This document shows positions 1 to 64,000 of a stretch of DNA of 64,000 bases, in pieces. The DNA is taken from contig NC_092048.1 of NCBI RefSeq assembly GCF_003086295.3, positions 105,416,276 through 105,480,275 of the forward strand. Reading direction: 5' to 3'. Every line of letters begins with the position of its first letter. Position 1 is the first letter of the stretch. Origin of the DNA: Arachis hypogaea. Its lineage: Eukaryota > Streptophyta > Magnoliopsida > Fabales > Fabaceae. The notes under the pieces are model-generated. The model did not search any database and was not told where the DNA came from. It was given only the letters and a program-made list of their open reading frames with translations. The position numbers were made by a program, and so were the translations under genes.

Positions 1-172
1 ATGGATAAAGTGATATGCCAAAACTATTCAAGAGGCAAAAAGCTACAAGTCCCGCTCATCTGATTGGAGCTATGTTTCATTGATATTTTGGAATTTATAG
101 TATATTCTCTTCTTTTTATCCTATTTGATTTTCAGTTGCTTGGGGACAAGCAACAATTTAAGTTTGGTGTTG
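1..172 (+). mobile_element. 3' end of the internal region of a plus-strand family A element
   Basis: This is the last stretch of an element whose body lies left of the window. It ends in an 8-bp hairpin, GTTGCTTG (135-142), loop GGGA, CAAGCAAC (147-154), then TTTAAGTTTGGTGTTG directly against the LTR at 173. The same layout precedes the 3' LTR of E1 on the minus strand, so this is read as the polypurine-tract region that primes plus-strand DNA synthesis. No ORF is supported here. Confidence 0.85.
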
Positions 173-1829
173 TGATGAGCGGATAATTTATACGCTTTTT
201 GGCATTGTTTTTAGTATGTTTTTGGTATGATTTAGTTAGTTTTTAGTATATTTTTATTAGTTTTTAATTAAAAATCACATTTCTGGACTTTACTATGAGT
301 TTGTGTGTTTTTCTGTGATTTCAGGTATTTTCTGGCTGAAATTGAGGGACCTGAGCAAAAATCAGATTCAGAGGTTGAAGAAGGACTGCAGATGCTGTTG
401 GATTCTGACCTCCCTGCACTTAAAGTGGATTTTCTGGAGCTACAGAACTTCACATAGCATGCTTCCAATTGCATTGGAAAGTAGACATCCAGTGCTTTCC
501 AGAAATATATAATAGTCCATACTTTGAATAAGGATTGACGACGTAAACTGGCGTTCAACGCCAGTTCCATGCTGCATTCTGGAGTCAAACGCCCGAAACA
601 AGTTGCAAAGTGGAGTTCAACGCCAGAAACATGTTACAAACTGGCGTTCAACTCCAAGAATGACCTCTCCACGTGTAAACTTCAAGCTCAGCCCAAGCAC
701 ACACGAAGTGGGCACCAGAAGTGGATTTCTACATCATTTACTCAATTCTGTAAACCCTAGTAACTAGTTTAGTATAAATAGGACTTTTTACTATTGTATT
801 AGACATCTTGGGACGTTTAGTTCTTAGATCATGGGGGCTGGCCATTCGGCCATGCATGAACCTTTCACTTATGTATTTTTCAACGGTAGAGTTTCTACAC
901 ACCATAGATTAAGGTGTGGAGCTCTGCTGTTCCTCAAAGATTAATGCAAAGTACTACTATTTTTCTATTCAATTCAACTTATTCTGCTTCTAAGATATTC
1001 ATTCGCACTTCAATATGATGGATGTGATGATCGTGACAGTCATCATCATTCTCAACTTATAAACGCGTGCCTGACAACCACTTCCGTTCTACCTTAGATT
1101 GAATGGATATCTCTTGGATATCTAATACAGGGGACCGAGTCCGAGATATTAGTGTCTTCGTGGTATAAGTTAGAACCCATGGATGGCCATTCCTGAGATC
1201 TGGAAAGTCTAAAACTTGTCTGTGGTATTCCGAGTAGGATCTGGGAAAGGATGGCTGTGACGAGCTTCAAACTCGCGAGTGCTGGGCGTAGTGACAGACG
1301 CAAAAGGATAGTAAATCCTATTCCAGTATGATCGAGAACCAACAGATGATTAGCCATGCAGTGACAGCGCATTGGACCATTTTCACAGGAGGATGGGATG
1401 TAGCCATTGACAACGGTGATGCCCTACATAAAGCTTGCCATGGAAAGGAGTAGGATTGATTGGATGAAGACAGCAGGAAAGCAGAGATCAGAGGAACGAA
1501 AGCATCTCTATACGCTTATCTAAAATTTTCGCCAATGAATTACATAAGTACCACTATCCTATTTTATATTTTATTTATTTTCATCCACTATAATTTCTTA
1601 ATACAATTTAATCTGCCTGACTGAGATTTACAAGGTGACCATAGCTTGCTTCAAGCCAACAATCTCCGTGGGATCGACCCTTACTCACGTAAGGTTTATT
1701 ACTTGGACGACCTAGTGCACTTGCTGGTTAGTTGTACAAAGTTGTGAAACAGATATAAGATCATGAACGTGCGTATTGAGTTTTTAGCACCGTTACCAAG
1801 GAATGGAATGATCACAATTTCGCACACCA
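173..1829 (+). repeat. Family A LTR (3' LTR of an element left of the window)
   Basis: It starts TGATGAGCGGATAATTTATA and ends TTTCGCACACCA, the family A termini seen also at 4337-5980, 10011-11735, 21864-23588 and 62640-63995 on the minus strand. A TATAAATA box lies at 773-780. Short palindromes of the family A type, for example AACTGGCGTT-C-AACGCCAGTT at 546-566, lie upstream of the TATA box. Near the 3' end a hairpin CCTTAC-TCAC-GTAAGG (1679-1694) follows GTGGGATCGACC. The LTR abuts a pol fragment in the opposite orientation at 1830. The partner LTR and the left duplication lie outside the window. Confidence 0.88.
773..780 (+). promoter_or_regulatory. TATA box of family A LTR
   Basis: TATAAATA in the context AGTATAAATAGGA. 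The same box is found in the other family A LTRs and, in different surroundings, in the family C and D LTRs, so it probably marks the U3 promoter that starts the genomic RNA. Confidence 0.65.
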
Positions 1830-3621
1830 AACTCCTTCCTTGAGATCTTCTTGTCATGCCACCTCTTAGCTTTTTCCTTGTATATCTTAGCATTTTCATA
1901 AGCTTCTAGCCTAAACTCATCCAACTCATTTAGTTGGAGTAGCCTCTTCTCTCCTGCTGCTTGAGAATCAAGTTTGAGGAGTTTAGTGGCCCAGAAAGCT
2001 TTATGCTCAAGCTCTACAGGGAGGTGACAAGATTTGCCATATAACAGCTGAAAAGGGAACTTTCCAATAGGAGTTTTGAATGCTATTCTATATGCCCATA
2101 GTGCATCTTCTTGCTTCCTGGCCCAATCTTTTCTTGTGCTTCCTACTGTTTTCTCTAAGATCTTCTTCAACTCTCTATTTGCTAACTCAGCCTGGCCATT
2201 AGTCTGAGGGTGGTATGGCGTAGCTACTTTATGAATCACTCCATATTTGTGAAGGAGTTTTTCCATCTGCTTGTTGCAAAAATGACTACCACCATCACTG
2301 ATAAGATCCTTGGGCACTCCATATCTAGTGAAAATGTGCTTCTTAAGGAATTGAAGGACAATCTGTGCATCATATGTGGTTGTGGCTATGGCTTCTACCC
2401 ACTTTGAGACATACTCTATTACTACTAAAATGTATTTGAAAGAGTAGGAGGGAGAGAACGGGCCCATGAAATCAATGCCCCAAAGATCAAACAGCTCCAC
2501 TTCTAGGATGTAGTTCTGAGGCATCTCATTCCTTCTTGTCAATCCTCCAACTCTTTGGGATTCATTACATTAGCGAACAAACTCTCTGGCATCCTTGAAG
2601 ATGGTTGGCCAATAGAATCCACTCTGCAGTACTTTAGCAGCTGTTCTTTCTGGTCCAAAGTGTCCACCGTAGGCTGAACCATGACAATGCCACAATATAT
2701 CTCTCATTTCATTTTCAGGGACACACCTCCTAATCATTCCATCAGAGCATCTCTTGAATAAGAAAGGTTCGTCCCACAAAAACATTCTTGCGTTATTGAG
2801 TAGCTTTTTCACTTGTTGCTTGGAAAATTCTTGAGGTATCTTCCTTCCCACCTTGTAGTTTGCTATGTCAGCAAACCAAGGTGCTTGCTGAACTTGGAAA
2901 AGATGCTCATCAAGGAATTTTTCATTCACTTGCTGTGGTGTATCTTGATTGGCCTCTTGTGGCACTCTTGACAAATGATCTGCTACTTGATTCTCACTCC
3001 CCTTCCTATCTCTCACTTTAATGTCGAATTCTTGTAGTAGCAGCACCCACCTAATAAGCCTTGGCTTTGAATCCTGTTTAGACATTAGATACTTGAGAGC
3101 AGCATGGTCAGTATATACTATAACCTTTGAACCAATCAAGTATTGTCTAAATTTATCAAATGCATATACAATTGCCAAAAGCTCTTTTTCTCAGTGGTGG
3201 TATAATTTTTCTGTGCTTCATTTAACACCTTGCTAGCATAATATATGACATGGTGCATCTTGTCTTTATTTTGCCCCAACACAGCACCAATTGCAAAGTC
3301 ACTTGCATCACACATAAGTTCAAAAGGTAATTTCCAATCAGGGGTTGTGATAATTAGTGCTGTAATGAGTTTTCTCTTTAGAGTTTCAAAGACATGCTTG
3401 AAACTGTCATCAAAGATAAAAGGGCTATCAATCATCAGCAAATTGCTCAATGGTTTTGCTATTTTTGAAAAATCTTTGATGAACCTCCTATAAAAACCAG
3501 CATGCCCAAGAAAACTCCTTACTGCTTTCACATTAACAGGTATAGGAAGCTTTTCAATGATTTCTATTTTAGCTTTATCAACTTCTATACCTTTGCTCGA
3601 CACTTTATGCCCAAGAACTAT
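1830..3621 (-). pseudogene. pol: pol fragment: RT C-terminus, RNase H and integrase
   Basis: Read on the minus strand from 3621 to 1830 this gives the end of a reverse transcriptase ([20 protein letters not shown]), RNase H ([18 protein letters not shown], then TTEK and TDHAALKYL) and an integrase. The integrase has an HHCC region with its last Cys changed to Ser (CNES), catalytic Asp in WGIDFMGP, Asp in ISDGGSHF and Glu in [10 protein letters not shown]. The frame is broken by a small insertion in the A-run near 3180-3190 (RNase H) and by a stop near 2567 before RRNEMPQ. Both ends are cut by LTRs (173-1829 and 3622-4336), so gag, protease and the RT active site are absent. The sequence resembles E5 pol more than E2 pol. 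It is a relic of an older minus-strand element. Confidence 0.88.
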
Positions 3622-4336
3622 TGATTAGCGGATAATTTATACCCTTTTGGTATTGTTTTTACATAGTTTTTAGTATGTTTTAGTTGCTTTTTATTATAGT
3701 TTTTATTAGTTTTTATTCAAAAATAACATTTCTGGACTTTACTATGAGTTTGTGTGTTTTTCTGTAATTTCAGGTATTTTCTGGCTGAAATTGAGGGACC
3801 TGAGCAAAAATCTTATTCAGAGGCTGAAAAAGGACTGCAGATGCTGTTGGATTCTGACCCTCCTGCACTCAAAGTGGATTTTCAGAAGCTACAGAAATTC
3901 AATTGGTGTGCTCTCAATTGCCTAAGAAAGTAGACATCCTGGGCTTTCCAGCAATATATAATAGTTTATACTTTGCCCTAGATTTGATGGCCCAAACTGG
4001 CGTCCAAATCCAGCCTAAAACATTTTGGCGTAAAACGCCAAAACTGGCACCAGAATTGGAGTTAAACGCCCAAACTGGCACCAAAGCTGGCGTTTAACTC
4101 CAGGAACAGCCTATGCACGTGAAAGCTTCAATGCTCAGCCCAAGCACAAACCAAGTGGGCCCCGAAAGTGGATTTTTGCACTATTTGCACTTAGTTAGTC
4201 AGTTTCTATAATCCATAGTAACTAGTTTAGTATAAATAGCACTTTTTACTATTGTATTAGGGGACTTTGGATCTAGTTTTCATACTTTGGGGCTGAGACC
4301 ATTGTTCACGTTTCGGGGGCTGGCCTCACGGCCATG
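3622..4336 (+). repeat. Truncated family A LTR (5' part only)
   Basis: It starts TGATTAGCGGATAATTTATA, one substitution from the family A start, directly inside the pol fragment. It runs through the palindrome zone and the TATA region (AGTATAAATAG near 4231) to GGCCTCACGGCCATG, where the minus-strand LTR of E1 begins at 4337. The remainder of the LTR is not seen in the window, so it is either displaced beyond 64000 or lost. Confidence 0.8.
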
Positions 4337-5980
4337 TGGTGCACGAAATTGTGACCATCAATGGCGCCAACAACTCGGTACGCACAATTGTAATCTCAAC
4401 TCTTTATCACAACTACGCACAACTAACCAGCAAGTGTACTGGGTCATCCAAGTAATAAACCTTACGTGAGTAAGGGTCGATCCCACGGAGATTGTCGGCT
4501 TGAAGCAAGCTATGGTCATCTTGTAAATCTCAGTCAGGTGGATTCAAGTGGTTATGGAGAATTGATAATTAAAAGATGAATAAAACATAAAATAAGATAG
4601 AGATACTTATGTAATTCATTGGTAAGAATTTCAGATAAGCGTATGAAGATGCTTTGTTCCTCCTGAACCTCTGCTTTCCTATTACCTTCATCCAATCATT
4701 CATACTCCTTTCCATGGCAAGCTTTATGTTGGGCATCACCGTTGTCAATGGCTACCTCCCGTCCTCTCAGTGAAAATGGTCCAAATGCACTGTAACCGCA
4801 CGGCTAATCATCTGTTGGTTCTCGATCATATTGGAATAGGATCCATTGATCCTTTTGCGTCTGTCACTACGCCCAACACTCGTGAGTTTGAAGCTCGTCA
4901 TAGTCATCCCTTCCCAGATCCTACTCGGAATACCACAGACAAGGTTTAGACTTTCCAGATCTCAGGAATGCCCGCCAATAATTCTAGCCTATACCACGAA
5001 GGTTCTAATCTAAGATTAGAAACCCAAGAGATACACATTCAAGCTTGTTTGCATGTAGAACGGAAGTGGTTGTCAGGCACGCGTTCATAGGTGAGAATGA
5101 TGATGAGTGTCACGGATCATCACATTCATCAAGTTGAAGAACGAGTGTATATCTTAGAGAAGAAGTAGGCGTGAATTGAATAGAAAAACAGTAGTACTTT
5201 GCATTAATTCATGAGGAACAGCAGAGCTCCACACCTTAATCTATGGTGTGTAGAAACTCCACCATTGAAAATACATAAGAACAAAAGGTCTAGGCATGGC
5301 CGAATGGCCAGCTTCCCAAAGATGAAAAGGTCTATCAAAATATATCCCAGTATGAAAATACAATAGCAAAAGGTCCTATCTATAGAAAACTAGTAGCCTA
5401 GGGTTACAGAAATAAGTAATTAATGCATAAATCTTCTTCCGGGCCCACTTGGTGTGTGCTTGGGCTGAGAATTGAAGCTTTCATGTGTAGAGACTTTTCT
5501 TGGAGTTAAACGCCAGCTTTTGTGCCAGTTTGGGCATTTAACTCCAGCTTTTATGCCAGTTCTGGCGTTTTGACGCCAGAATTTTTATGCTGACTTAGAA
5601 CGCCGGTTCGGGCCATCAAATCTCGGGCAAAGTATAGACTATTATATATTGCTGGAAAACCCAGGATGTCTACTTTCCAACGCAATTAAGAATGCGCCAA
5701 TTGGGCCTCTGTAGCTCCAGAAAATCCACCTCTAGTGAAGGGAGGTCAGAATCCAACAGCATCTGCAGTTCTTTTTCAGCCTCTGCATAAGATTTTTGCT
5801 CAGGTCCCTCAATTTCAGCCAGAAAATACCTGAAATCATAGAAAAACACAAAAACTCATAGTAAAGTCCAGAAATGTGATTTTTATTTAAAAACTAATAA
5901 AAATATAATAAAAACTAACTGAAAATACTAAAAATATACTAAAAACAATGCCAAAAAGCGTATAAATTATCCGCTCATCA
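4337..5980 (-). repeat. E1 3' LTR (family A)
   Basis: On the plus strand it begins TGGTGCACGAAATTGTGACC and ends AATTATCCGCTCATCA, the reverse of TGATGAGCGG...TGCACCA. Family A palindromes lie around 5500-5600. The next bases (5981 on) are the complement of the PPT region, which fixes it as the 3' LTR. Length 1644 bp; the 5' partner at 62640-63995 is 1356 bp because of an internal deletion. Confidence 0.85.
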
Positions 5981-6018
5981 CAACAGCAAACTTAATTTGT
6001 TGCTTGTCCCCAAGCAAC
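5981..6018 (-). promoter_or_regulatory. E1 polypurine-tract region with hairpin (copy 1)
   Basis: In element orientation GTTGCTTG-GGGA-CAAGCAAC (6018 to 5999) is followed by AAATTAAGTTTGCTGTTG at the LTR border. PPT priming is assigned by position. A second copy of this block, 0.9 kb inside the element, is part of a tandem duplication. Confidence 0.65.
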
Positions 6019-7786
6019 TGAAAATCAAATAGGATAAAAAGAAGAGAATATACAATGAATTCCCAAAACATCTATGAAGATCAGTCTTAATTAGATGAGC
6101 GGGGCTATTAGCTTTTTGCTTCTGAACAGTTTTGGCATCTCACTTCTTCCTTTGAAGTTCAGAATGATTGGCTTCCATAGAACTCAGAATTCAGATAGTG
6201 TTATTGATTCTCCTAGTACAGTATGTTGATTCTTGAACACAGTTACTTTATGAGTCTTAGCCGTGATCCTAAGCATTTTATTTTCCAGTATTACCACCGG
6301 ATACATAAATGCCACAGACACATGACTGGGTGAACCTTTTCAGATTGTGACTTAACTTTGCTAGAGTCCCCAGTTAGAGGTGTCCAGAGCTCTTAAGCAC
6401 ACTCTTTTTGCTTTGGACCACAACTTTAACCGCTCAGTCTCAAGTTTTTCACTTGACACCTTCACGCCACAAGCACATGGTTAGGGACAGCTTGGTTTAG
6501 CCGCTTAGGCCAGGATTTTATTCCTGTGGGCCCTCCTATCCACTGATGCTCAAAGCCTTGGATCCCTTTTATTCTACCTTTGCTTTTTGGTTTAAAGGGC
6601 TATTGACTTTTTCTGCTTGCTTTTTCTTTCTCTCTTTTTTTTTCGCATATTTTTTTCTGCAAGCTTTTCACTGCTTTTTCTTGCTTCAAAAATCAATTTT
6701 ATGATTTTTCAGATTATCAATAACATTTCTCCTTTTTCATTATTCTTTCAAGAGCCAACAATTTTAACATTCATGAACAACAAATTCAAAAATATGCACT
6801 GTTCAAGCATTCATTCAGAAAAACAAAAAAAAGTATTGCCACCACATCAAAATAATTAATCTGTTTTAAAATTCAAAATTCACAATACCAAACTTAAATT
6901 GTTGCTTGTCCCCATGCAACTGAAAATCATATAGGATAAAAAGAATAGAATGTACAATGAATTCCAAAAACATCTATGAAGATCAGTATTAATTAGATGA
7001 GCAGGACTTTTAGCTTTTTGCTTCTGAACAGTTTTGGCATCTCACTTTATCCCTTGAAGTTCAGAATGATTGGCATCTATAGGAACTCAGAATCCAAATA
7101 GTGTTATTGATTCTCCTAGTTAAGTATGTTGATTCTTGAACACAGCTACTTTATGAGTCTTGGCCGTGACCCTAAGCATTTTATTTTTCAGTATTACCAC
7201 CGGATACATAAATGCCACAGACACATGACTGGGTGAACCTTTTCAGATTGTGACTCAGCTTTGCTAAAGTCCCCAGTGAGAGGTGTCTATGGCTCTTAAG
7301 CACACTCTTTTTGCTTTGGACCACGACTTTAACCGCTCAGTCTCAAGTTTTCACTTGACACCTTCACGCCACAAGCACATGGTTAGGACAGCTTGGTTTA
7401 GCCGCTTAGGCCAAGATTTTATTCCTGTGGGCCCTTCTATCCACTGATGCTCAAAGCCTTGGATCCTTTTTATTTTACCCTTGCCTTTTGGTTTAAAGGA
7501 TTATTGGCTTTTTCTGCTTGCTTTTTCTTTTTCTCTCTTTTTTTTCGCATATATCCTTTTTTCTGCAAGCTTTTCACTGCTTTTTCTTGCTTCAAGAATC
7601 AATTTTATGATTTTTCAGATTATCAAATAACATTTCTCCTTTTCCATCATTCTTTCAAGAGCCAACAATTTTAACATTCATGAATCAACAATATCAAAAA
7701 TATGCACTGTTCAAGCATTCATTCAGAAAGACAAAAGTATTGCCACCACGTCAAAATAATTAAACTGTTTTAAAATTCGAAATTCA
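5981..7786 (-). repeat. Tandem duplication (about 0.9 kb x 2) of the E1 3' noncoding region
   Basis: Copy 1 (5981-6882) and copy 2 (6883-7786) align over their length. Each has the PPT-like CACCAAACTTAA segment, the TTGCTTG hairpin complement, the block with TATTACCACCGGATACATAA, a hairpin TCAAGT-GAAA(A)-ACTTGA in element sense, the GGATCC block and the T-rich run near the end. E4 has a single copy at 13017-13990. Only copy 1 touches the LTR. No coding function is seen. Confidence 0.85.
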
Positions 7787-7979
7787 TGCACTTCTTTTTC
7801 TTTTTCAATTAAAAACATTTTTCATTTAAGAAAGGTTGTGGATTCATTTTCATAGCTTTAAGGCATAGACACTTAGACACTAATGATCATGTAATAAAGA
7901 CATAAATATAAATAAACATCAAGCATAATTTTCGAAAAACAAAAAATAAAGAACAAGGAAATTAAAGAACGGGTCCACC
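7787..7979 (-). other. E1 noncoding stretch after ORF3
   Basis: AT-rich sequence between the ORF3 stop and the duplicated 3' block. It matches the corresponding stretch of E4 (about 13990-14160). I see no further structure. Confidence 0.6.
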
Positions 7980-8631
7980 TTAGTGATGGCGGCTTGTTCT
8001 TCCTCTTGAAGATCTTATGGAGTGCTTGAGCTCCTCAATGTCTCTTCCTTGCCTTTGTTGCTCCTCTCTCATGGTTCTTTGATCTTCTCTAATTTCATGG
8101 AGGAGGATAGAATGCTCTTGGTGCTCCACCCTTAGTTGTCCTATATTGGAACTTAATTCTCCTAGGGAGGTGTTAATTTGCTCCCAATAGTTTCGTGGAG
8201 GAAAATGCATCCCTTGAGGTATCTCAGGGATTTTATGATGAGGAATTTCCTTATGCTCATGGTGAGGTTCTGTCATTTGCTCCATCCTTTTCTTAGTGAT
8301 GGGCTAATCCTCATCAATAAGGATGTATTCCTCTATGTCAATTCCAGCTGAATTGCAGAGGTGACAAATAAGGTGAGGGAAGGCTAACCTTGCCAAGGTA
8401 GAGGGCTTGTCTGCCACCTTGTAGAGTTTTTGGAAGATAACCTCATGAACTTCTACTTCCTCATGATGCTATGAATCATGATGGCTCGGTCTATAGTAAC
8501 TTCATACCGGTTGCTAGTGGGAACGATTGAGCGTTGGATAAACTCCAACCATCCCCTAGCCACGGGCTTGAGGTCATGCCTTCTTAGTTGAACCGGCTTC
8601 CCTCTTGAATCTTTCTTCCATTGAGCGCCCT
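7980..8631 (-). pseudogene. E1 ORF3, C-terminal part
   Basis: This continues the ORF3 that begins at 57702; E2 separates the halves. Read from 8631 down it gives LRRHDLKPVARGWLEFIQRS, which aligns with the ARGW-like region of E3 ORF3 (PEAKGWYEILKRSILGTVN). A small deletion near 8470 shifts the frame, and a TAG lies at 8304-8306. The last 101 codons (8285 to 7980) are open and predicted coiled coil (NIGQLRVEHQEHSILLHEIR). The family is often labelled 'putative plant transposon protein'; its function is not established. It sits where Athila-type elements carry an env-like ORF, but I see no signal peptide or membrane anchor. Confidence 0.75.
8627..8631 (+). repeat. Left target-site duplication of E2
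   Basis: GCCCT before the E2 5' LTR; TCCCT follows the 3' LTR at 57211-57215. Four of five bases match. ORF3 of E1 reads on across the two sites, which independently supports the insertion. Confidence 0.7.
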
Positions 8632-8934
8632 TGATAAACTACTATTTTATGGTTTATATTGTGTTTAATTGTGTGGTTTTATCATGATCCTTACCCACTT
8701 ATTCATTAAATTAGCATGATATTATAATCCCTTCCTGAATTTATAACATGTTTGAAAACTGCTTCCTAGAGACTTTAATTATGTATTTTTAATTCTCCTT
8801 TATTCCATTCGATGCCGTGATCTGTGTGTTGAGTGTTTCAGACTCTATAGGGCATGAATGAGTTGGAGATTGGAAAGGAAGCTAGCAAAAATGGAAGGAA
8901 CACAAGAATTTGAGAAGATAACCAGCGAGAAGTG

Positions 8935-9115
8935 ACGCGGTCGCCTGGCTCACGCGACCGCGCGAAGGAGAGCAAATCGCAGTGACGCGGCCGCATGGCT
9001 CATGCGGCCGTGCGGATTGGAAAAGCTCAAGCGACGCGGTAGCGTGGACGACGCGAACGCGTGGCAAGGAAAAGCGCGAATGACGCGTTCGCATGGACGA
9101 CGCGATCGCGTGACA
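8935..9115 (+). repeat. GC-rich palindrome cluster in family B LTR
   Basis: Repeated short inverted pairs, for example GGTCGC...GCGACC, GCGGCCGC and ACGCGATCGCGT, each about 30-45 bp apart. The 3' LTR has the same cluster at 56055-56220, and a related cluster lies in the E2 ORF3 leader at 39805-40330. Confidence 0.75.
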
Positions 9116-9906
9116 TGTGCGATCTGCATAATCTGCAGGATTCACTGGGGGCGATTTTGGACCTTATTTTGACCCAGTTTTCAGCCCGAAACAGCAGACT
9201 AGAGCTAGAGAATATGCAGAAACAAAAGAGAACATTCATTCTCGACAATTTTGAGTTTTAGATCTAGTTTTACTCCCTTAGGTTTCTTTCTCTAGGTTTA
9301 AGAATTTTAATTTTCAATTGGTCTTAGCATTGGAACATTGAGAAGAGCTATTTCCTCATCAAGACTTCGTCATTCTTGTTCGTTCTCTTAACTTTGTTTT
9401 ATTCTTCCATGTTCTTTGCTTTGTTCAATTTTGTCATTTGAATACTTTCATGATTTTAATTTATTTCTTCCAATTTGATTTATTTTCCATTCCAATAATC
9501 ATATCTTCTTTTAATTACCTTTCATGTGTTATGGATTTATTATTTACAATGAGTGAGTAGTTCCCTCACTTGATAGGGAGTTGATTAAAGGAACTCTTGA
9601 GTTCGAAGGATTGAAAGAAAAATTGTAATTGGGTTAACTGTTGGATTGTTATCTAATCACTAACACCAATCCCTTTGAACTAAGTGGGTTGCAACTCGTG
9701 AACAGATCTAGCATTCCAACTTGTTTGACTTTCCTTTACCTAGTAAAGGATAACTAAACAGAACAACCATCAATTATAAATTAATCTTGAAATCATCCCA
9801 TCAATGATAGAGATTCCAACTAATCAACTCCCAGTCAAGTCTTTTATTCATATTATTTGAATTTTCTCAATTTAATTTTCCACCTACTTAACTCAACTTC
9901 TTGGAA

Positions 9907-9911
9907 CATCT
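9907..9911 (+). repeat. Target-site duplication of E3, left copy
   Basis: CATCT, repeated exactly at 33818-33822 after the E3 3' LTR. Removing E3 joins the two halves of the family B LTR as seen intact at 57000-57012. Confidence 0.93.
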
Positions 9912-10010
9912 TGATGACAAGTCATTTTAGCCTAGTTTCACTAGCCTTTTTCTTTTGTTTTCAATTGATTTATGCACTTTCTTGAGCCATAAGCAAGCCA
10001 ATTGGGTAGA
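9912..10010 (+). repeat. E3 5' LTR, part 1 (family C)
   Basis: It starts TGATGACAAGTCATTTTAGC and matches the 3' LTR start at 32065. It stops at GTAGA (10006-10010), where E4 is inserted. The rest is at 23589-25298, and a stray second copy of the adjoining part is at 11736-12699. Confidence 0.9.
10006..10010 (+). repeat. Target-site duplication of E4, left copy
   Basis: GTAGA, found again at 23589-23593 after the E4 5' LTR and a third time at 11736-11740. The third copy comes with duplicated family C flank rather than from a separate insertion. Confidence 0.9.
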
Positions 10011-11735
10011 TGGTGCACGAAATTGTGATACATATCCATGGCTTCAAAGGCCTGGTACTCTGATCTAGTTTTATTGTCTGTCACAACTTCGATACAACTA
10101 ACCAGCAAGTGCACTGGGTCGTCCAAGTAATACCTTACGTGAGTAAGGGTCGAATCCCACGGAGATTGTTGGTATGAAGCAAGCTATGGTCACCTTGTAA
10201 ATCTCAGTCAGGCAGATATAAAGTGATAATGGTGTTTTCGAATATTATATAATAAAATAGGGATAGAGATACTTATGTAAATCATTGGTAGGAATTTCAG
10301 ATAAGCGAATGGAGATGCTTTTCGTTCCTCTGAACCTCTGCTTTCCTGCTATCTTCATCCAATCAGTCTTACTCCTTTCCATGGCTGGCTTTATGTGATA
10401 CATCACCAATGTCAATGGCTACTTTCGGTCATCTCTCAGGAAAATGATCCAATGCCCTGTCACGGCACGGCTAATCGTCTGGAGGCATCACCCTTGCCAA
10501 TGGCTTCATCTTATCCTCTCAGTGAATAATATGCTCACGCACCCTGTCACGGCACGGCTATTCATCTGTCGGTTCTCGATCATGCTGGAATAGGATTTAC
10601 TATCCTTTTGCGTCTGTCACTAACGCCCTGCAATCGCGAGTTAGGAGCTCGTCACAGTCATTCAATCATTGAATCCTACTCGGAATACCACAGACAAGGT
10701 TTAGACCTTCCGGATTCTCTTGAATGCCGCCATCATTCTAGCTTACGCCATGAAGATTCTGGTTAGGAGATCTAAGAGATACTCATTCTAGCTTATTTCA
10801 TGTAGAACAGAAGTGTTTGTCAGGCACGCGTTCATAAGGGAGAAGAATGATGAGCGTCACACATAATCATCACCTTCATCACGTTCTTGGGTGCGAATGG
10901 ATATCTTAGAAGAGAAATAAGAAGAATTGAATAGAAAACAGTAGTACTTTGCATTAATCTTTGAGGAACAGCAGAGCTCTACACCTTAATCTATGGAGTG
11001 TAGAAACTCTACCGTTGAAAATACATAAGTGAAGGTCCAGGCATGGCCAAGATGGCCAGCCCCCTAAAACGTGATCAAAGGATCATAAGGTAATCCCAAG
11101 ATGGTCTAAAAGACTAGTAAGAGGTCCTATTTATAATAAACTAGCTACTAGGGTTTACATGAGTAATTAATTGATGCATAAATCCACTTCCGGGGCCCAC
11201 TTGGTGTGTGTTTGGGCTGAGCTTAAGTGTAGCACGTGCAGAGGCCATTTGTGGAGTTGAACGCCAGTTTCTGTGCCAGTTTGGGCGTTCAACTCTGGTT
11301 TTGGATCCTTTTCTGGCGCTGGACGCCAGATTTGGGCAGAAGGCTGGCGTTGAACGCCAGTTTACGTCGTCAATTCTTGGCCAAAGTATGGACTATTATA
11401 TATTTCTGGAAAGCCCTGGATGTCTACTTTCCAACGCAATTGGAAGCGCGCCATTTCGAGTTCTGTAGCTCCAGAAAATCTACTTTGAGTGCAGGGAGGT
11501 CAGAATCCAACAGCATCAGCAGTCCTTTTTCAACCTCTGAATCTGATTTCTGCTCAAGTCCCTCAATTTCAGCCAGAAAATACCTGAAATCACAGAAAAA
11601 CACACAAACTCATAGTAAAGTCCAGAAATGTGAATTTAACATAAAAACTAATGAAAACATCCCTAAAAGTAACTAGATCCTACTAAAAACATACTAAAAA
11701 CAATGTCAAAAAGCGTATAAATTATCCGCTCATCA
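10011..11735 (-). repeat. E4 outer 3' LTR (family A, full length)
   Basis: Begins TGGTGCACGAAATTGTGATA and ends ATTATCCGCTCATCA on the plus strand. It is the same length as 21864-23588 and nearly identical. Taken alone it would look like a solo LTR with GTAGA on both sides. The identical insertion point of the full E4 element makes one insertion plus later copying more likely. Confidence 0.9.
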
Positions 11736-12699
11736 GTAGATTTCCATGTTTCCTTTGATTTAATCAACCATAGATGAATTAATGCAATTTCATGAGGATT
11801 TATGCTATAATTGCCACATATTATGAAAGAATGACAAACTCATGATTTTGAGCATAGCTTTGATGTGTTTGGTTGATTGATGATAGGTGAAGAAAGCTTG
11901 GAGAAAGGTTGAAGCAAGAAGGAATGGCTAGGAGAAAGAGAGAACAAAAAGTTTGAGAAAACGTTTGCCTCAAACTTTAGCTCAAACTTTTGGATAAGTG
12001 AAAACACACCAGGGAACAAAAAGCTTGAGCAAAAGTTTGCCTCAAACTTTAGCTCAAACTTTTGGGAGAAAAGCTTGAGCCAACGTTTGCCTCAAACTTT
12101 TTGGCAAACGTTGGCATCACAAATCAACACCCTGGAGAGAAAAAGTTTGCGCCAACGTTTGCCTCAAACTTTTTGGCAAACGTTGGCGCCATCAGCAACA
12201 CACCCTGGAGACAAAAAGTTTGCGCCAACGTTTGCCTCAAACTTTTTGGCAAACGTTGGCGCCATGAGTGTGCATAAGGGGGCCAACGTTTGAGCAAAAG
12301 TTTGACCCCAAATTTTAGCTCAAACGTTGGTAGCAGCAAGAATGGGGTTGCTGATGTAAAAAGTTTGAGTAAAAGTTTGCCTCAAACTTTTACTCAAACT
12401 TTTACCCAAGCTTTTATAATTCCCAACCCGGTTCACTTCGGTTCTCTCTCCAACTCCAAGAGCAATCAACCAAGGCCTCTATCAACCCAATTCCATCAAG
12501 AGCAAAGGCCCAACTCAAGGCTTGAAGACCATTTGAAGAAAGTGTATAAATAGCTTAAGATTTAAGTTTTTGGAGAGCTTTTCTTTTCGGTTTGATTTAG
12601 TAGTTTTGTAGAGAGCTCACTTTTACATTTTGGCATTGTTGTTTTAATTCAAGAGAATTTGGGGAAGAGAATTGATCTCTCTTCTTCCTTGTTCTTGCT
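11736..12699 (+). repeat. Extra copy of family C LTR flank inside E4
   Basis: About 964 bp matching 23589-24553, beginning with the GTAGA duplication and including the AAAGTTTG palindromes and a TATAAATA box (about 12546-12553). It ends at TTGCT, a 5-base word shared with the family A LTR, and the sequence then passes into an LTR tail. It contains no gene. Confidence 0.9.
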
Positions 12700-13016
12700 G
12701 GAAAGCCCTGGATGTCTACTTTCCAACGCAATTGGAAGCGCGCCATTTCGAGTTCTGTAGCTCCAGAAAATCCACTTTGAGTGCAGGGAGGTCAGAATCC
12801 AACAGCATCAGCAGTCCTTTTTCAACCTCTGAATCTGATTTCTGCTCAAGTCCCTCAATTTCAGCCAGAAAATACCTGAAATCACAGAAAAACACACAAA
12901 CTCATAGTAAAGTCCAGAAATGTGAATTTAACATAAAAACTAATGAAAACATCCCTAAAAGTAACTAGATCCTACTAAAAACAATGTCAAAAAGCGTATA
13001 AATTATCCGCTCATCA
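12695..13016 (-). repeat. Family A LTR tail (second partial 3' LTR of E4)
   Basis: Matches about 11405-11735 and 23257-23588 apart from an 11-bp loss in a repeated CTAAAAACA run near 12980. It touches the E4 PPT region at 13017, so it is the original 3' LTR junction. Its left edge has TTGCTGG, as in the 5' LTR, whereas the outer LTR has TTTCTGG. Confidence 0.88.
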
Positions 13017-14087
13017 CAACACCAAACTTAAATTGTTGGTTGTCCCCAAGCAACTAAAAATCAAATAGGATAAAAAGAAGAGAATATACTATAAATTCCA
13101 AACTATCAATGAAACATAGCTCCAATCAAATGAGCGGGACTTATAGCTTTTTGCCTCTTGAATAGTTTTGGCATCTCACTTTATCCATTGAGGTTCAGAA
13201 TGATTGGCATCTATAGGAACTTCAGATTTTGAATAGTGTTATTGACTCTCCTAGTTCAGTATGATGATTCTTGAACACAGCTTCTTTTTGAGTCTTGGCC
13301 GTGGCCCTAAGCACTTTGTTTTCCAGTATTACCACCGGATACATAAATGCCACAGACACATAATTGGGTGAACCTTTTCAGATTGTGACTCAGCTTTGCT
13401 AAAGTCCCCAATTAGAGGTGTCCAGGGTTCTTAAGCACACTGTTTGTTTTTTTGCTTTGGACCTTGACTTTAACCGCTCAGTCTCAAGTTTTTACTTGAC
13501 ACCTACACGCCACAAGCACATGGTTAAGGACAACTTGGTTTAGCCGCTTAGACCAGGATTTAATTCCTTTAGGCCCTCCTATCCACTGATGCTCAAAGCC
13601 TTGGGATCCTTTTTATTTGCCCTTGCCTTTTGGTTTTAAGGGTTATTGGCTTTTTCTGCTTGCTTCTTGGTTTTAAGAGCTTTTGGCTTTTTCTGCTTGC
13701 TTTTTCTTTTTTTTCTTTCTATTTTATTTTTTTTCGCCTATATTTTTTTTCTGCAAGCTTTGTTCTTTGCTGCTTTTTCTTGCTTCAAGAATCATTTTTA
13801 TGATTTTTCAGATTATCAAATAACATGTCTCCTAGTCATCATTCTTTCAAGAGCCAACATATTTAACATTCTTAAACAACAACTTCAAAAGACATATGCA
13901 CTGTTCAAGCATTCATTCAGAAAACAAGAAGCATTGTCACCACATCAATATAATTAAACTAAGTTCAAGGATAAATTCGAAACTCATGTACTTCTTGTTC
14001 TTTTAAATTAAAACAATTTTCATTTAAGAGAGGTGATGGATTCATAGGACATTTATAACTTTAGGACAAAGTCACTACTACTAATGA
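13017..14087 (-). other. E4 3' noncoding region with PPT hairpin
   Basis: Single-copy counterpart of the duplicated E1 block at 5981-7786. In element sense it ends TTAAATTTAAGTTTGGTGTTG-like at the LTR. The hairpin stem next to it has changed (TTGGTTGTCCCCAAGCAA on the plus strand). No supported ORF; the T-rich ORF near 13646-13957 is low-complexity antisense sequence. Confidence 0.65.
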
Positions 14088-14454
14088 TCATGTAATGAAG
14101 ACACAAACATAGATAAGCACATAATATAGAAAACGAAAAACAGAGAAAGTAAGAACAAGGAATGAATCCACCTTAGTGATGTCCTTGAGCTCTTCTATGT
14201 CTCTTCCTTGTCTTTGCTGCTCCTCCTTCATTGCTTTTAGATCTTCTCTGATTTCATGAAGGATGATGGAGTGCTCTTGATGTTCCACCCTTAGTTGCTT
14301 CCAATAATTGTGTGGAAGAAAATGTATCCCCTGAGGTATCTCAGGGATCTCTTGATTTGCAGTCAAATGTTCTACCACTGAGCTATAGACCCTTGATGGA
14401 AGCTTTTGTCTTCCCTTTCCTCTTTCTAGAGGTTTCTCTGGCCTTAGGTGCCAT
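14088..14454 (-). pseudogene. E4 ORF3 remnant with internal deletion
   Basis: The minus strand from 14454 reads MAPKARETSRKRKGKTKAS, the same start as E1 ORF3 at 57702. It then enters a tRNA-Cys-like segment (14392 to about 14345) and re-enters ORF3 at EIPEIPQG, near its C-terminus. Several hundred codons of the middle are missing. The coiled-coil end (RVEHQEHSIILHEIREDLKA) remains, but a further loss shifts the final codons relative to E1. The reading frame through the insert hits a stop, so no normal protein is expected. Confidence 0.8.
14345..14392 (-). pseudogene. 5' half of tRNA-Cys(GCA) embedded in E4 ORF3
   Basis: The minus strand starts GGGTCTATAGCTCAGTGGTA at the mature tRNA 5' end. 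It carries a D-arm, an anticodon arm TTTGA-CTGCAAA-TCAAG with anticodon GCA, then AGAGATC and no T-arm or 3' acceptor strand. Compared with the plant nuclear tRNA-Cys as I recall it, a few bases differ (for example AACAT for AGCAT). It sits at the ORF3 deletion junction and cannot be a working tRNA. Confidence 0.85.
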
Positions 14455-15170
14455 CAATGGTTATGGAAAAAACAAAAAAGCTATGCTTTTACCACACCAA
14501 ACTTAGAATGTTGCTCGCCCTCGAGCAAAAGAAGAAAGAATAGAAGAATAAGAAGAAGATATGGAGGAGATGGATTGGAGTTTGTATTCGGCCATATGGG
14601 TGGGATTGGGTGGGAAAGAGATGTTGAATTTTGAAGGAAAGTGGGTGTTTGGATGTGAGTGGTAAAGAGTTAATAGGGAAGAGTGTTTATTGAGAATAAA
14701 GGATGATTGAGAAGAGAGAAGAGAGTGAATGGAGGTAGGTGGGGATCCTGTGGGGTCCACAGATCCTGAGATGATCTTGTGGGGTCCACAGATCCTGAGG
14801 TGTCAAGGCATTTATATCCCTGCACCAATTTAGGCATGTAAAATGCCCTTGCACACAACTCTGGGCGTTCAGCGCCAGGTTGGTGCCCATTTTGGGCGTT
14901 CAACGCCCCTTTGCTGCCATTTCTGGCGTTGAACGCCAGAACCATGCTTGTTCTGGGCGTTCAGCGCCAGGATGCTCCCATTCTGGGCGTTCAGCGCCAG
15001 AACTATACTCTGTTCTGGCGTTTGTACACCAGACAGATGCTCCTCCAGGGTGTGATTTTTCTTCTGCTGTTTTTGATTCCGTTTTCAATTTTTATATTTA
15101 TTTTGTGACTCCTCATGATCATGAACCTAAGAAAACATGAAAAACAATAAAAATAAGAATTAGATAAACA
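14455..15170 (-). other. E4 ORF3 leader with hairpin and palindromes
   Basis: Noncoding region between gag-pro and ORF3, matching 57703-58500 of E1. It holds a hairpin TTGCTCG-AGGG-CGAGCAA in element sense (14528 to 14511) followed by CTAAGTTTGGTGTGG. It also holds two GGGGTCCACAGATCCTGAG copies (14752-14800) and family A palindromes of the GGCGTTGAACGCC type at about 14865-15030. Confidence 0.7.
14865..15030 (-). repeat. Family A palindromes in E4 ORF3 leader
   Basis: Five or so units such as GGGCGTTCAGCGCC, GGGCGTTCAACGCC and TGGCGTTGAACGCCA spaced about 30-40 bp. The same unit type is found in the family A LTRs. Confidence 0.8.
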
Positions 15171-15217
15171 TTGGGTTGCCTCCCAACAAGCGCTTCTTTA
15201 ATGTCAATAGCTTGACA
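15171..15217 (-). other. E4 twin hairpin after gag-pro
   Basis: In element sense, hairpin 1 is TGTCA-AGCTAT-TGACA (15217 to 15202). Hairpin 2 is TTGGG-AGGCAA-CCCAA (15186 to 15171), with TTAAAGAAGCGCTTG between them. It lies just after the gag-pro stop, as in the other elements. The role is unknown; see the findings for the covariation. Confidence 0.75.
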
Positions 15218-15235
15218 GTGGGCTCTCATGGAGCC

Positions 15236-15686
15236 TCACAGATGTGCAGAGCTTTGTTGAGACTCTCCAACACCAAACTTAGAGTTTGGATATGGGAGTT
15301 CAACACCAAACTTAGAGTTTGGTTGTGGCCTCCCAACACCAAACTTAGAGTTTGACTGTGGGGGCTCTGGTTGACTCTGCTTGGAGAGAAGCTTTTTCTG
15401 CTTCCTCTCCATGGTTGCAGAGGGAGATCCTTGAGTTTTAAACACAAGGGAGTTCTCATTCCATTGAAGGAATATTTCACCTCTGTCAACATCAATCACA
15501 GCTCTTGCTGTGGCCAGGAAAGGTCTTCCCAGGATGATGAATTCATCCTCTTCCTTTCTAGTATCCAGGACTATGAAATCAGTAGGTATGTAAAGGCCCT
15601 CAACCTTTACTAATACATCTTCTACTTGTCCATAAGCCTGTTTTCTTGAGCTGTCTGCCATCTCTAGTGAGATTTTAGCAGCTTGC
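15236..15686 (-). pseudogene. E4 gag-pro, 3' part (end of protease)
   Basis: Continues the protease of 18093-19970 after the solo LTR. It reads AAKISLEMADSSRKQAYG, then [20 protein letters not shown] (the conserved ILGRPFL flap-side motif). It ends in tandem repeats built on NSKFGVG, whose DNA contains CTCTAAGTTTGGTGTTG, the PPT-like motif of these elements. No RT follows; the stop is 19 bp before the twin hairpin. E1 has the same arrangement, so the absence of pol is ancestral to both. Confidence 0.85.
15682..15686 (+). repeat. Target-site duplication of the solo family D LTR, left copy
   Basis: CTTGC, repeated exactly at 18088-18092. Dropping one copy and the LTR restores the protease frame relative to E1. 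Confidence 0.95.
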
Positions 15687-18087
15687 TGATGCGCATAAAC
15701 TAGTTATGCTACGATTTAGGAAATCGCACGATCGGCAAAATTCCTTCCGGCAAGTGCACCGGTTATCGTCAAGTAAAAACTCACAATAGAGTGAGGTCGA
15801 ATCCCACAAGGATTGGTTGAGTGAGCAATTCGGATTAGAAGTGTGTTCTAGTTGAGCGGAATCAAGATTTAGATGAGAATTGCGGAATGTAAAATTGGCG
15901 GGAAATGTAAATGACAAGAAATTTAAATGGCGGAATCTTAAATTGCATGAATTAAAGAGCAGAAGCTAAATTGCTGAAATTAAAAGGGAATGGGGGTGAT
16001 TGCATGAATTGAGTTGCAGAATGTAAAGAGAAAGTGGAAATCAGAAATGGGGAATTCATTGGGTTATAGGAGATATTGAGATCTCCGAATCAAAACATGT
16101 TTATCTCTTCCTCAACCAATGCGTTCATTGAATTTTGCTTGGCAATCTTATATGATTGGATCCCAATCCCTTGGCTCACCAATTCTCTCTAAAAACAAAC
16201 AAATTCCCAATCCCTTGGTTTAAATGTTCATAAGAAGAGATGATGCTCGATCACTGATTATACCACACAGTTTCATGAACCACAATTTGGTAGGATTACA
16301 TGTCACAATATCCATCCAAACCCCAATCCATTTCACTGTGAGAAAGCTTCTCTAGCATGAATCCTCCATTCCTTTCCCAAGGTTCCGAAGGATTCCAATT
16401 ATGGGTAGTTTCTTTCCCAAGACAACTACCCAATGGAATTAGATCGAGAAGCTTTCTAACAAAATTCAAGAGAAAAGGTTGAAGAAGAAGATAAACTATT
16501 ATTGATTCATTGAATTACAATAGAGCTCCCTAACCCAATGAAAGGGGGTTTAGTGAGTCATAGCTCTGAATTCAATTACAAAGAAATGAAAACTAGCTCA
16601 ATGAAAAGGTAAAAGTCCTCTCTAACTTCAATTCTAACCTATTTATACACTTTCTATATTGAGCTTCTGTTATGTTTCTTGGGCTTTGAGGCCTCTCCCT
16701 GCTTTCCTTTTGCTTTGGGTTTATGATCCATAATCTTGATGAAGCTGCTGATCCAAATTCTGTAACATTCATTGAGCCAACTTAGTGATAATCAAATAAT
16801 AATACATGACTCAACAAATTGAAATTTCAGACTCATCAATCCTTCAGGCCCAATCCCATAAACCATGATATTCAATTGGGTTTCATGCCAGAGTAAGTTT
16901 AAGTTAATGTTTGTGCTCAAAGACTAACTTTAAACCGCAATATTTTTGGCCCAGAAACCTTTTCCAAGAGTGGCGTTTAAGTTGTAGTTTAAGCTTAAAC
17001 TGTAGCTTAAACGCCAGACACTTCCAGTGAAGCCTTTTGTAGAAGCACGTTTAAGCTTCAGTTTAAGGTTAAACTGAAGCTTAAACGTGGAAATGGAAGA
17101 AGGCAGCCCTGGAGAGTCATGTAGTCGAACACGTTTAAGCTTCAGTTTAAGGTTAAACTGAAGCTTAAACGTGGAGATAGGAAGGGCAGCCCTGGAGGTC
17201 GAACACGTTTAAGCTCCAGTTTAAGGTTAAACTGGAGCTTAAACGTGGAAGAGGAGAAAGCCATCCTGGAGGTCGAACACGTTTAAGCTCCAGTTTAAGG
17301 TTAAACTGGAGCTTAAACGTGGAAGAGGAGAAAGGTAACCCTGGAGGTGTCGAACACGTTTAAGCTCCAGTTTAAGGTTAAACTGGAGCTTAAACGTGGA
17401 AATGGAGAAAGCAACCCTGGAGGAGAAACTTGGTCGAACACGTTTAAGCTCCAGTTTAAGGTCAAACTGGAGCTTAAACGTGGAAATGGCTCCCTGGTGC
17501 TCTTCCCCTTTCTGGCGTTTAACCTCCAGTTTAAGCTTAAACTGGAGGTTAAACGTGGAACTGCCCCCCTTGGTGCTCTTCTCACTTCTGGCGTTTAACC
17601 TCCAGTTTAAGGTTAAACTGGAGGTTAAACGTGGAAGTGCTTCCTGATTGGAATTCTAATTCTGGCGTTTAACCTCCAGTTTAAGGTTAAACTGGAGGTT
17701 AAACTTCAATTCCAGCATTTCTTAGCCTTCATGATTCTGGCGTTTAAGCTCCAGTTTAGGCTTAAACTGGAACTTAAACTGCACATGTGATATTCAAGCT
17801 TCCTTTATTGACTTTGTTGCTTCCTTGCCTAGCCTCTTCTTCCCTGAAATCATCCAAACAATTGCATCAAAGTCTTGCAAAATTTCATGAGAAATCTTCC
17901 ATTCATAGCATTCAAGTAATATAACTAAAACTCATGGAATTTGCATCAAAATCATATTGTTTGGATGGTTCATTGCTTTGTTATTCTTTTAACCATTCTT
18001 GGTTACTTTAAGCTCAAGAAAATGCATAAAACCACTAAAACTAACAGCAAAATGCTAGTGAAACTAGCCTAAGATGCCTTGGCATCA
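15687..18087 (-). repeat. Solo family D LTR in E4 gag-pro
   Basis: The plus strand begins TGATGCGCATAAACTAGTTA and ends CTAAGATGCCTTGGCATCA, the reverse of the E5 LTR (TGATGCC...GCGCATCA). Length 2401 bp against 2324 and 2231 bp for E5. A 5-bp CTTGC duplication flanks it and no internal region is present, so two LTRs probably recombined and removed the body. It holds eleven palindrome units at 16976-17780 and a TATA box, TATTTATA at 16640-16647 on the plus strand. Confidence 0.95.
16976..17780 (-). repeat. Eleven-unit palindrome array in solo family D LTR
   Basis: Units of about 42 bp with near-perfect 20-bp arms and a 2-base centre, spaced about 75-85 bp. Arms fall into a few types: GTTTAAGCTTCAGTTTAA, GTTTAAGCTCCAGTTTAA and GTTTAACCTCCAGTTTAA. 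In nearly every unit a base change in one arm is matched in the other. Spacers often contain GTCGAACACG and CCCTGGAGG. Confidence 0.92.
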
Positions 18088-18092
18088 CTTGC

Positions 18093-19970
18093 ACCCCATA
18101 GATTCCCAGTTTCTCTATTACAGAGAGGGGCATGAGGTTTATTCCTGAACCAAGGTCACACAGAGCCTTAAAGATTATGGTGCCTATGGTGCAGGGTATT
18201 ATGAACTTTCCAGGATCCTGTTTCTTCTGAGGCAATGTCAGTTGATCCAGATCACTTAGTTCATTGATGAACAAGGGAGGTTCAACTTCCCAAGTATCAA
18301 TGCCAAATAATTTGGCATTCAGCTTCATGATTGCACCAAGAAACTTGGCAGTTTGCTCTTCAGTAACATCCTCATTCTCTTCAGAAGAGGAATACTCATC
18401 AGAGCTCATGAAGGGCATAAGGAGGTTCAATGGAATCTCTATGGTCTCTAGATGAGTTTCAGATTCCTTTGGTTCCTCAGAGGGAAGCTCCTTATTGATC
18501 ACTGGACGTCCCAGGAGGTCTTCCTCCTTGGGATTCACGTCCTCTCCTCTCCTCACAGGTTCGGCTATGGCGCTTATGTCAATGGCCTTGCACTCTCCTT
18601 TTGGGTTCTCTTCTGTATTGCTTGGGAGAGTACTAGGAGGGATTTCAGTGATCCTTTTACTCAGCTGGCCCACTTGTGCTTCCAGATTTCTAATGGAAGA
18701 CCTTGTTTCATTCATGAAACTTACAGTGGCCTTAGATAGATCAGAGACTAGATTTGCTAAATTAGAAGCATTTTGTTCAGAGTTCTCTGTCTGTTGCTGA
18801 GTTGATGATGGAAAAGGCTTGCTATTGCTAAACCTGTTTCTTCCACCATTATTAAAGCCTTGTTGAGGCTTTTGATCCTTCCCTGAGAAATTTGGATGAT
18901 TTCTCCATGTTGAGTTATAGGTGTTTCCATAAGGTTCACCTAAGTAATTTACCTCTGCTATTGCAGGGTTCTCAGGATCATAAGCTTCTTCTTCAGGAGA
19001 AGCCTCTTGAGTACTGTTGGATGCAGCTTGCATTCCATGCAGACTCTGAGAGATCATATTGACTTGCTGAGTCAATATTTTATTCTGAGCCAATATGGCA
19101 TTCAGAGTATCAACCTCAAGAACTCCCTTCTTTATAGGCGTCCCATTACTCACAGGATTCCTTTCAGAAGTGTACATGAACTGGTTGTTAGCAACCATGT
19201 CAATGAGTTCTTGAGCTTCTGCAGGCATTTTCTTTAGGTGAATGGATCCACCTGCAGAGGTATCCAATGACATCTTTGATAACTCAGATAAACCATCATA
19301 GAATATATCCAGGATGGTCCATTCTGAGAGCATGTCAGAAGGACACTTTTTGGTCAACTGTTTGTATCTTTCCCAAGCTTCATAGAGGGATTCACCTTCT
19401 TTCTGTCTGAAGGTTTGAACATCAGCTCTAAGCTTGCTCAGCTTTTGAGGAGGAAAGTACTTGGCTAAGAAAGCCGTGACCAGCTTATCCCAAGAGTTCA
19501 GGCTGTCTTTGGGTTGAGAATCCAACCATAATCTAGCTCTGTCTCTTACAGCAAAAGGGAAAAGCATGAGCCTGTAGACTTCAGGATCTACTCACATTAG
19601 TCTTAACAGTATGACATATCTGCAAGAATTCAGTTAAGAACTGAAAAGGATCTTCAGATGGAAGTCCATGAAACTTGCAGTTCTGCTGCATCCGAGAAAC
19701 TAATTGAGGTTTTAGCTCAAAGTTGTTTGCTCCAATGGCAGGAATGGAGATGCTCCTTCCATGTAAATTGGAATTTGGTGCAGTAAATTCACCAAGCATC
19801 TTCCTTACATTATTATTATTTTCGGCTGCCATCTCCTCTGCCTGTTCGAAAATTTCTGAAAGGTTATCTCTGGATTGTTGTATTTTAGCTTCTCTTAATT
19901 TTCTCTTCAGAGTCCTTTCAGGTTCTGGATCTGCTTCCACAAGAATGTTCTTATCCTTGCTCCTGCTCAT
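18093..19970 (-). pseudogene. E4 gag and start of protease
   Basis: Starts at 19970 with MSRSKDKNILVEADPEPERT and includes the gag core: [53 protein letters not shown] and [19 protein letters not shown]. One frameshift near 19580-19600 separates the first 129 codons from the 508-codon remainder. Protease begins at [13 protein letters not shown] and has the catalytic motif [13 protein letters not shown]. It is cut at GIYGVQ by the solo LTR and resumes at 15686. I see no CCHC zinc knuckle. Confidence 0.88.
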
Positions 19971-21839
19971 ATGACAAAGAAGAAGGTGCAGAAAAATAAT
20001 AATAATAATGGAAATCCTTTATACCACAGTATAGAGATTCCTGTGTGAGTGGAAGAAGATGGGGAGACAAAGAATGTAATATAATGGAAGAAACACAACT
20101 GTGAGGATGGAAGAGAGGTGAGATGAGATGTTGGGATATGAATGAATAAATAGAATGAGATGGGGGAGGGATAATTTTCGAAAATTATTTTGAAAAAGAG
20201 TTAGTGATTTTCGAAAATGGTTTTTGAAAAATGTTAGTAATTTTCGAAAATTTTTGAAATCAAAAATAAAAAATAAAAATAATTAGTTAATTAAAAAGAA
20301 ATTTTTGAAAAAAAAGGGAGATTTTTTCGAAAATTAGAGAGAGAGAGTTAGTTAGGTAGTTTTGAAAAAGTTAAGAAACAAACAAAAAGTTAGTTAGTTA
20401 GTTGAAACAAATTTTGAAAACCAATTTTGAAAAGATAAGTAGTTAGGAGGTTAGGAAAGATATTTTGAAAAGATATTTTTGAAAAAGATAAGATAAGAAG
20501 ATATTTTTGAAAAGATATGATTGAATTTAGTTTTTGAAAAAGATTTGATTTTTAAAATCACAATTAATGACTTGATTCATAAGAAATCACAAGATATGAT
20601 TCTAGAACTTAAAGTTTGAATCTTTCTTAACAAGCAAGTAACAAACTTCAAATTTTTGAATCAAAACATTAATTGATTATGTTATTTTCGAAAATTTGGT
20701 ATAAAAATAAGAAAAAGATTTTTGAAAAATATTTTTTTGAAATTTTCGAAAATAACTAATAATTTTGAAAAAGATTTGATTTTTGAAAAAGATTTTGAAA
20801 AAGATAAGATTTTCAAATTGAAAATTTGATTTGACTCATAAGAAACAACTTGATTTTAAAAATTTTTGAAAAAGTCAATCCAAATTTTCGAATTTGATGA
20901 GAGAAAAAGGGAAAGATATTTTTTTGATTTTTGAATTTTTATGATGCAAGGGAAAAACAAGAAAAATGATGCAATGCATGAAATTTTTAGATCAAAACAA
21001 TGAATGCATGCATGAATGCTATGAATGTCAAGATGAACACCAAGAACACTTATGAAGAACATGATGAACATCAAGAACATATTTTTGAAAAATTTTTAAT
21101 GCAAAGAAAACATGCAAGACACCAAACTTAGAATTCTTTAATGCTTAGACACTAAGAATTCAAGAATGCATATGATAAACATGAAAAGACACAAAACAAA
21201 AAATCATCAAGATCAAACAAGAAGAATTACCAAGAATAACTTGAAGATCATGAAGAACACTATGAATGTATGAAATTTTCGAAAAATGCAAGATGCACAT
21301 GCAATTGACACCAAACTTATAACATGACTCAAGACTCAAACAAGAAACATGAAAATATTTTTTTTGATTTTTTTTTTGATTTTCTAAATTTTTTTGGATT
21401 TTCTTTTTAAATATTTTTTTTTCGAAAATTATTGTGAAAAATAAAAATAAGGATTCCAAAATTTTTAATATGAATTCCAGGAATCTTGCCATGTTAGTCT
21501 TAAATCTCCAATCAAAGGGTCTGGCATGGCTTAACAGCCAGCCAAGCTTTAGCATATAATTACATGGGCTGGAGTGATTAGTTGAATATCAATCCCAAAG
21601 TAGTTTGGGTATGGCTTTACAGCCAGATATAATTCAACATATTTCATGAAACACTAGAATTCATTCTTAAAAATTCTGAAGAAAAATATATTTTTTTGAA
21701 AACATTTTTATTTTAAAATTTTTCGAAAACAAGGGAGAAATTTTTGAAATATTTTTGAAAAATTTTTGAAAAGAAAACGAAAAGAAAGTTACCTAATCTG
21801 AGCAACAAGATGAACCGTCAGTTGTCCAAACTCGAACAA
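19971..21839 (-). other. E4 untranslated leader, AT-rich
   Basis: Between the PBS and gag. It is dominated by variants of TTTTTGAAAAAGAT and TTTTCGAAAATT (20170-20900, 21350-21450, 21660-21780). Two ACACCAAACTTA motifs (21119, 21307) read TAAGTTTGGTGT in element sense. Near the PBS are TGGCTTAACAGCCA-like palindromes (21525-21625). ORFs here on the minus strand are low complexity. Confidence 0.65.
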
Positions 21840-21857
21840 TCCCCGGCAACGGCGCCA
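21840..21857 (-). other. E4 primer-binding site (tRNA-Asp type)
   Basis: The plus strand TCCCCGGCAACGGCGCCA equals the 3' end of plant tRNA-Asp including CCA, so the RNA of this minus-strand element is complementary over 18 nt. It lies 6 bp from the LTR. Confidence 0.92.
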
Positions 21858-21863
21858 AAAACT

Positions 21864-23588
21864 TGGTGCACGAAATTGTGATACATATCCATGGCTTCAA
21901 AGGCCTGGTACTCTGATCTAGTTTTATTGTCTGTCACAACTTCGATACAACTAACCAGCAAGTGCACTGGGTCGTCCAAGTAATACCTTACGTGAGTAAG
22001 GGTCGAATCCCACGGAGATTGTTGGTATGAAGCAAGCTATGGTCACCTTGTAAATCTCAGTCAGGCAGATATAAAGTGATAATGGTGTTTTCGAATATTA
22101 TATAATAAAATAGGGATAGAGATACTTATGTAAATCATTGGTAGGAATTTCAGATAAGCGAATGGAGATGCTTTTCGTTCCTCTGAACCTCTGCTTTCCT
22201 GCTATCTTCATCCAATCAGTCTTACTCCTTTCCATGGCTGGCTTTATGTGATACATCACCAATGTCAATGGCTACTTTCGGTCATCTCTCGGGAAAATGA
22301 TCCAATGCCCTGTCACGGCACGGCTAATCGTCTGGAGGCATCACCCTTGCCAATGGCTTCATCTTATCCTCTCAGTGAATAATATGCTCACGCACCCTGT
22401 CACGGCACGGCTATTCATCTGTCGGTTCTCGATCATGCTGGAATAGGATTTACTATCCTTTTGCGTCTGTCACTAACGCCCTGCAATCGCGAGTTAGGAG
22501 CTCGTCACAGTCATTCAATCATTGAATCCTACTCGGAATACCACAGACAAGGTTTAGACCTTCCGGATTCTCTTGAATGCCGCCATCATTCTAGCTTACG
22601 CCATGAAGATTCTGGTTAGGAGATCTAAGAGATACTCATTCTAGCTTATTTCATGTAGAACAGAAGTGTTTGTCAGGCACGCGTTCATAAGGGAGAAGGA
22701 TGATGAGCGTCACACATAATCATCACCTTCATCACGTTCTTTGGTGCGAATGGATATCTTAGAAGAGAAATAAGAAGAATTGAATAGAAAACAGTAGTAC
22801 TTTGCATTAATCTTTGAGGAACAGCAGAGCTCTACACCTTAATCTATGGAGTGTAGAAACTCTACCGTTGAAAATACATAAGTGAAGGTCCAGGCATGGC
22901 CGAGATGGCCAGCCACCTAAAACGTGATCAAAGGATCATAAGGTAATCCCAAGATGGTCTAAAAGACTAGTAAGAGGTCCTATTTATAATAAACTAGCTA
23001 CTAGGGTTTACATGAGTAAGTAATTGATGCATAAATCCACTTCCGGGGCCCACTTGGTGTGTGTTTGGGCTGAGCTTAAGTGTAGCACGTGCAGAGGCCA
23101 TTTGTGGAGTTGAACGCCAGTTTCTGTGCCAGTTTGGGCGTTCAACTCTGGTTTTGGATCCTTTTCTGGCGCTGGACGCCAGATTTGGGCAGAAGGCTGG
23201 CGTTGAACGCCAGTTTACGTCGTCAATTCTTGGCCACAGTATGGACTATTATATATTGCTGGAAAGCCCTGGATGTCTACTTTCCAACGCAATTGGAAGC
23301 GCGCCATTTCGAGTTCTGTAGCTCCAGAAAACCCACTTTGAGTGCAGGGAGGTCAGAATCCAACAGCATCAGCAGTCCTTTTTCAACCTCTGAATCTGAT
23401 TTCTGCTCAAGTCCCTCAATTTCAGCCAGAAAATACCTGAAATCACAGAAAAACACACAAACTCATAGTAAAGTCCAGAAATGTGAATTTAACATAAAAA
23501 CTAATGAAAACATCCCTAAAAGTAACTAGATCCTACTAAAAACATACTAAAAACAATGTCAAAAAGCGTATAAATTATCCGCTCATCA
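21864..23588 (-). repeat. E4 5' LTR (family A)
   Basis: 1725 bp, TGGTGCACGAAATTG to CCGCTCATCA on the plus strand. TATTTATA at 22981-22988 is the TATA box in the other orientation. Family A palindromes lie at 23108-23220. Followed by GTAGA and the second part of the family C LTR. Confidence 0.93.
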
Positions 23589-24002
23589 GTAGATTTCCAT
23601 GTTTCCTTTGATTTAATCAACCATAGATGAATTAATGCAATTTCATGAGGATTTATGCTATAATTGCCACATATTATGAAAGAATGACAAACTCATGATT
23701 TTGAGCATAGCTTTGATGTGTTTGGTTGATTGATGATAGGTGAAGAAAGCTTGGAGAAAGGTTGAAGCAAGAAGGAATGGCTAGGAGAAAGAGAGAACAA
23801 AAAGTTTGAGCAAAAGTTTGCCTCAAACTTTAGCTCAAACTTTCGGATAAGTGAAAACACACCAGGGAACAAAAAGCTTGAGCAAAAGTTTGCCTCAAAC
23901 TTTAGCTCAAACTTTTGGGAGAAAAGCTTGAGCCAACGTTTGCCTCAAACTTTTTGGCAAACGTTGGCATCACAAATCAACACCCTGGAGAGAAAAAGTT
24001 TG

Positions 24003-24118
24003 CGCCAATGTTTGCCTCAAACTTTTTGGCAAACGTTGGCGCCATCAGCAACACACCCTGGAGACAAAAAGTTTGCGCCAACGTTTGCCTCAAACTTTTT
24101 GGCAAACGTTGGCGCCAT
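24003..24118 (+). repeat. Family C palindrome units
   Basis: Two units with 15-bp arms, GCGCCAACGTTTGCC and GGCAAACGTTGGCGC, and an 11-base centre TCAAACTTTTT. The first has one T in place of C. A third unit, lacking the outer GCG, precedes them near 23933. Copies also lie at 12080-12265 and 32453-32640. Confidence 0.85.
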
Positions 24119-24397
24119 GAGTGTGCATAAGGGGGCCAACGTTTGAGCAAAAGTTTGACCCCAAATTTTAGCTCAAACGTTGGTAGCAGCAAGAATGGGG
24201 TTGCTGATGTAAAAAGTTTGAGTAAAAGTTTGCCTCAAACTTTTACTCAAACTTTTACCCAAGCTTTTATAATTCCCAACCCGGTTCACTTCGGTTCTCT
24301 CTCCAACTCCAAGAGCAATCAACCAAGGCCTCTATCAACCCAATTCCATCAAGAGCAAAGGCCCAACTCAAGGCTTGAAGACCATTTGAAGAAAGTG

Positions 24398-24405
24398 TAT
24401 AAATA
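24398..24405 (+). promoter_or_regulatory. TATA box of E3 5' LTR
   Basis: TATAAATA in GTGTATAAATAGCTTAAG, repeated at 32918-32925 in the 3' LTR. It is the likely promoter of E3 genomic RNA, although E4 now separates the first 99 bp of the LTR. Confidence 0.65.
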
Positions 24406-25304
24406 GCTTAAGATTTAAGTTTTTGGAGAGCTTTTCTTTTCGGTTTTGATTTAGTAGTTTTGTAGAGAGCTCACTTTTACATTTTGGCATTGTTGTTTTA
24501 ATTCAAGAGAATTTGGGGAAGAGAATTGATCTCTCTTCTTCCTTGTTCTTGCTTGAATACTCTTTACTTTTCTTGCTTCGGATCTTGGGTGGAGAATTGA
24601 AGAAATTCTGTTTCAATCTCACCTTGGGATCTTGTTTAATTTTACTGCACAATTGAATTTCAATTTCTGATAATTGCTTCTTCTTCTACTTTCTCTGCAA
24701 TTTACATTTCCTTTGCAATTGCTCTTGTTGGATCTAGGAAGGCATTGAGATCTAGACTTGGTTATCTAGTCTCTTGAGTCCTGAGATCTGGATTCCCATT
24801 TTCGATTCTCTGTTTAATGCTTTTCAAGCCCATTTACAATTCCATTTTAGATCTGATTCAATTCAAGTTATCTTCTACTCTTCTGTTTGTTGAATTTTAC
24901 TTTTCCTTGTTTAATTTCTGCAAATCCAATTCCTAATTCCCTTTACAATTCAAGCCATTTACATTTCTTGCACTTTAAGATTCTACAATTTACATTTCTT
25001 GCGTTCTAAGTTTCGGCCATTTAATTTCTTGCTCTTTAAGATTCAGCACTTTGAATTTTAGTTCTCTTTAATTTCATGCAAATTGCCCATTCCCTTTACT
25101 TTCCATGCAATTTAAATTCTGCAAATCACAAATTTCTCAACCAAATCTTGATTCGCTTGACTAAATCAACCACTAAACTAAAATTGATCAATCCTTCAAT
25201 CCCTGTGGGATCGACCTCACTCCCGTGAGTTATTATTACTTGATGCGGCCCGGTGCACTTGACGGTGAGTTTTGTGTCGGATCGTTTTCCGCACATCAAG
25301 TTTT

Positions 25305-25322
25305 CGGCGCCGTTGCCGGGGA
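25305..25322 (+). other. E3 primer-binding site (tRNA-Asp type)
   Basis: CGGCGCCGTTGCCGGGGA, 6 bp after the LTR end. The first base is C where the other elements have T, so pairing to the terminal A of the tRNA CCA end would be lost. The other 17 positions match. Confidence 0.88.
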
Positions 25323-25494
25323 TTGATTAGATTGACAATGATTAAGTGAGGTGGTGATCTAGATCTAGCATTTTTATTTTCTGTTTCTCTAATCTTTGAT
25401 TAACACGCTAACTGTTTGAAATTTTGCTTAAACTAAACTTCGTTCTAGCAATAGACTGAAGAGTTACTGGTGGTGTTTCTTTTGTTTTGTTTGT

Positions 25495-28347
25495 ATGTCA
25501 GGTACAGGGAGATCCATTCCTGTTTTATCTGAAACTGACCAGAGAACTCTTAGAAGGTTGAGAAGAGCTGAAAGAGGGAAAAATATTGTTAGAGAGGAAG
25601 AATCTGAGGAAGAATATCACGAGATGGAAGGAGATCCATCTAATCCAGGAGAAGGGGTTAACAATAACCCACAGCAGAGGAGAGTATTGGCCTCCTATAC
25701 CTTTGCAAATGCTAGACATTGTGGAAGCAGCATTCTCACCCCTAATGTCAATGCAAATAACTTTGAATTGAAGCCACAACTCATTACATTGGTCCAAAAT
25801 AACTGCTCGTTTGGGGGAGGACCATTGGAAGATCCAAACCAACATCTGTCTACCTTCTTAAGGATTTGTGACACTGTCAAGTCCAATGGTGTGAATCCTG
25901 AAACTTACAAACTTCTGCTGTTCCCGTTCTCATTAAGGGACAAGGCCGCACAATGGCTTGAAACTTTTCCTCAAGGAAGCATCACTATCTGGGATGATTT
26001 GGTGACTAAATTTCTAGCCAAATTCTATCCACCTCAAAGAGTCATCAGGCTGAAGACTGAGGTGCAAACATTCACGCAATTGGATGCTGAAAATCTATAT
26101 GAAGCATGGGAGAGATACAAGGCTCTGCTGAGGAAATGTCCACCAGAAATGTTCACTGAGTGGGACAAGCTACAGAACTTCTATGAAGGACTCACTCTAA
26201 AGGCTCAAGAATCACTTGACCACTCAGCTGGAGGATCATTGCAACTGATGAAAACAGCAGAAGAAGCTCAAAATCTTATTGACATGGTGGCCAACAATCA
26301 ATATTTCTTTGCTCATCAAAGAAATCGCCAACCATCACAAAGGAGAGGAGTAATGGAGCTAGAAGGGGTGGACTCAATCTTGGCTCAAAACAAGATGATG
26401 CAGCAGCAAATTCAACAACAATTTGAGCAAATGGCCAAAAGGATTGATAGCCTCCAAGTTGCAGCAGTTAACACAAGCCAACCATCATCCACATGGGGGC
26501 AAAATGAAGAAACTCAAGAAGAACAACAACAAGAGCAAGTACAGTATATGCACAACCAAGGACCAAATGAAGTGTATGGTGATACATACAATCCATCCTG
26601 GAAGAACCACCCAAACCTCAGATGGGGAGATAATCACACCCAAAGCCAACAACCATGGCAGAGGAACTCAAACCAAAACACTTCAAGAAATAACCAAAAC
26701 CACAACCAGCAGCAAACTAACCAAAACACTTACAGAAAACCTCAAAACAACTACCCCAACCCCAACCAGTACCAATCCAATAACCAATCCACCAACCAAA
26801 ATGCCTACCATCCACCATCCACATCTCACAACCCACCACAAGCATCACCTGAATCTCAAAGACTCACTAACTTGGAGACCTTGATAGACAAAATGTTGAA
26901 ACACCAGGAAATGACAACCAAGAACCATGAAGCCTCCTTGAAGAGCCTAGAGAGGCAAATTGGGCAAATCTCCAAATAGATTTCTGTTGAGAGACCTTCA
27001 AGCTCACTGCCGAGTGACACAATCCCAAATTCTAAGGAATAATGCAAAGCAATACAATTAAGGAGTGGGAGAACATTGAAGAGCAGCAAAAGACCACTAG
27101 AAGAGGAACAGTCAACACACACAGAAGAAGCCAATGATGATGATGCAATGGCAAGCAAGCAAGCTTCAAAGCAAACTCAAGAAAAGGAGGAACAATAAAA
27201 AATTCCAAAAAAAGGGAATGAAGCAATTGAAGAGTCAACAAAGAATCAAAAGCAACAAGCAGAGAAGACCTTTGTACCTCCACTGCCATATCTCCAGAGA
27301 TTCAACAAGGAGGCAAAAGACCAACAATTTCATAAGTTCCTTGAGACTTTCAAGAAGCTGGAGATCAATATTCCCTTGGCTGAAGCACTTGAGCAAATGC
27401 CTCTGTATGCCAAGTTTTTGAAGGAGCTTATCAATAAGAAAAGAAGTTGGGATGAGAAAGAAACCATACTGCTTACTGAGGAATGCAGGGCCTTGATTCA
27501 AAAAGGGCTTCCTCCGAAGCTTGAGGACCCAGGGAGCTTCTTGCTACCTTGCACCATTGGGGAATTAACCATCACTAAAGCAATGTGCAATCTAGGAGCA
27601 AGTATTAACTTAATACCATCCTCCTTGGTGAAAAAGCTGCGTATAGAGGAAGTTAAACCGGTACAGATATCTCTAGAGCTCGTAGATAAGTCAACGGTAT
27701 ACCCCAGGGGTATGATTGAAAACCTTCTGGTCAAGGTGGACAATTTCATATACCCTGCAGATTTTGTGGTTCTAGATTCAGATGGGGATGATGGTGACTC
27801 TATTATACTGGGAAGGCCATTCTTGGCCACTGCTAGAGCTATCATAGACATAGAGCAAGGAGAACTAACTCTCAGGATGCATGATAAGAGTGTCACTCTG
27901 AAGGTATTACCAGAAGCCCTGTTTAGTAATGAGAGGAGGGACTATATGGAAATTGACAAGGTGATTCACAACAACATCCCAGGGCAGAAGATTGTGCAGA
28001 AGGATGAAAAAGTCCAAGAGGATATTGGAATATTAGCCACTGAAGAGAGAGATCCCCAAGGTAAGCTTACAGCCATAAAAGAAAGATCAACAAAAAAAGG
28101 GATGAAACGCAGAAACAAAACAAAAAGGGGTTGGAAGAACAGGAAGATTCCAACAGAGGGGCTTTCCAAAGGTGACAAAGTGCAATTGATATATCAACAA
28201 CTGGGAGCAAGCCAACAGACTGATGACTATTACACTGTCAGCAACATACTCTCGTTGGAACATGCTGAAATTGAACACCAGAGAACAAAGAGGAGGATCA
28301 CAGTCAGGGGAGACAAGTTGAGGCACCACAATCCTCAACCACCATAA
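25495..28347 (+). pseudogene. E3 gag-protease frame with integrase-like tail
   Basis: One frame of 950 codons from ATG 25495, broken by TAG 26977, TAA 27040 and TAA 27196. Residues 1-494 are gag: [60 protein letters not shown], then an N/Q-rich tail. CKAIQLRSGRTL follows near residue 516. Protease runs from DPGSFLLPCTIGE to [14 protein letters not shown], but the active-site motif reads CNLGAS: codon 699 (27589) is AAT where relatives have Asp. The last 75 residues (GLSKGDKVQLIY ... RRITVRGDKLRHH) resemble the end of integrase in E2 and E5. RT, RNase H and the integrase core are absent with no frame break. Confidence 0.88.
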
Positions 28348-28360
28348 AAGAAAGCTCCAA

Positions 28361-28408
28361 TGTCAAGCTAGTGACAATAAAAGAGCGCTCCATGGGAGGC
28401 AACCCATG
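28361..28408 (+). other. E3 twin hairpin after gag-pro
   Basis: Hairpin 1 is TGTCA-AGCTAG-TGACA (28361-28376). Hairpin 2 is CATGGG-AGGCAA-CCCATG (28391-28408). It begins 14 nt after the stop codon. The spacer AATAAAAGAGCGCTC resembles that of E4 and E5. Confidence 0.8.
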
Positions 28409-29507
28409 ATTTAAGATTTATGTCATTTTAAATTCAATAAGCTATGATCATCTGAGCATGAATTTTTTTTTTCATGGACGTACTTAATGAATGCATGCAA
28501 ATTTTTTTTACATATGCTAAGACTTCTAAAGTTTGGTGTGCCTTCAAGCACACCAAACCAGTGTTACAAACATTTTCATACTATATGCCTAGCATATGAC
28601 CAAACACTAAGTTTGGTGTTTCTCTTCTCATGAAAATTAAAAATCATGCATCAATGATCATACATTACCTCTTACTGAGACTTTTCAATTAAAAAGAAAT
28701 CATATTCTGTGATGAAGGCATCAATTGTAATTTACTACTAGCATCTCACATTTACCCCTTAAGCAAGAGACAAGTTTGGTGTTCATCAAACCTTGATGCA
28801 CTGATTTAGGGACACAATTGATCCTTCATGAAAAAAAAAAAAAGAGAAAAAGGAAAATTATAATGAAAACATTTCTTATAAACATTTAACCAAGAGTGAC
28901 ATTGGGATTTCAATTTCACTAGTTGGAGGAAGAAACACAATTTTTTTACTATATGACCAAACATTAAGTTTGGTGTCCTCCAAGAAAAGTCACGGTTCAA
29001 ATGGATATAAGGAATGACTATTCATATAGTGTTAATGAAAGAAGCACTCTTGCCACAGTTTGATAAAACTAATGTTTGTTGTCTTGTTGTGATGACTAGG
29101 TGGTCAAAGAACACTCAATGAAAAAGACAAGACAAAGGAAAGCATAGCATGAGGACAAAATCTCATCACATGCCTCAAAAGGAGAATCTGCCACTCCTTG
29201 AGATGATCACGGCAAAGACAATTGAAGAATCAAGCTTTGTCTTCATTCATCCTTACATGCACACCTTTGATTCACATAGTATCTAATTGCATCCTAGCCC
29301 TTCATTGTTCATTTAAATAACACACCACCTTCAAGCCATGCATATGACCGAATCCTTGCACTCCAACCATTTAAACTCCATTCCCTTCATCACTTCTCAT
29401 CATAATAAGCTCAGCCTCAAGCTTCTTCTTGCTCCAAACACACATCAAAATCTCCAACATTCTTCACACTCTCCTTAACCCCAGAGAGATCAAATGACCA
29501 AGTGATC
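28409..29507 (+). other. E3 ORF3 leader
   Basis: No supported gene. It carries four AAGTTTGGTGT motifs (about 28529, 28610, 28772, 28968), several followed by a T/C-rich stretch. A pyrimidine tract and CAG (CTCTCCTTAACCCCAG, 29468-29483) lie 24 bp before the ORF3 start and could be a splice acceptor. Confidence 0.55.
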
Positions 29508-31037
29508 ATGGCCTCTTCCTCAAGAACCAAACGAAGAAAAGAGAAAGATCCCATGGTGGAGGAGAGCACCCCTGAATATGACCGGTGGAGATTCAAATCT
29601 TGGCACCATCAATTACAAATTGAATGGATGAATGAGAAGAAGATATATCCAGAAGTTCCACTCTTACTACCAGATGATGGATGCCAAGAAATGAAGGACA
29701 AGATTAGAAAAAGGAGGTGGGAAGAACTCATATCACCAATCACCAGGATCAATGCTAACATAATAAAAGAGTTCTATGCCAATGTCTCAAGGCTTGACAT
29801 GAGTGAGGCCCCAACATACAAGAGCTATGTGCGGGGAGTGGAAGTAGACTTTAGCTCAGATGCCATCAAGAAGGTCTTGGGACTAAAATCAGTCCGCTTT
29901 AGCGAACCGGGATATCACCAAAGGGTAAATGGAGATCCGGATTATGATAGAATTTCTAGAGATATTTGTATGGAGAACTCAGAATGGGAAGGAGATGCTA
30001 AGAACAAATACAAGTATCTTAAAAGAGGTAACCTTACCCCGGAAGCAAAGGGATGGTATGAGATATTGAAAAGATCAATCCTGGGCACAGTAAACACCTC
30101 AGAAGTCAACAGGAAGAGAGCTGTTATGTTGCATTGCATCATTGTGGGAGGAGAGGTAAAGGTTCATGAAATCCTTGCAAAAGACATTCAAAAAGTTGCA
30201 GAGAAGAACTCGGCCGGGTCTTGGTTGTACTACCCAAGTACCATTTGGAGGTTGTGTGCAAAAGCTAAAGTACCAATGGAGGAGGAGAACCCAACGTGGT
30301 TGAGCCAGGGCATGCCTATAACCATTGAAAGAATGATGATGACTCCTGAAGCACATCAAGGCCGAAGACCACACGGAGGAAGGCAAAGAGAAGAACCAAT
30401 GGAGGAAGAAGAATTACAAGAGGAAGAAGAGCTACAAGAGGAGGAGCAACAGCAGCACATTCCCCTACATAACAATCTGGACATGACTCAGATACAGGAA
30501 GCAATTGGAAGATTATCACAACAGTACATGAGAATTCAAGAAAGGAAAGAGGAATACCATTCACTATACATGAAAAACCAACAAGAGCAAGAAGAACGGG
30601 AGCTAAGAATGATGAACAAACAAAGTGAATTTGAGTTAAAATTCCTTGTGATGCAAGAAGAGCATGCTTTTCAATCTCATGAATCATTTGGAAAGTTGGA
30701 ACAAATGCAAGCTGAAAATTTGAGGGCTCTCAAAGAGTTCACAACCCTCCAAGATGCAAGATATGAAGTCCAAGCCGACTACAACATAAATAGTCAAATC
30801 AAGTTGAACTATATTGGAGAGCATCTGCACAACATGGATCCAGCATTTCCAACCTTCGATGAATTCTTCAAAAGGAGAAGTGAGATAGAAGTAAGCAATG
30901 CTATGAAGCTTGAAGATAGAGTAGAGGAAGCGATGAATAGAGCTGGTTTCTGGCGGGATCAACAGACAACAGACATGGACACAGGGAACACTAGCAACCA
31001 AGTGTATGAAAGAAGAAAGAAAAAGCATGACAAATGA
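29508..31037 (+). CDS. E3 ORF3, intact 509-residue coiled-coil protein
   Basis: The ATG at 29508 gives MASSSRTKRRKEKDP; the codon at 29502 is GTG and is not used as start. The N-terminus is basic and Ser-rich. Residues about 25-270 are a globular region with YPEVPLLLP, RRWEELISPITRINANIIKE, YVRGVEVDFSS, PEAKGWYEILKRS and WLYYPSTIWRLCAKAKV, shared with ORF3 of E1. Residues about 285-320 are Glu-rich, followed by long Gln/Glu coiled coil to about 440 (ERKEEYHSLYMKNQQEQEER). I see no signal peptide, membrane span, zinc finger or catalytic motif. The family is often annotated 'putative plant transposon protein'. It is the only uninterrupted full-length ORF3 here, so some selection on it until recently is possible. 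Confidence 0.85.
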   Translation: MASSSRTKRRKEKDPMVEESTPEYDRWRFKSWHHQLQIEWMNEKKIYPEVPLLLPDDGCQEMKDKIRKRRWEELISPITRINANIIKEFYANVSRLDMSEAPTYKSYVRGVEVDFSSDAIKKVLGLKSVRFSEPGYHQRVNGDPDYDRISRDICMENSEWEGDAKNKYKYLKRGNLTPEAKGWYEILKRSILGTVNTSEVNRKRAVMLHCIIVGGEVKVHEILAKDIQKVAEKNSAGSWLYYPSTIWRLCAKAKVPMEEENPTWLSQGMPITIERMMMTPEAHQGRRPHGGRQREEPMEEEELQEEEELQEEEQQQHIPLHNNLDMTQIQEAIGRLSQQYMRIQERKEEYHSLYMKNQQEQEERELRMMNKQSEFELKFLVMQEEHAFQSHESFGKLEQMQAENLRALKEFTTLQDARYEVQADYNINSQIKLNYIGEHLHNMDPAFPTFDEFFKRRSEIEVSNAMKLEDRVEEAMNRAGFWRDQQTTDMDTGNTSNQVYERRKKKHDK

Positions 31038-32027
31038 AAGGTGGACTTGCTCCTTGTTCATCACTACAAAGAAAAAGCATGCATTGTATCTGTTTTAAGT
31101 TGTCTTTGCATCTTTAAGTAGTTATTATAATTAATAGTCTTTGCATTATGTTTGTTTCTCTTAAAATAAGTAAGCTAGCCTATGTGTGTGCTTGTGTGTT
31201 TACTTTCACTTAACAAAAAGCATGCTTTGTCCCCTGCATTTTCAATTCAATAAAAGAAATGTTTGAATGTGAAGTGAGATAGTTCTCTGTTAGACAGAAG
31301 TACAATAAGAGTAAGTGGTGGTATGTATGTGTGATTGTATGATAGCTCACTTTTAGTGAATAAGAGAACTAGGATGTCTCCCTCTAAGTAGAAAGTGGCC
31401 TACTGTCTATGAATCTCAATCAAATAAAAATCCTTGGTTAAAAAGAAAAACAAAAAAAAAAAGAGAAAAGAAAAAAAGCCAAAAATGGCAACAGAACAAA
31501 AGAAAAACAAAAAGAAACAAAGCTAGACACCAATAGCTTGAACCTTAGAATATATGCCTGTGGTGTCTTTGTACTAGGATCTGCTTGGATTATTAAGCTC
31601 TTTGGAGTGCATCAACACTTGGTGACTTGGGTTAACTAACCCAGGATCATCAGCTGAAAGTCCACTATCAAGAGCAACCTAACTACAAGGCATTTAGCGA
31701 CCCAAAGAGGTGCTGGGCATCAATGTTTTAAGAAGGAATGTGAGCCAAGTGTCTATAGTGAATAATGTGTCAAGTATAAAGAAATCAATGAACTTGTTAC
31801 ACATGACACTCAAATAAAGCTTATGAACAAAATAATAGCCAAGGATAAAGGAATAATGAGAGGTCATAGCAGTGTGTTGCTTGATGCTTGAAGAAGACTT
31901 TCTAGGCCTAAGAGTCAATAAGAAGTGAGTGTTTATATATCCACAGAAAACCCCATGAACTACCAATAATACTCTGCTAGCATGAACATCATCTTCCATT
32001 TCATTCTTTCTTCTCAATAATTCATTT
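31038..32027 (+). other. E3 3' noncoding region
   Basis: It includes an A-rich run (31440-31520) and a block at about 31535-31740 that is also in E5 at 51580-51790. The shared core has GCCTGTGGTGT, TTGGGTTAACTAACCC, TATCAAGAGCAACCTAA and AAAGAGGTGCTGGGCA. No ORF of note. Confidence 0.65.
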
Positions 32028-32064
32028 CTTGCTTGGGGACAAACAAGCTTTAAGTTTGGTGTTG
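32028..32064 (+). promoter_or_regulatory. E3 polypurine-tract region with hairpin
   Basis: CTTGCTTG (32028-32035), loop GGGA, CAAACAAG (32040-32047; one mismatch), then CTTTAAGTTTGGTGTTG at the LTR border. Confidence 0.65.
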
Positions 32065-33817
32065 TGATGACAAGTCATCTTAGTCTAGTTTCACTAGCCT
32101 TTTTCTTTTGTTTTCAATTGATTTATGCACTTTCTTGAGCCATAAGCTAGCCAATTAGGTAGATTTCCATGTTTCCTTTGATTTAATCAACCATAGATGA
32201 ATTAATGCAATTTTATGAGGATTTATGCTATAATTGCCACATATTATGAAAGAATGACAAACTCATGATTTTGAGCATAGCTTTGATGTGTTTGGTTGAT
32301 TGATGATAGGTGAAGAAAGCTTGGAGAAAGGTTGAAGCAAGAAGGAATGGCTAGGAGAAAGAGAGAACAAAAAGTTTGAGCAAAAGTTTGCCTCAAACTT
32401 TAGCTCAAACTTTCGGATAAGTGAAAACACACCAGGGAACAAAAAGCTTGAGCCAACGTTTGCCTCAAACTTTTTGGCAAACGTTGGCATCACAAATCAA
32501 CACCCTGGAGAGAAAAAGTTTGCGCCAACGTTTGCCTCAAACTTTTTGGCAAACGTTGGCGCCATCAGCAACACACCCTGGAGACAAAAAGTTTGCGCCA
32601 ACGTTTGCCTCAAACTTTTTGGCAAACGTTGGCGCCATGAGTGTGCATAAGGGGGCCAACGTTTGAGCAAAAGTTTGACCCCAAATTTTAGCTCAAACGT
32701 TGGTAGCAGCAAGAATGGGGTTGCTGATGTAAAAAGTTTGAGTAAAAGTTTGCCTCAAACTTTTACTCAAACTTTTACCCAAGTTTTTATAATTCCCAAC
32801 CCGGTTCACTTCGGTTCTCTCTCCAACTCCAAGAGCAATCAACCAAGGCCTCTATCAACCCAATTCCATCAAGAGCAAAGGCCCAACTCAAGGCTTGAAG
32901 ACCATTTGAAGAAAGTGTATAAATAGCTTAAGATTTAAGTTTTTGGAGAGCTTTTCTTTTTGGTTTTGATTTAGTAGTTTTGTAGAGAGCTCACTTTTAC
33001 ATTTTGGCATTGTTGTTTTAATTCAAGAGAATTTGGGGAGGAGAATTGATCTCTCTTCTTCCTTTTCTTGCTTGAATACTCTTTACTTTTCTTGCTTCAG
33101 ATCTTGGGTGGAGAATTGAAGAAATTCTGTTTCAATCTCACCTTGGGATCTTGTTTAATTTTACTGCACAATTGAATTTCAATTTCTGATAATTGCTTCT
33201 TCTTCTACTTTCTCTGCAATTTACATTTCCTTTGCAATTGCTCTTGTTGGATCTAGGAAGGCATTGAGATCTAGACTTGGTTATCTAGTCTCTTGAGTCC
33301 TGAGATCTGGATTCCCATTTTTGATTCTCTGTTTAATGCTTTTCAAGCCCATTTACAATTCCGTTTTAGATCTGATTCAATTCAAGTTATCTTCTACTCT
33401 TCTGTTTGTTGAATTTTACTTTTCCTTATTTAATTTCTGCAAATCCAATTCCCAATTCCCTTTACAATTCAAGACATTTACATTTCTTGCACTTTAAGAT
33501 TCTGCAATTTACTTTTTTTGCGTTCTAAGTTTCGGCCATTTAATTTCTTGCTCTTTAAGATTCAGCACTTTGAATTTCAGTTCTCTTTAATTTCATGCAA
33601 ATTGCCCATTCCCTTTACTTTCCATGCAATTTAAATTCTGCAAATCACAAGTCTCTCAACCAAATCTTGATTCGCTTGACTAAATCAACCACTAAACTAA
33701 AATTGATCAATCCTTCAATCCCTGTGGGATCGACCTCACTCCCGTGAGTTATTATTACTTGATGCGACCCGGTGCACTTGCCGGTGAGTTTTGTGTCGGA
33801 TCGTTTTCCGCACATCA
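32065..33817 (+). repeat. E3 3' LTR (family C)
   Basis: 1753 bp, TGATGACAAGTCATCTTAGT to CCGCACATCA, uninterrupted. TATAAATA at 32918-32925. CATCT at 33818-33822 is the right target-site duplication, after which family B LTR sequence resumes. Confidence 0.95.
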
Positions 33818-33822
33818 CATCT

Positions 33823-34014
33823 GATTAATAAAATAGCACACTTTTCTACAACTCATTGGGAGACGACCTGGGACTTAAACTCCCAGTAATTTTTAAATTA
33901 AACTCTCTGTGACATATTTCTAAATTGATAGGCAGATTTTCGGTGAGTTAAGAACTATACTTGCAACGTAACTATTTTAATAATTTTTAATTCACCAACT
34001 TCTGTGTCTCATCA
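33823..34014 (+). repeat. E2 5' LTR, part 2 (family B)
   Basis: Continues the family B LTR from 9911 and matches 57013-57210. TTGGGAGACGACC is followed by the hairpin CTGGGA-CTTAAAC-TCCCAG (33868-33886). It ends GTGTCTCATCA. Confidence 0.92.
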
Positions 34015-34019
34015 ATTTT

Positions 34020-34037
34020 TGGCGCCGTTGCCGGGGA
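34020..34037 (+). other. E2 primer-binding site (tRNA-Asp)
   Basis: TGGCGCCGTTGCCGGGGA, 5 bp after the LTR, fully complementary to the 3' end of plant tRNA-Asp. Confidence 0.93.
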
Positions 34038-34129
34038 GTTGCAATAGAGTTCTAAAGTTATTACTTAGAATTTATTTATTTGCATTTTATTTTATTTTGC
34101 TACTATGAGCTCCATGTTTCTTTCGTCAA

Positions 34130-37100
34130 ATGATGCGTTCACTTCCCGATCCGTGCTTGCTAATATTCGATCCTGAAATTGAAAGGACTATTTCACGAAT
34201 AAGGTGAGAACATCGTCGGTTAGTCCGCTCTGAGGGCGGATCTGAAAGTGAACTTGAGGAAGAAACCAGCCCCCGTTCTACTGATTCGGTTGTTTTACGT
34301 GCAGAAGACATGGCAGCTAGGAGAGTTACCATCCAGGAGGAAGAAGCCCCTGATTTTACAATGCAACCGTTTCAAGCACATCATCCAGCGGTAGCTACAG
34401 ATTTTGAAATAAATACCGCACTGCTAAATTTGATGCCCAAGTTTCATGGCCTACCTGCTCAAGAGCCTATCAAGCACTTGAGAGATTTCCAGGCAGCCTG
34501 TTCTACTGTCAGGCGTGATGGTACTGATGAAACTTCAATTTTGCTGAAAGCTTTCCCGTTTTCTCTCGAGGGAAAAGTAAGAGAGTGGTACTACACTCAA
34601 CCTCTAGCAAATGTATCCAACCGGGATACACTCAGAAAGGAGTTTTTGGAGAAATTCTTTCCATCTGAAGTTACTGATAAACTGAGGAAAGATATTTCCA
34701 CAATTGTTCAGGATGACAATGAGACTCTCTTTGAATACTGGGAGCGCTTCAATAATCTTCTGGAAGCATGCCCCCACCACATGATTGACAAGATAGTGTT
34801 ACTTAGCTATATCACACAGGGCATGAGGCCCCAAGATAAGACCACATTAGAAAGTGCTAGCAATGGGTCTATGAAGAAGTACAAGACCACTGATGAGGCT
34901 TGGCAATTGATCAGTGATTTAGCTGAATCTACTAGGAACCACAGGCAAAAGCAAGGCCGTTCAAAAGCCGTTGCAGAAGTATCCTCTAACAGAGAGACTG
35001 CTGCTCTAGCTCAGAGTATATGTGAGATGACCAACTTGCTGAAGCAGATGCAATTGAATCAACAACAAGCTCAGCAAGCTCAACCTCCTCCACCACAGCA
35101 AAACTAACTAGTCCCACAAAGAATTTGCGGAATCTGTGCTGATTATAGCCATTACACTGATGAATGCCCGCACCTCTAACAAGAAGACAACATGGTGGCA
35201 TCCACTCATAACTTCTATGACCGCCCCAACCAAGGGTACAATCAAAGTGGAAATAATAACCATGGATGGCAGGACAATTCTAATCAGAATTGGAGGGACA
35301 ACAATAACAGAGGAGGCTGAGATAATCAGGGAAATCAGAGGCGGAATAATAACAACAACAGGCAGCAGAATCAACCTTATAGAGCACCTCACCTGAGGCA
35401 AAACCAAGGACCACAGAACAATCAACAGCAGACCTCTCAATTCACTCACTCTTCTTCATCTCCTAATGAAGAGCTACTACAATCTTTTGAGCGAAGACAA
35501 TAGACCATGGAAAATAACATCATGAATAGTATTAATGCCAGTCTGAATGGTCTCACCTCTACTTTGCAAGCTTTTATGTCACAGATTGGATCAACACAAA
35601 ATTCCAGTAACCAACCTTCAAGTTCCACTGGAATCCCCTCTCAACCATTACCCAATCCAAAGGGAGGCATTAATGCCATCACCCTAAGGTCTGGAACCAC
35701 ACTGCAGGAGAGGAATCAGGAAGAACCAAGCCCACCAGAACACACCTCAGCTGAAGAGGTAGTAGAAATAGAAGATGTTGAAGAGGAAGAGGACATACAA
35801 GACATAGCTGAAGAAGAAATAGCTCAACCACAGGAGGAAGCACCAAAAGGCACAAACACCACAGAAAACACTACTCTTATTCCATTTCCACAACTTGCAA
35901 GGAAGCCCAGGAAGCAGCTGGAACCCGACCCCAAAATGGTAGAAATATTCAAAAAGGTTGAGGTAACTGTTCCTCTTTTTGATGTTATTCAGCAGGTACC
36001 TAAATATGCAAAGTTTCTAAAAGACTTATGTATCCATAAAGACAAAATTAATGAATTAGAAACTATTCCTTTAGGTAGTTCTATATCTGCTTTAATGGGA
36101 GGATTACCCGAAAAATGTAGTGATCCAGGTCCTTGTATAGTTAGCTGTACTATTGGTGGTGTAGTAATTTATGATTGCATGTGTGATTTAGGAGCATGTG
36201 TTAGTATAATGCCTTTGTCTATATATGATATTTTGAGGCTCCCTCCCTTAAAAAGGTCAGCAGCTCATTTTGTGTTAGCAGATAAAAGCATTATTACAGT
36301 GGCTAGAGTTGCTGAAGATGTTTTGGTGAACATTAAAGGGCTTACATTTCCCACTGATTTTTATATCTTGGAGATGCCCCATAATAATTCAGATAAGCCA
36401 TCATCAATCCTACTTGGAAGACCATTCCTGAAGACATTAAAATTCAAATTGGATGCTTTTTCAGGAACATACTCCTTTGAAATAGATGGTCGCATAGTAA
36501 TCTTCAATCTGAATGGAGTCATTGACAACCCCCCAGAAGATCGTTCTATCTTCCAGTGTGATGTCATAGATGAAAGTGTAGCTAAAGTTCACAAGGAAGA
36601 GTTTGAAGAGAGACACACTGGACAAGGTCCAAGTGTGGGGACCCTTTTAACTGACAATGAGGGCACTTCGCCATTTTCACAAGCTCCAGATAATCCAAAG
36701 CCTGCCTATGATCAAAAGTTAGAATTGAAACCCCTCTCTCCACATCTCAAATATGCTTATCTTGAAGATGAGCAGAGGTTTCCAGTTATCATTGCAAGGG
36801 AACTTACTTCTCAACAAGAAGAGCAGCTACTTGATGTACTGAGGAAGCATAAGAAGGCAATTGGGTGGAGCTTGGCAGACATAGTAGGTATCAACCCTCA
36901 AGTATGTGAACACAGAATATTTTTAGAAGAGGGAGCAAGACCTGTTCGTCAACCCCAAAGAAGATTGAATCCCACCATCTTGAAAGTTGTCAAAAAGGAA
37001 GTGACCAGACTATTGGAAGTCGGTATCATATATCCCATTTCAGACAGTGAATGGGTAAGCCCAGTACAAGTGGTGCCCAAGAATTCTGGAGTCACTACAG

Positions 37101-39631
37101 TGAAGAATGAGCATGGAGAGCTCATAGCAACTAGAGTTCAGAATGCTTGGAGAGTCTGCATTGATTACAGGCGTCTCAACCAAGCTACCCGTAAGGATCA
37201 CTACCCACTTCCATTCATTGATCAAATGCTGGATCGCCTGTCAGGTAAATCACATTATTGCTTTTTAGATGGTTACACAGGTTATTTCCAGATTCATATA
37301 GTTCCTGAGGATCAGAAAAAGACTACATTTACATGTCCTTTTGGGACTTATGCTTACAAGAGAATTCCCTTTGGCTTGTGCAATGCACCAGCTACTTTCC
37401 AAAGGTGCATGATGAGTCTTTTCTCTGATCTTATTGAGGACTGTATGGAAGTTTCTATGGACGATTTTAGCGTTTATGGTGATTCTTTTAGCCTTTGCTT
37501 AGATGGATTATCTAGAGTATTAGATAGATGTGTTAATACAAACCTTGTATTAAATTTCAAAAAATGTCACTTTATGGTAAAACAAGGAATTGTATTGGGA
37601 CATGTGGTATCTAATAATGGCATTTCTGTAGACCTAGCAAAGGTGAATGTTATTTCTAGTCTACCTTACCCCTCTTCTGTGAGGGAAGTCCGTTCGTTCC
37701 TTGGCCATGCAGGTTTTTACAGGAGATTTATTAAGGACTTTAGTAAGGTCGCACTTCCCTTATCCAGATTACTGCAGAAGGATATTGAGTTCGAGTTCAG
37801 TGAGGATTACAAACAAGCGTTTGATAAGCTGAAGACTGCTCTAACTCAAGCTCCAATTGTGAGAGGACCAGATTGGAGCCAGCCGTTTGAAATCATGTGC
37901 GATGCTTCCAACCATGTAGTAGGAGCAGCGCTGGCTCAGCATGAAGGTAAGGATCCTTTCGTTATTGCTTATGCGTCTAAGACTTTAGACACTGCCCAGT
38001 CCAATTATACTACTACTGAGAAAGAGCTTCTTGCTATTGTTTTTGCTCTGGATAAATTTCGAGCTTATTTACTTGGTACTAGAGTAGTAGTGTATTCGGA
38101 CCATGCAGCTTTAAAGTATCTATTAGCTAAAAAGGAGTCCAAACCAAGACTTATACGTTGGATACTGTTGTTACAAGAATTTAATTTAGAAATAAAGGAT
38201 AGGAGTGGTAATCAAAATTTAGTGGCAGACCACTTGAGTCGCCTTGAGCATATTAAGGATGATTCTACTCCTATAGATGATAATTTTCCTTTTGATAACC
38301 TGCAAGCAGTATCTGAGGTAGTCCCTTGGTATGCACCTGTTGCTAATTATTTAGTTAGCCGCAAATTTCCTCCAAATTTTTCTAAGCATCAAAGAGACAA
38401 GCTGAAAAGCGAGTCTAAATATTACATATGGGATGACCCATATTTATGGAGATGTGGCGCTGATCAAGTAATTAGACGTTGTGTGCCTCAATCAGAATTC
38501 CAGTCCATTTTAGAGGCCTGTCACTCATCTGAGAGTGGAGGACATTTTGGTCCTCAAAGAACAGCCAAAAAGATCTTAGACTGTGGATTCTGGTGGCCTA
38601 CTCTTTTTAGAGACGCTGCTGAGTTTTGTAAATCTTGTCTCCCATGCCAGAAATTTGGTAATATATCCAGGAGGGATGAGATGCCTCAACAAATTATGCT
38701 TTTCTGTGAAATTTTTTATGTTTGGGGCATTGACTTCATGGGTCCATTTCCAAACTCTAATGGATATTTTTATATATTGTTAGCTATGGATTATGTTTCC
38801 AAATGGGTGGAAGCAATTCCTACCCGCACTGATGATGCTAACACTGTTGTTTTCTTTGTGAGAAACCGTATTATATGTCGCTTCGGATCACCACGAGCAA
38901 TCGTGAGCGATCAAGGCACCCATTTTTGTAACAGGAGACTAACAGGATTAATGAAGAAGCATGGGATAATTCATAAAGTTGCAACAGCTTACCATCCCCA
39001 AACTAATGGGCAAGCTGAGGTGTCAAACAGAGAAATTAAGCGTATCTTGCAAAAGATAGTAAAGCCTCATAGAAAAGACTGGAGCACCAGGCTATAAGAT
39101 GCACTCTGGGCATACAGAACAGCATACAAGACACCCATTGGAATGAGTCCCTTCCGCTTGGTTTATGGAAAAGCTTGTTATCTCCCAGTTGAAGTAGAAC
39201 ACAGAGCTTTTTGGGCAGTTAAGGAGTGCAACATGGGAATCGAGAAAGCCGGAGCTGAAAGGAAGTTACAACTGCAGGAACTGGAGAACCTTCGCCTAGA
39301 AGCTTATGAAAACTCCAAAATATACAAGGAAAAGATGAAGGCTGTACATGATCAAAACATCAAGAAGAAAGAGTTCCAACCTGGGAATTTAGTCCTCCTT
39401 TACAAATCTCGACTAAGGTTCATGCCAGGCAAGTTGAGATCAAGATGGGAAGGTCCATACAGAGTAGAGAAGGCCGAACCGTACGGAGTTTATCACCTAA
39501 GCCATCCTTCAAGCTCTGAATTTATTAAGGTTAATGGCCAACGCCTGAAGATATACCATGGCGAGAAGATGCAGAGAAACAAGGAGCTTGAGATCTTCCT
39601 CTTGGAAGATCCCCACATAGCAGAAGATTGA
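34130..39631 (+). pseudogene. gag-pol: E2 gag-pol polyprotein, six premature stops
   Basis: A single 1833-codon frame from ATG 34130 without frameshift, interrupted at TGA 34205, TAA 35105, TAA 35177, TGA 35318, TAG 35501 and TAA 39095. The longest open part is 35507-39097 (1196 residues). Gag core: FHGLPAQEPIKHLRDFQ, FPFSLEGKVREWYY, ETLFEYWERFNNLL. A zinc knuckle CGICADYSHYTDEC (C-x2-C-x4-H-x4-C) lies at 35130-35172. Protease CDLGACVSIMPLS has Asp near residue 686. RT has SMDD (residue 1109) in place of YMDD. RNase H has [31 protein letters not shown] and SDHAALKYL. Integrase has a zinc region (CHSSESGGHFGPQR ... CLPCQK), Asp in WGIDFMGP, Asp in VSDQGTHF and Glu in NGQAEVSN, then a GPY/F-like RWEGPYRV tail. 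Confidence 0.93.
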
Positions 39632-39641
39632 GCTAGTGGAG

Positions 39642-39692
39642 CGTCCAACTTACGGACGTTAAAGCAAAGTGCTAGGTGGGAGACAACCCACC
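39642..39692 (+). other. E2 twin hairpin after gag-pol
   Basis: Hairpin 1 is CGTCC-AACTTAC-GGACG (39642-39658). Hairpin 2 is GGTGGG-AGACAA-CCCACC (39675-39692). It begins 10 nt after the stop. The primary sequence is far from the other families but the fold is the same. Confidence 0.8.
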
Positions 39693-40372
39693 ATGGTATG
39701 ATCGTTCTTTTCTTTATTTTTAGTTTTTCCTATTCAATAACTCTTCTCTTTCTTAGTACTTTCATGCATCTGCATTTACATGTTTTTACTTTAAAAAAAA
39801 AATTTTCGCTACGCGACGCGATCGCATCAGTGACGCGTCCGCGTCACAAGGAGAGTAAAGAAAAATAAAAATGAACAGAAAGTCACGCTGGAGTGTGGCT
39901 GGAGGCGTGCCAATGGCACAAATCAACCCACGCGACTGCGTCGCTGACGCGTTCGCGTCGCATGGGAATCATGGCCTCCCACGCGACCGCGTGCCCTGAG
40001 TTTTCGACGTAAAAGGGTGCACAATGAAATATTGTGCGAGAGTGATGCTGGATTGGTGTTGGAAGCACAATCCTTATCACACGACCGCATCGCCGACACG
40101 GCCGCGTCATCCATTTTCTGGCGCACACTCACGCGATCGCGTGACCCACGCGATCGCACCACCCCAATTTTGGCAAATAAATTAATTTGAACAGAGAGTT
40201 GTGCTGGTGCGAGGCTGCACTCGCGCTAGATGCATAATATGGGTCACGCGCGATCGACGCGATCGCGTCACCTTACTTGAAGTGCATTCACGCAAACACG
40301 TGCCCCACGGGGCCGCGTCGCATGCGCCGCACAGCTCAACCTAAATTGCCAAATTATCTTATCTTTCTCTCC
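39693..40372 (+). other. E2 ORF3 leader, GC palindrome zone
   Basis: From 39805 to 40330 it carries many short inverted pairs, for example ACGCGATCGC, GACGCGTCCGCGTC, CACGCGATCGCGTGA and CACGCGACCGCGTG. They resemble those of the family B LTR (8935-9115). ORFs across this stretch arise from the repeat and are not supported. Confidence 0.7.
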
Positions 40373-41110
40373 TCCAAATCCTAGTTTTTCTTTTCCCTCC
40401 TTATTTCTTTCTTCCCCCTTCCCCCTTCTATCTCACCTTTCACTCTCTATCTCTCTCACCTCCATTAACAAGGTTTTATTTTCTTCTTCTCTCTTTCTTT
40501 TTCTATCATCCTTATTATTTTATATGTATTTTCTTTTCTTTTCCTTTTTCTTTTCATTATTCATATTTTCTTTCTTTTTCTTTTCCTTTTTACATGGTGT
40601 TAGAAATTTTTTTTGAGTCATTATCCCTCATTATATGCTTGTGGATTGTTGCAAATTGTTTGACAATTATTTTTATTCCATTTATGGATTTCTTGCATGT
40701 TCACCTTCATATTTTCTATACCTTATTCAACATGCATGCTATGTGTTTGTGAAAAAGCTCAAATGGCATTATGCACTTCTCTATGTTGTTATACTATTCA
40801 ATGCTTGCTTTTCACAACTTTCCTTTACTATTGTATTAATTGAATTTAATTGTCAATACAAACGTGATGGTTTGTTACAAGGTATTGCTTGGTCTATGCT
40901 ACTCATGCCCTTTGCCTGCATGCCAATAAAGACCTTGCAGTCACTTGTCTTTCTATGCACTAGCTATTTTCCATTGTTGGCTTTTCACATGTACTCGAGA
41001 GCATGTGTTAATGTCATCTACATCCTAATGTGCATCCATCACCACTCTTCCGTTCTCTTCCTTGCTATATATCTATTTGAATTTAATTTTCTTTCTCCTC
41101 TCTTTTCAGG
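40373..41110 (+). other. E2 pyrimidine-rich stretch ending in a splice-acceptor-like site
   Basis: A strongly T/C-rich tract (40370-40600) is followed by T-rich sequence to TTTCTCCTCTCTTTTCAG at 41092-41109, directly before ATGG. A possible donor is AACAAG|GTTTTA near 40473. Athila-type env-like genes are thought to be expressed from spliced RNA, which this would fit. The 182-codon ORF across it (40635-41183) has intron-like composition. Confidence 0.5.
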
Positions 41111-42364
41111 ATGGCCACCAAGAAAGGAAAGAAGAAAGCGACTCCTAAACCCCCAGCAAGAAAAGGCACTAAAAGAGCATTAGTGGCAGAGCCCTCTTCA
41201 ACCACAGTCAATCCCTCAACAAAAAGAGTTAAGAGGATAATAAAGGTTGATGAGAAGGAGAAAGCCTTCCCAGCAAAGGACACTACGCGATTTCCCAATC
41301 GCTACTGTAAACAGATGTTCCCTATCCTGGCAGAAAGAAACTATAACAATGAATACCTTCTTATCCTCCCATCCAATATTGCTACCCTTGTTGAGCCGTA
41401 AATTGAACGAAGACAATGGGGTTTCCTACGGAGACAGTCAAGGCAGGTCAATCTTCCTTGGGTAGTTGAGTTCTACTCTAACTTCTACATGCCAACCTTG
41501 CAGTCTGTTTATGTCCGACAGAAGCAAGTCCCCATCACAGAAGAGGCCATTCAGCAAGCTCTGAGTCTTCCCCCTATTCCAGAAGGAATGGACACCATCC
41601 AAGAAGCCGCACTTAAGCGCCAGAGGTATCAATTTGACTGGGACTCCGTTCTAGGAGTTATCGCATTACCTGGCAGCCGTTGGATCTACGGATACCACCG
41701 TACCCGCCCTAAGGGAATCTTAGCTTCAGCACTTACCTTGGAAGCTCGGGTATGGGCACAGATCATGTCCCATTACGTCTTTCCGAGCACTCATGAGTCC
41801 TCCTTCACTGCGGACATGGCTGTTCTACTTTGGTGCATCCTTACAGACCACCCTCTGAATCTCTCAAGACATATCCGGAATGCTATGGAACACGTACAAA
41901 TTGCGGGCAACTTACCTTTCCCCGCCTTGGTTTCAGATCTTGTCTCAGCAGCCGGAGTCTCCTACAGAGCTGGGGACACCAAAGCCGTGCTTCCACGTGA
42001 TGATCAGTATGTCCCTTACGGGAAATACCTCAGACTTCCAGCAGCCACTACAAGTCTTCCTACTGCTCCAGTTGAAGATAATCCTTCTTCAATACCACAA
42101 GCACCTACAACTGATGAATTGCTCCAGCAGATAATCACAAGGTTGGATCGGCAAGAACACAAAGCTAAGTTGAGAGAGCGCCGTAACGAGCGCCAATTCA
42201 AACACCTCAAGGAGCTACTCAAGGGACATTTCAGGGACTCGGATACCCCGGACTCCACTTCTTTTACCAGCACAGGGAGCCATAATGGTCCCGACTGTGG
42301 AGATACTGCTACCAGCCTACCCTTGTTCCTGACAGACGGCATCGAGGACGGTGCAAAGCCTTAA
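41111..42364 (+). pseudogene. E2 ORF3 with one premature stop
   Basis: 418 codons from ATG 41111 (MATKKGKKKATPKPPARKGT), with TAA at 41399 and no frameshift; the part after it is open from 41489. It has a basic, Pro/Lys-rich N-terminus, then a globular region with FYSNFYMPTLQSVYVRQKQV, ALKRQRYQFDWDSV and LTLEARVWAQIMSHYVFPST. A short charged segment near the end (RQEHKAKLRERRNERQFKHL) is probably coiled coil. It occupies the same place as ORF3 of E1 and E3 and shares the general plan, though similarity by eye is weak. No membrane span was found. GTGTGGGGAGG right after the stop echoes the family B PPT. Confidence 0.75.
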
Positions 42365-42507
42365 GTGTGGGGAGGTCGGTCAGTACCTGACTTCCAGAGG
42401 TAATTTCTTTTCCCTAGCACCAATAATTAGGATATTTTAGTTAGATTTTCTTTCTTTTATAGAATAGAATAAATTGCATAGGTTAGGATAGTTGCATGCA
42501 TGTTCTA
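42365..42507 (+). other. E2 sequence between ORF3 and the E5 insertion
   Basis: Short noncoding stretch. Its last 48 bp (42460-42507) are repeated exactly after E5. Confidence 0.75.
42460..42507 (+). repeat. 48-bp direct repeat flanking E5, left copy
   Basis: TAGAATAGAATAAATTGCAT ... GCATGTTCTA, identical at all 48 positions to 54395-54442. It lies exactly against both LTR ends. Other insertions in the window have 5-bp duplications. Confidence 0.95.
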
Positions 42508-42817
42508 TGATGCCAAGGCATCTTAGGCTAGTTTCACTAGCATTTTTCTGTTAGTTTTAGTTGTTTTATGCATTTTCTTGAGCTTAAAGTAACCAAAAAT
42601 GGTTAAATGAAGAACAAAGCAATGAACCATCCAAACAGTATGATTTTAATGCAAATTCCATGAGTTTTAGTTATATTACTTGAATGCTATGAATGGAAGA
42701 TTTCTCATGAAATTTTGCAAGACTTTGATGCAATTGTTTGGATGATTTCAGGGAAGAAGAGGCTAAGCAAGGAAGCAACAAAATCAATAAAGGAAGCTTG
42801 AATATCACATGTGGAGT

Positions 42818-43545
42818 TTAAGTTCCAGTTTAAGCCTAAACTGGAGCTTAAACGCCAGAATCAGGAAGGCTAAGAAATGCTGGAATTGAAGTTTAACCTC
42901 CAGTTTAACCTTAAACTGGAGGTTAAACGCCAGAATGATAATGCCACTCAGGAAGGAGTTCCACGTTTAACCTCCAGTTTAACCTTAAACTGGAGGTTAA
43001 ACGCCAGAATGGGAAAAGCACCAGGGAGCCATTTCCACGTTTAAGCTCCAGTTTGACCTCAAACTGGAGCTTAAACGTGTTCGACCAAGTTTTCTCCTCC
43101 AGGGTTGCTCTCTCCATTTCCACGTTTAAGCTCCAGTTTGACCTCAAACTGGAGCTTAAACGTGTTCGACACCTCCAGGGCTACCCTTCTAAGCTTCCAC
43201 GTTTAACCTCCAGTTTAACCTTAAACTGGAGGTTAAACGTGTTCGACCTCCAGGATGCCTCCTTCCATTTCCACGTTTAACCTCCAGTTTAACCTTAAAC
43301 TGGAGGTTAAACGTGTTCGACCTCCAAGGCTGCCCTTCCTATATCCACGTTTAAGCTTCAGTTTAACCTTAAACTGAAGCTTAAACGTGTTCGACTACAT
43401 GACTCTCCAGGGCTGCTTTCTTCCATTTCCACGTTTAAGCTTCAGTTTAACCTTAAACTGAAGCTTAAACGTGCTTCTACAAAAGGCCTCACTGGAAGTG
43501 TCTGGCGTTTAAGCTGCAGTTTAAGCTTAAACTGCAACTTAAACG
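42818..43545 (+). repeat. Ten-unit palindrome array in E5 5' LTR
   Basis: Units spaced about 75-80 bp. The unit at 43347-43388 has perfect 20-bp arms (ACGTTTAAGCTTCAGTTTAA and its complement) around CC. Others have GCTCCAG/CTGGAGC or CCTCCAG/CTGGAGG, and TTTGACC-TCAAA or TTTAACC-TTAAA, always changed on both arms. Confidence 0.93.
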
Positions 43546-43870
43546 CCACTCTTGGAAAAGGTTTCTGGACCAAAAATATTGTGGTTTAAGTTAGTATTTG
43601 AGCACAAACATTAACTTAAACTTATTCTGGTATGAAACCCAATTGAATATCATGGTTTATGGGATTGGGCCTGAAGGATTGATGAGTTTGAAATCTCAAT
43701 TTATTGAGTCATGTGTCATTATTTGATTATCACTAAGTTGGCTCAATGAATGTTACAGAATTTGGATCAACAGCCTCATCAAGATTATGGATCATAAACC
43801 CAAGGCAAAAGGAAAGCAGGGAGAGGCCTCAAAGCCCATGAAACACAACAGAAGCTCAATATAGAAAGTG

Positions 43871-43878
43871 TATAAATA
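43871..43878 (+). promoter_or_regulatory. TATA box of E5 5' LTR
   Basis: TATAAATA in GTGTATAAATAGGATAG, just after the palindrome array; the 3' LTR has it at 53434-53441. It is the most plausible U3 promoter in the window because E5 is the least damaged element. Confidence 0.7.
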
Positions 43879-44837
43879 GGATAGAATTTAAGTTAGAAAG
43901 GACTTTTTACCTTCACTTTTAGCTAGTTTTCATATCTTTGTAATTGAATTCAGAGCTATGACTCACTAAACCCCCTTTCATTGGGTTAGGGAGCTCTATT
44001 GTAATTCAATGAATCAATAATAGTTTATCTTCTTCTTCAATCTTTTCTCTTGAATTTTGTTAGAAAGCTTCTCGATCTAATTCCATTGGGTAGTTGTCTT
44101 GGGAAAGAAACTACCTATAATTGGAATCCTTCGGAACCTTGGGAAAGGAATGGAGGATTCATGCTAGAGAAGCTTTCTCACAGTGAATTGGATTGGGGTT
44201 TGGATGGATATTGTGACATGTAATCCTACCAAATTGTGGTTCATAAAACTGTGTGGTATAATCAGTGATCGAGCATCATCTCTTCTTATGAACATTTAAA
44301 CCAAGGGATTGGGAATTTGTTCATTTTTAGAGAGAATTGGTGAGCCAAGGGATTGGGATCCAATCATATAAGATTGCCAAGCAAAATTCAATGAACGCAT
44401 TGCTTGAGGAAGAGATAAACATGTTTTGATTCGGAGATCTCAATATCTCCTATAACCCAATGAATCCCCCAATTCTGATTACATCTTCTCTTTACATTCT
44501 GCAACTCAATTCATGCAATCACCCCCATTCCCTTTTAATTTCAGCAATTTAGTTTCTGCTCTTTAATTCATGCAATTTAAGATTCCGCCATTTCAATTTC
44601 TTGTTATTTACTTTTCCCGCCAATTTTACATTCCGCAATTCTCATCTCAATCTTGATTCCGCTCAACTAGAACACACTTCTAATCCGAATTGCTCACTCA
44701 ACCAATCCTTGTGGGATTCGACCTCACTCTATTGTGAGTTTTTACTTGACGATAACCGGTGCACTTGCCGGAAGGAATTTTGCCGATCGTGCAATTTCCT
44801 AAATCGTAGCATAACTAGTTTATGCGCATCAAGTTTA

Positions 44838-44855
44838 TGGCGCCGTTGCCGGGGA
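44838..44855 (+). other. E5 primer-binding site (tRNA-Asp)
   Basis: TGGCGCCGTTGCCGGGGA, 6 bp after the LTR, fully complementary to the tRNA-Asp 3' end. Confidence 0.94.
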
Positions 44856-45118
44856 TTGGTTTTCGATTGACAATTCTCCAATTGGAAGTTAACTAGATTG
44901 AGCATTTTTTTTTTTGTGTTTTGATTAATTCAGTACAAGTTACTTGTTGAATTTTAATTTCTGCACTCTGTTACATGCTTTCTTTCTTTATGCCTTTAAA
45001 TTCAAGCAACTAACTCACTGACTCACTAACTGTTTGAATTAATTCCTCAATTGCTCTAACCATACTCTTCCATTAACCAAGAGTATTTCACTTGTTGTTG
45101 CCTGTGCTGTGTTCTTGT

Positions 45119-48100
45119 ATGACAGGTAGGAGAGGAGAGACATCAACTCCTCCATATACCGAACCAGAGAGGACCCTTCATAGACTTAGAAGGGAAGCAA
45201 GAGGGAAGAGAGTACTGGGAGAAGAAGAATCTGAAGGAGAATCTGAGGACAATTTTGAGGAAGCTCTAGATCTCAACATGGATAGAGAAGTTCACAACCA
45301 TGAGAGAGCTGATGGAAACAATGCCATTCCTGAGAGGAGGGTTCTTAGTTCATACATAAACCCAACCTCTGGGAATTGTGGTAGCAGCATTCAGAAACCA
45401 CCCATTCAGGCCAACAATTTTGAACTCAAACCATAGCTAATATCACTTGTGGAGAATCATTGTTCATTTGGTGGGAGTGCTAATGAAGATCCCAACCAAC
45501 ATCTCACAAAATTCCTGAGAATTTGTGACACTGTGAAGTCCAATGGAGTCCAGGAAGATGCATATAAACTGCTTTTGTTCCCATTTTCACTTAGGGACAA
45601 AGCAGCTAAGTGGCTGGAATCATTCCCAAGGGGAAGTCTAACAACATGGGATGAGGTGGAAAGCAAGTTTCTGGCACGTTTCTACCCCCCACAAAAGGTC
45701 AATAGGCTTCGATCTGAGGTTCAGACTTTTAGACAACAAGATGGTGAAACTCTCTACGAGGCATGGGAGAGATTCAAGGACTTGACAAGGAAATGCCCAC
45801 CAGACATGTTCCATGATTGGGTGCAATTGCATATTTTCTATGATGGACTCTCTTATGAATCAAGGAAGGCTGTAGACCATTCATCAGGAGGTTCATTGAA
45901 CAGGAAAAAGACTGTGGAAGAGGCCATTGAAGTGATTGAGACAGTGGCTGAGAATGAGTACTACTATGCATCAGAAAGGCACAACACTAAGGGAGTCATG
46001 GAGCTGAACCATGTTGATACAATTCTAGCCCAAAACAAGGTGTTTGCCAAGCAACTAGCGGAACTTACCAGGCAATTAGAAACAAAGCAAGTGGCTGCAA
46101 TACACACACAAGATCAAGAGGAAGTAAGCATTGAAGGAGGTGATTGGGAAGAGGCCAACTATGTGGGAAACCAACAAAGGCAATCATATGATCCACATTC
46201 CAACACTTACAACCCAGGATGGAAAAATCACCCAAACTTTGGGTGGGGGAACCAACAAACCCAACCACAAAACCACAAACCTTACAACCACAACCAACAT
46301 AACAATTCCACATACCAAAACTCCAACCAAAGATCATACCAAGCCACACAAAACACTTACTCCCAACCATCATATCATGGCCAAAATAATCAACCTACCC
46401 AACCTGATCCAAACCAACAATTTCAAGATCAATTAAACCGGATAGAAGGAATGCTTACAACCATGAGTCAAGACATAACCGAATTGAAAGCTTTTAAGGA
46501 AGAAGTAAAGTCTAACCTGCAAAACCAAGGAGCTGCCATCCAGAAGCTAGAAAATCAAATTTTGTATTTGTCTAAGCAAACCCCTGGGACGAGCGTTTCT
46601 CATGCTGCCAAGGCTATTGCAAGGGAAGAATGTAAGGCCATAACCCTCAGAAGTGGAAAAAATCTAAAGGAGATCTCAAAGGAAACCACAGAGGATGAAG
46701 CAAGGGAACATGTGAGAGACAAGGAACAAGGACAATCTTTTACACCGTCCGCAACAAAAGAAAAAGAGGTCCTGAAGCCTTATACACCTAAAGCACCATA
46801 TCCTCAACGTTTGATGAAAAGTGAAAAGGATGGTCAATTCTCCAGGTTCTTGGAGATTTTCAAGAAGCTCCAAATCAACATTCCGTTTGCTGAGGCAATA
46901 GAGCAAATGCCACTCTATGCAAAATTCTTAAAAGAATTAATGACCAAGAAGAGAAGCTGGAGAAATGAGGAAACTGTGTTGTTAACTGAAGAATGCAGTG
47001 CCATCATTCAGCACAAATTGCCTCAGAAATTGAAGGACCCAGGCAGTTTCCAAATCCTCTGCATCATAGGAGAAGTCATGGTGGAGAAGGCCTTGTGTGA
47101 CTTAGGGGCCAGCATCAATTTGATGTCTCTAACAATGATGAGAAGAATGAAGATTGAGGAAGCCAAACCAACAAGAATGGCCCTCCAATTGGCAGATCGA
47201 ACTTTTAAATTCCCTCATGGGATAGTTGAGGATTTGTTGGTGAAAGTGGGAGATTTTATATTTCCTGCTGATTTTGTGGTGTTAGATATGGAGGAAGAAG
47301 CCAAAGCTTCAATAATTCTGGGAAGACCCTTCCTGGCTACTGCTGGAGCCATCATAGATGTACAAAAGGGTGAACTCACTCTTAGACTACATGATGAGAA
47401 ATTGGTGTTTAACGTATTCAAGGCAATGAGCTATCCATCAGAATCACTAAGGGAATGCATGAGGATTGATGTAGTGGACATTGCAGTACAAGAAACTTTT
47501 GAGGAAACAATAAAGGAAGTGGCAGAGGAGGAGTTCACCAAGGATATTGAAGTTAGTGACATCAAGGCTGCTGAAACAACCATGCCAAGCATGCCAGAGA
47601 GAGTGAAAGAAGAGAAGGAAGCACCAAAACCTGAGCTCAAAGCATTGCCCCCTAATCTCAAGTATGCATACTTGGGTAGTGATGAGAGTCACCCTGTTAT
47701 CATTAGCTCTGCCCTGAGCCAAGAACAGGAAGAAGAATTGATCAAGGTGCTACAAACTCATCAAGATGCCATTGGATGGACCCTAGCCGATTTGAAGGGG
47801 ATAAGTTCATCCATATGCATGCATAAAATCTTGTTAGAAGAGGATGCTAGACCCTCCATTCAAGCTCAGAGAAGATTGAATCCCGTCATGAAAGAAGTGG
47901 TACAAAAGGAAGTCATGAAGTTATGGCAGGCAGGGGTAATCTACCCCATTTCTGATAGCCCATGGGTTAGTCCCATCCATGTAGTTCCCAAGAAAGGTGG
48001 CATAACTGTGGTGCCAAATGAGAAGAACGAACTCATACCCACAAGAACCGTCACTGGGTGGAGGATGTGCATAGACTACAGGAAGCTCAATGAAGCCACC

Positions 48101-50518
48101 AGAAAGGATCATTTCCCACTCCCATTCATGGATCAGATGCTTGAAAGGCTTGCCGGACATGCTTACTATTGTTTTTTAGATGGATATTCAGGCTACAACC
48201 AAATAGTAGTTGATCCTAAAGATCAAGAGAAAACATCATTTGTTTGTCCATATGGAGTTTTTGCTTATAGACGCATGCCCTTTGGATTGTGCAATGCACC
48301 TGCCACTTTCCAAAGATGCATGCTGTCCATCTTTTCGGACATGATTGAAAAATTTATTGAGGTCTTCATGGACGATTTTTCTGTGTTTGGAGATTCTTTT
48401 CCTAGCTGCCTACACCACCTTGCCTTGGTGCTTAAGAGATGCCAAGAGACTAACCTAGTATTAAACTGGGAAAAGTGTCATTTCATGGTCACAGAAGGAA
48501 TAGTCCTTGGCCACAAAATCTCTAATAGAGGCATTGAGGTGGACAGAGCTAAGGTGGAACTCATTGAAAAATTACCTCCACCAAGTAATGTCAAGGCAGT
48601 TAGGAGTTTTTTGGGACACGCTGGTTTTTACAGAAGGTTTATTAGAGACTTTTCTAAAATAGCCAAACCTTTGAGTAACTTGCTTGTCTCTGATACACCC
48701 TTTGTATTTGATAAAAATTGCATGCTAGCCTATGAACTTTTGAAGCAAAAACTTTCCTCTGCACCTATCATTGCCCCACCTGATTGGAACTTACCTTTTG
48801 AACTGATGTGTGATGCATCAGACCTTGCTATTGGGGCAGTGTTAGGACAAAGGAAAGACAATTTGGTACATGTGATTTATTATGCCAGTAAAGTCTTGAA
48901 TGATAACCAAAGGAATTACACAACCACTGAAAAAGAACTCTTGGCAATAGTCTTTGCATTTGACAAATTTAGATCCTATCTCATTGGATCTAAAGTCATA
49001 GTCTTCACTGATCATTCAGCTTTAAAATACTTACTTGCTAAACAAGAATCCAAACCAAGACTTATTAGATGGGTTCTTTTGTTGCAGGAATTTGACATTG
49101 AAATCAAAGACAAGAAGGGTGTAGAGAACAAGGTGGCAGACCATTTATCAAGAATACCATGTGAAGAAGGAAGCGCACAAAGCACACATATAAATGAGTG
49201 CTTTCCTGATGAACAACTCATGGTAATTCACAAAGCACCCTGGTTTGCAGACATAGCAAACTTCAAGGCCACTGGGAGTTTACCGTTGGAATTTAACAAA
49301 CATCAAAGGAAGAAATTGGTAAATGATGCCAAATACTTCATCTGGGACGAACCATACTTGTTCAAAAAATGTTCCGATGGCATACTCAGAAGATGCATAT
49401 CCGAGGAAGAAGGAAGGGAAGTCTTATGGGACTGCCATGGCTCCACTTATGGAGGACATTTTGCAGGAGAAAGAACAGCAGCTAAGGTGTTGCAGTGTGG
49501 TTTTTATTGGCCCTCTATCTTCAAAGATGCAAAAGAATTAGTGAAGCACTGCCATGAATGCCAGAAAGCGGGGAACCTGCCAAGAAGAAATGAAATGCCA
49601 CAACAATTCATTCTGGAACTTGAATTGTTTGATGTATGGGGGATAGATTTCATGGGACCCTTTCCCTCCTCATACTCAAATAATTACATTCTTGTGGCAG
49701 TAGACTATGTCTCCAAATGGGTTGAAGCAATAGCAACTCCAACCAATGATAATAAGGTAGTCATGAACTTCCTCAGAAAACACATTTTTTGCCGTTTTGG
49801 GGTTCCAAGAGCAATCATCAGTGATGGAGGAAGCCACTTCTGCAACAAACCATTAGAGGCATTGCTTCTAAAATATGGAGTCAAACACAAGGTAGCCACA
49901 CCATACCATCCATAGACAAGTGGGCAAGCCGAAATATCTAACAGAGAACTCAAAAGGATCCTGGAAAAGACTGTGGGAACTTCAAGGAAGGACTGGTCGA
50001 TTAAGCTAGATGATGCTCTTTGGGCATATAGGACAGCTTTCAAAACACCAATTGGAATGTCTCCTTACCAACTAGTATATGGAAAAGCTTGCCATTTGCC
50101 ACTGGAGTTGGAGCACAAGGCATACTGGGCCTTGAAACTTTTGAACTTGGACAACAAAGCTGCTGGAGAAAGAAGGATGTTGCAAATTCAAGAGTTGGAA
50201 GAATTCAGAGTGGAAGCTTATGAGAATGCCAAAATTTACAAAGAAAGAGCAAAGAAGAAGCATGACAGCAACATAGCCCCAAGGAAATTTGAAGAAGGAC
50301 AAAAAGTATTGCTCTACAATTCTAGGCTGAAGCTATTTCCAGGGAAGCTAAAATCAAGGTGGTCTGGACCATTCCTTGTCACCAAGGTCTCCAAATATGG
50401 ACAAGTAGAAATCATGGAAGAAAAGTCACAACGAACCTTCATTGTGAACGGTCAAAGACTCAAACATTACTTGGGAGATGTGGATGAGAAGGACAAAGTT
50501 AAATATCACCTCAACTGA
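45119..50518 (+). pseudogene. gag-pol: E5 gag-pol polyprotein, two amber stops
   Basis: A 1799-codon frame from ATG 45119 with no frameshift. The only breaks are TAG at 45434 (residue 106) and TAG at 49913 (residue 1599); the open part between them starts at 45449. Gag: [52 protein letters not shown], then an N/Q-rich tail and [13 protein letters not shown]. Protease [12 protein letters not shown] has Asp at 661, followed by [16 protein letters not shown] has FMDD at 1083-1086, and RNase H has [15 protein letters not shown] with Asp about 1232. The integrase has an HHCC region ([10 protein letters not shown] ... CHECQK), Asp in WGIDFMGP about 1509, Asp in ISDGGSHF about 1569 and Glu in GQAEISN about 1604, then [11 protein letters not shown]. 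The first amber precedes most of gag, so this copy makes little product without readthrough. No CCHC knuckle was seen. Confidence 0.94.
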
Positions 50519-50528
50519 GGAAGCTGAC

Positions 50529-50576
50529 CGTCAAGCTAATGACGTTAAAGAAGCGCTTGTTGGGAGGCAACCCAAC
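50529..50576 (+). other. E5 twin hairpin after gag-pol
   Basis: Hairpin 1 is CGTCA-AGCTAA-TGACG (50529-50544). Hairpin 2 is GTTGGG-AGGCAA-CCCAAC (50559-50576). The spacer is TTAAAGAAGCGCTT. It starts 10 nt after the stop. E5 has no ORF3, so the module is kept without it. Confidence 0.82.
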
Positions 50577-52125
50577 CTGAGGTAATACCCTTTTGCTGTT
50601 TCTTTTATTTGTTTCAATAAAAAGGGTGAAGTAATTTCTGTGCATTGCAAAGAATTAAGTTTTGTGTTTCACACCAAACAATGAATTCGTGGATCAATAA
50701 TTCAAAGGGGAATGTGTGACTCTAAGTTTGGTGTTCCACCATAAAGATCAACTGAACACAACAACCTTTGAATTATATGAGAAGAACAACCATTCTAAGC
50801 AGTCACAGAAATGCTTAAAACCCTTAGCAGCAACTTCATTCCAAAGAGAACTCAAGGATTCAAAGCACAGAGAAGTAAGTGGGAGACTAAGTTTGGTGTT
50901 CACACACCAACTTAAGACTCAGATACTTACCCACACATAGTTGAGCTAACCACTCAAGTGCTTGAGAAGCAAGCAACTTCATCACTCTTTGCAGGAAAGG
51001 AAACAAGGATTTTAAAGCATGAAGCAACATTTAGGAGAAGAAGGGAAATCAAATTGTTTCCTGGCAACAAAGAGAAAACAAGGAATTTCACAAGGTGGTA
51101 TTGTTCCTTGATAATTCTTTAAAAAGGGCAAACAAAAGCATGCTTGTTCTGGTTTAAACTGTAAATGTTGAATCTTTCTGGAATGTGAAGTTTTTAGTAT
51201 ATTTGTCTGTTTATTGCTTTGAATAAAGTGAATGCCTAGATGTTTGGATATAACTCCACCTTCTTAAACAAATGCTTGCCATGCTTGTTCTGTTTCCGAA
51301 AATAAAAGAAAAGTTTGAACAAAAGTAACTTGGCTCAATTAGTGACAAATCAAGTAGAATTAAGTGGTGGTATGCATGCTTGATTGTTTAAGTCAGATCA
51401 CTGGAAATAGAGTGTAGAATTATCATTTTTTATGTAGAAATTGAAAACTGTCTATGGATCTTGATGAATAAATATCTTTGGTCATGAAAAAGAAAGAAAA
51501 AGAAGAAGAAAAAGCCACTGAAAAAGGGCAACCAAAAAGCAAAAAAAAAAAAATTGAGAAAATAAGCTAGGTACCAATGGTTTGAACTTCTGAGACAAAT
51601 GCCTGTGGTGTTTATGTATTAAGGATATGCTTGGATGAAGAGGTTCTGAGGAGTGTTTCAACACTTGGTAACTTGGGTTAACTAACCCGGGATTATCAAC
51701 CAAAAGTCCATTATCAAGAGCAACCTAAATACAAAACATTTAGTCACACAAAGAGGTGCTGGGCACCAATGTCTCAAGAAGAAATGTGAACTAAAATGCC
51801 TGAAGTGGATATGTGTAGTGCACTGATAAGAAAAAGAATATGCCAAAGGCTTGTGCAACACATGACACTAAGCAAACAAGGAGCAAAGAAGCTCTAAGAA
51901 AAAGAAAAGAAAAACAAAGAAGAAAAGTGCCAAGGACATAAGAATAACAAGAGGCCATAGCAGTGTTTGATGGATGCAAGGAAAAAGTGATAATCTTACC
52001 TGATAAGAATGAAAAAGTGATGCTGCAACTTTCTGCATAAAACCCTTCTGATGAACTTCAAATGCTTGCTAATATAGCCAATGTAATTGCTTTCTGTTTC
52101 ATACTTTCTTCTCAAATAACTCAGG
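50577..52125 (+). other. E5 3' noncoding region
   Basis: About 1.5 kb without a supported ORF; ORF3 is absent. It carries CTAAGTTTGGTGTTC at about 50725 and 50889, an A-rich run at 51485-51560, and the block at 51580-51790 shared with E3, including TTGGGTTAACTAACCC. Confidence 0.7.
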
Positions 52126-52163
52126 ACTTGCTTAGGGACAAGCAAGTATTAAGTTTGGTGTTG
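52126..52163 (+). promoter_or_regulatory. E5 polypurine-tract region with hairpin
   Basis: ACTTGCTT (52126-52133), AGGGAC, AAGCAAGT (52140-52147), then ATTAAGTTTGGTGTTG against the 3' LTR. Eight perfect base pairs. Confidence 0.68.
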
Positions 52164-54394
52164 TGATGCCAAGGCATCTTAGGCTAGTTTCACTAGCATT
52201 TTTCTGTTAGTTTTAGTTGTTTTATGCATTTTCTTGAGCTTAAAGTAACCAAAAATGGTTAAATGAAGAACAAAGCAATGAACCATCCAAACAGTATGAT
52301 TTTAATGCAAATTCCATGAGTTTTAGTTATATTACTTGAATGCTATGAATGGAAGATTTCTCATGAAATTTTGCAAGACTTTGATGCAATTGTTTGGATG
52401 ATTTCAGGGAAGAAGAGGCTAAGCAAGGAAGCAACAAAATCAATAAAGGAAGCTTGAATATCACATGTGGAATTTAAGTTCCAGTTTAAGCCTAAACTGG
52501 AGCTTAAACGCCAGAATCAGGAAGGCTAAGAAATGCTGGAATTGAAGTTTAACCTCCAGTTTAACCTTAAACTGGAGGTTAAACGCCAGAATGGGAAAAG
52601 CACCAGGGAGCCATTTCCACGTTTAAGCTCCAGTTTGACCTCAAACTGGAGCTTAAACGTGTTCGACCAAGTTTTCTCCTCCAGGGTTGCTCTCTCCATT
52701 TCCACGTTTAAGCTCCAGTTTGACCTCAAACTGGAGCTTAAACGTGTTCGACACCTCCAGGGCTACCCTTCTAAGCTTCCACGTTTAACCTCCAGTTTAA
52801 CCTTAAACTGGAGGTTAAACGTGTTCGACCTCCAGGATGCCTCCTTCCATTTCCACGTTTAACCTCCAGTTTAACCTTAAACTGGAGGTTAAACGTGTTC
52901 GACCTCCAAGGCTGCCCTTCCTATATCCACGTTTAAGCTTCAGTTTAACCTTAAACTGAAGCTTAAACGTGTTCGACTACATGACTCTCCAGGGCTGCTT
53001 TCTTCCATTTCCACGTTTAAGCTTCAGTTTAACCTTAAACTGAAGCTTAAACGTGCTTCTACAAAAGGCCTCACTGGAAGTGTCTGGCGTTTAAGCTGCA
53101 GTTAAACGCCACTCTTGGAAAAGGTTTTTGGACCAAAAATATTGTGGTTTAAGTTAGTATTTGAGCACAAACATTAACTTAAACTTATTCTGGTATGAAA
53201 CCCAATTGAATATCATGGTTTATGGGATTGGGCCTGAAGGATTGATGAGTTTGAAATCTCAATTTATTGAGTCATGTGTCATTATTTGATTATCACTAAG
53301 TTGGCTCAATGAATGTTACAGAATTTGGATCAACAGCCTCATCAAGATTATGGATCATAAACCCAAGGCAAAAGGAAAGCAGGGAGAGGCCTCAAAGCCC
53401 AAGAAACACAACAGAAGCTCAATATAGAAAGTGTATAAATAGGATAGAATTTAAGTTAGAAAGGACTTTTTACCTTCACTTTTAGCTAGTTTTCATATCT
53501 TTGTAATTGAATTCAGAGCTATGACTCACTAAACCCCCTTTCATTGGGTTAGGGAGCTCTATTGTAATTCAATGAATCAATAATAGTTTATCTTCTTCTT
53601 CAATCTTTTCTCTTGAATTTTGTTAGAAAGCTTCTCGATCTAATTCCATTGGGTAGTTGTCTTGGGAAAGAAACTACCCATAATTGGAATCCTTCGGAAC
53701 CTTGGGAAAGGAATGGAGGATTCATGCTAGAGAAGCTTTCTCACAGTGAATTGGATTGGGGTTTGGATGGATATTGTGACATGTAATCCTACCAAATTGT
53801 GGTTCATGAAACTGTGTGGTATAATCAGTGATCGAGCATCATCTCTTCTTATGAACATTTAAACCAAGGGATTGGGAATTTGTTCATTTTTAGAGAGAAT
53901 TGGTGAGCCAAGGGATTGGGATCCAATCATATAAGATTGCCAAGCAAAATTCAATGAACGCATTGCTTGAGGAAGAGATAAACATGTTTTGATTTGGAGA
54001 TCTCAATATCTCCTATAACCCAATGAATCCCCCAATTCTGATTACATCTTCTCTTTACATTCTGCAACTCAATTCATGCAATCACCCCCATTCCCTTTTA
54101 ATTTCAGCAATTTAGTTTCTGCTCTTTAATTCATGCAATTTAAGATTCCGCCATTTCAATTTCTTGTTATTTACTTTTCCCGCCAATTTTACATTCCGCA
54201 ATTCTCATCTCAATCTTGATTCCGCTCAACTAGAACACACTTCTAATCCGAATTGCTCACTCAACCAATCCTTGTGGGATTCGACCTCACTCTATTGTGA
54301 GTTTTTACTTGACGATAACCGGTGCACTTGCCGGAAGGAATTTTGCCGATCGTGCAATTTCCTAAATCGTAGCATAACTAGTTTATGCGCATCA
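52164..54394 (+). repeat. E5 3' LTR (family D)
   Basis: 2231 bp. Nine palindrome units (about 52475-53110). It lacks one 78-bp unit found at about 42928-43005 and has lost 19 bp inside the last palindrome (near 53100). TATAAATA at 53434-53441. Ends GCGCATCA, then the 48-bp repeat. Confidence 0.95.
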
Positions 54395-54442
54395 TAGAAT
54401 AGAATAAATTGCATAGGTTAGGATAGTTGCATGCATGTTCTA
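54395..54442 (+). repeat. 48-bp direct repeat flanking E5, right copy
   Basis: Identical to 42460-42507, after which E2 sequence continues (CTTGATTGAAAAGAC). Confidence 0.95.
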
Positions 54443-55717
54443 CTTGATTGAAAAGACAATAAGTTCCTTTTAAGACTCTATCTTTGGAACAAAATTTCAC
54501 TAATTTTTCAAAATTTTTATGATAAATTTGCTTGAGTTGTATTTGGAACATGACATTTGAGCTAAAGAACACACAACCTGTGAAAGATTTGAGCCTTTAT
54601 GTATGGTTACATTATTTAACCATAATTATTTCATTCTTGTGTGTTTACCTCTCTATGATTGTAATCTATATTTTGTTTTATCTTATATGTCCAATATTTA
54701 TTATATTTGCATGCTTGCACATGATTGAGGCCATTATTTGTTTAAACTCACTCATCCAAATTAAGCCTACCCTTTTCAATTACCTTTGTTAACCACTTTG
54801 AGCCTTTAAATCTCATTTGTTCTATATTTTACCACATTACTAACCTTAAGCTGAAAAACAATTGTATATCCCAAATTGAATCTTTGTTTAGCTTAAGATA
54901 GAATTGTGTGTGCTAGTTAAGTATGGGAAATTGTGGGAACAAAAGTTGTTAAGGGAATGTGTCATGAGAATTTAATGGGAATTTGGATACCTACTCATGT
55001 GAAACTATAAGAATTAAAAATCTATGTGCATTGATAAGCGATATTTATTTTAATGTCAAAAAAAAAAATTTTAAATAAATAAGGGGACAAAATTACCCCA
55101 ATGTTAAATTCAGAATTCAAAGATCAATGCACATATGATAAAAATCAAATATAAAGTTGATACATGAGTATGAATAGAAAAAGGGAATTCTGGGTAGCTA
55201 GGTATGAACTTTAAAATTACATTAAAAATATATAGGTTGGGTTGAAGCTTGGGTTAATTAAAGATTCAATTTATTATCTCACTTAACCATATGTATACCC
55301 CTACATGTACCTTAGCCCCATTACAACCTTGAAAAGACCTCATGATGTTTGCATTGGTATATTAACTGTTGTTGATTGGTTAGGAGAAGAACAAAAGTTA
55401 GAAAGCATGATTAGAGAAGGATAGAGTGTTTACCCTATACACTAGAGATTAGAGCGTACATACATTATCAGTGAGGGTTCAATGCTCGAATTTTCATGTT
55501 CCTTGCTTTCATGAGCTATCTCCTTGCACTTTTATCTGTTTTATTGTCTAATGATAGAATTAGTGGAATTTGATTTGTAATTGTTTTGAAGAGCTTATTT
55601 ACTTTTGATCAAGTAGGCAAGAATCATATATTTGTATTTATTTATATATATATAGGCTTGCATTGCATTTCATGAGTTTCTACATGTTCATACTTATTTC
55701 CTTATCTCCTTCAATTA
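54443..55717 (+). other. E2 3' noncoding region
   Basis: AT-rich, with no supported ORF. The short hydrophobic ORF at 54532-54792 has no recognisable family. The end resembles other family B elements only in the PPT zone. Confidence 0.6.
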
Positions 55718-55754
55718 AGCATGAGGACATGCTAATGTTTAAGTGTAGGGAGGT
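55718..55754 (+). promoter_or_regulatory. E2 polypurine-tract region with hairpin
   Basis: AGCATG-AGGA-CATGCT (55718-55733), then AATGTTTAAGTGTAGGGAGGT at the LTR. The stem sequence differs from families A, C and D but the position and purine loop are the same. Confidence 0.68.
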
Positions 55755-57210
55755 TGATAAACCACTATTTTATGGTTTATATTGTGTTTAATTGTGTGGT
55801 TTTATCATGATCCTTACCCACTTATTCATTAAATTATCATGAAATTATAATTCCTTCCTGAATTTATAACATGTTTCAAAACTGCTTCCTAGAGACTTTA
55901 ATTATGTATTTTTATTTCTCCTTTATTCCATTTGATGCCGTGATCTGTGTGTTGAGTGTTTCAGACTCTATAGGGCATGAATGAGTTGGAGATTGGAAAG
56001 GAAGCTAGCAAAAATGGAAGGAACACAAGAATTTGAGAAGATAACTAGCGAGAAGTGACGCGGTCGCATGGCTCACGTGACCGCGCGAAGGAGAGCAAAT
56101 CGCAGTGACGCGGCCGCGCGGATTAGAAAAGCTCAAGCGACGCGGTAGCGTGGACGACGCGAACGCGTGGCAAGGAAAAGCACGAATGACGCGTCCGCAT
56201 GGACGACGCGATCGCATGACATGTGCGATCTGCATAATCTGCAGGATTCGCTGGGGGCAATTTTGGACCTTATTTCGACCCAGTTTTTGGCCCGGAACAG
56301 TAGACTAGAGCCAGAGAATATGCAGAAACAAAAGAGAACATTCATTCTCGACAGTTTTGAGTTTTAGATCTAGTTTTACTCCCTTAGGTTTCTTTCTCTA
56401 GGTTTAAGAATTTTAATTTTCAATTGGTCTTAGCATTGGAACATTGAGAAGAGTTATTTCCTCATCAAGACTTCGTCATTCTAGTTCGTTCTCTTAACTT
56501 TGTTTTATTCTTCCATGTTCTTTGCTTTGTTCAATTTTATCATTTGAATACTTTCATGATTTTAATTTATTTCTTCCAATTTGATTTATTTTCCATTCCA
56601 ATAATCATGTCTTCTTTTAATTCCCTTTCATGTGTTATGGATTTATTATTTACAATGAGTGAGTAGTTCCCTCACTTGATAGGGAGTTGATTGAAAGGAA
56701 CTCTTGAGTTGGAAGGATTGAAAGAAAAATTGTAATTGGGTTAACTGTTGGATTGTTATCTAATCACTAACACCAATCCCTTTGAACTAAGTGGGTTGCA
56801 ACTCGTGAACAGATCTAGCATTCCAACTTGTTTGACTTTCCTTTACCTAGTAAATGATAACTAAACAGAACAACCATCAATTATAAATTAATCTTGAAAT
56901 CATCCCATCAATGATAGAGATTCCAACTAATCAACTCCCAGTCAAGGCTTTTATTCATATTATTTGAATTTTCTCAATTTAATTTTCCACCTACTTAACT
57001 CAACTTCTTGGAACATCTGATTAATAAAATAGCACACTTTTCTGCAACTCGTTGGGAGACGACCTGGGACTTAAACTCCCAGTAATTTTTAAATTAAACT
57101 CTCTGTGACATATTTCTAAATTGATAGGTAGATTTTTGGTGAGTTAAGAACTATACTTGCAACGTAACTATTTTAATAATTTTTAATTCACCAACTTCTG
57201 CGTCTCATCA
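55755..57210 (+). repeat. E2 3' LTR (family B)
   Basis: 1456 bp, TGATAAACCACTATTTTATG to GCGTCTCATCA, uninterrupted. It contains the GC palindrome cluster (56055-56220). TCCCT at 57211-57215 pairs with GCCCT at 8627-8631. Confidence 0.93.
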
Positions 57211-57702
57211 TCCCTCTTCACAAATGTCTATGAGAACTTGGTCCAACCTTTGATCAAAGTTTACCCTTCTAGTGTAGGGGTGTGCATCTCCTTGCATCAT
57301 GGGCAAATTGAATGCCAACTTTACATTCTCCGGACTAAAATCTAAGCATTTCCCCCGAACCATTGTAAGCCAATTCTTTGGGTCTGGGTTCACACTTTGA
57401 TCATGGTTCTTGGTGATCCATGCATTGGCATAGAACTCTTGAACCATTAAGATTCTGACTTGTTGAATGGGGTTGGTGAGAACTTCCCAACCTCTTTTTC
57501 GAATCTCATGTCGGATCTCTGGATATTCACCCTTTTTGAGTTTGAAAGGGACCTCGGGGATCACCTTCTTCTTGGCCACAACTTCATAGAAGTGGTCTTG
57601 GTGCACCCTTGAGATGAATCTCTCCATCTCAAGTGACTCAGAGGTGGAAGCTTTTGCCTTCCCTTTCCTCTTTCTAGAGGTTTCTCCGGCCTTAGGTGCC
57701 AT
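57211..57702 (-). pseudogene. E1 ORF3, N-terminal part
   Basis: From ATG 57702, MAPKAGETSRKRKGKAKAST, 164 codons open to the E2 insertion point. It contains KKKVIPEVPFKL, IRKRGWEVLTNPIQQVRIL, EFYANAW, MVRGKCLDFSPENVKLAFNL and QVLIDICEEG. It aligns by eye with the first part of E3 ORF3 (YPEVPLLLP, RRWEELISPI, EFYANVS, YVRGVEVDFSSDAIKKVLGL, ISRDIC). The rest is at 7980-8631. The basic N-terminus could be nuclear or nucleic-acid binding, but this is inference. Confidence 0.82.
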
Positions 57703-58504
57703 AAATAGTTATGGAAAAACAAAAAGCAACACTTTTACCACACCAAACTTAGAAGGTTTGCTCGTCCTCGAGCAAAAGAATAAAGAAGAGAGTAGAAGAA
57801 GAAGAAATAGAGGAGATGGAGGGGGCTTAGTATTTCGGCCAAGGGGGAGAGGTAGTGTGTATGTTGTGTGAAAATGAAGGAGTGAAGATGGGTTTATATA
57901 GGAATGGAGAGGGGGGTATGTTTCGGCCATTATGGGTGGGTTTGGTTAGGAAAGTGGTTTGAATTTGAATGGTGAGGTAGGTGGGGTTTTATGAAGGATG
58001 GATGTGAGTGGTGAAGAGAATGGTGGGATTTTATAGGTGAGGGATTTTTGGGGAAGAGGTATTGAGGTGATTGGTGAATGGGTGAAGAAGAGAGAGAGAG
58101 GTGGGATAGGTGGGGATCCTGTGGGGTCCACAGATCCTGAGGTGTCAATAATATCTCATCCCTGCACCAAGTGGCGTGCAAAAATGCCCCCTTTCTGCCA
58201 ATTCTGGCATTAAATGCCAGGCTGGTGCCCATTTCTGGCATTTAACACCAGCTTCTTGCCCATTCCTGGCGTTAAACGCTAGTCTGGTGCCCATTTCTGG
58301 CGTTAAACGCCCAGAATGGTGCCAGACTGGGCGTTTAACGCCCATTCTGCTACCCTTACTGGCGTTTAAATGCCAGTAAGTTTCTCCTCCAGGGTGTTCT
58401 ATTTTTAATACTGTTTTTCCTTCTGTTTTTGCTTTTTCAATTATTTTTGTGACTTCACATGATCATCAACCTACAGAAAACATAAAATAACAATGCAGAA
58501 TAAA
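57703..58504 (-). other. E1 ORF3 leader with internal PPT-like module
   Basis: In element sense it carries TTTGCTCG-AGGA-CGAGCAAA (57776 to 57757) followed by CCTTCTAAGTTTGGTGTGG. This is the same hairpin plus motif layout found at the 3' LTR. Family A palindromes of the GGCGTTTAACGCC type lie at about 58200-58375. No ORF is supported. Confidence 0.68.
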
Positions 58505-58551
58505 TTGGGTTGCCTCCCAACAAGCGCTTCTTTAATGTCAGTAGCTTGATA
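58505..58551 (-). other. E1 twin hairpin after gag-pro
   Basis: In element sense, hairpin 1 is TATCA-AGCTAC-TGACA (58551 to 58536; one A-C mismatch). Hairpin 2 is TTGGG-AGGCAA-CCCAA (58520 to 58505). The spacer equals that of E4. Confidence 0.72.
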
Positions 58552-58559
58552 GTGGGCTC

Positions 58560-60877
58560 TCATGGAGCCTCACAGATACTCAGAGAGCATGATGATGGCC
58601 TCTCAACACCAAACTCAGAGCATGATGATGGCTTCTCAACACCAAACTTAGAGTTTGAATGTGGGGATTTTGTTTGACTCTGTATTGAGAGAACCTTTTC
58701 ATGCTTCCTCTCCATCGTTATAGAGGGAGATCCTTGAACCTTAAACACAAGGGAGTCCTCATTCACTTGAAGGACTAATTCTCCTCTGTCTACATCAATC
58801 ACAGCTTTTGCTGTGGCTAGGAAGGGTCTACCAAGGATGATGGATTCATCTATACACTTCCCAGTATCAGGGATTATGAAATCAGCAGGGATGTAGTTGT
58901 CTTCAACCTTTACCAAGACATCCTCTACAAGTCCATAAGCTTGTTTCCTTGAATTGTCTGCCATCTCTAGTGAGATTTTTGCAGCTTGTACCTCAATGAT
59001 CCCTAGCTTTTCCATTATAGAGAGAGGCATGAGGTTTATACTTGACCCTAGATCACACAGAGCCTTCTCAAAGGTCATGGTGCCTATGGTACAAGGTATT
59101 GAGAACTTTCCAGGATCTTGTCTCTTTTGAGGTAATCTCTGCCTAGTCAAGTCATCCAGTTCTTTGGTGAGCAAGGGGGGTTCATCCTCCCAAGTCTCAT
59201 TACCAAATAACTTGGCATTTAGTTTCATGATTGCTCCAAGGTACTTAGCAACTTGCTCTTCAGTAACATCTTCATCCTCTTCAGAGGAAGAATACTCATC
59301 ATAGCTCATGAATGGCAGAAATAAATTCAATGGAATCTCTATGGTCTCAGTGTGAGCCTCAGACTCCCATGGTTCCTCATGAGGGAACTCCTTGGAGGCC
59401 AATGGACGTCCAATGAGGTCTTCCTCAGTGGAGATCACTGCCTCTTCCTCCTCTCCAAGTTCGGCCGTGTGGGCCATGTTGATGGCCTTGCACTCTCCTT
59501 TTGGATTCTCTTCTGTATTGCTTGGAAGAGTACTAGGAGGGAGTTCAGTAACTTTCTTACTCAGCTGACCTACTTGTGGCTCCAAATTTCTAATGGAGGA
59601 CCTTGTTTCAGTCATGAAACTTTGAGTGGTTTTAATTAGATCAGAGACTCAGTTGCTAAGTCAGAGTGGCTCTGCTTAGAATTCTCTGTCTGTTGCTGAG
59701 AAGATGATGGAAAAGGCTTGCTATTGCTAAACCTATTTCTTCTACCATTATTATTATTGAAGCCTTGTTGAGGCCTCTGTTGGTCCTTCCATGAGAGATT
59801 TGGATGATTTCTCCATGAAGGATTGTAAGTGTTTCCATAGGAATCTCCCATGTAATTCACCTCTTCCATTGCTGGGTTCTCAAGATCATAAGCTTCTTCT
59901 TCAAATGAAGCTTCTTTGGTACTGCCTGTTGCTGCTTGCATTCCAGACAGACTCTGAAAAATCATATTGACTTGTTGAGTCAATATTTTATTCTGAGCCA
60001 GTATGGCATTCAGAGTATCAATCTCAAGAACTCCTTTCTTCTGATTTGTCCCATTATTCACAGGATTTCTTTCAGAGGTGTACATGAATTGGTTATTTGC
60101 AACCATTTCAATGAGTTCCTGAGCTTCTGCAGGCGTCTTCTTCAGATGAAGAGATCCTCCAGCAGAGCTGTCTAATGACATTTTGGACAGTTCAGACAGA
60201 TCATCATAGAAGATACCTATGATGCTCCATTCTGAAAGCATGTCAGAAGGACACCTTCTGATCAATTGCTTGTATCTTTCCCATGCTTCATAGAGGGATT
60301 CACCTTCCTTCTGTCTAAAGGTTTGGACTTCCACTCTAAGCTTGCTCAATTTTTGAGGTGGAAAGAACTTTGCCAAGAAGGCATTAACTAGCTTTTCCCA
60401 AGAGTTCAGGCTTTCTTTAGGTTGTGAATCTAACCATGTTCTAGCTCTGTCTCTTACAGCAAAGGGAAAAAGCATAAGCTTGTAGACCTCGGGATCAACC
60501 CCATTAGTCTTGACAGTGTCACAGATTTGCAAGAATTCAGCTAAGAACTGATGAGGATCTTCCAATGGAAGTCCATGAAACTTGCAATTCTGTTGCATTA
60601 GAGAAACTAATTGAGGCTTATGCTCAAAATTGTTTGCTCCAATGTCAGGGATAGAGATGCTTCTCCCATAGAATTCAGAAGTAGGTGCAGTAAAGTCACC
60701 AAGAACCTTCCTTGCATTGTTGGTGTTTTCGGCTGCCATGGCTTCTTCTTGTTTGAAAAGCTCTGTTAGGTCCTCTACAGAGAGTTGTGCTTTAGCTTCT
60801 CTCAGCTTTCTCTTCAAGGTCCTTTCAGGTTCAGGATCAGCCTCAACCAGAATGTCTTTGTCCTTACTTATGCTCAT
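58560..60877 (-). pseudogene. E1 gag-protease, one frameshift
   Basis: From ATG 60877 (MSISKDKDILVEADPEPERT), 413 codons to a stop at 59636. A 1-bp change near 59650 separates the remaining 351-codon frame (59615 to 58560). Gag core: [65 protein letters not shown]. Protease: DPGKFSIPCTIGT, catalytic [28 protein letters not shown]. The C-terminus has repeats with SKFGVEKPSS and SEFGVERPSS. The frame ends just before the twin hairpin; RT, RNase H and integrase are absent. Spacing and neighbours match E4, so this is the family A architecture and not a local deletion. Confidence 0.9.
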
Positions 60878-62615
60878 ATAAAAGAGAGAAGAAGAAAGTA
60901 TGGAATCCTCTATGTCATAGTATAGAGATTCCTTAAGGTGTCAGAGGAAAAGAAAAATAGAAGGAGGAGGTAGAAAGAGAATAATTCAAACTTATCAAGA
61001 GGGATGGAGTTCAAATTGTTGATAGTGGAGGAGTGTTGGTCCTTAAATAGAAGGATGTGAGAAGAGGGGAAGAATTTTCGAAATTAAAGTAAAAGATTTT
61101 GAAATAATTAAAAAAATTTTTGAAAATTTGGTAAAGGTTTTTAGAAAATTAAGATTGGGAAAGAAATTAAGTAATTTTTGAAAAAGATTTTGAAATTAGA
61201 AATAAAAAAGATATGATTGAAACTTAATTTTGAAAAAGATGTGATTGAAAAGATATGATTGAGAAGATATGATTGAAAATCAAATTAAAAAGAGAAAGTT
61301 TTAAAATTAAAGTTGATTACTTGACTAACAAGAAATTAGATGATATGATTCTAGAATTAAAACTTTTGATCCTTTTTTAATAGGCAAGTAACAACTAGAA
61401 TATTTTGAATTAAATTATTAATTGTAGCAAGGATTTTTCGAAAATAGTAATAAATAAAAAATTGAAAAGAAATTGATTTTGAAAAGATATGATTGAAAGG
61501 ATATGATTTGAAAAAGATTTGATTTTGAAAAATTATGAAAATTTGAAAAAGATTTGAATTAAAAACAAAATCTTCCCTCTAGTGTCATCCTGGCGTTAAA
61601 CGCCCAGAATGGCATCCATTCTGGCGTTTAACGCCCAAAATGCTACCTTTTTGGGCGTTAAACGCCCAGCCAGGTACCCTGGCTGGCGTTTAAACGCCAG
61701 TTTTCCTTCTTCACTGGGCGTTTTGAATGCCCAGCTTTTTCTATGTAATTCCTCTGCTGAATGTTCTGAATCTTCAATTCTCTGTGTTATTGACTTGAAA
61801 AGACACAATTTTGAAAATTTTTTTTTGAATTTTTAATGATGAGAAACAATAGAAATGCAACTAAGATCAAATAAACAATGCATGCAAGACTCCAAACTTA
61901 GAGGTTTGTATTCTAAGGACTATAACAATTTGAAAATGCATGTAAGAAACAACAAAAGACACAGAATAAGAGAAATTAAAGATCAGAGCACTGAAATCAT
62001 CAAGAACAACTTGAAGATCAATGAAGAACATAATGCATATATTCAAAAAATGCAAGAAGAATAAAGACATGCAATTGACACCAAACTTAAAAATTAATAC
62101 TAGACTCAAACAAGAAACATAAAATATTTTTGATTTTTATGGTTTTATAAATTTTTTTTTTTGTGATTTTTCGAAAATTGAGTGGAGAAGAAAGGGATTC
62201 AAAATTTTTAATAAGAGTTCCAGGAATCATTGCAATGCTAGTCTAAGACTCCGGTCCAGGAATTAGACATGGCTTACTAGCCAGCCAAGCTTTCAATGAA
62301 AGCTCCGGTCCAAAACACTAGACATGGCCAATGGCCAGCCAAGCTTTAGCAGATCATTGCTAAGAACAGCAAAATTGATAGAAATCAACAAGCTCTTGTG
62401 ATGATAAGTTGAAACCTCGGTCCAATAAGATTAGACATGGCTTCACAGCTAGCCAGACTTCAACAGATCATCATGAAACTCTAGAATTCATTCTTAAAAA
62501 CTCTGAAGCACAAAATAGAAAAAAAAATTTGTATTAAAAAAATTTTCGAAAATAAAAGGTAAAATTACCTAATCTAAGCAACAAGATGAACCGTCAGTTG
62601 TTTAAACTCGAACAA
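60878..62615 (-). other. E1 untranslated leader
   Basis: AT-rich with TTTTGAAAA variants (61070-61560, 62110-62180, 62515-62555) and family A palindromes at 61590-61735. It also holds a triplicate-like stretch (62240-62465) in which GGTCCA...TAGACATGGC...GCCAGCC recurs. CACCAAACTTAA at about 62080 is another PPT-like motif in element sense. Confidence 0.62.
61590..61735 (-). repeat. Family A palindromes in E1 leader
   Basis: Units such as TGGCGTTAAACGCCCA, TGGCGTTTAACGCCCA, GGGCGTTAAACGCCCA and CTGGCGTTTAAACGCCAG, spaced about 30 bp. E4 lacks an equivalent cluster in its leader. Confidence 0.8.
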
Positions 62616-62633
62616 TCCCCGGCAACGGCGCCA
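62616..62633 (-). other. E1 primer-binding site (tRNA-Asp)
   Basis: The plus strand TCCCCGGCAACGGCGCCA equals the tRNA-Asp 3' end; 6 bp from the LTR at 62640. Confidence 0.92.
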
Positions 62634-62639
62634 AAAACT

Positions 62640-63995
62640 TGGTGCACGAAATTGTGATCAACAATGGCGCCAAAGACTTGGAGCTCTCAAACGTGAATCA
62701 CACTTTTGTCACAATTCCGCACAACTAACCAGCAAGTGCACTGGGTCATTCAAGTAATAAACCTTACGCGAGTAAGGGTCGATCCCACGGAGACTGTCGG
62801 CTTGAAGCAAGCTATGGTCATCTTGTAAATCTCAGTCAGGCGGATTCAAATGGTTATGGAGGATTGATAATTAAAAGATGAATAAAACATAAAATAAAGA
62901 TAGAGATACTTATGTAATTCATTGGTGAGAATTTAAGATAAGCGTATGAAGATGCTTTGTCCCTTCTAAACCTCTGCGTTCCCATTGCCTTCTTCCAATC
63001 ATTCATACTCCCTTCCATGGCAAGCTTTATGTTGGGCATCACCATTGTCAATGGCTACTTCCCGTCCTCTCGGTGAAAATGTTCTACGCACGCTGTCACC
63101 GCACGGCTAATCATCTGTCGGTTCTCGATCATGTTGGAATAGGATCCATTGATCCTTTTGCGTCTGTCACACGCCCAACACTCGCGAGTTTGAAGCTCGT
63201 CACAGTCATCCCTTCCCAGATCCTACTCAGAATACTACAAACAAGGTTTAGACGTTCTGGATCTCAGGAATGGCCGCCAATAATTCTAGCTTATACCACG
63301 AAGGTTCTAATCTTAGATTAGAAACCCAAGAGATACACATTCAAGCTTGTTTGCATGTAGAACGGAAGTGGTTGTCAGGCATACGTTCATAGGTGAGAAT
63401 GGTGATGAGTGTCACATAATCATCACATTCATCATGTTCTTGTGTGCGAATGAATATCTTAGAGAAGAAGTAGGCGTGAATTGAATAGAAAAACAGTAGT
63501 ACTTTGCATTAATTCATGAAGAACAGCAGAACTCCACACCTTAATCTATGGTGTGTAGAAACTCCACCGTTGAAAATACAAAAGTGATAATGGTGGTCAT
63601 TGGCTTCGGCCCCAGAGAGGGAACCTGAAGAACCAAGATGAAAATACAATAGTAAAAGGTCCTATTTATAGAGAACTAGTAGCCTAGGGTTTACAGAAAT
63701 AAGTAATTGATGCAGAAATTTTCTTTCGGGCCCACTTGGTGTGTTCTTGGGCTGAGCATTGAAGCTTTCACATGTAGAAACTTTTCTTGGAGTTAAACGC
63801 CAGCTTTTGTGCCAGTTTGGGCATTTAACTCTAGCTTTTGTGCCAGTTCTGGCGTTTTGATGCCAGAATTCTTAAGCTGACTTGGAATGCCGGTTTGGGC
63901 CATCAAAAATGTGATTTTTAAATAAAAACTAACTAAAACATACTAAAAACATACTAAAAACAATGCCAAAAAGCGTATAAATTATCCGCTCATCA
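62640..63995 (-). repeat. E1 5' LTR (family A) with internal deletion
   Basis: Begins TGGTGCACGAAATTGTGATC and ends ATTATCCGCTCATCA. About 250 bp that other family A LTRs have between GGGCCATCAAA and AATGTGATTTT are missing at 63905-63910, next to a short A-run. The five bases after it, TATAC, do not match the left flank of E1. Confidence 0.85.
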
Positions 63996-64000
63996 TATAC

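Follow-up and report, generated by a model that had tools for sequence, protein, structure and literature searches.

A hairpin block kept by matched base changes behind gag, pro or pol stops of LTR retrotransposons in Arachis hypogaea

Ty3/gypsy elements account for a large share of many plant genomes, and to our knowledge the cis-acting RNA elements that they carry are hardly known. Among retroviruses, the constitutive transport element of Mason-Pfizer monkey virus is a hairpin-type export element 3' of the retroviral genes; it follows env and forms a larger fold than the block reported here. The Rous sarcoma virus stability element (RSE) is described as lying directly 3' of the gag stop in an mRNA with a long 3' UTR, and as binding PTBP1, whose presence near a stop goes with evasion of nonsense-mediated decay (PMC5580461, PMC4764554). 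The block would likewise be a cis-acting RNA right behind the last stop (78/99 loci), and where the RSE is described as having pyrimidine tracts bound by PTBP1, the block is followed by a U- or pyrimidine-rich tract in 10/10 clusters of copies, a candidate site for protein binding. The RSE measures 400 nt, with a minimum of 155, as given in these sources, whereas the block has ~46 nt and consists of two short hairpins with a U-tract; it also differs in standing in plant elements, and behind pol or gag-pro too. Protection from UPF1-dependent decay, a mark of the RSE, would be a candidate property of the block. The block is not classed as an RSE, as its size differs and the functional likeness would be one of analogy.

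Conserved symmetric motifs outside genes have also been described in plant LTR retrotransposons of the Sirevirus type, which are Ty1/copia, whereas the hosts of the block look Ty3/gypsy (PMC2829016). As described there, the palindromic repeats of Sireviruses are found either 5' of the TATA box within the 3' LTR or on the 5' side of ENV, an inverted repeat sits at the PPT, and the motifs are discussed as transcriptional or PPT signals. Diaspora of soybean, a relative of Athila and Calypso, would resemble the elements studied here in its described tRNA-Asp primer site and single gag-pol frame (PMC1142308). Its short post-pol stretch translates into a predicted transmembrane segment, which suggests that the stretch is T-rich; the words stem and hairpin are absent from the main text of that paper (PMC1142308).

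Searched against Rfam 15, the whole window gave no match to the block, the sole match above the gathering cut-off being snoR71, elsewhere, and a permissive search of positions 50300-50800 returned two matches, which at 16 and 10.5 bits fell well short of the gathering score. For the letters of the block and for its peptide, the literature searched, which lay mostly outside subscription papers, yielded only papers on other subjects, judged by title. The original prediction, that no named element resembles the block, held in Rfam 15 and in this literature. Scans of viral and bacterial contigs yielded seven viral matches unlike the block by eye, zero matches in a further scan and one bacterial match; on viral contigs there were four pattern matches and no relative of RT.

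Architecture of the block and its host elements

The window, by which we mean the whole 64-kb stretch of DNA analysed, is a nest of LTR retrotransposons. The ~46-nt block is common to 5/5 elements (E1 to E5), always in sense orientation, and is made up of hairpin 1 (HP1), a linker and hairpin 2 (HP2); it begins 8-18 nt 3' of a stop codon that closes a gag, pro or pol frame (Table 1). HP1 starts 30 nt 5' of HP2, or 33 nt in E2, and the linker of 14-16 nt contains the self-complementary AGCGCT in 4/5 copies and AGTGCT in E2. Frames of 89 and 155 codons end 8 and 18 nt 5' of HP1 in E4, and an AATAAA begins 40 nt 3' of HP2 in E5. All five copies were found where the original prediction had placed them, and the HP2 loops, AGGCAA with AGACAA in E2, were seen as it described them. 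Its HP2 stems are paired, but amount to only three variants in the window, as E5, E4 and E1 share one type, with an outer G.U pair in E4 and E1. Its HP1 stems hold except in E1, where one pair is an A.C mismatch, and the HP1 loop of E2 is AACTTAC.

Table 1. Coordinates of block features, neighbouring stops and snoR71 matches in the window
Feature	Position	Strand	Basis or remark
E5 pol stop TGA	50516..50518	+	10 nt 5' of HP1
E5 HP1 CGTCA/TGACG, loop AGCTAA	50529..50544	+	alignment, RNAalifold
E5 linker TTAAAGAAGCGCTT with palindrome AAGCGCTT	50545..50558	+	
E5 HP2 GTTGGG/CCCAAC, loop AGGCAA	50559..50576	+	alignment, RNAalifold, covariance model
E5 post-HP2 stretch	50577..50626	+	first 25 nt pyrimidine-rich (0.64)
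E3 pro-like frame stop TAA	28345..28347	+	13 nt 5' of HP1
E3 HP1 TGTCA/TGACA, loop AGCTAG	28361..28376	+	alignment
E3 HP2 CATGGG/CCCATG, loop AGGCAA	28391..28408	+	alignment, covariance model
E2 pol-end frame stop TGA	39629..39631	+	10 nt 5' of HP1
E2 HP1 CGTCC/GGACG, loop AACTTAC	39642..39658	+	alignment
E2 HP2 GGTGGG/CCCACC, loop AGACAA	39675..39692	+	alignment, covariance model
E4 HP1 TGTCA/TGACA, loop AGCTAT	15202..15217	-	alignment
E4 HP2 GTTGGG/CCCAAT (outer pair G.U), loop AGGCAA	15170..15187	-	alignment, covariance model
E1 pro-like frame stop TGA	58560..58562	-	8 nt 5' of HP1; overlaps ATG (ATGA)
E1 HP1 TATCA/TGACA, one A.C mismatch, loop AGCTAC	58536..58551	-	alignment, covariance model
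E1 HP2 GTTGGG/CCCAAT (outer pair G.U), loop AGGCAA	58504..58521	-	alignment, covariance model
snoR71 match, E5	45704-45807	-	
snoR71 match, E1	60236-60343	+	
snoR71 match, E4	19332-19435	+	
snoR71 match, E2	34679-34786	-	

Judged by their sequences, the host elements look Ty3/gypsy-type and Athila/Calypso-like. The frames of E5 match gag, a weak protease (below the cut-off), RT, RNaseH and integrase, and E2 has a gag frame followed by RT, RNaseH and integrase, with no protease match. In E1, E3 and E4 the frames match gag and, at best weakly, protease, with an additional PF20167 frame in E3; neither RT nor integrase was found in their frames of at least 200 aa. The sequence TGGCGCCGTTGCC, which we take to be the tRNA-Asp primer site, occurs at 21857(-), 34020, 44838 and 62633(-); a copy at 25305 carries one mismatch, and GGGG follows in every case. 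Priming from tRNA-Asp is described for the Calypso group and Diaspora (PMC1142308). Frames matching PF20167 (Transposase_32, 'putative plant transposon protein') lie 3' of the block at 29409-31037 in E3 and 41402-42364 in E2, where ORF3 had been placed earlier.

The nested-insertion region spans positions 8631-57210 of the window, and the LTR pairs of E2, E3, E4 and E5 are 95.8-99.4% identical. E4 and E3 separate the two parts of the 5' LTR of E2 (8631-9911 and 33817-34014), and E5 (about 42508-54394) interrupts the E2 interior. An in-frame stop at 49913-49915 divides E5 pol into frames at 45437-49915 and 49916-50518, so this pol copy is broken. E4 is interrupted at 15687-18087 by an LTR of the E5 family in the orientation opposite to the E5 copies, and homology between E4 and E1 resumes on both sides of it with a 4-base overlap. 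Two 2.7-kb stretches at 10011-12703 and 21864-24557 are 99.4% identical, each joining an E4-type LTR to a partial E3-type LTR; this may point to a duplication or conversion event and not to a pair of separate insertions. The matches to Rfam snoR71, a plant C/D snoRNA, exceed the gathering cut-off inside gag-bearing frames and run antisense to gag; this family may have been built on retroelement gag or overlap it. A small frame reading MRAHxQA.DIKEALVGRQPN, with a hydrophobic tail, is present in E1 (58563-58471, minus strand) and E4 (15229-15119, minus strand), and its ATG overlaps the TGA of another frame (ATGA) in both.

Matched base changes in the window and across the genome

In a five-row alignment of the window copies, base pairs formed in 54/55 cells and four pairs had both sides changed, while sliding the 3' partners by 1-3 columns as a control gave pairing of only 20-42%. 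RNAalifold, run unguided on a 184-column alignment, returned exactly the 11 HP1/HP2 pairs and no others. Under a substitution null, which is a simple model, the survival of all pairs had p ~0.001 (E3), 0.005 (E2) and 0.015 (E4). A covariance model of the five copies, the check proposed with the original prediction, recovered its own five copies at E 5.5e-22 to 9.8e-17, a match by construction, and gave one further weak match (E 0.86) in the rest of the 64 kb. With as many as 3 mismatches allowed, the 46-nt core occurred three times in the window and 0 times in 100 shuffles; with as many as 2 allowed, the count of the bare 12-mer GGGAGGCAACCC was not unusual (5 in the window, a number reached in 10/100 shuffles). 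Identity within the block was 64-94% in 9/10 copy pairs, against 20-37% over the next 200 alignment columns, and in the remaining pair, E4 and E1, it was 96% against 66%.

Single-sequence folding was weak (z of -0.77 in E5, -2.05 in E3, -3.58 in E2, -0.02 in E4 and -0.40 in E1), and the minimum-energy fold of E5 and E1 is a competing one that joins CAAGC from HP1 to GCUUG from the linker. By eye, loop and linker might also form a pseudoknot of 3-4 bp (AAGC/GCTT).

Genome-wide counts were made in the window's own genome (2.557 Gb, 440 contigs), and all are lower bounds. The HP2 core with a T..A second pair occurred in at least 39139 copies across the whole genome, compared with 0 for a reversed-pattern control. 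Both sides of this second pair were changed in at least 14039 copies, compared with at least 482 in which the 5' side alone was changed and at least 774 in which the 3' side alone was changed, the latter mostly to G among the matches listed, which can still wobble-pair. Independent sides would predict ~10 doubles (482 x 774 / 39139, by hand). The doubles are inherited within families and stand for three or more pair changes between families rather than for 14039 separate events, and pair counts alone do not tell an RNA stem from a DNA palindrome. In 100 places listed for the doubles, 97 were Watson-Crick (81 C-G, 15 A-T, 1 G-C) and 3 were mispaired; a purine-pyrimidine subset of at least 4799 copies held only A-T or G-C among the matches listed. 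For the outer pair of HP1, counted only in families with an AAGCTAN loop, we found T-A in at least 38768 copies, C-G in at least 5883, T.G in at least 1181 and C.A in at least 671, which by hand gives an odds ratio of about 288; single changes of the C-G type can be inflated by its CpG. Matched changes occur in the two outer HP2 pairs and in the outer HP1 pair. A chance origin of the block was rejected on the counts of the 46-nt core against shuffles, on the slid partners and on the genome-wide reversed-pattern control (0 against at least 39139).

The middle G-C pair of HP2 does not covary: there were at least 610 single changes on its 5' side (3' singles fell outside the count) and at least 21 doubles, of which 8/21 were Watson-Crick. 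Since doubles are abundant at the outer pair and rare at the middle one, the former appears to need pairing only and the latter to be held by its sequence. The top of HP2 (GGG-AGGCAA-CCC) therefore looks fixed by sequence, as in a protein-binding hairpin, a claim that among the inner pairs is drawn from the middle G-C pair only.

Flanking sequence sorts 119 copies of the block into 10 clusters of 52, 29, 21, 7, 3, 2, 2, 1, 1 and 1. Five copies come from the window and 114 were fetched, all from one contig (C1) and from the first places listed; the fetched loci were found with patterns that fix the HP2 core, so HP2 pairs 3-6 are invariant by construction. Cluster 6 combines a pair of rather dissimilar loci, and one of them lacks a proper HP1. 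The prevailing second pair of HP2 is T-A in clusters 1, 6, 7 and 8, C-G in 2 and 9, A-T in 3 and 4, and G-C in 5 and 10; with all four Watson-Crick states present among clusters, at least three double changes are needed on any tree. The 119 blocks collapse to 48 distinct ones for comparing pairing with shuffles, a comparison that, like those of splice-like sites and AATAAA below, ignores the relatedness of copies. The outermost HP2 pair was paired in 44/48 distinct blocks (shuffled mean 24.7; 0/5000 as high) and occurred as C-G, G-C, G.U, A-U and U-A, including a change from C-G to T-A inside cluster 3 (L112).

In HP1, pair 1 was paired in 32/48 blocks (4/5000 shuffles as high) and pair 5 in 37/48 (0/5000), while pair 2 showed no pairing above shuffles (40/48 against 40.7). 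The helix is mostly reduced to 3 bp, GTC/GAC, in clusters 2 and 9, one of these families being abundant. Given pair 2 and this short helix, HP1 is the weaker half of the block. The claim that both hairpins covary is borne out for the two outer pairs of HP2 and for the outer pair of HP1, but the HP1 helix as a whole is much less conserved than HP2. The further claim of selection on RNA structure gains support from the doubles and singles at the second HP2 pair (at least 14039 against 482 + 774, on the block's own genome, which in substance answers the proposed check for covariation in a large set) and from the outer HP1 pair. Slid partners and shuffles stood in for the proposed comparison with random inverted repeats near gag-pol stops. 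By these sequence comparisons, the block is a selected RNA signal whose HP2 is kept by matched base changes.

Position behind the stop and downstream sequence

The module's position and sense orientation were seen directly. Among the 99 loci long enough for this count, 20 short ones being left out, a frame of at least 100 codons ended within 60 nt 5' of HP1 in 78, compared with 47/985 downstream control anchors; the other 21/99 had no such frame near HP1 (decayed copies or a different layout). The gap between stop and HP1 was 5-37 nt in these 78 loci and fell at 10-13 or 18 nt in 67/78, mostly 10-13 nt in clusters 2, 3, 4, 5 and 8 and 18 nt in cluster 1. Upstream sequence matched pol or gag-pro in 109/119 copies, with pol in clusters 2, 5, 8 and 9 and gag-pro in 1, 3, 4, 6 and 7, in agreement with the view that the block occurs with or without pol; no such match was present in 8/52 copies of cluster 1, in 1/21 of cluster 3 or in cluster 10, which has one copy. 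By eye, the tail of the pro-like frame of E3 seems to retain the last pol residues. Stop proximity may accordingly be inherited, as deletion of pol in an E3-type element would leave the block behind a new stop.

The first 25 nt 3' of HP2 are pyrimidine-rich in 10/10 clusters: their pyrimidine fraction is 0.58-0.75, compared with 0.36-0.54 for the 100 nt upstream. Pyrimidine and AATAAA counts used one copy for each distinct first 40 nt, with short ones dropped. Sequence resembling a 3' splice site lay within 150 nt after HP2 in 49/52 copies of cluster 1 (shuffled 1.4), typically at ~45 nt, and in 6/29 of cluster 2 (shuffled 0.2), with first matches at 44-49 nt; it was present in only 4/21, 1/3 and 1/2 copies of clusters 3, 5 and 6, and clusters 4, 7, 8, 9 and 10 had none within 150 nt by the rule used. 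AATAAA stood within 60 nt after HP2 in 11/17 distinct copies of cluster 3 (shuffled 1.4), at 25-41 nt, a spacing also seen in single copies of clusters 7 and 8, and in 6/25 copies of cluster 2 (shuffled 2.3), at 26-27 nt. Clusters 1, 4, 5, 6, 9 and 10 had no AATAAA in these first 60 nt, and CAATAA was present in 4/6 copies of cluster 4 (shuffled 0.5). Most copies of the abundant gag-pro family at loci L011-L038 have a near-perfect 3' splice site ~45 nt after HP2, T-rich and then YAG plus GTTGATGATCAT, with an A-rich stretch behind it.

Possible roles of the block

We tentatively propose, by analogy and with a confidence short of even, an RSE-like or closely related stop-coupled role in the stability or processing of gag(-pol) mRNA. 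The module would be read in the order of last gag, pro or pol stop, a gap of usually 8-18 nt, HP1, a short linker mostly with AGCGCT, HP2 and a U- or pyrimidine-rich tract. A terminating ribosome would meet it immediately, a host or element protein on the HP2 tip and U-rich tract could mark the stop as genuine, and the gag(-pol) mRNA, with a 3' part that would be kilobases long, might thereby escape nonsense-mediated decay or, as an alternative outcome, be set apart for its own RNA processing. In genomic sequence, which does not give transcript ends, 3' LTR matches start at 52164 to 52473 in E5, where the stop ends at 50518, and at 32159 in E3, where it ends at 28347. A constant tip above a lower stem that covaries freely is what protein-binding hairpins show, and the place behind the stop, whichever frame ends there, together with the U-tract would fit a stop-proximal mRNA element; the stop position would also suit packaging or splicing control.

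A serious rival, which we nevertheless think unlikely, is a packaging or dimerisation signal, in which Gag would recognise HP2 so that only block-bearing RNA enters particles, genome pairs might kiss through the palindromes AGCT or AAGCGCTT, and non-autonomous elements would have to keep the block. E1, E3 and E4 do keep it in spite of the missing RT and integrase matches in their frames of at least 200 aa, but these elements still have Gag matches, so the needs of packaging and translation are not separated. The absence of covariation in the middle pair of the HP2 tip also agrees with recognition by Gag, as does the self-complementary AGCGCT of 4/5 window linkers with dimerisation, although E2 has AGTGCT instead. 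Retroviral and BARE packaging signals are located in the 5' leader, whereas all five strong model matches in the window stand behind a gag, pro or pol stop, and packaging leaves the narrow stop spacing and the U-tract unexplained. The splice-like sites above shuffles in clusters 1 and 2, AATAAA in 3 and 2 and CAATAA in 4 would instead favour an RNA-processing switch, in which a nearby downstream 3' splice site or internal poly(A) signal comes under the control of the block, separating gag(-pol) mRNA from other transcripts. We regard this as improbable, as no single downstream signal is common to all clusters and those present may have arisen from the U-rich region in particular families.

That pair counts are blind to the difference between RNA stem and DNA palindrome also leaves room for a dyad-symmetric binding site acting at the DNA level, with no RNA structure, and palindromic non-coding motifs are described in Sireviruses (PMC2829016). 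The block, however, follows the orientation of the element genes, has an asymmetric loop (AGGCAA/AGACAA) and occurs once per element in the window, behind a stop codon, which makes such a site very unlikely. Least credible, with next to no weight in our view, is a conserved peptide encoded by the block in the frame QA.D.KEALVGRQPN. E5, E3, E4 and E1 have no stop in this frame across the block, and two successive protein searches in the frame KEALVGRQPN, the second with a profile, recovered short predicted proteins, 5 at first and later 24 that include these 5 (23/24 from ENA), most with the motif. Yet the starts and ends of the frame vary, and its residues change in stem-complementary pairs (V/N, H/M and A/S). 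A coding peptide was rejected, as the frame is closed in E2 and changes between E5 and E3 fall on codon positions 1, 2 and 3 in a non-coding pattern (3, 5 and 2, no third-position bias). By eye, 22/24 of the proteins would, given suitable codons, allow HP2 to pair, with residue pairs V-N in 13, A-S in 6 and I-N, H-M and V-D in 1 each, whereas P0025 (T-M) is incompatible and P0021 is not comparable. The search profile already held the V-N, H-M and A-S forms, so these matches are not independent proof, and the peptide relatives give only a hint of HP2 pairing.

Two further candidates were rejected. A 5'-3' bridge between GGCAAC of HP2 and GTTGCC of the primer site is not maintained, as all five primer sites read GTTGCCGGGG and E2 has GACAAC. 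Stop-codon readthrough would, by eye, meet a second stop within 2 (E5) and 7 (E3) further codons.

Beyond the stop-coupled stability or processing role, the block may possibly, if with rather low confidence, represent an unnamed class of plant-retroelement RNA, a stop-coupled hairpin pair whose fixed tip would bind one host or Gag protein and decide between translation, decay, splicing and packaging, common to pol-bearing and gag-pro families; copies of the HP2 core number at least 53,178 (39139 + 14039) in one genome. The block is short and sharply defined, has matched changes on a genome scale and is common to pol-bearing and gag-pro elements. It would offer a handle on how plant retroelement RNA avoids decay or is processed or packaged and on what non-autonomous families must keep, and a 46-nt marker for finding such elements.
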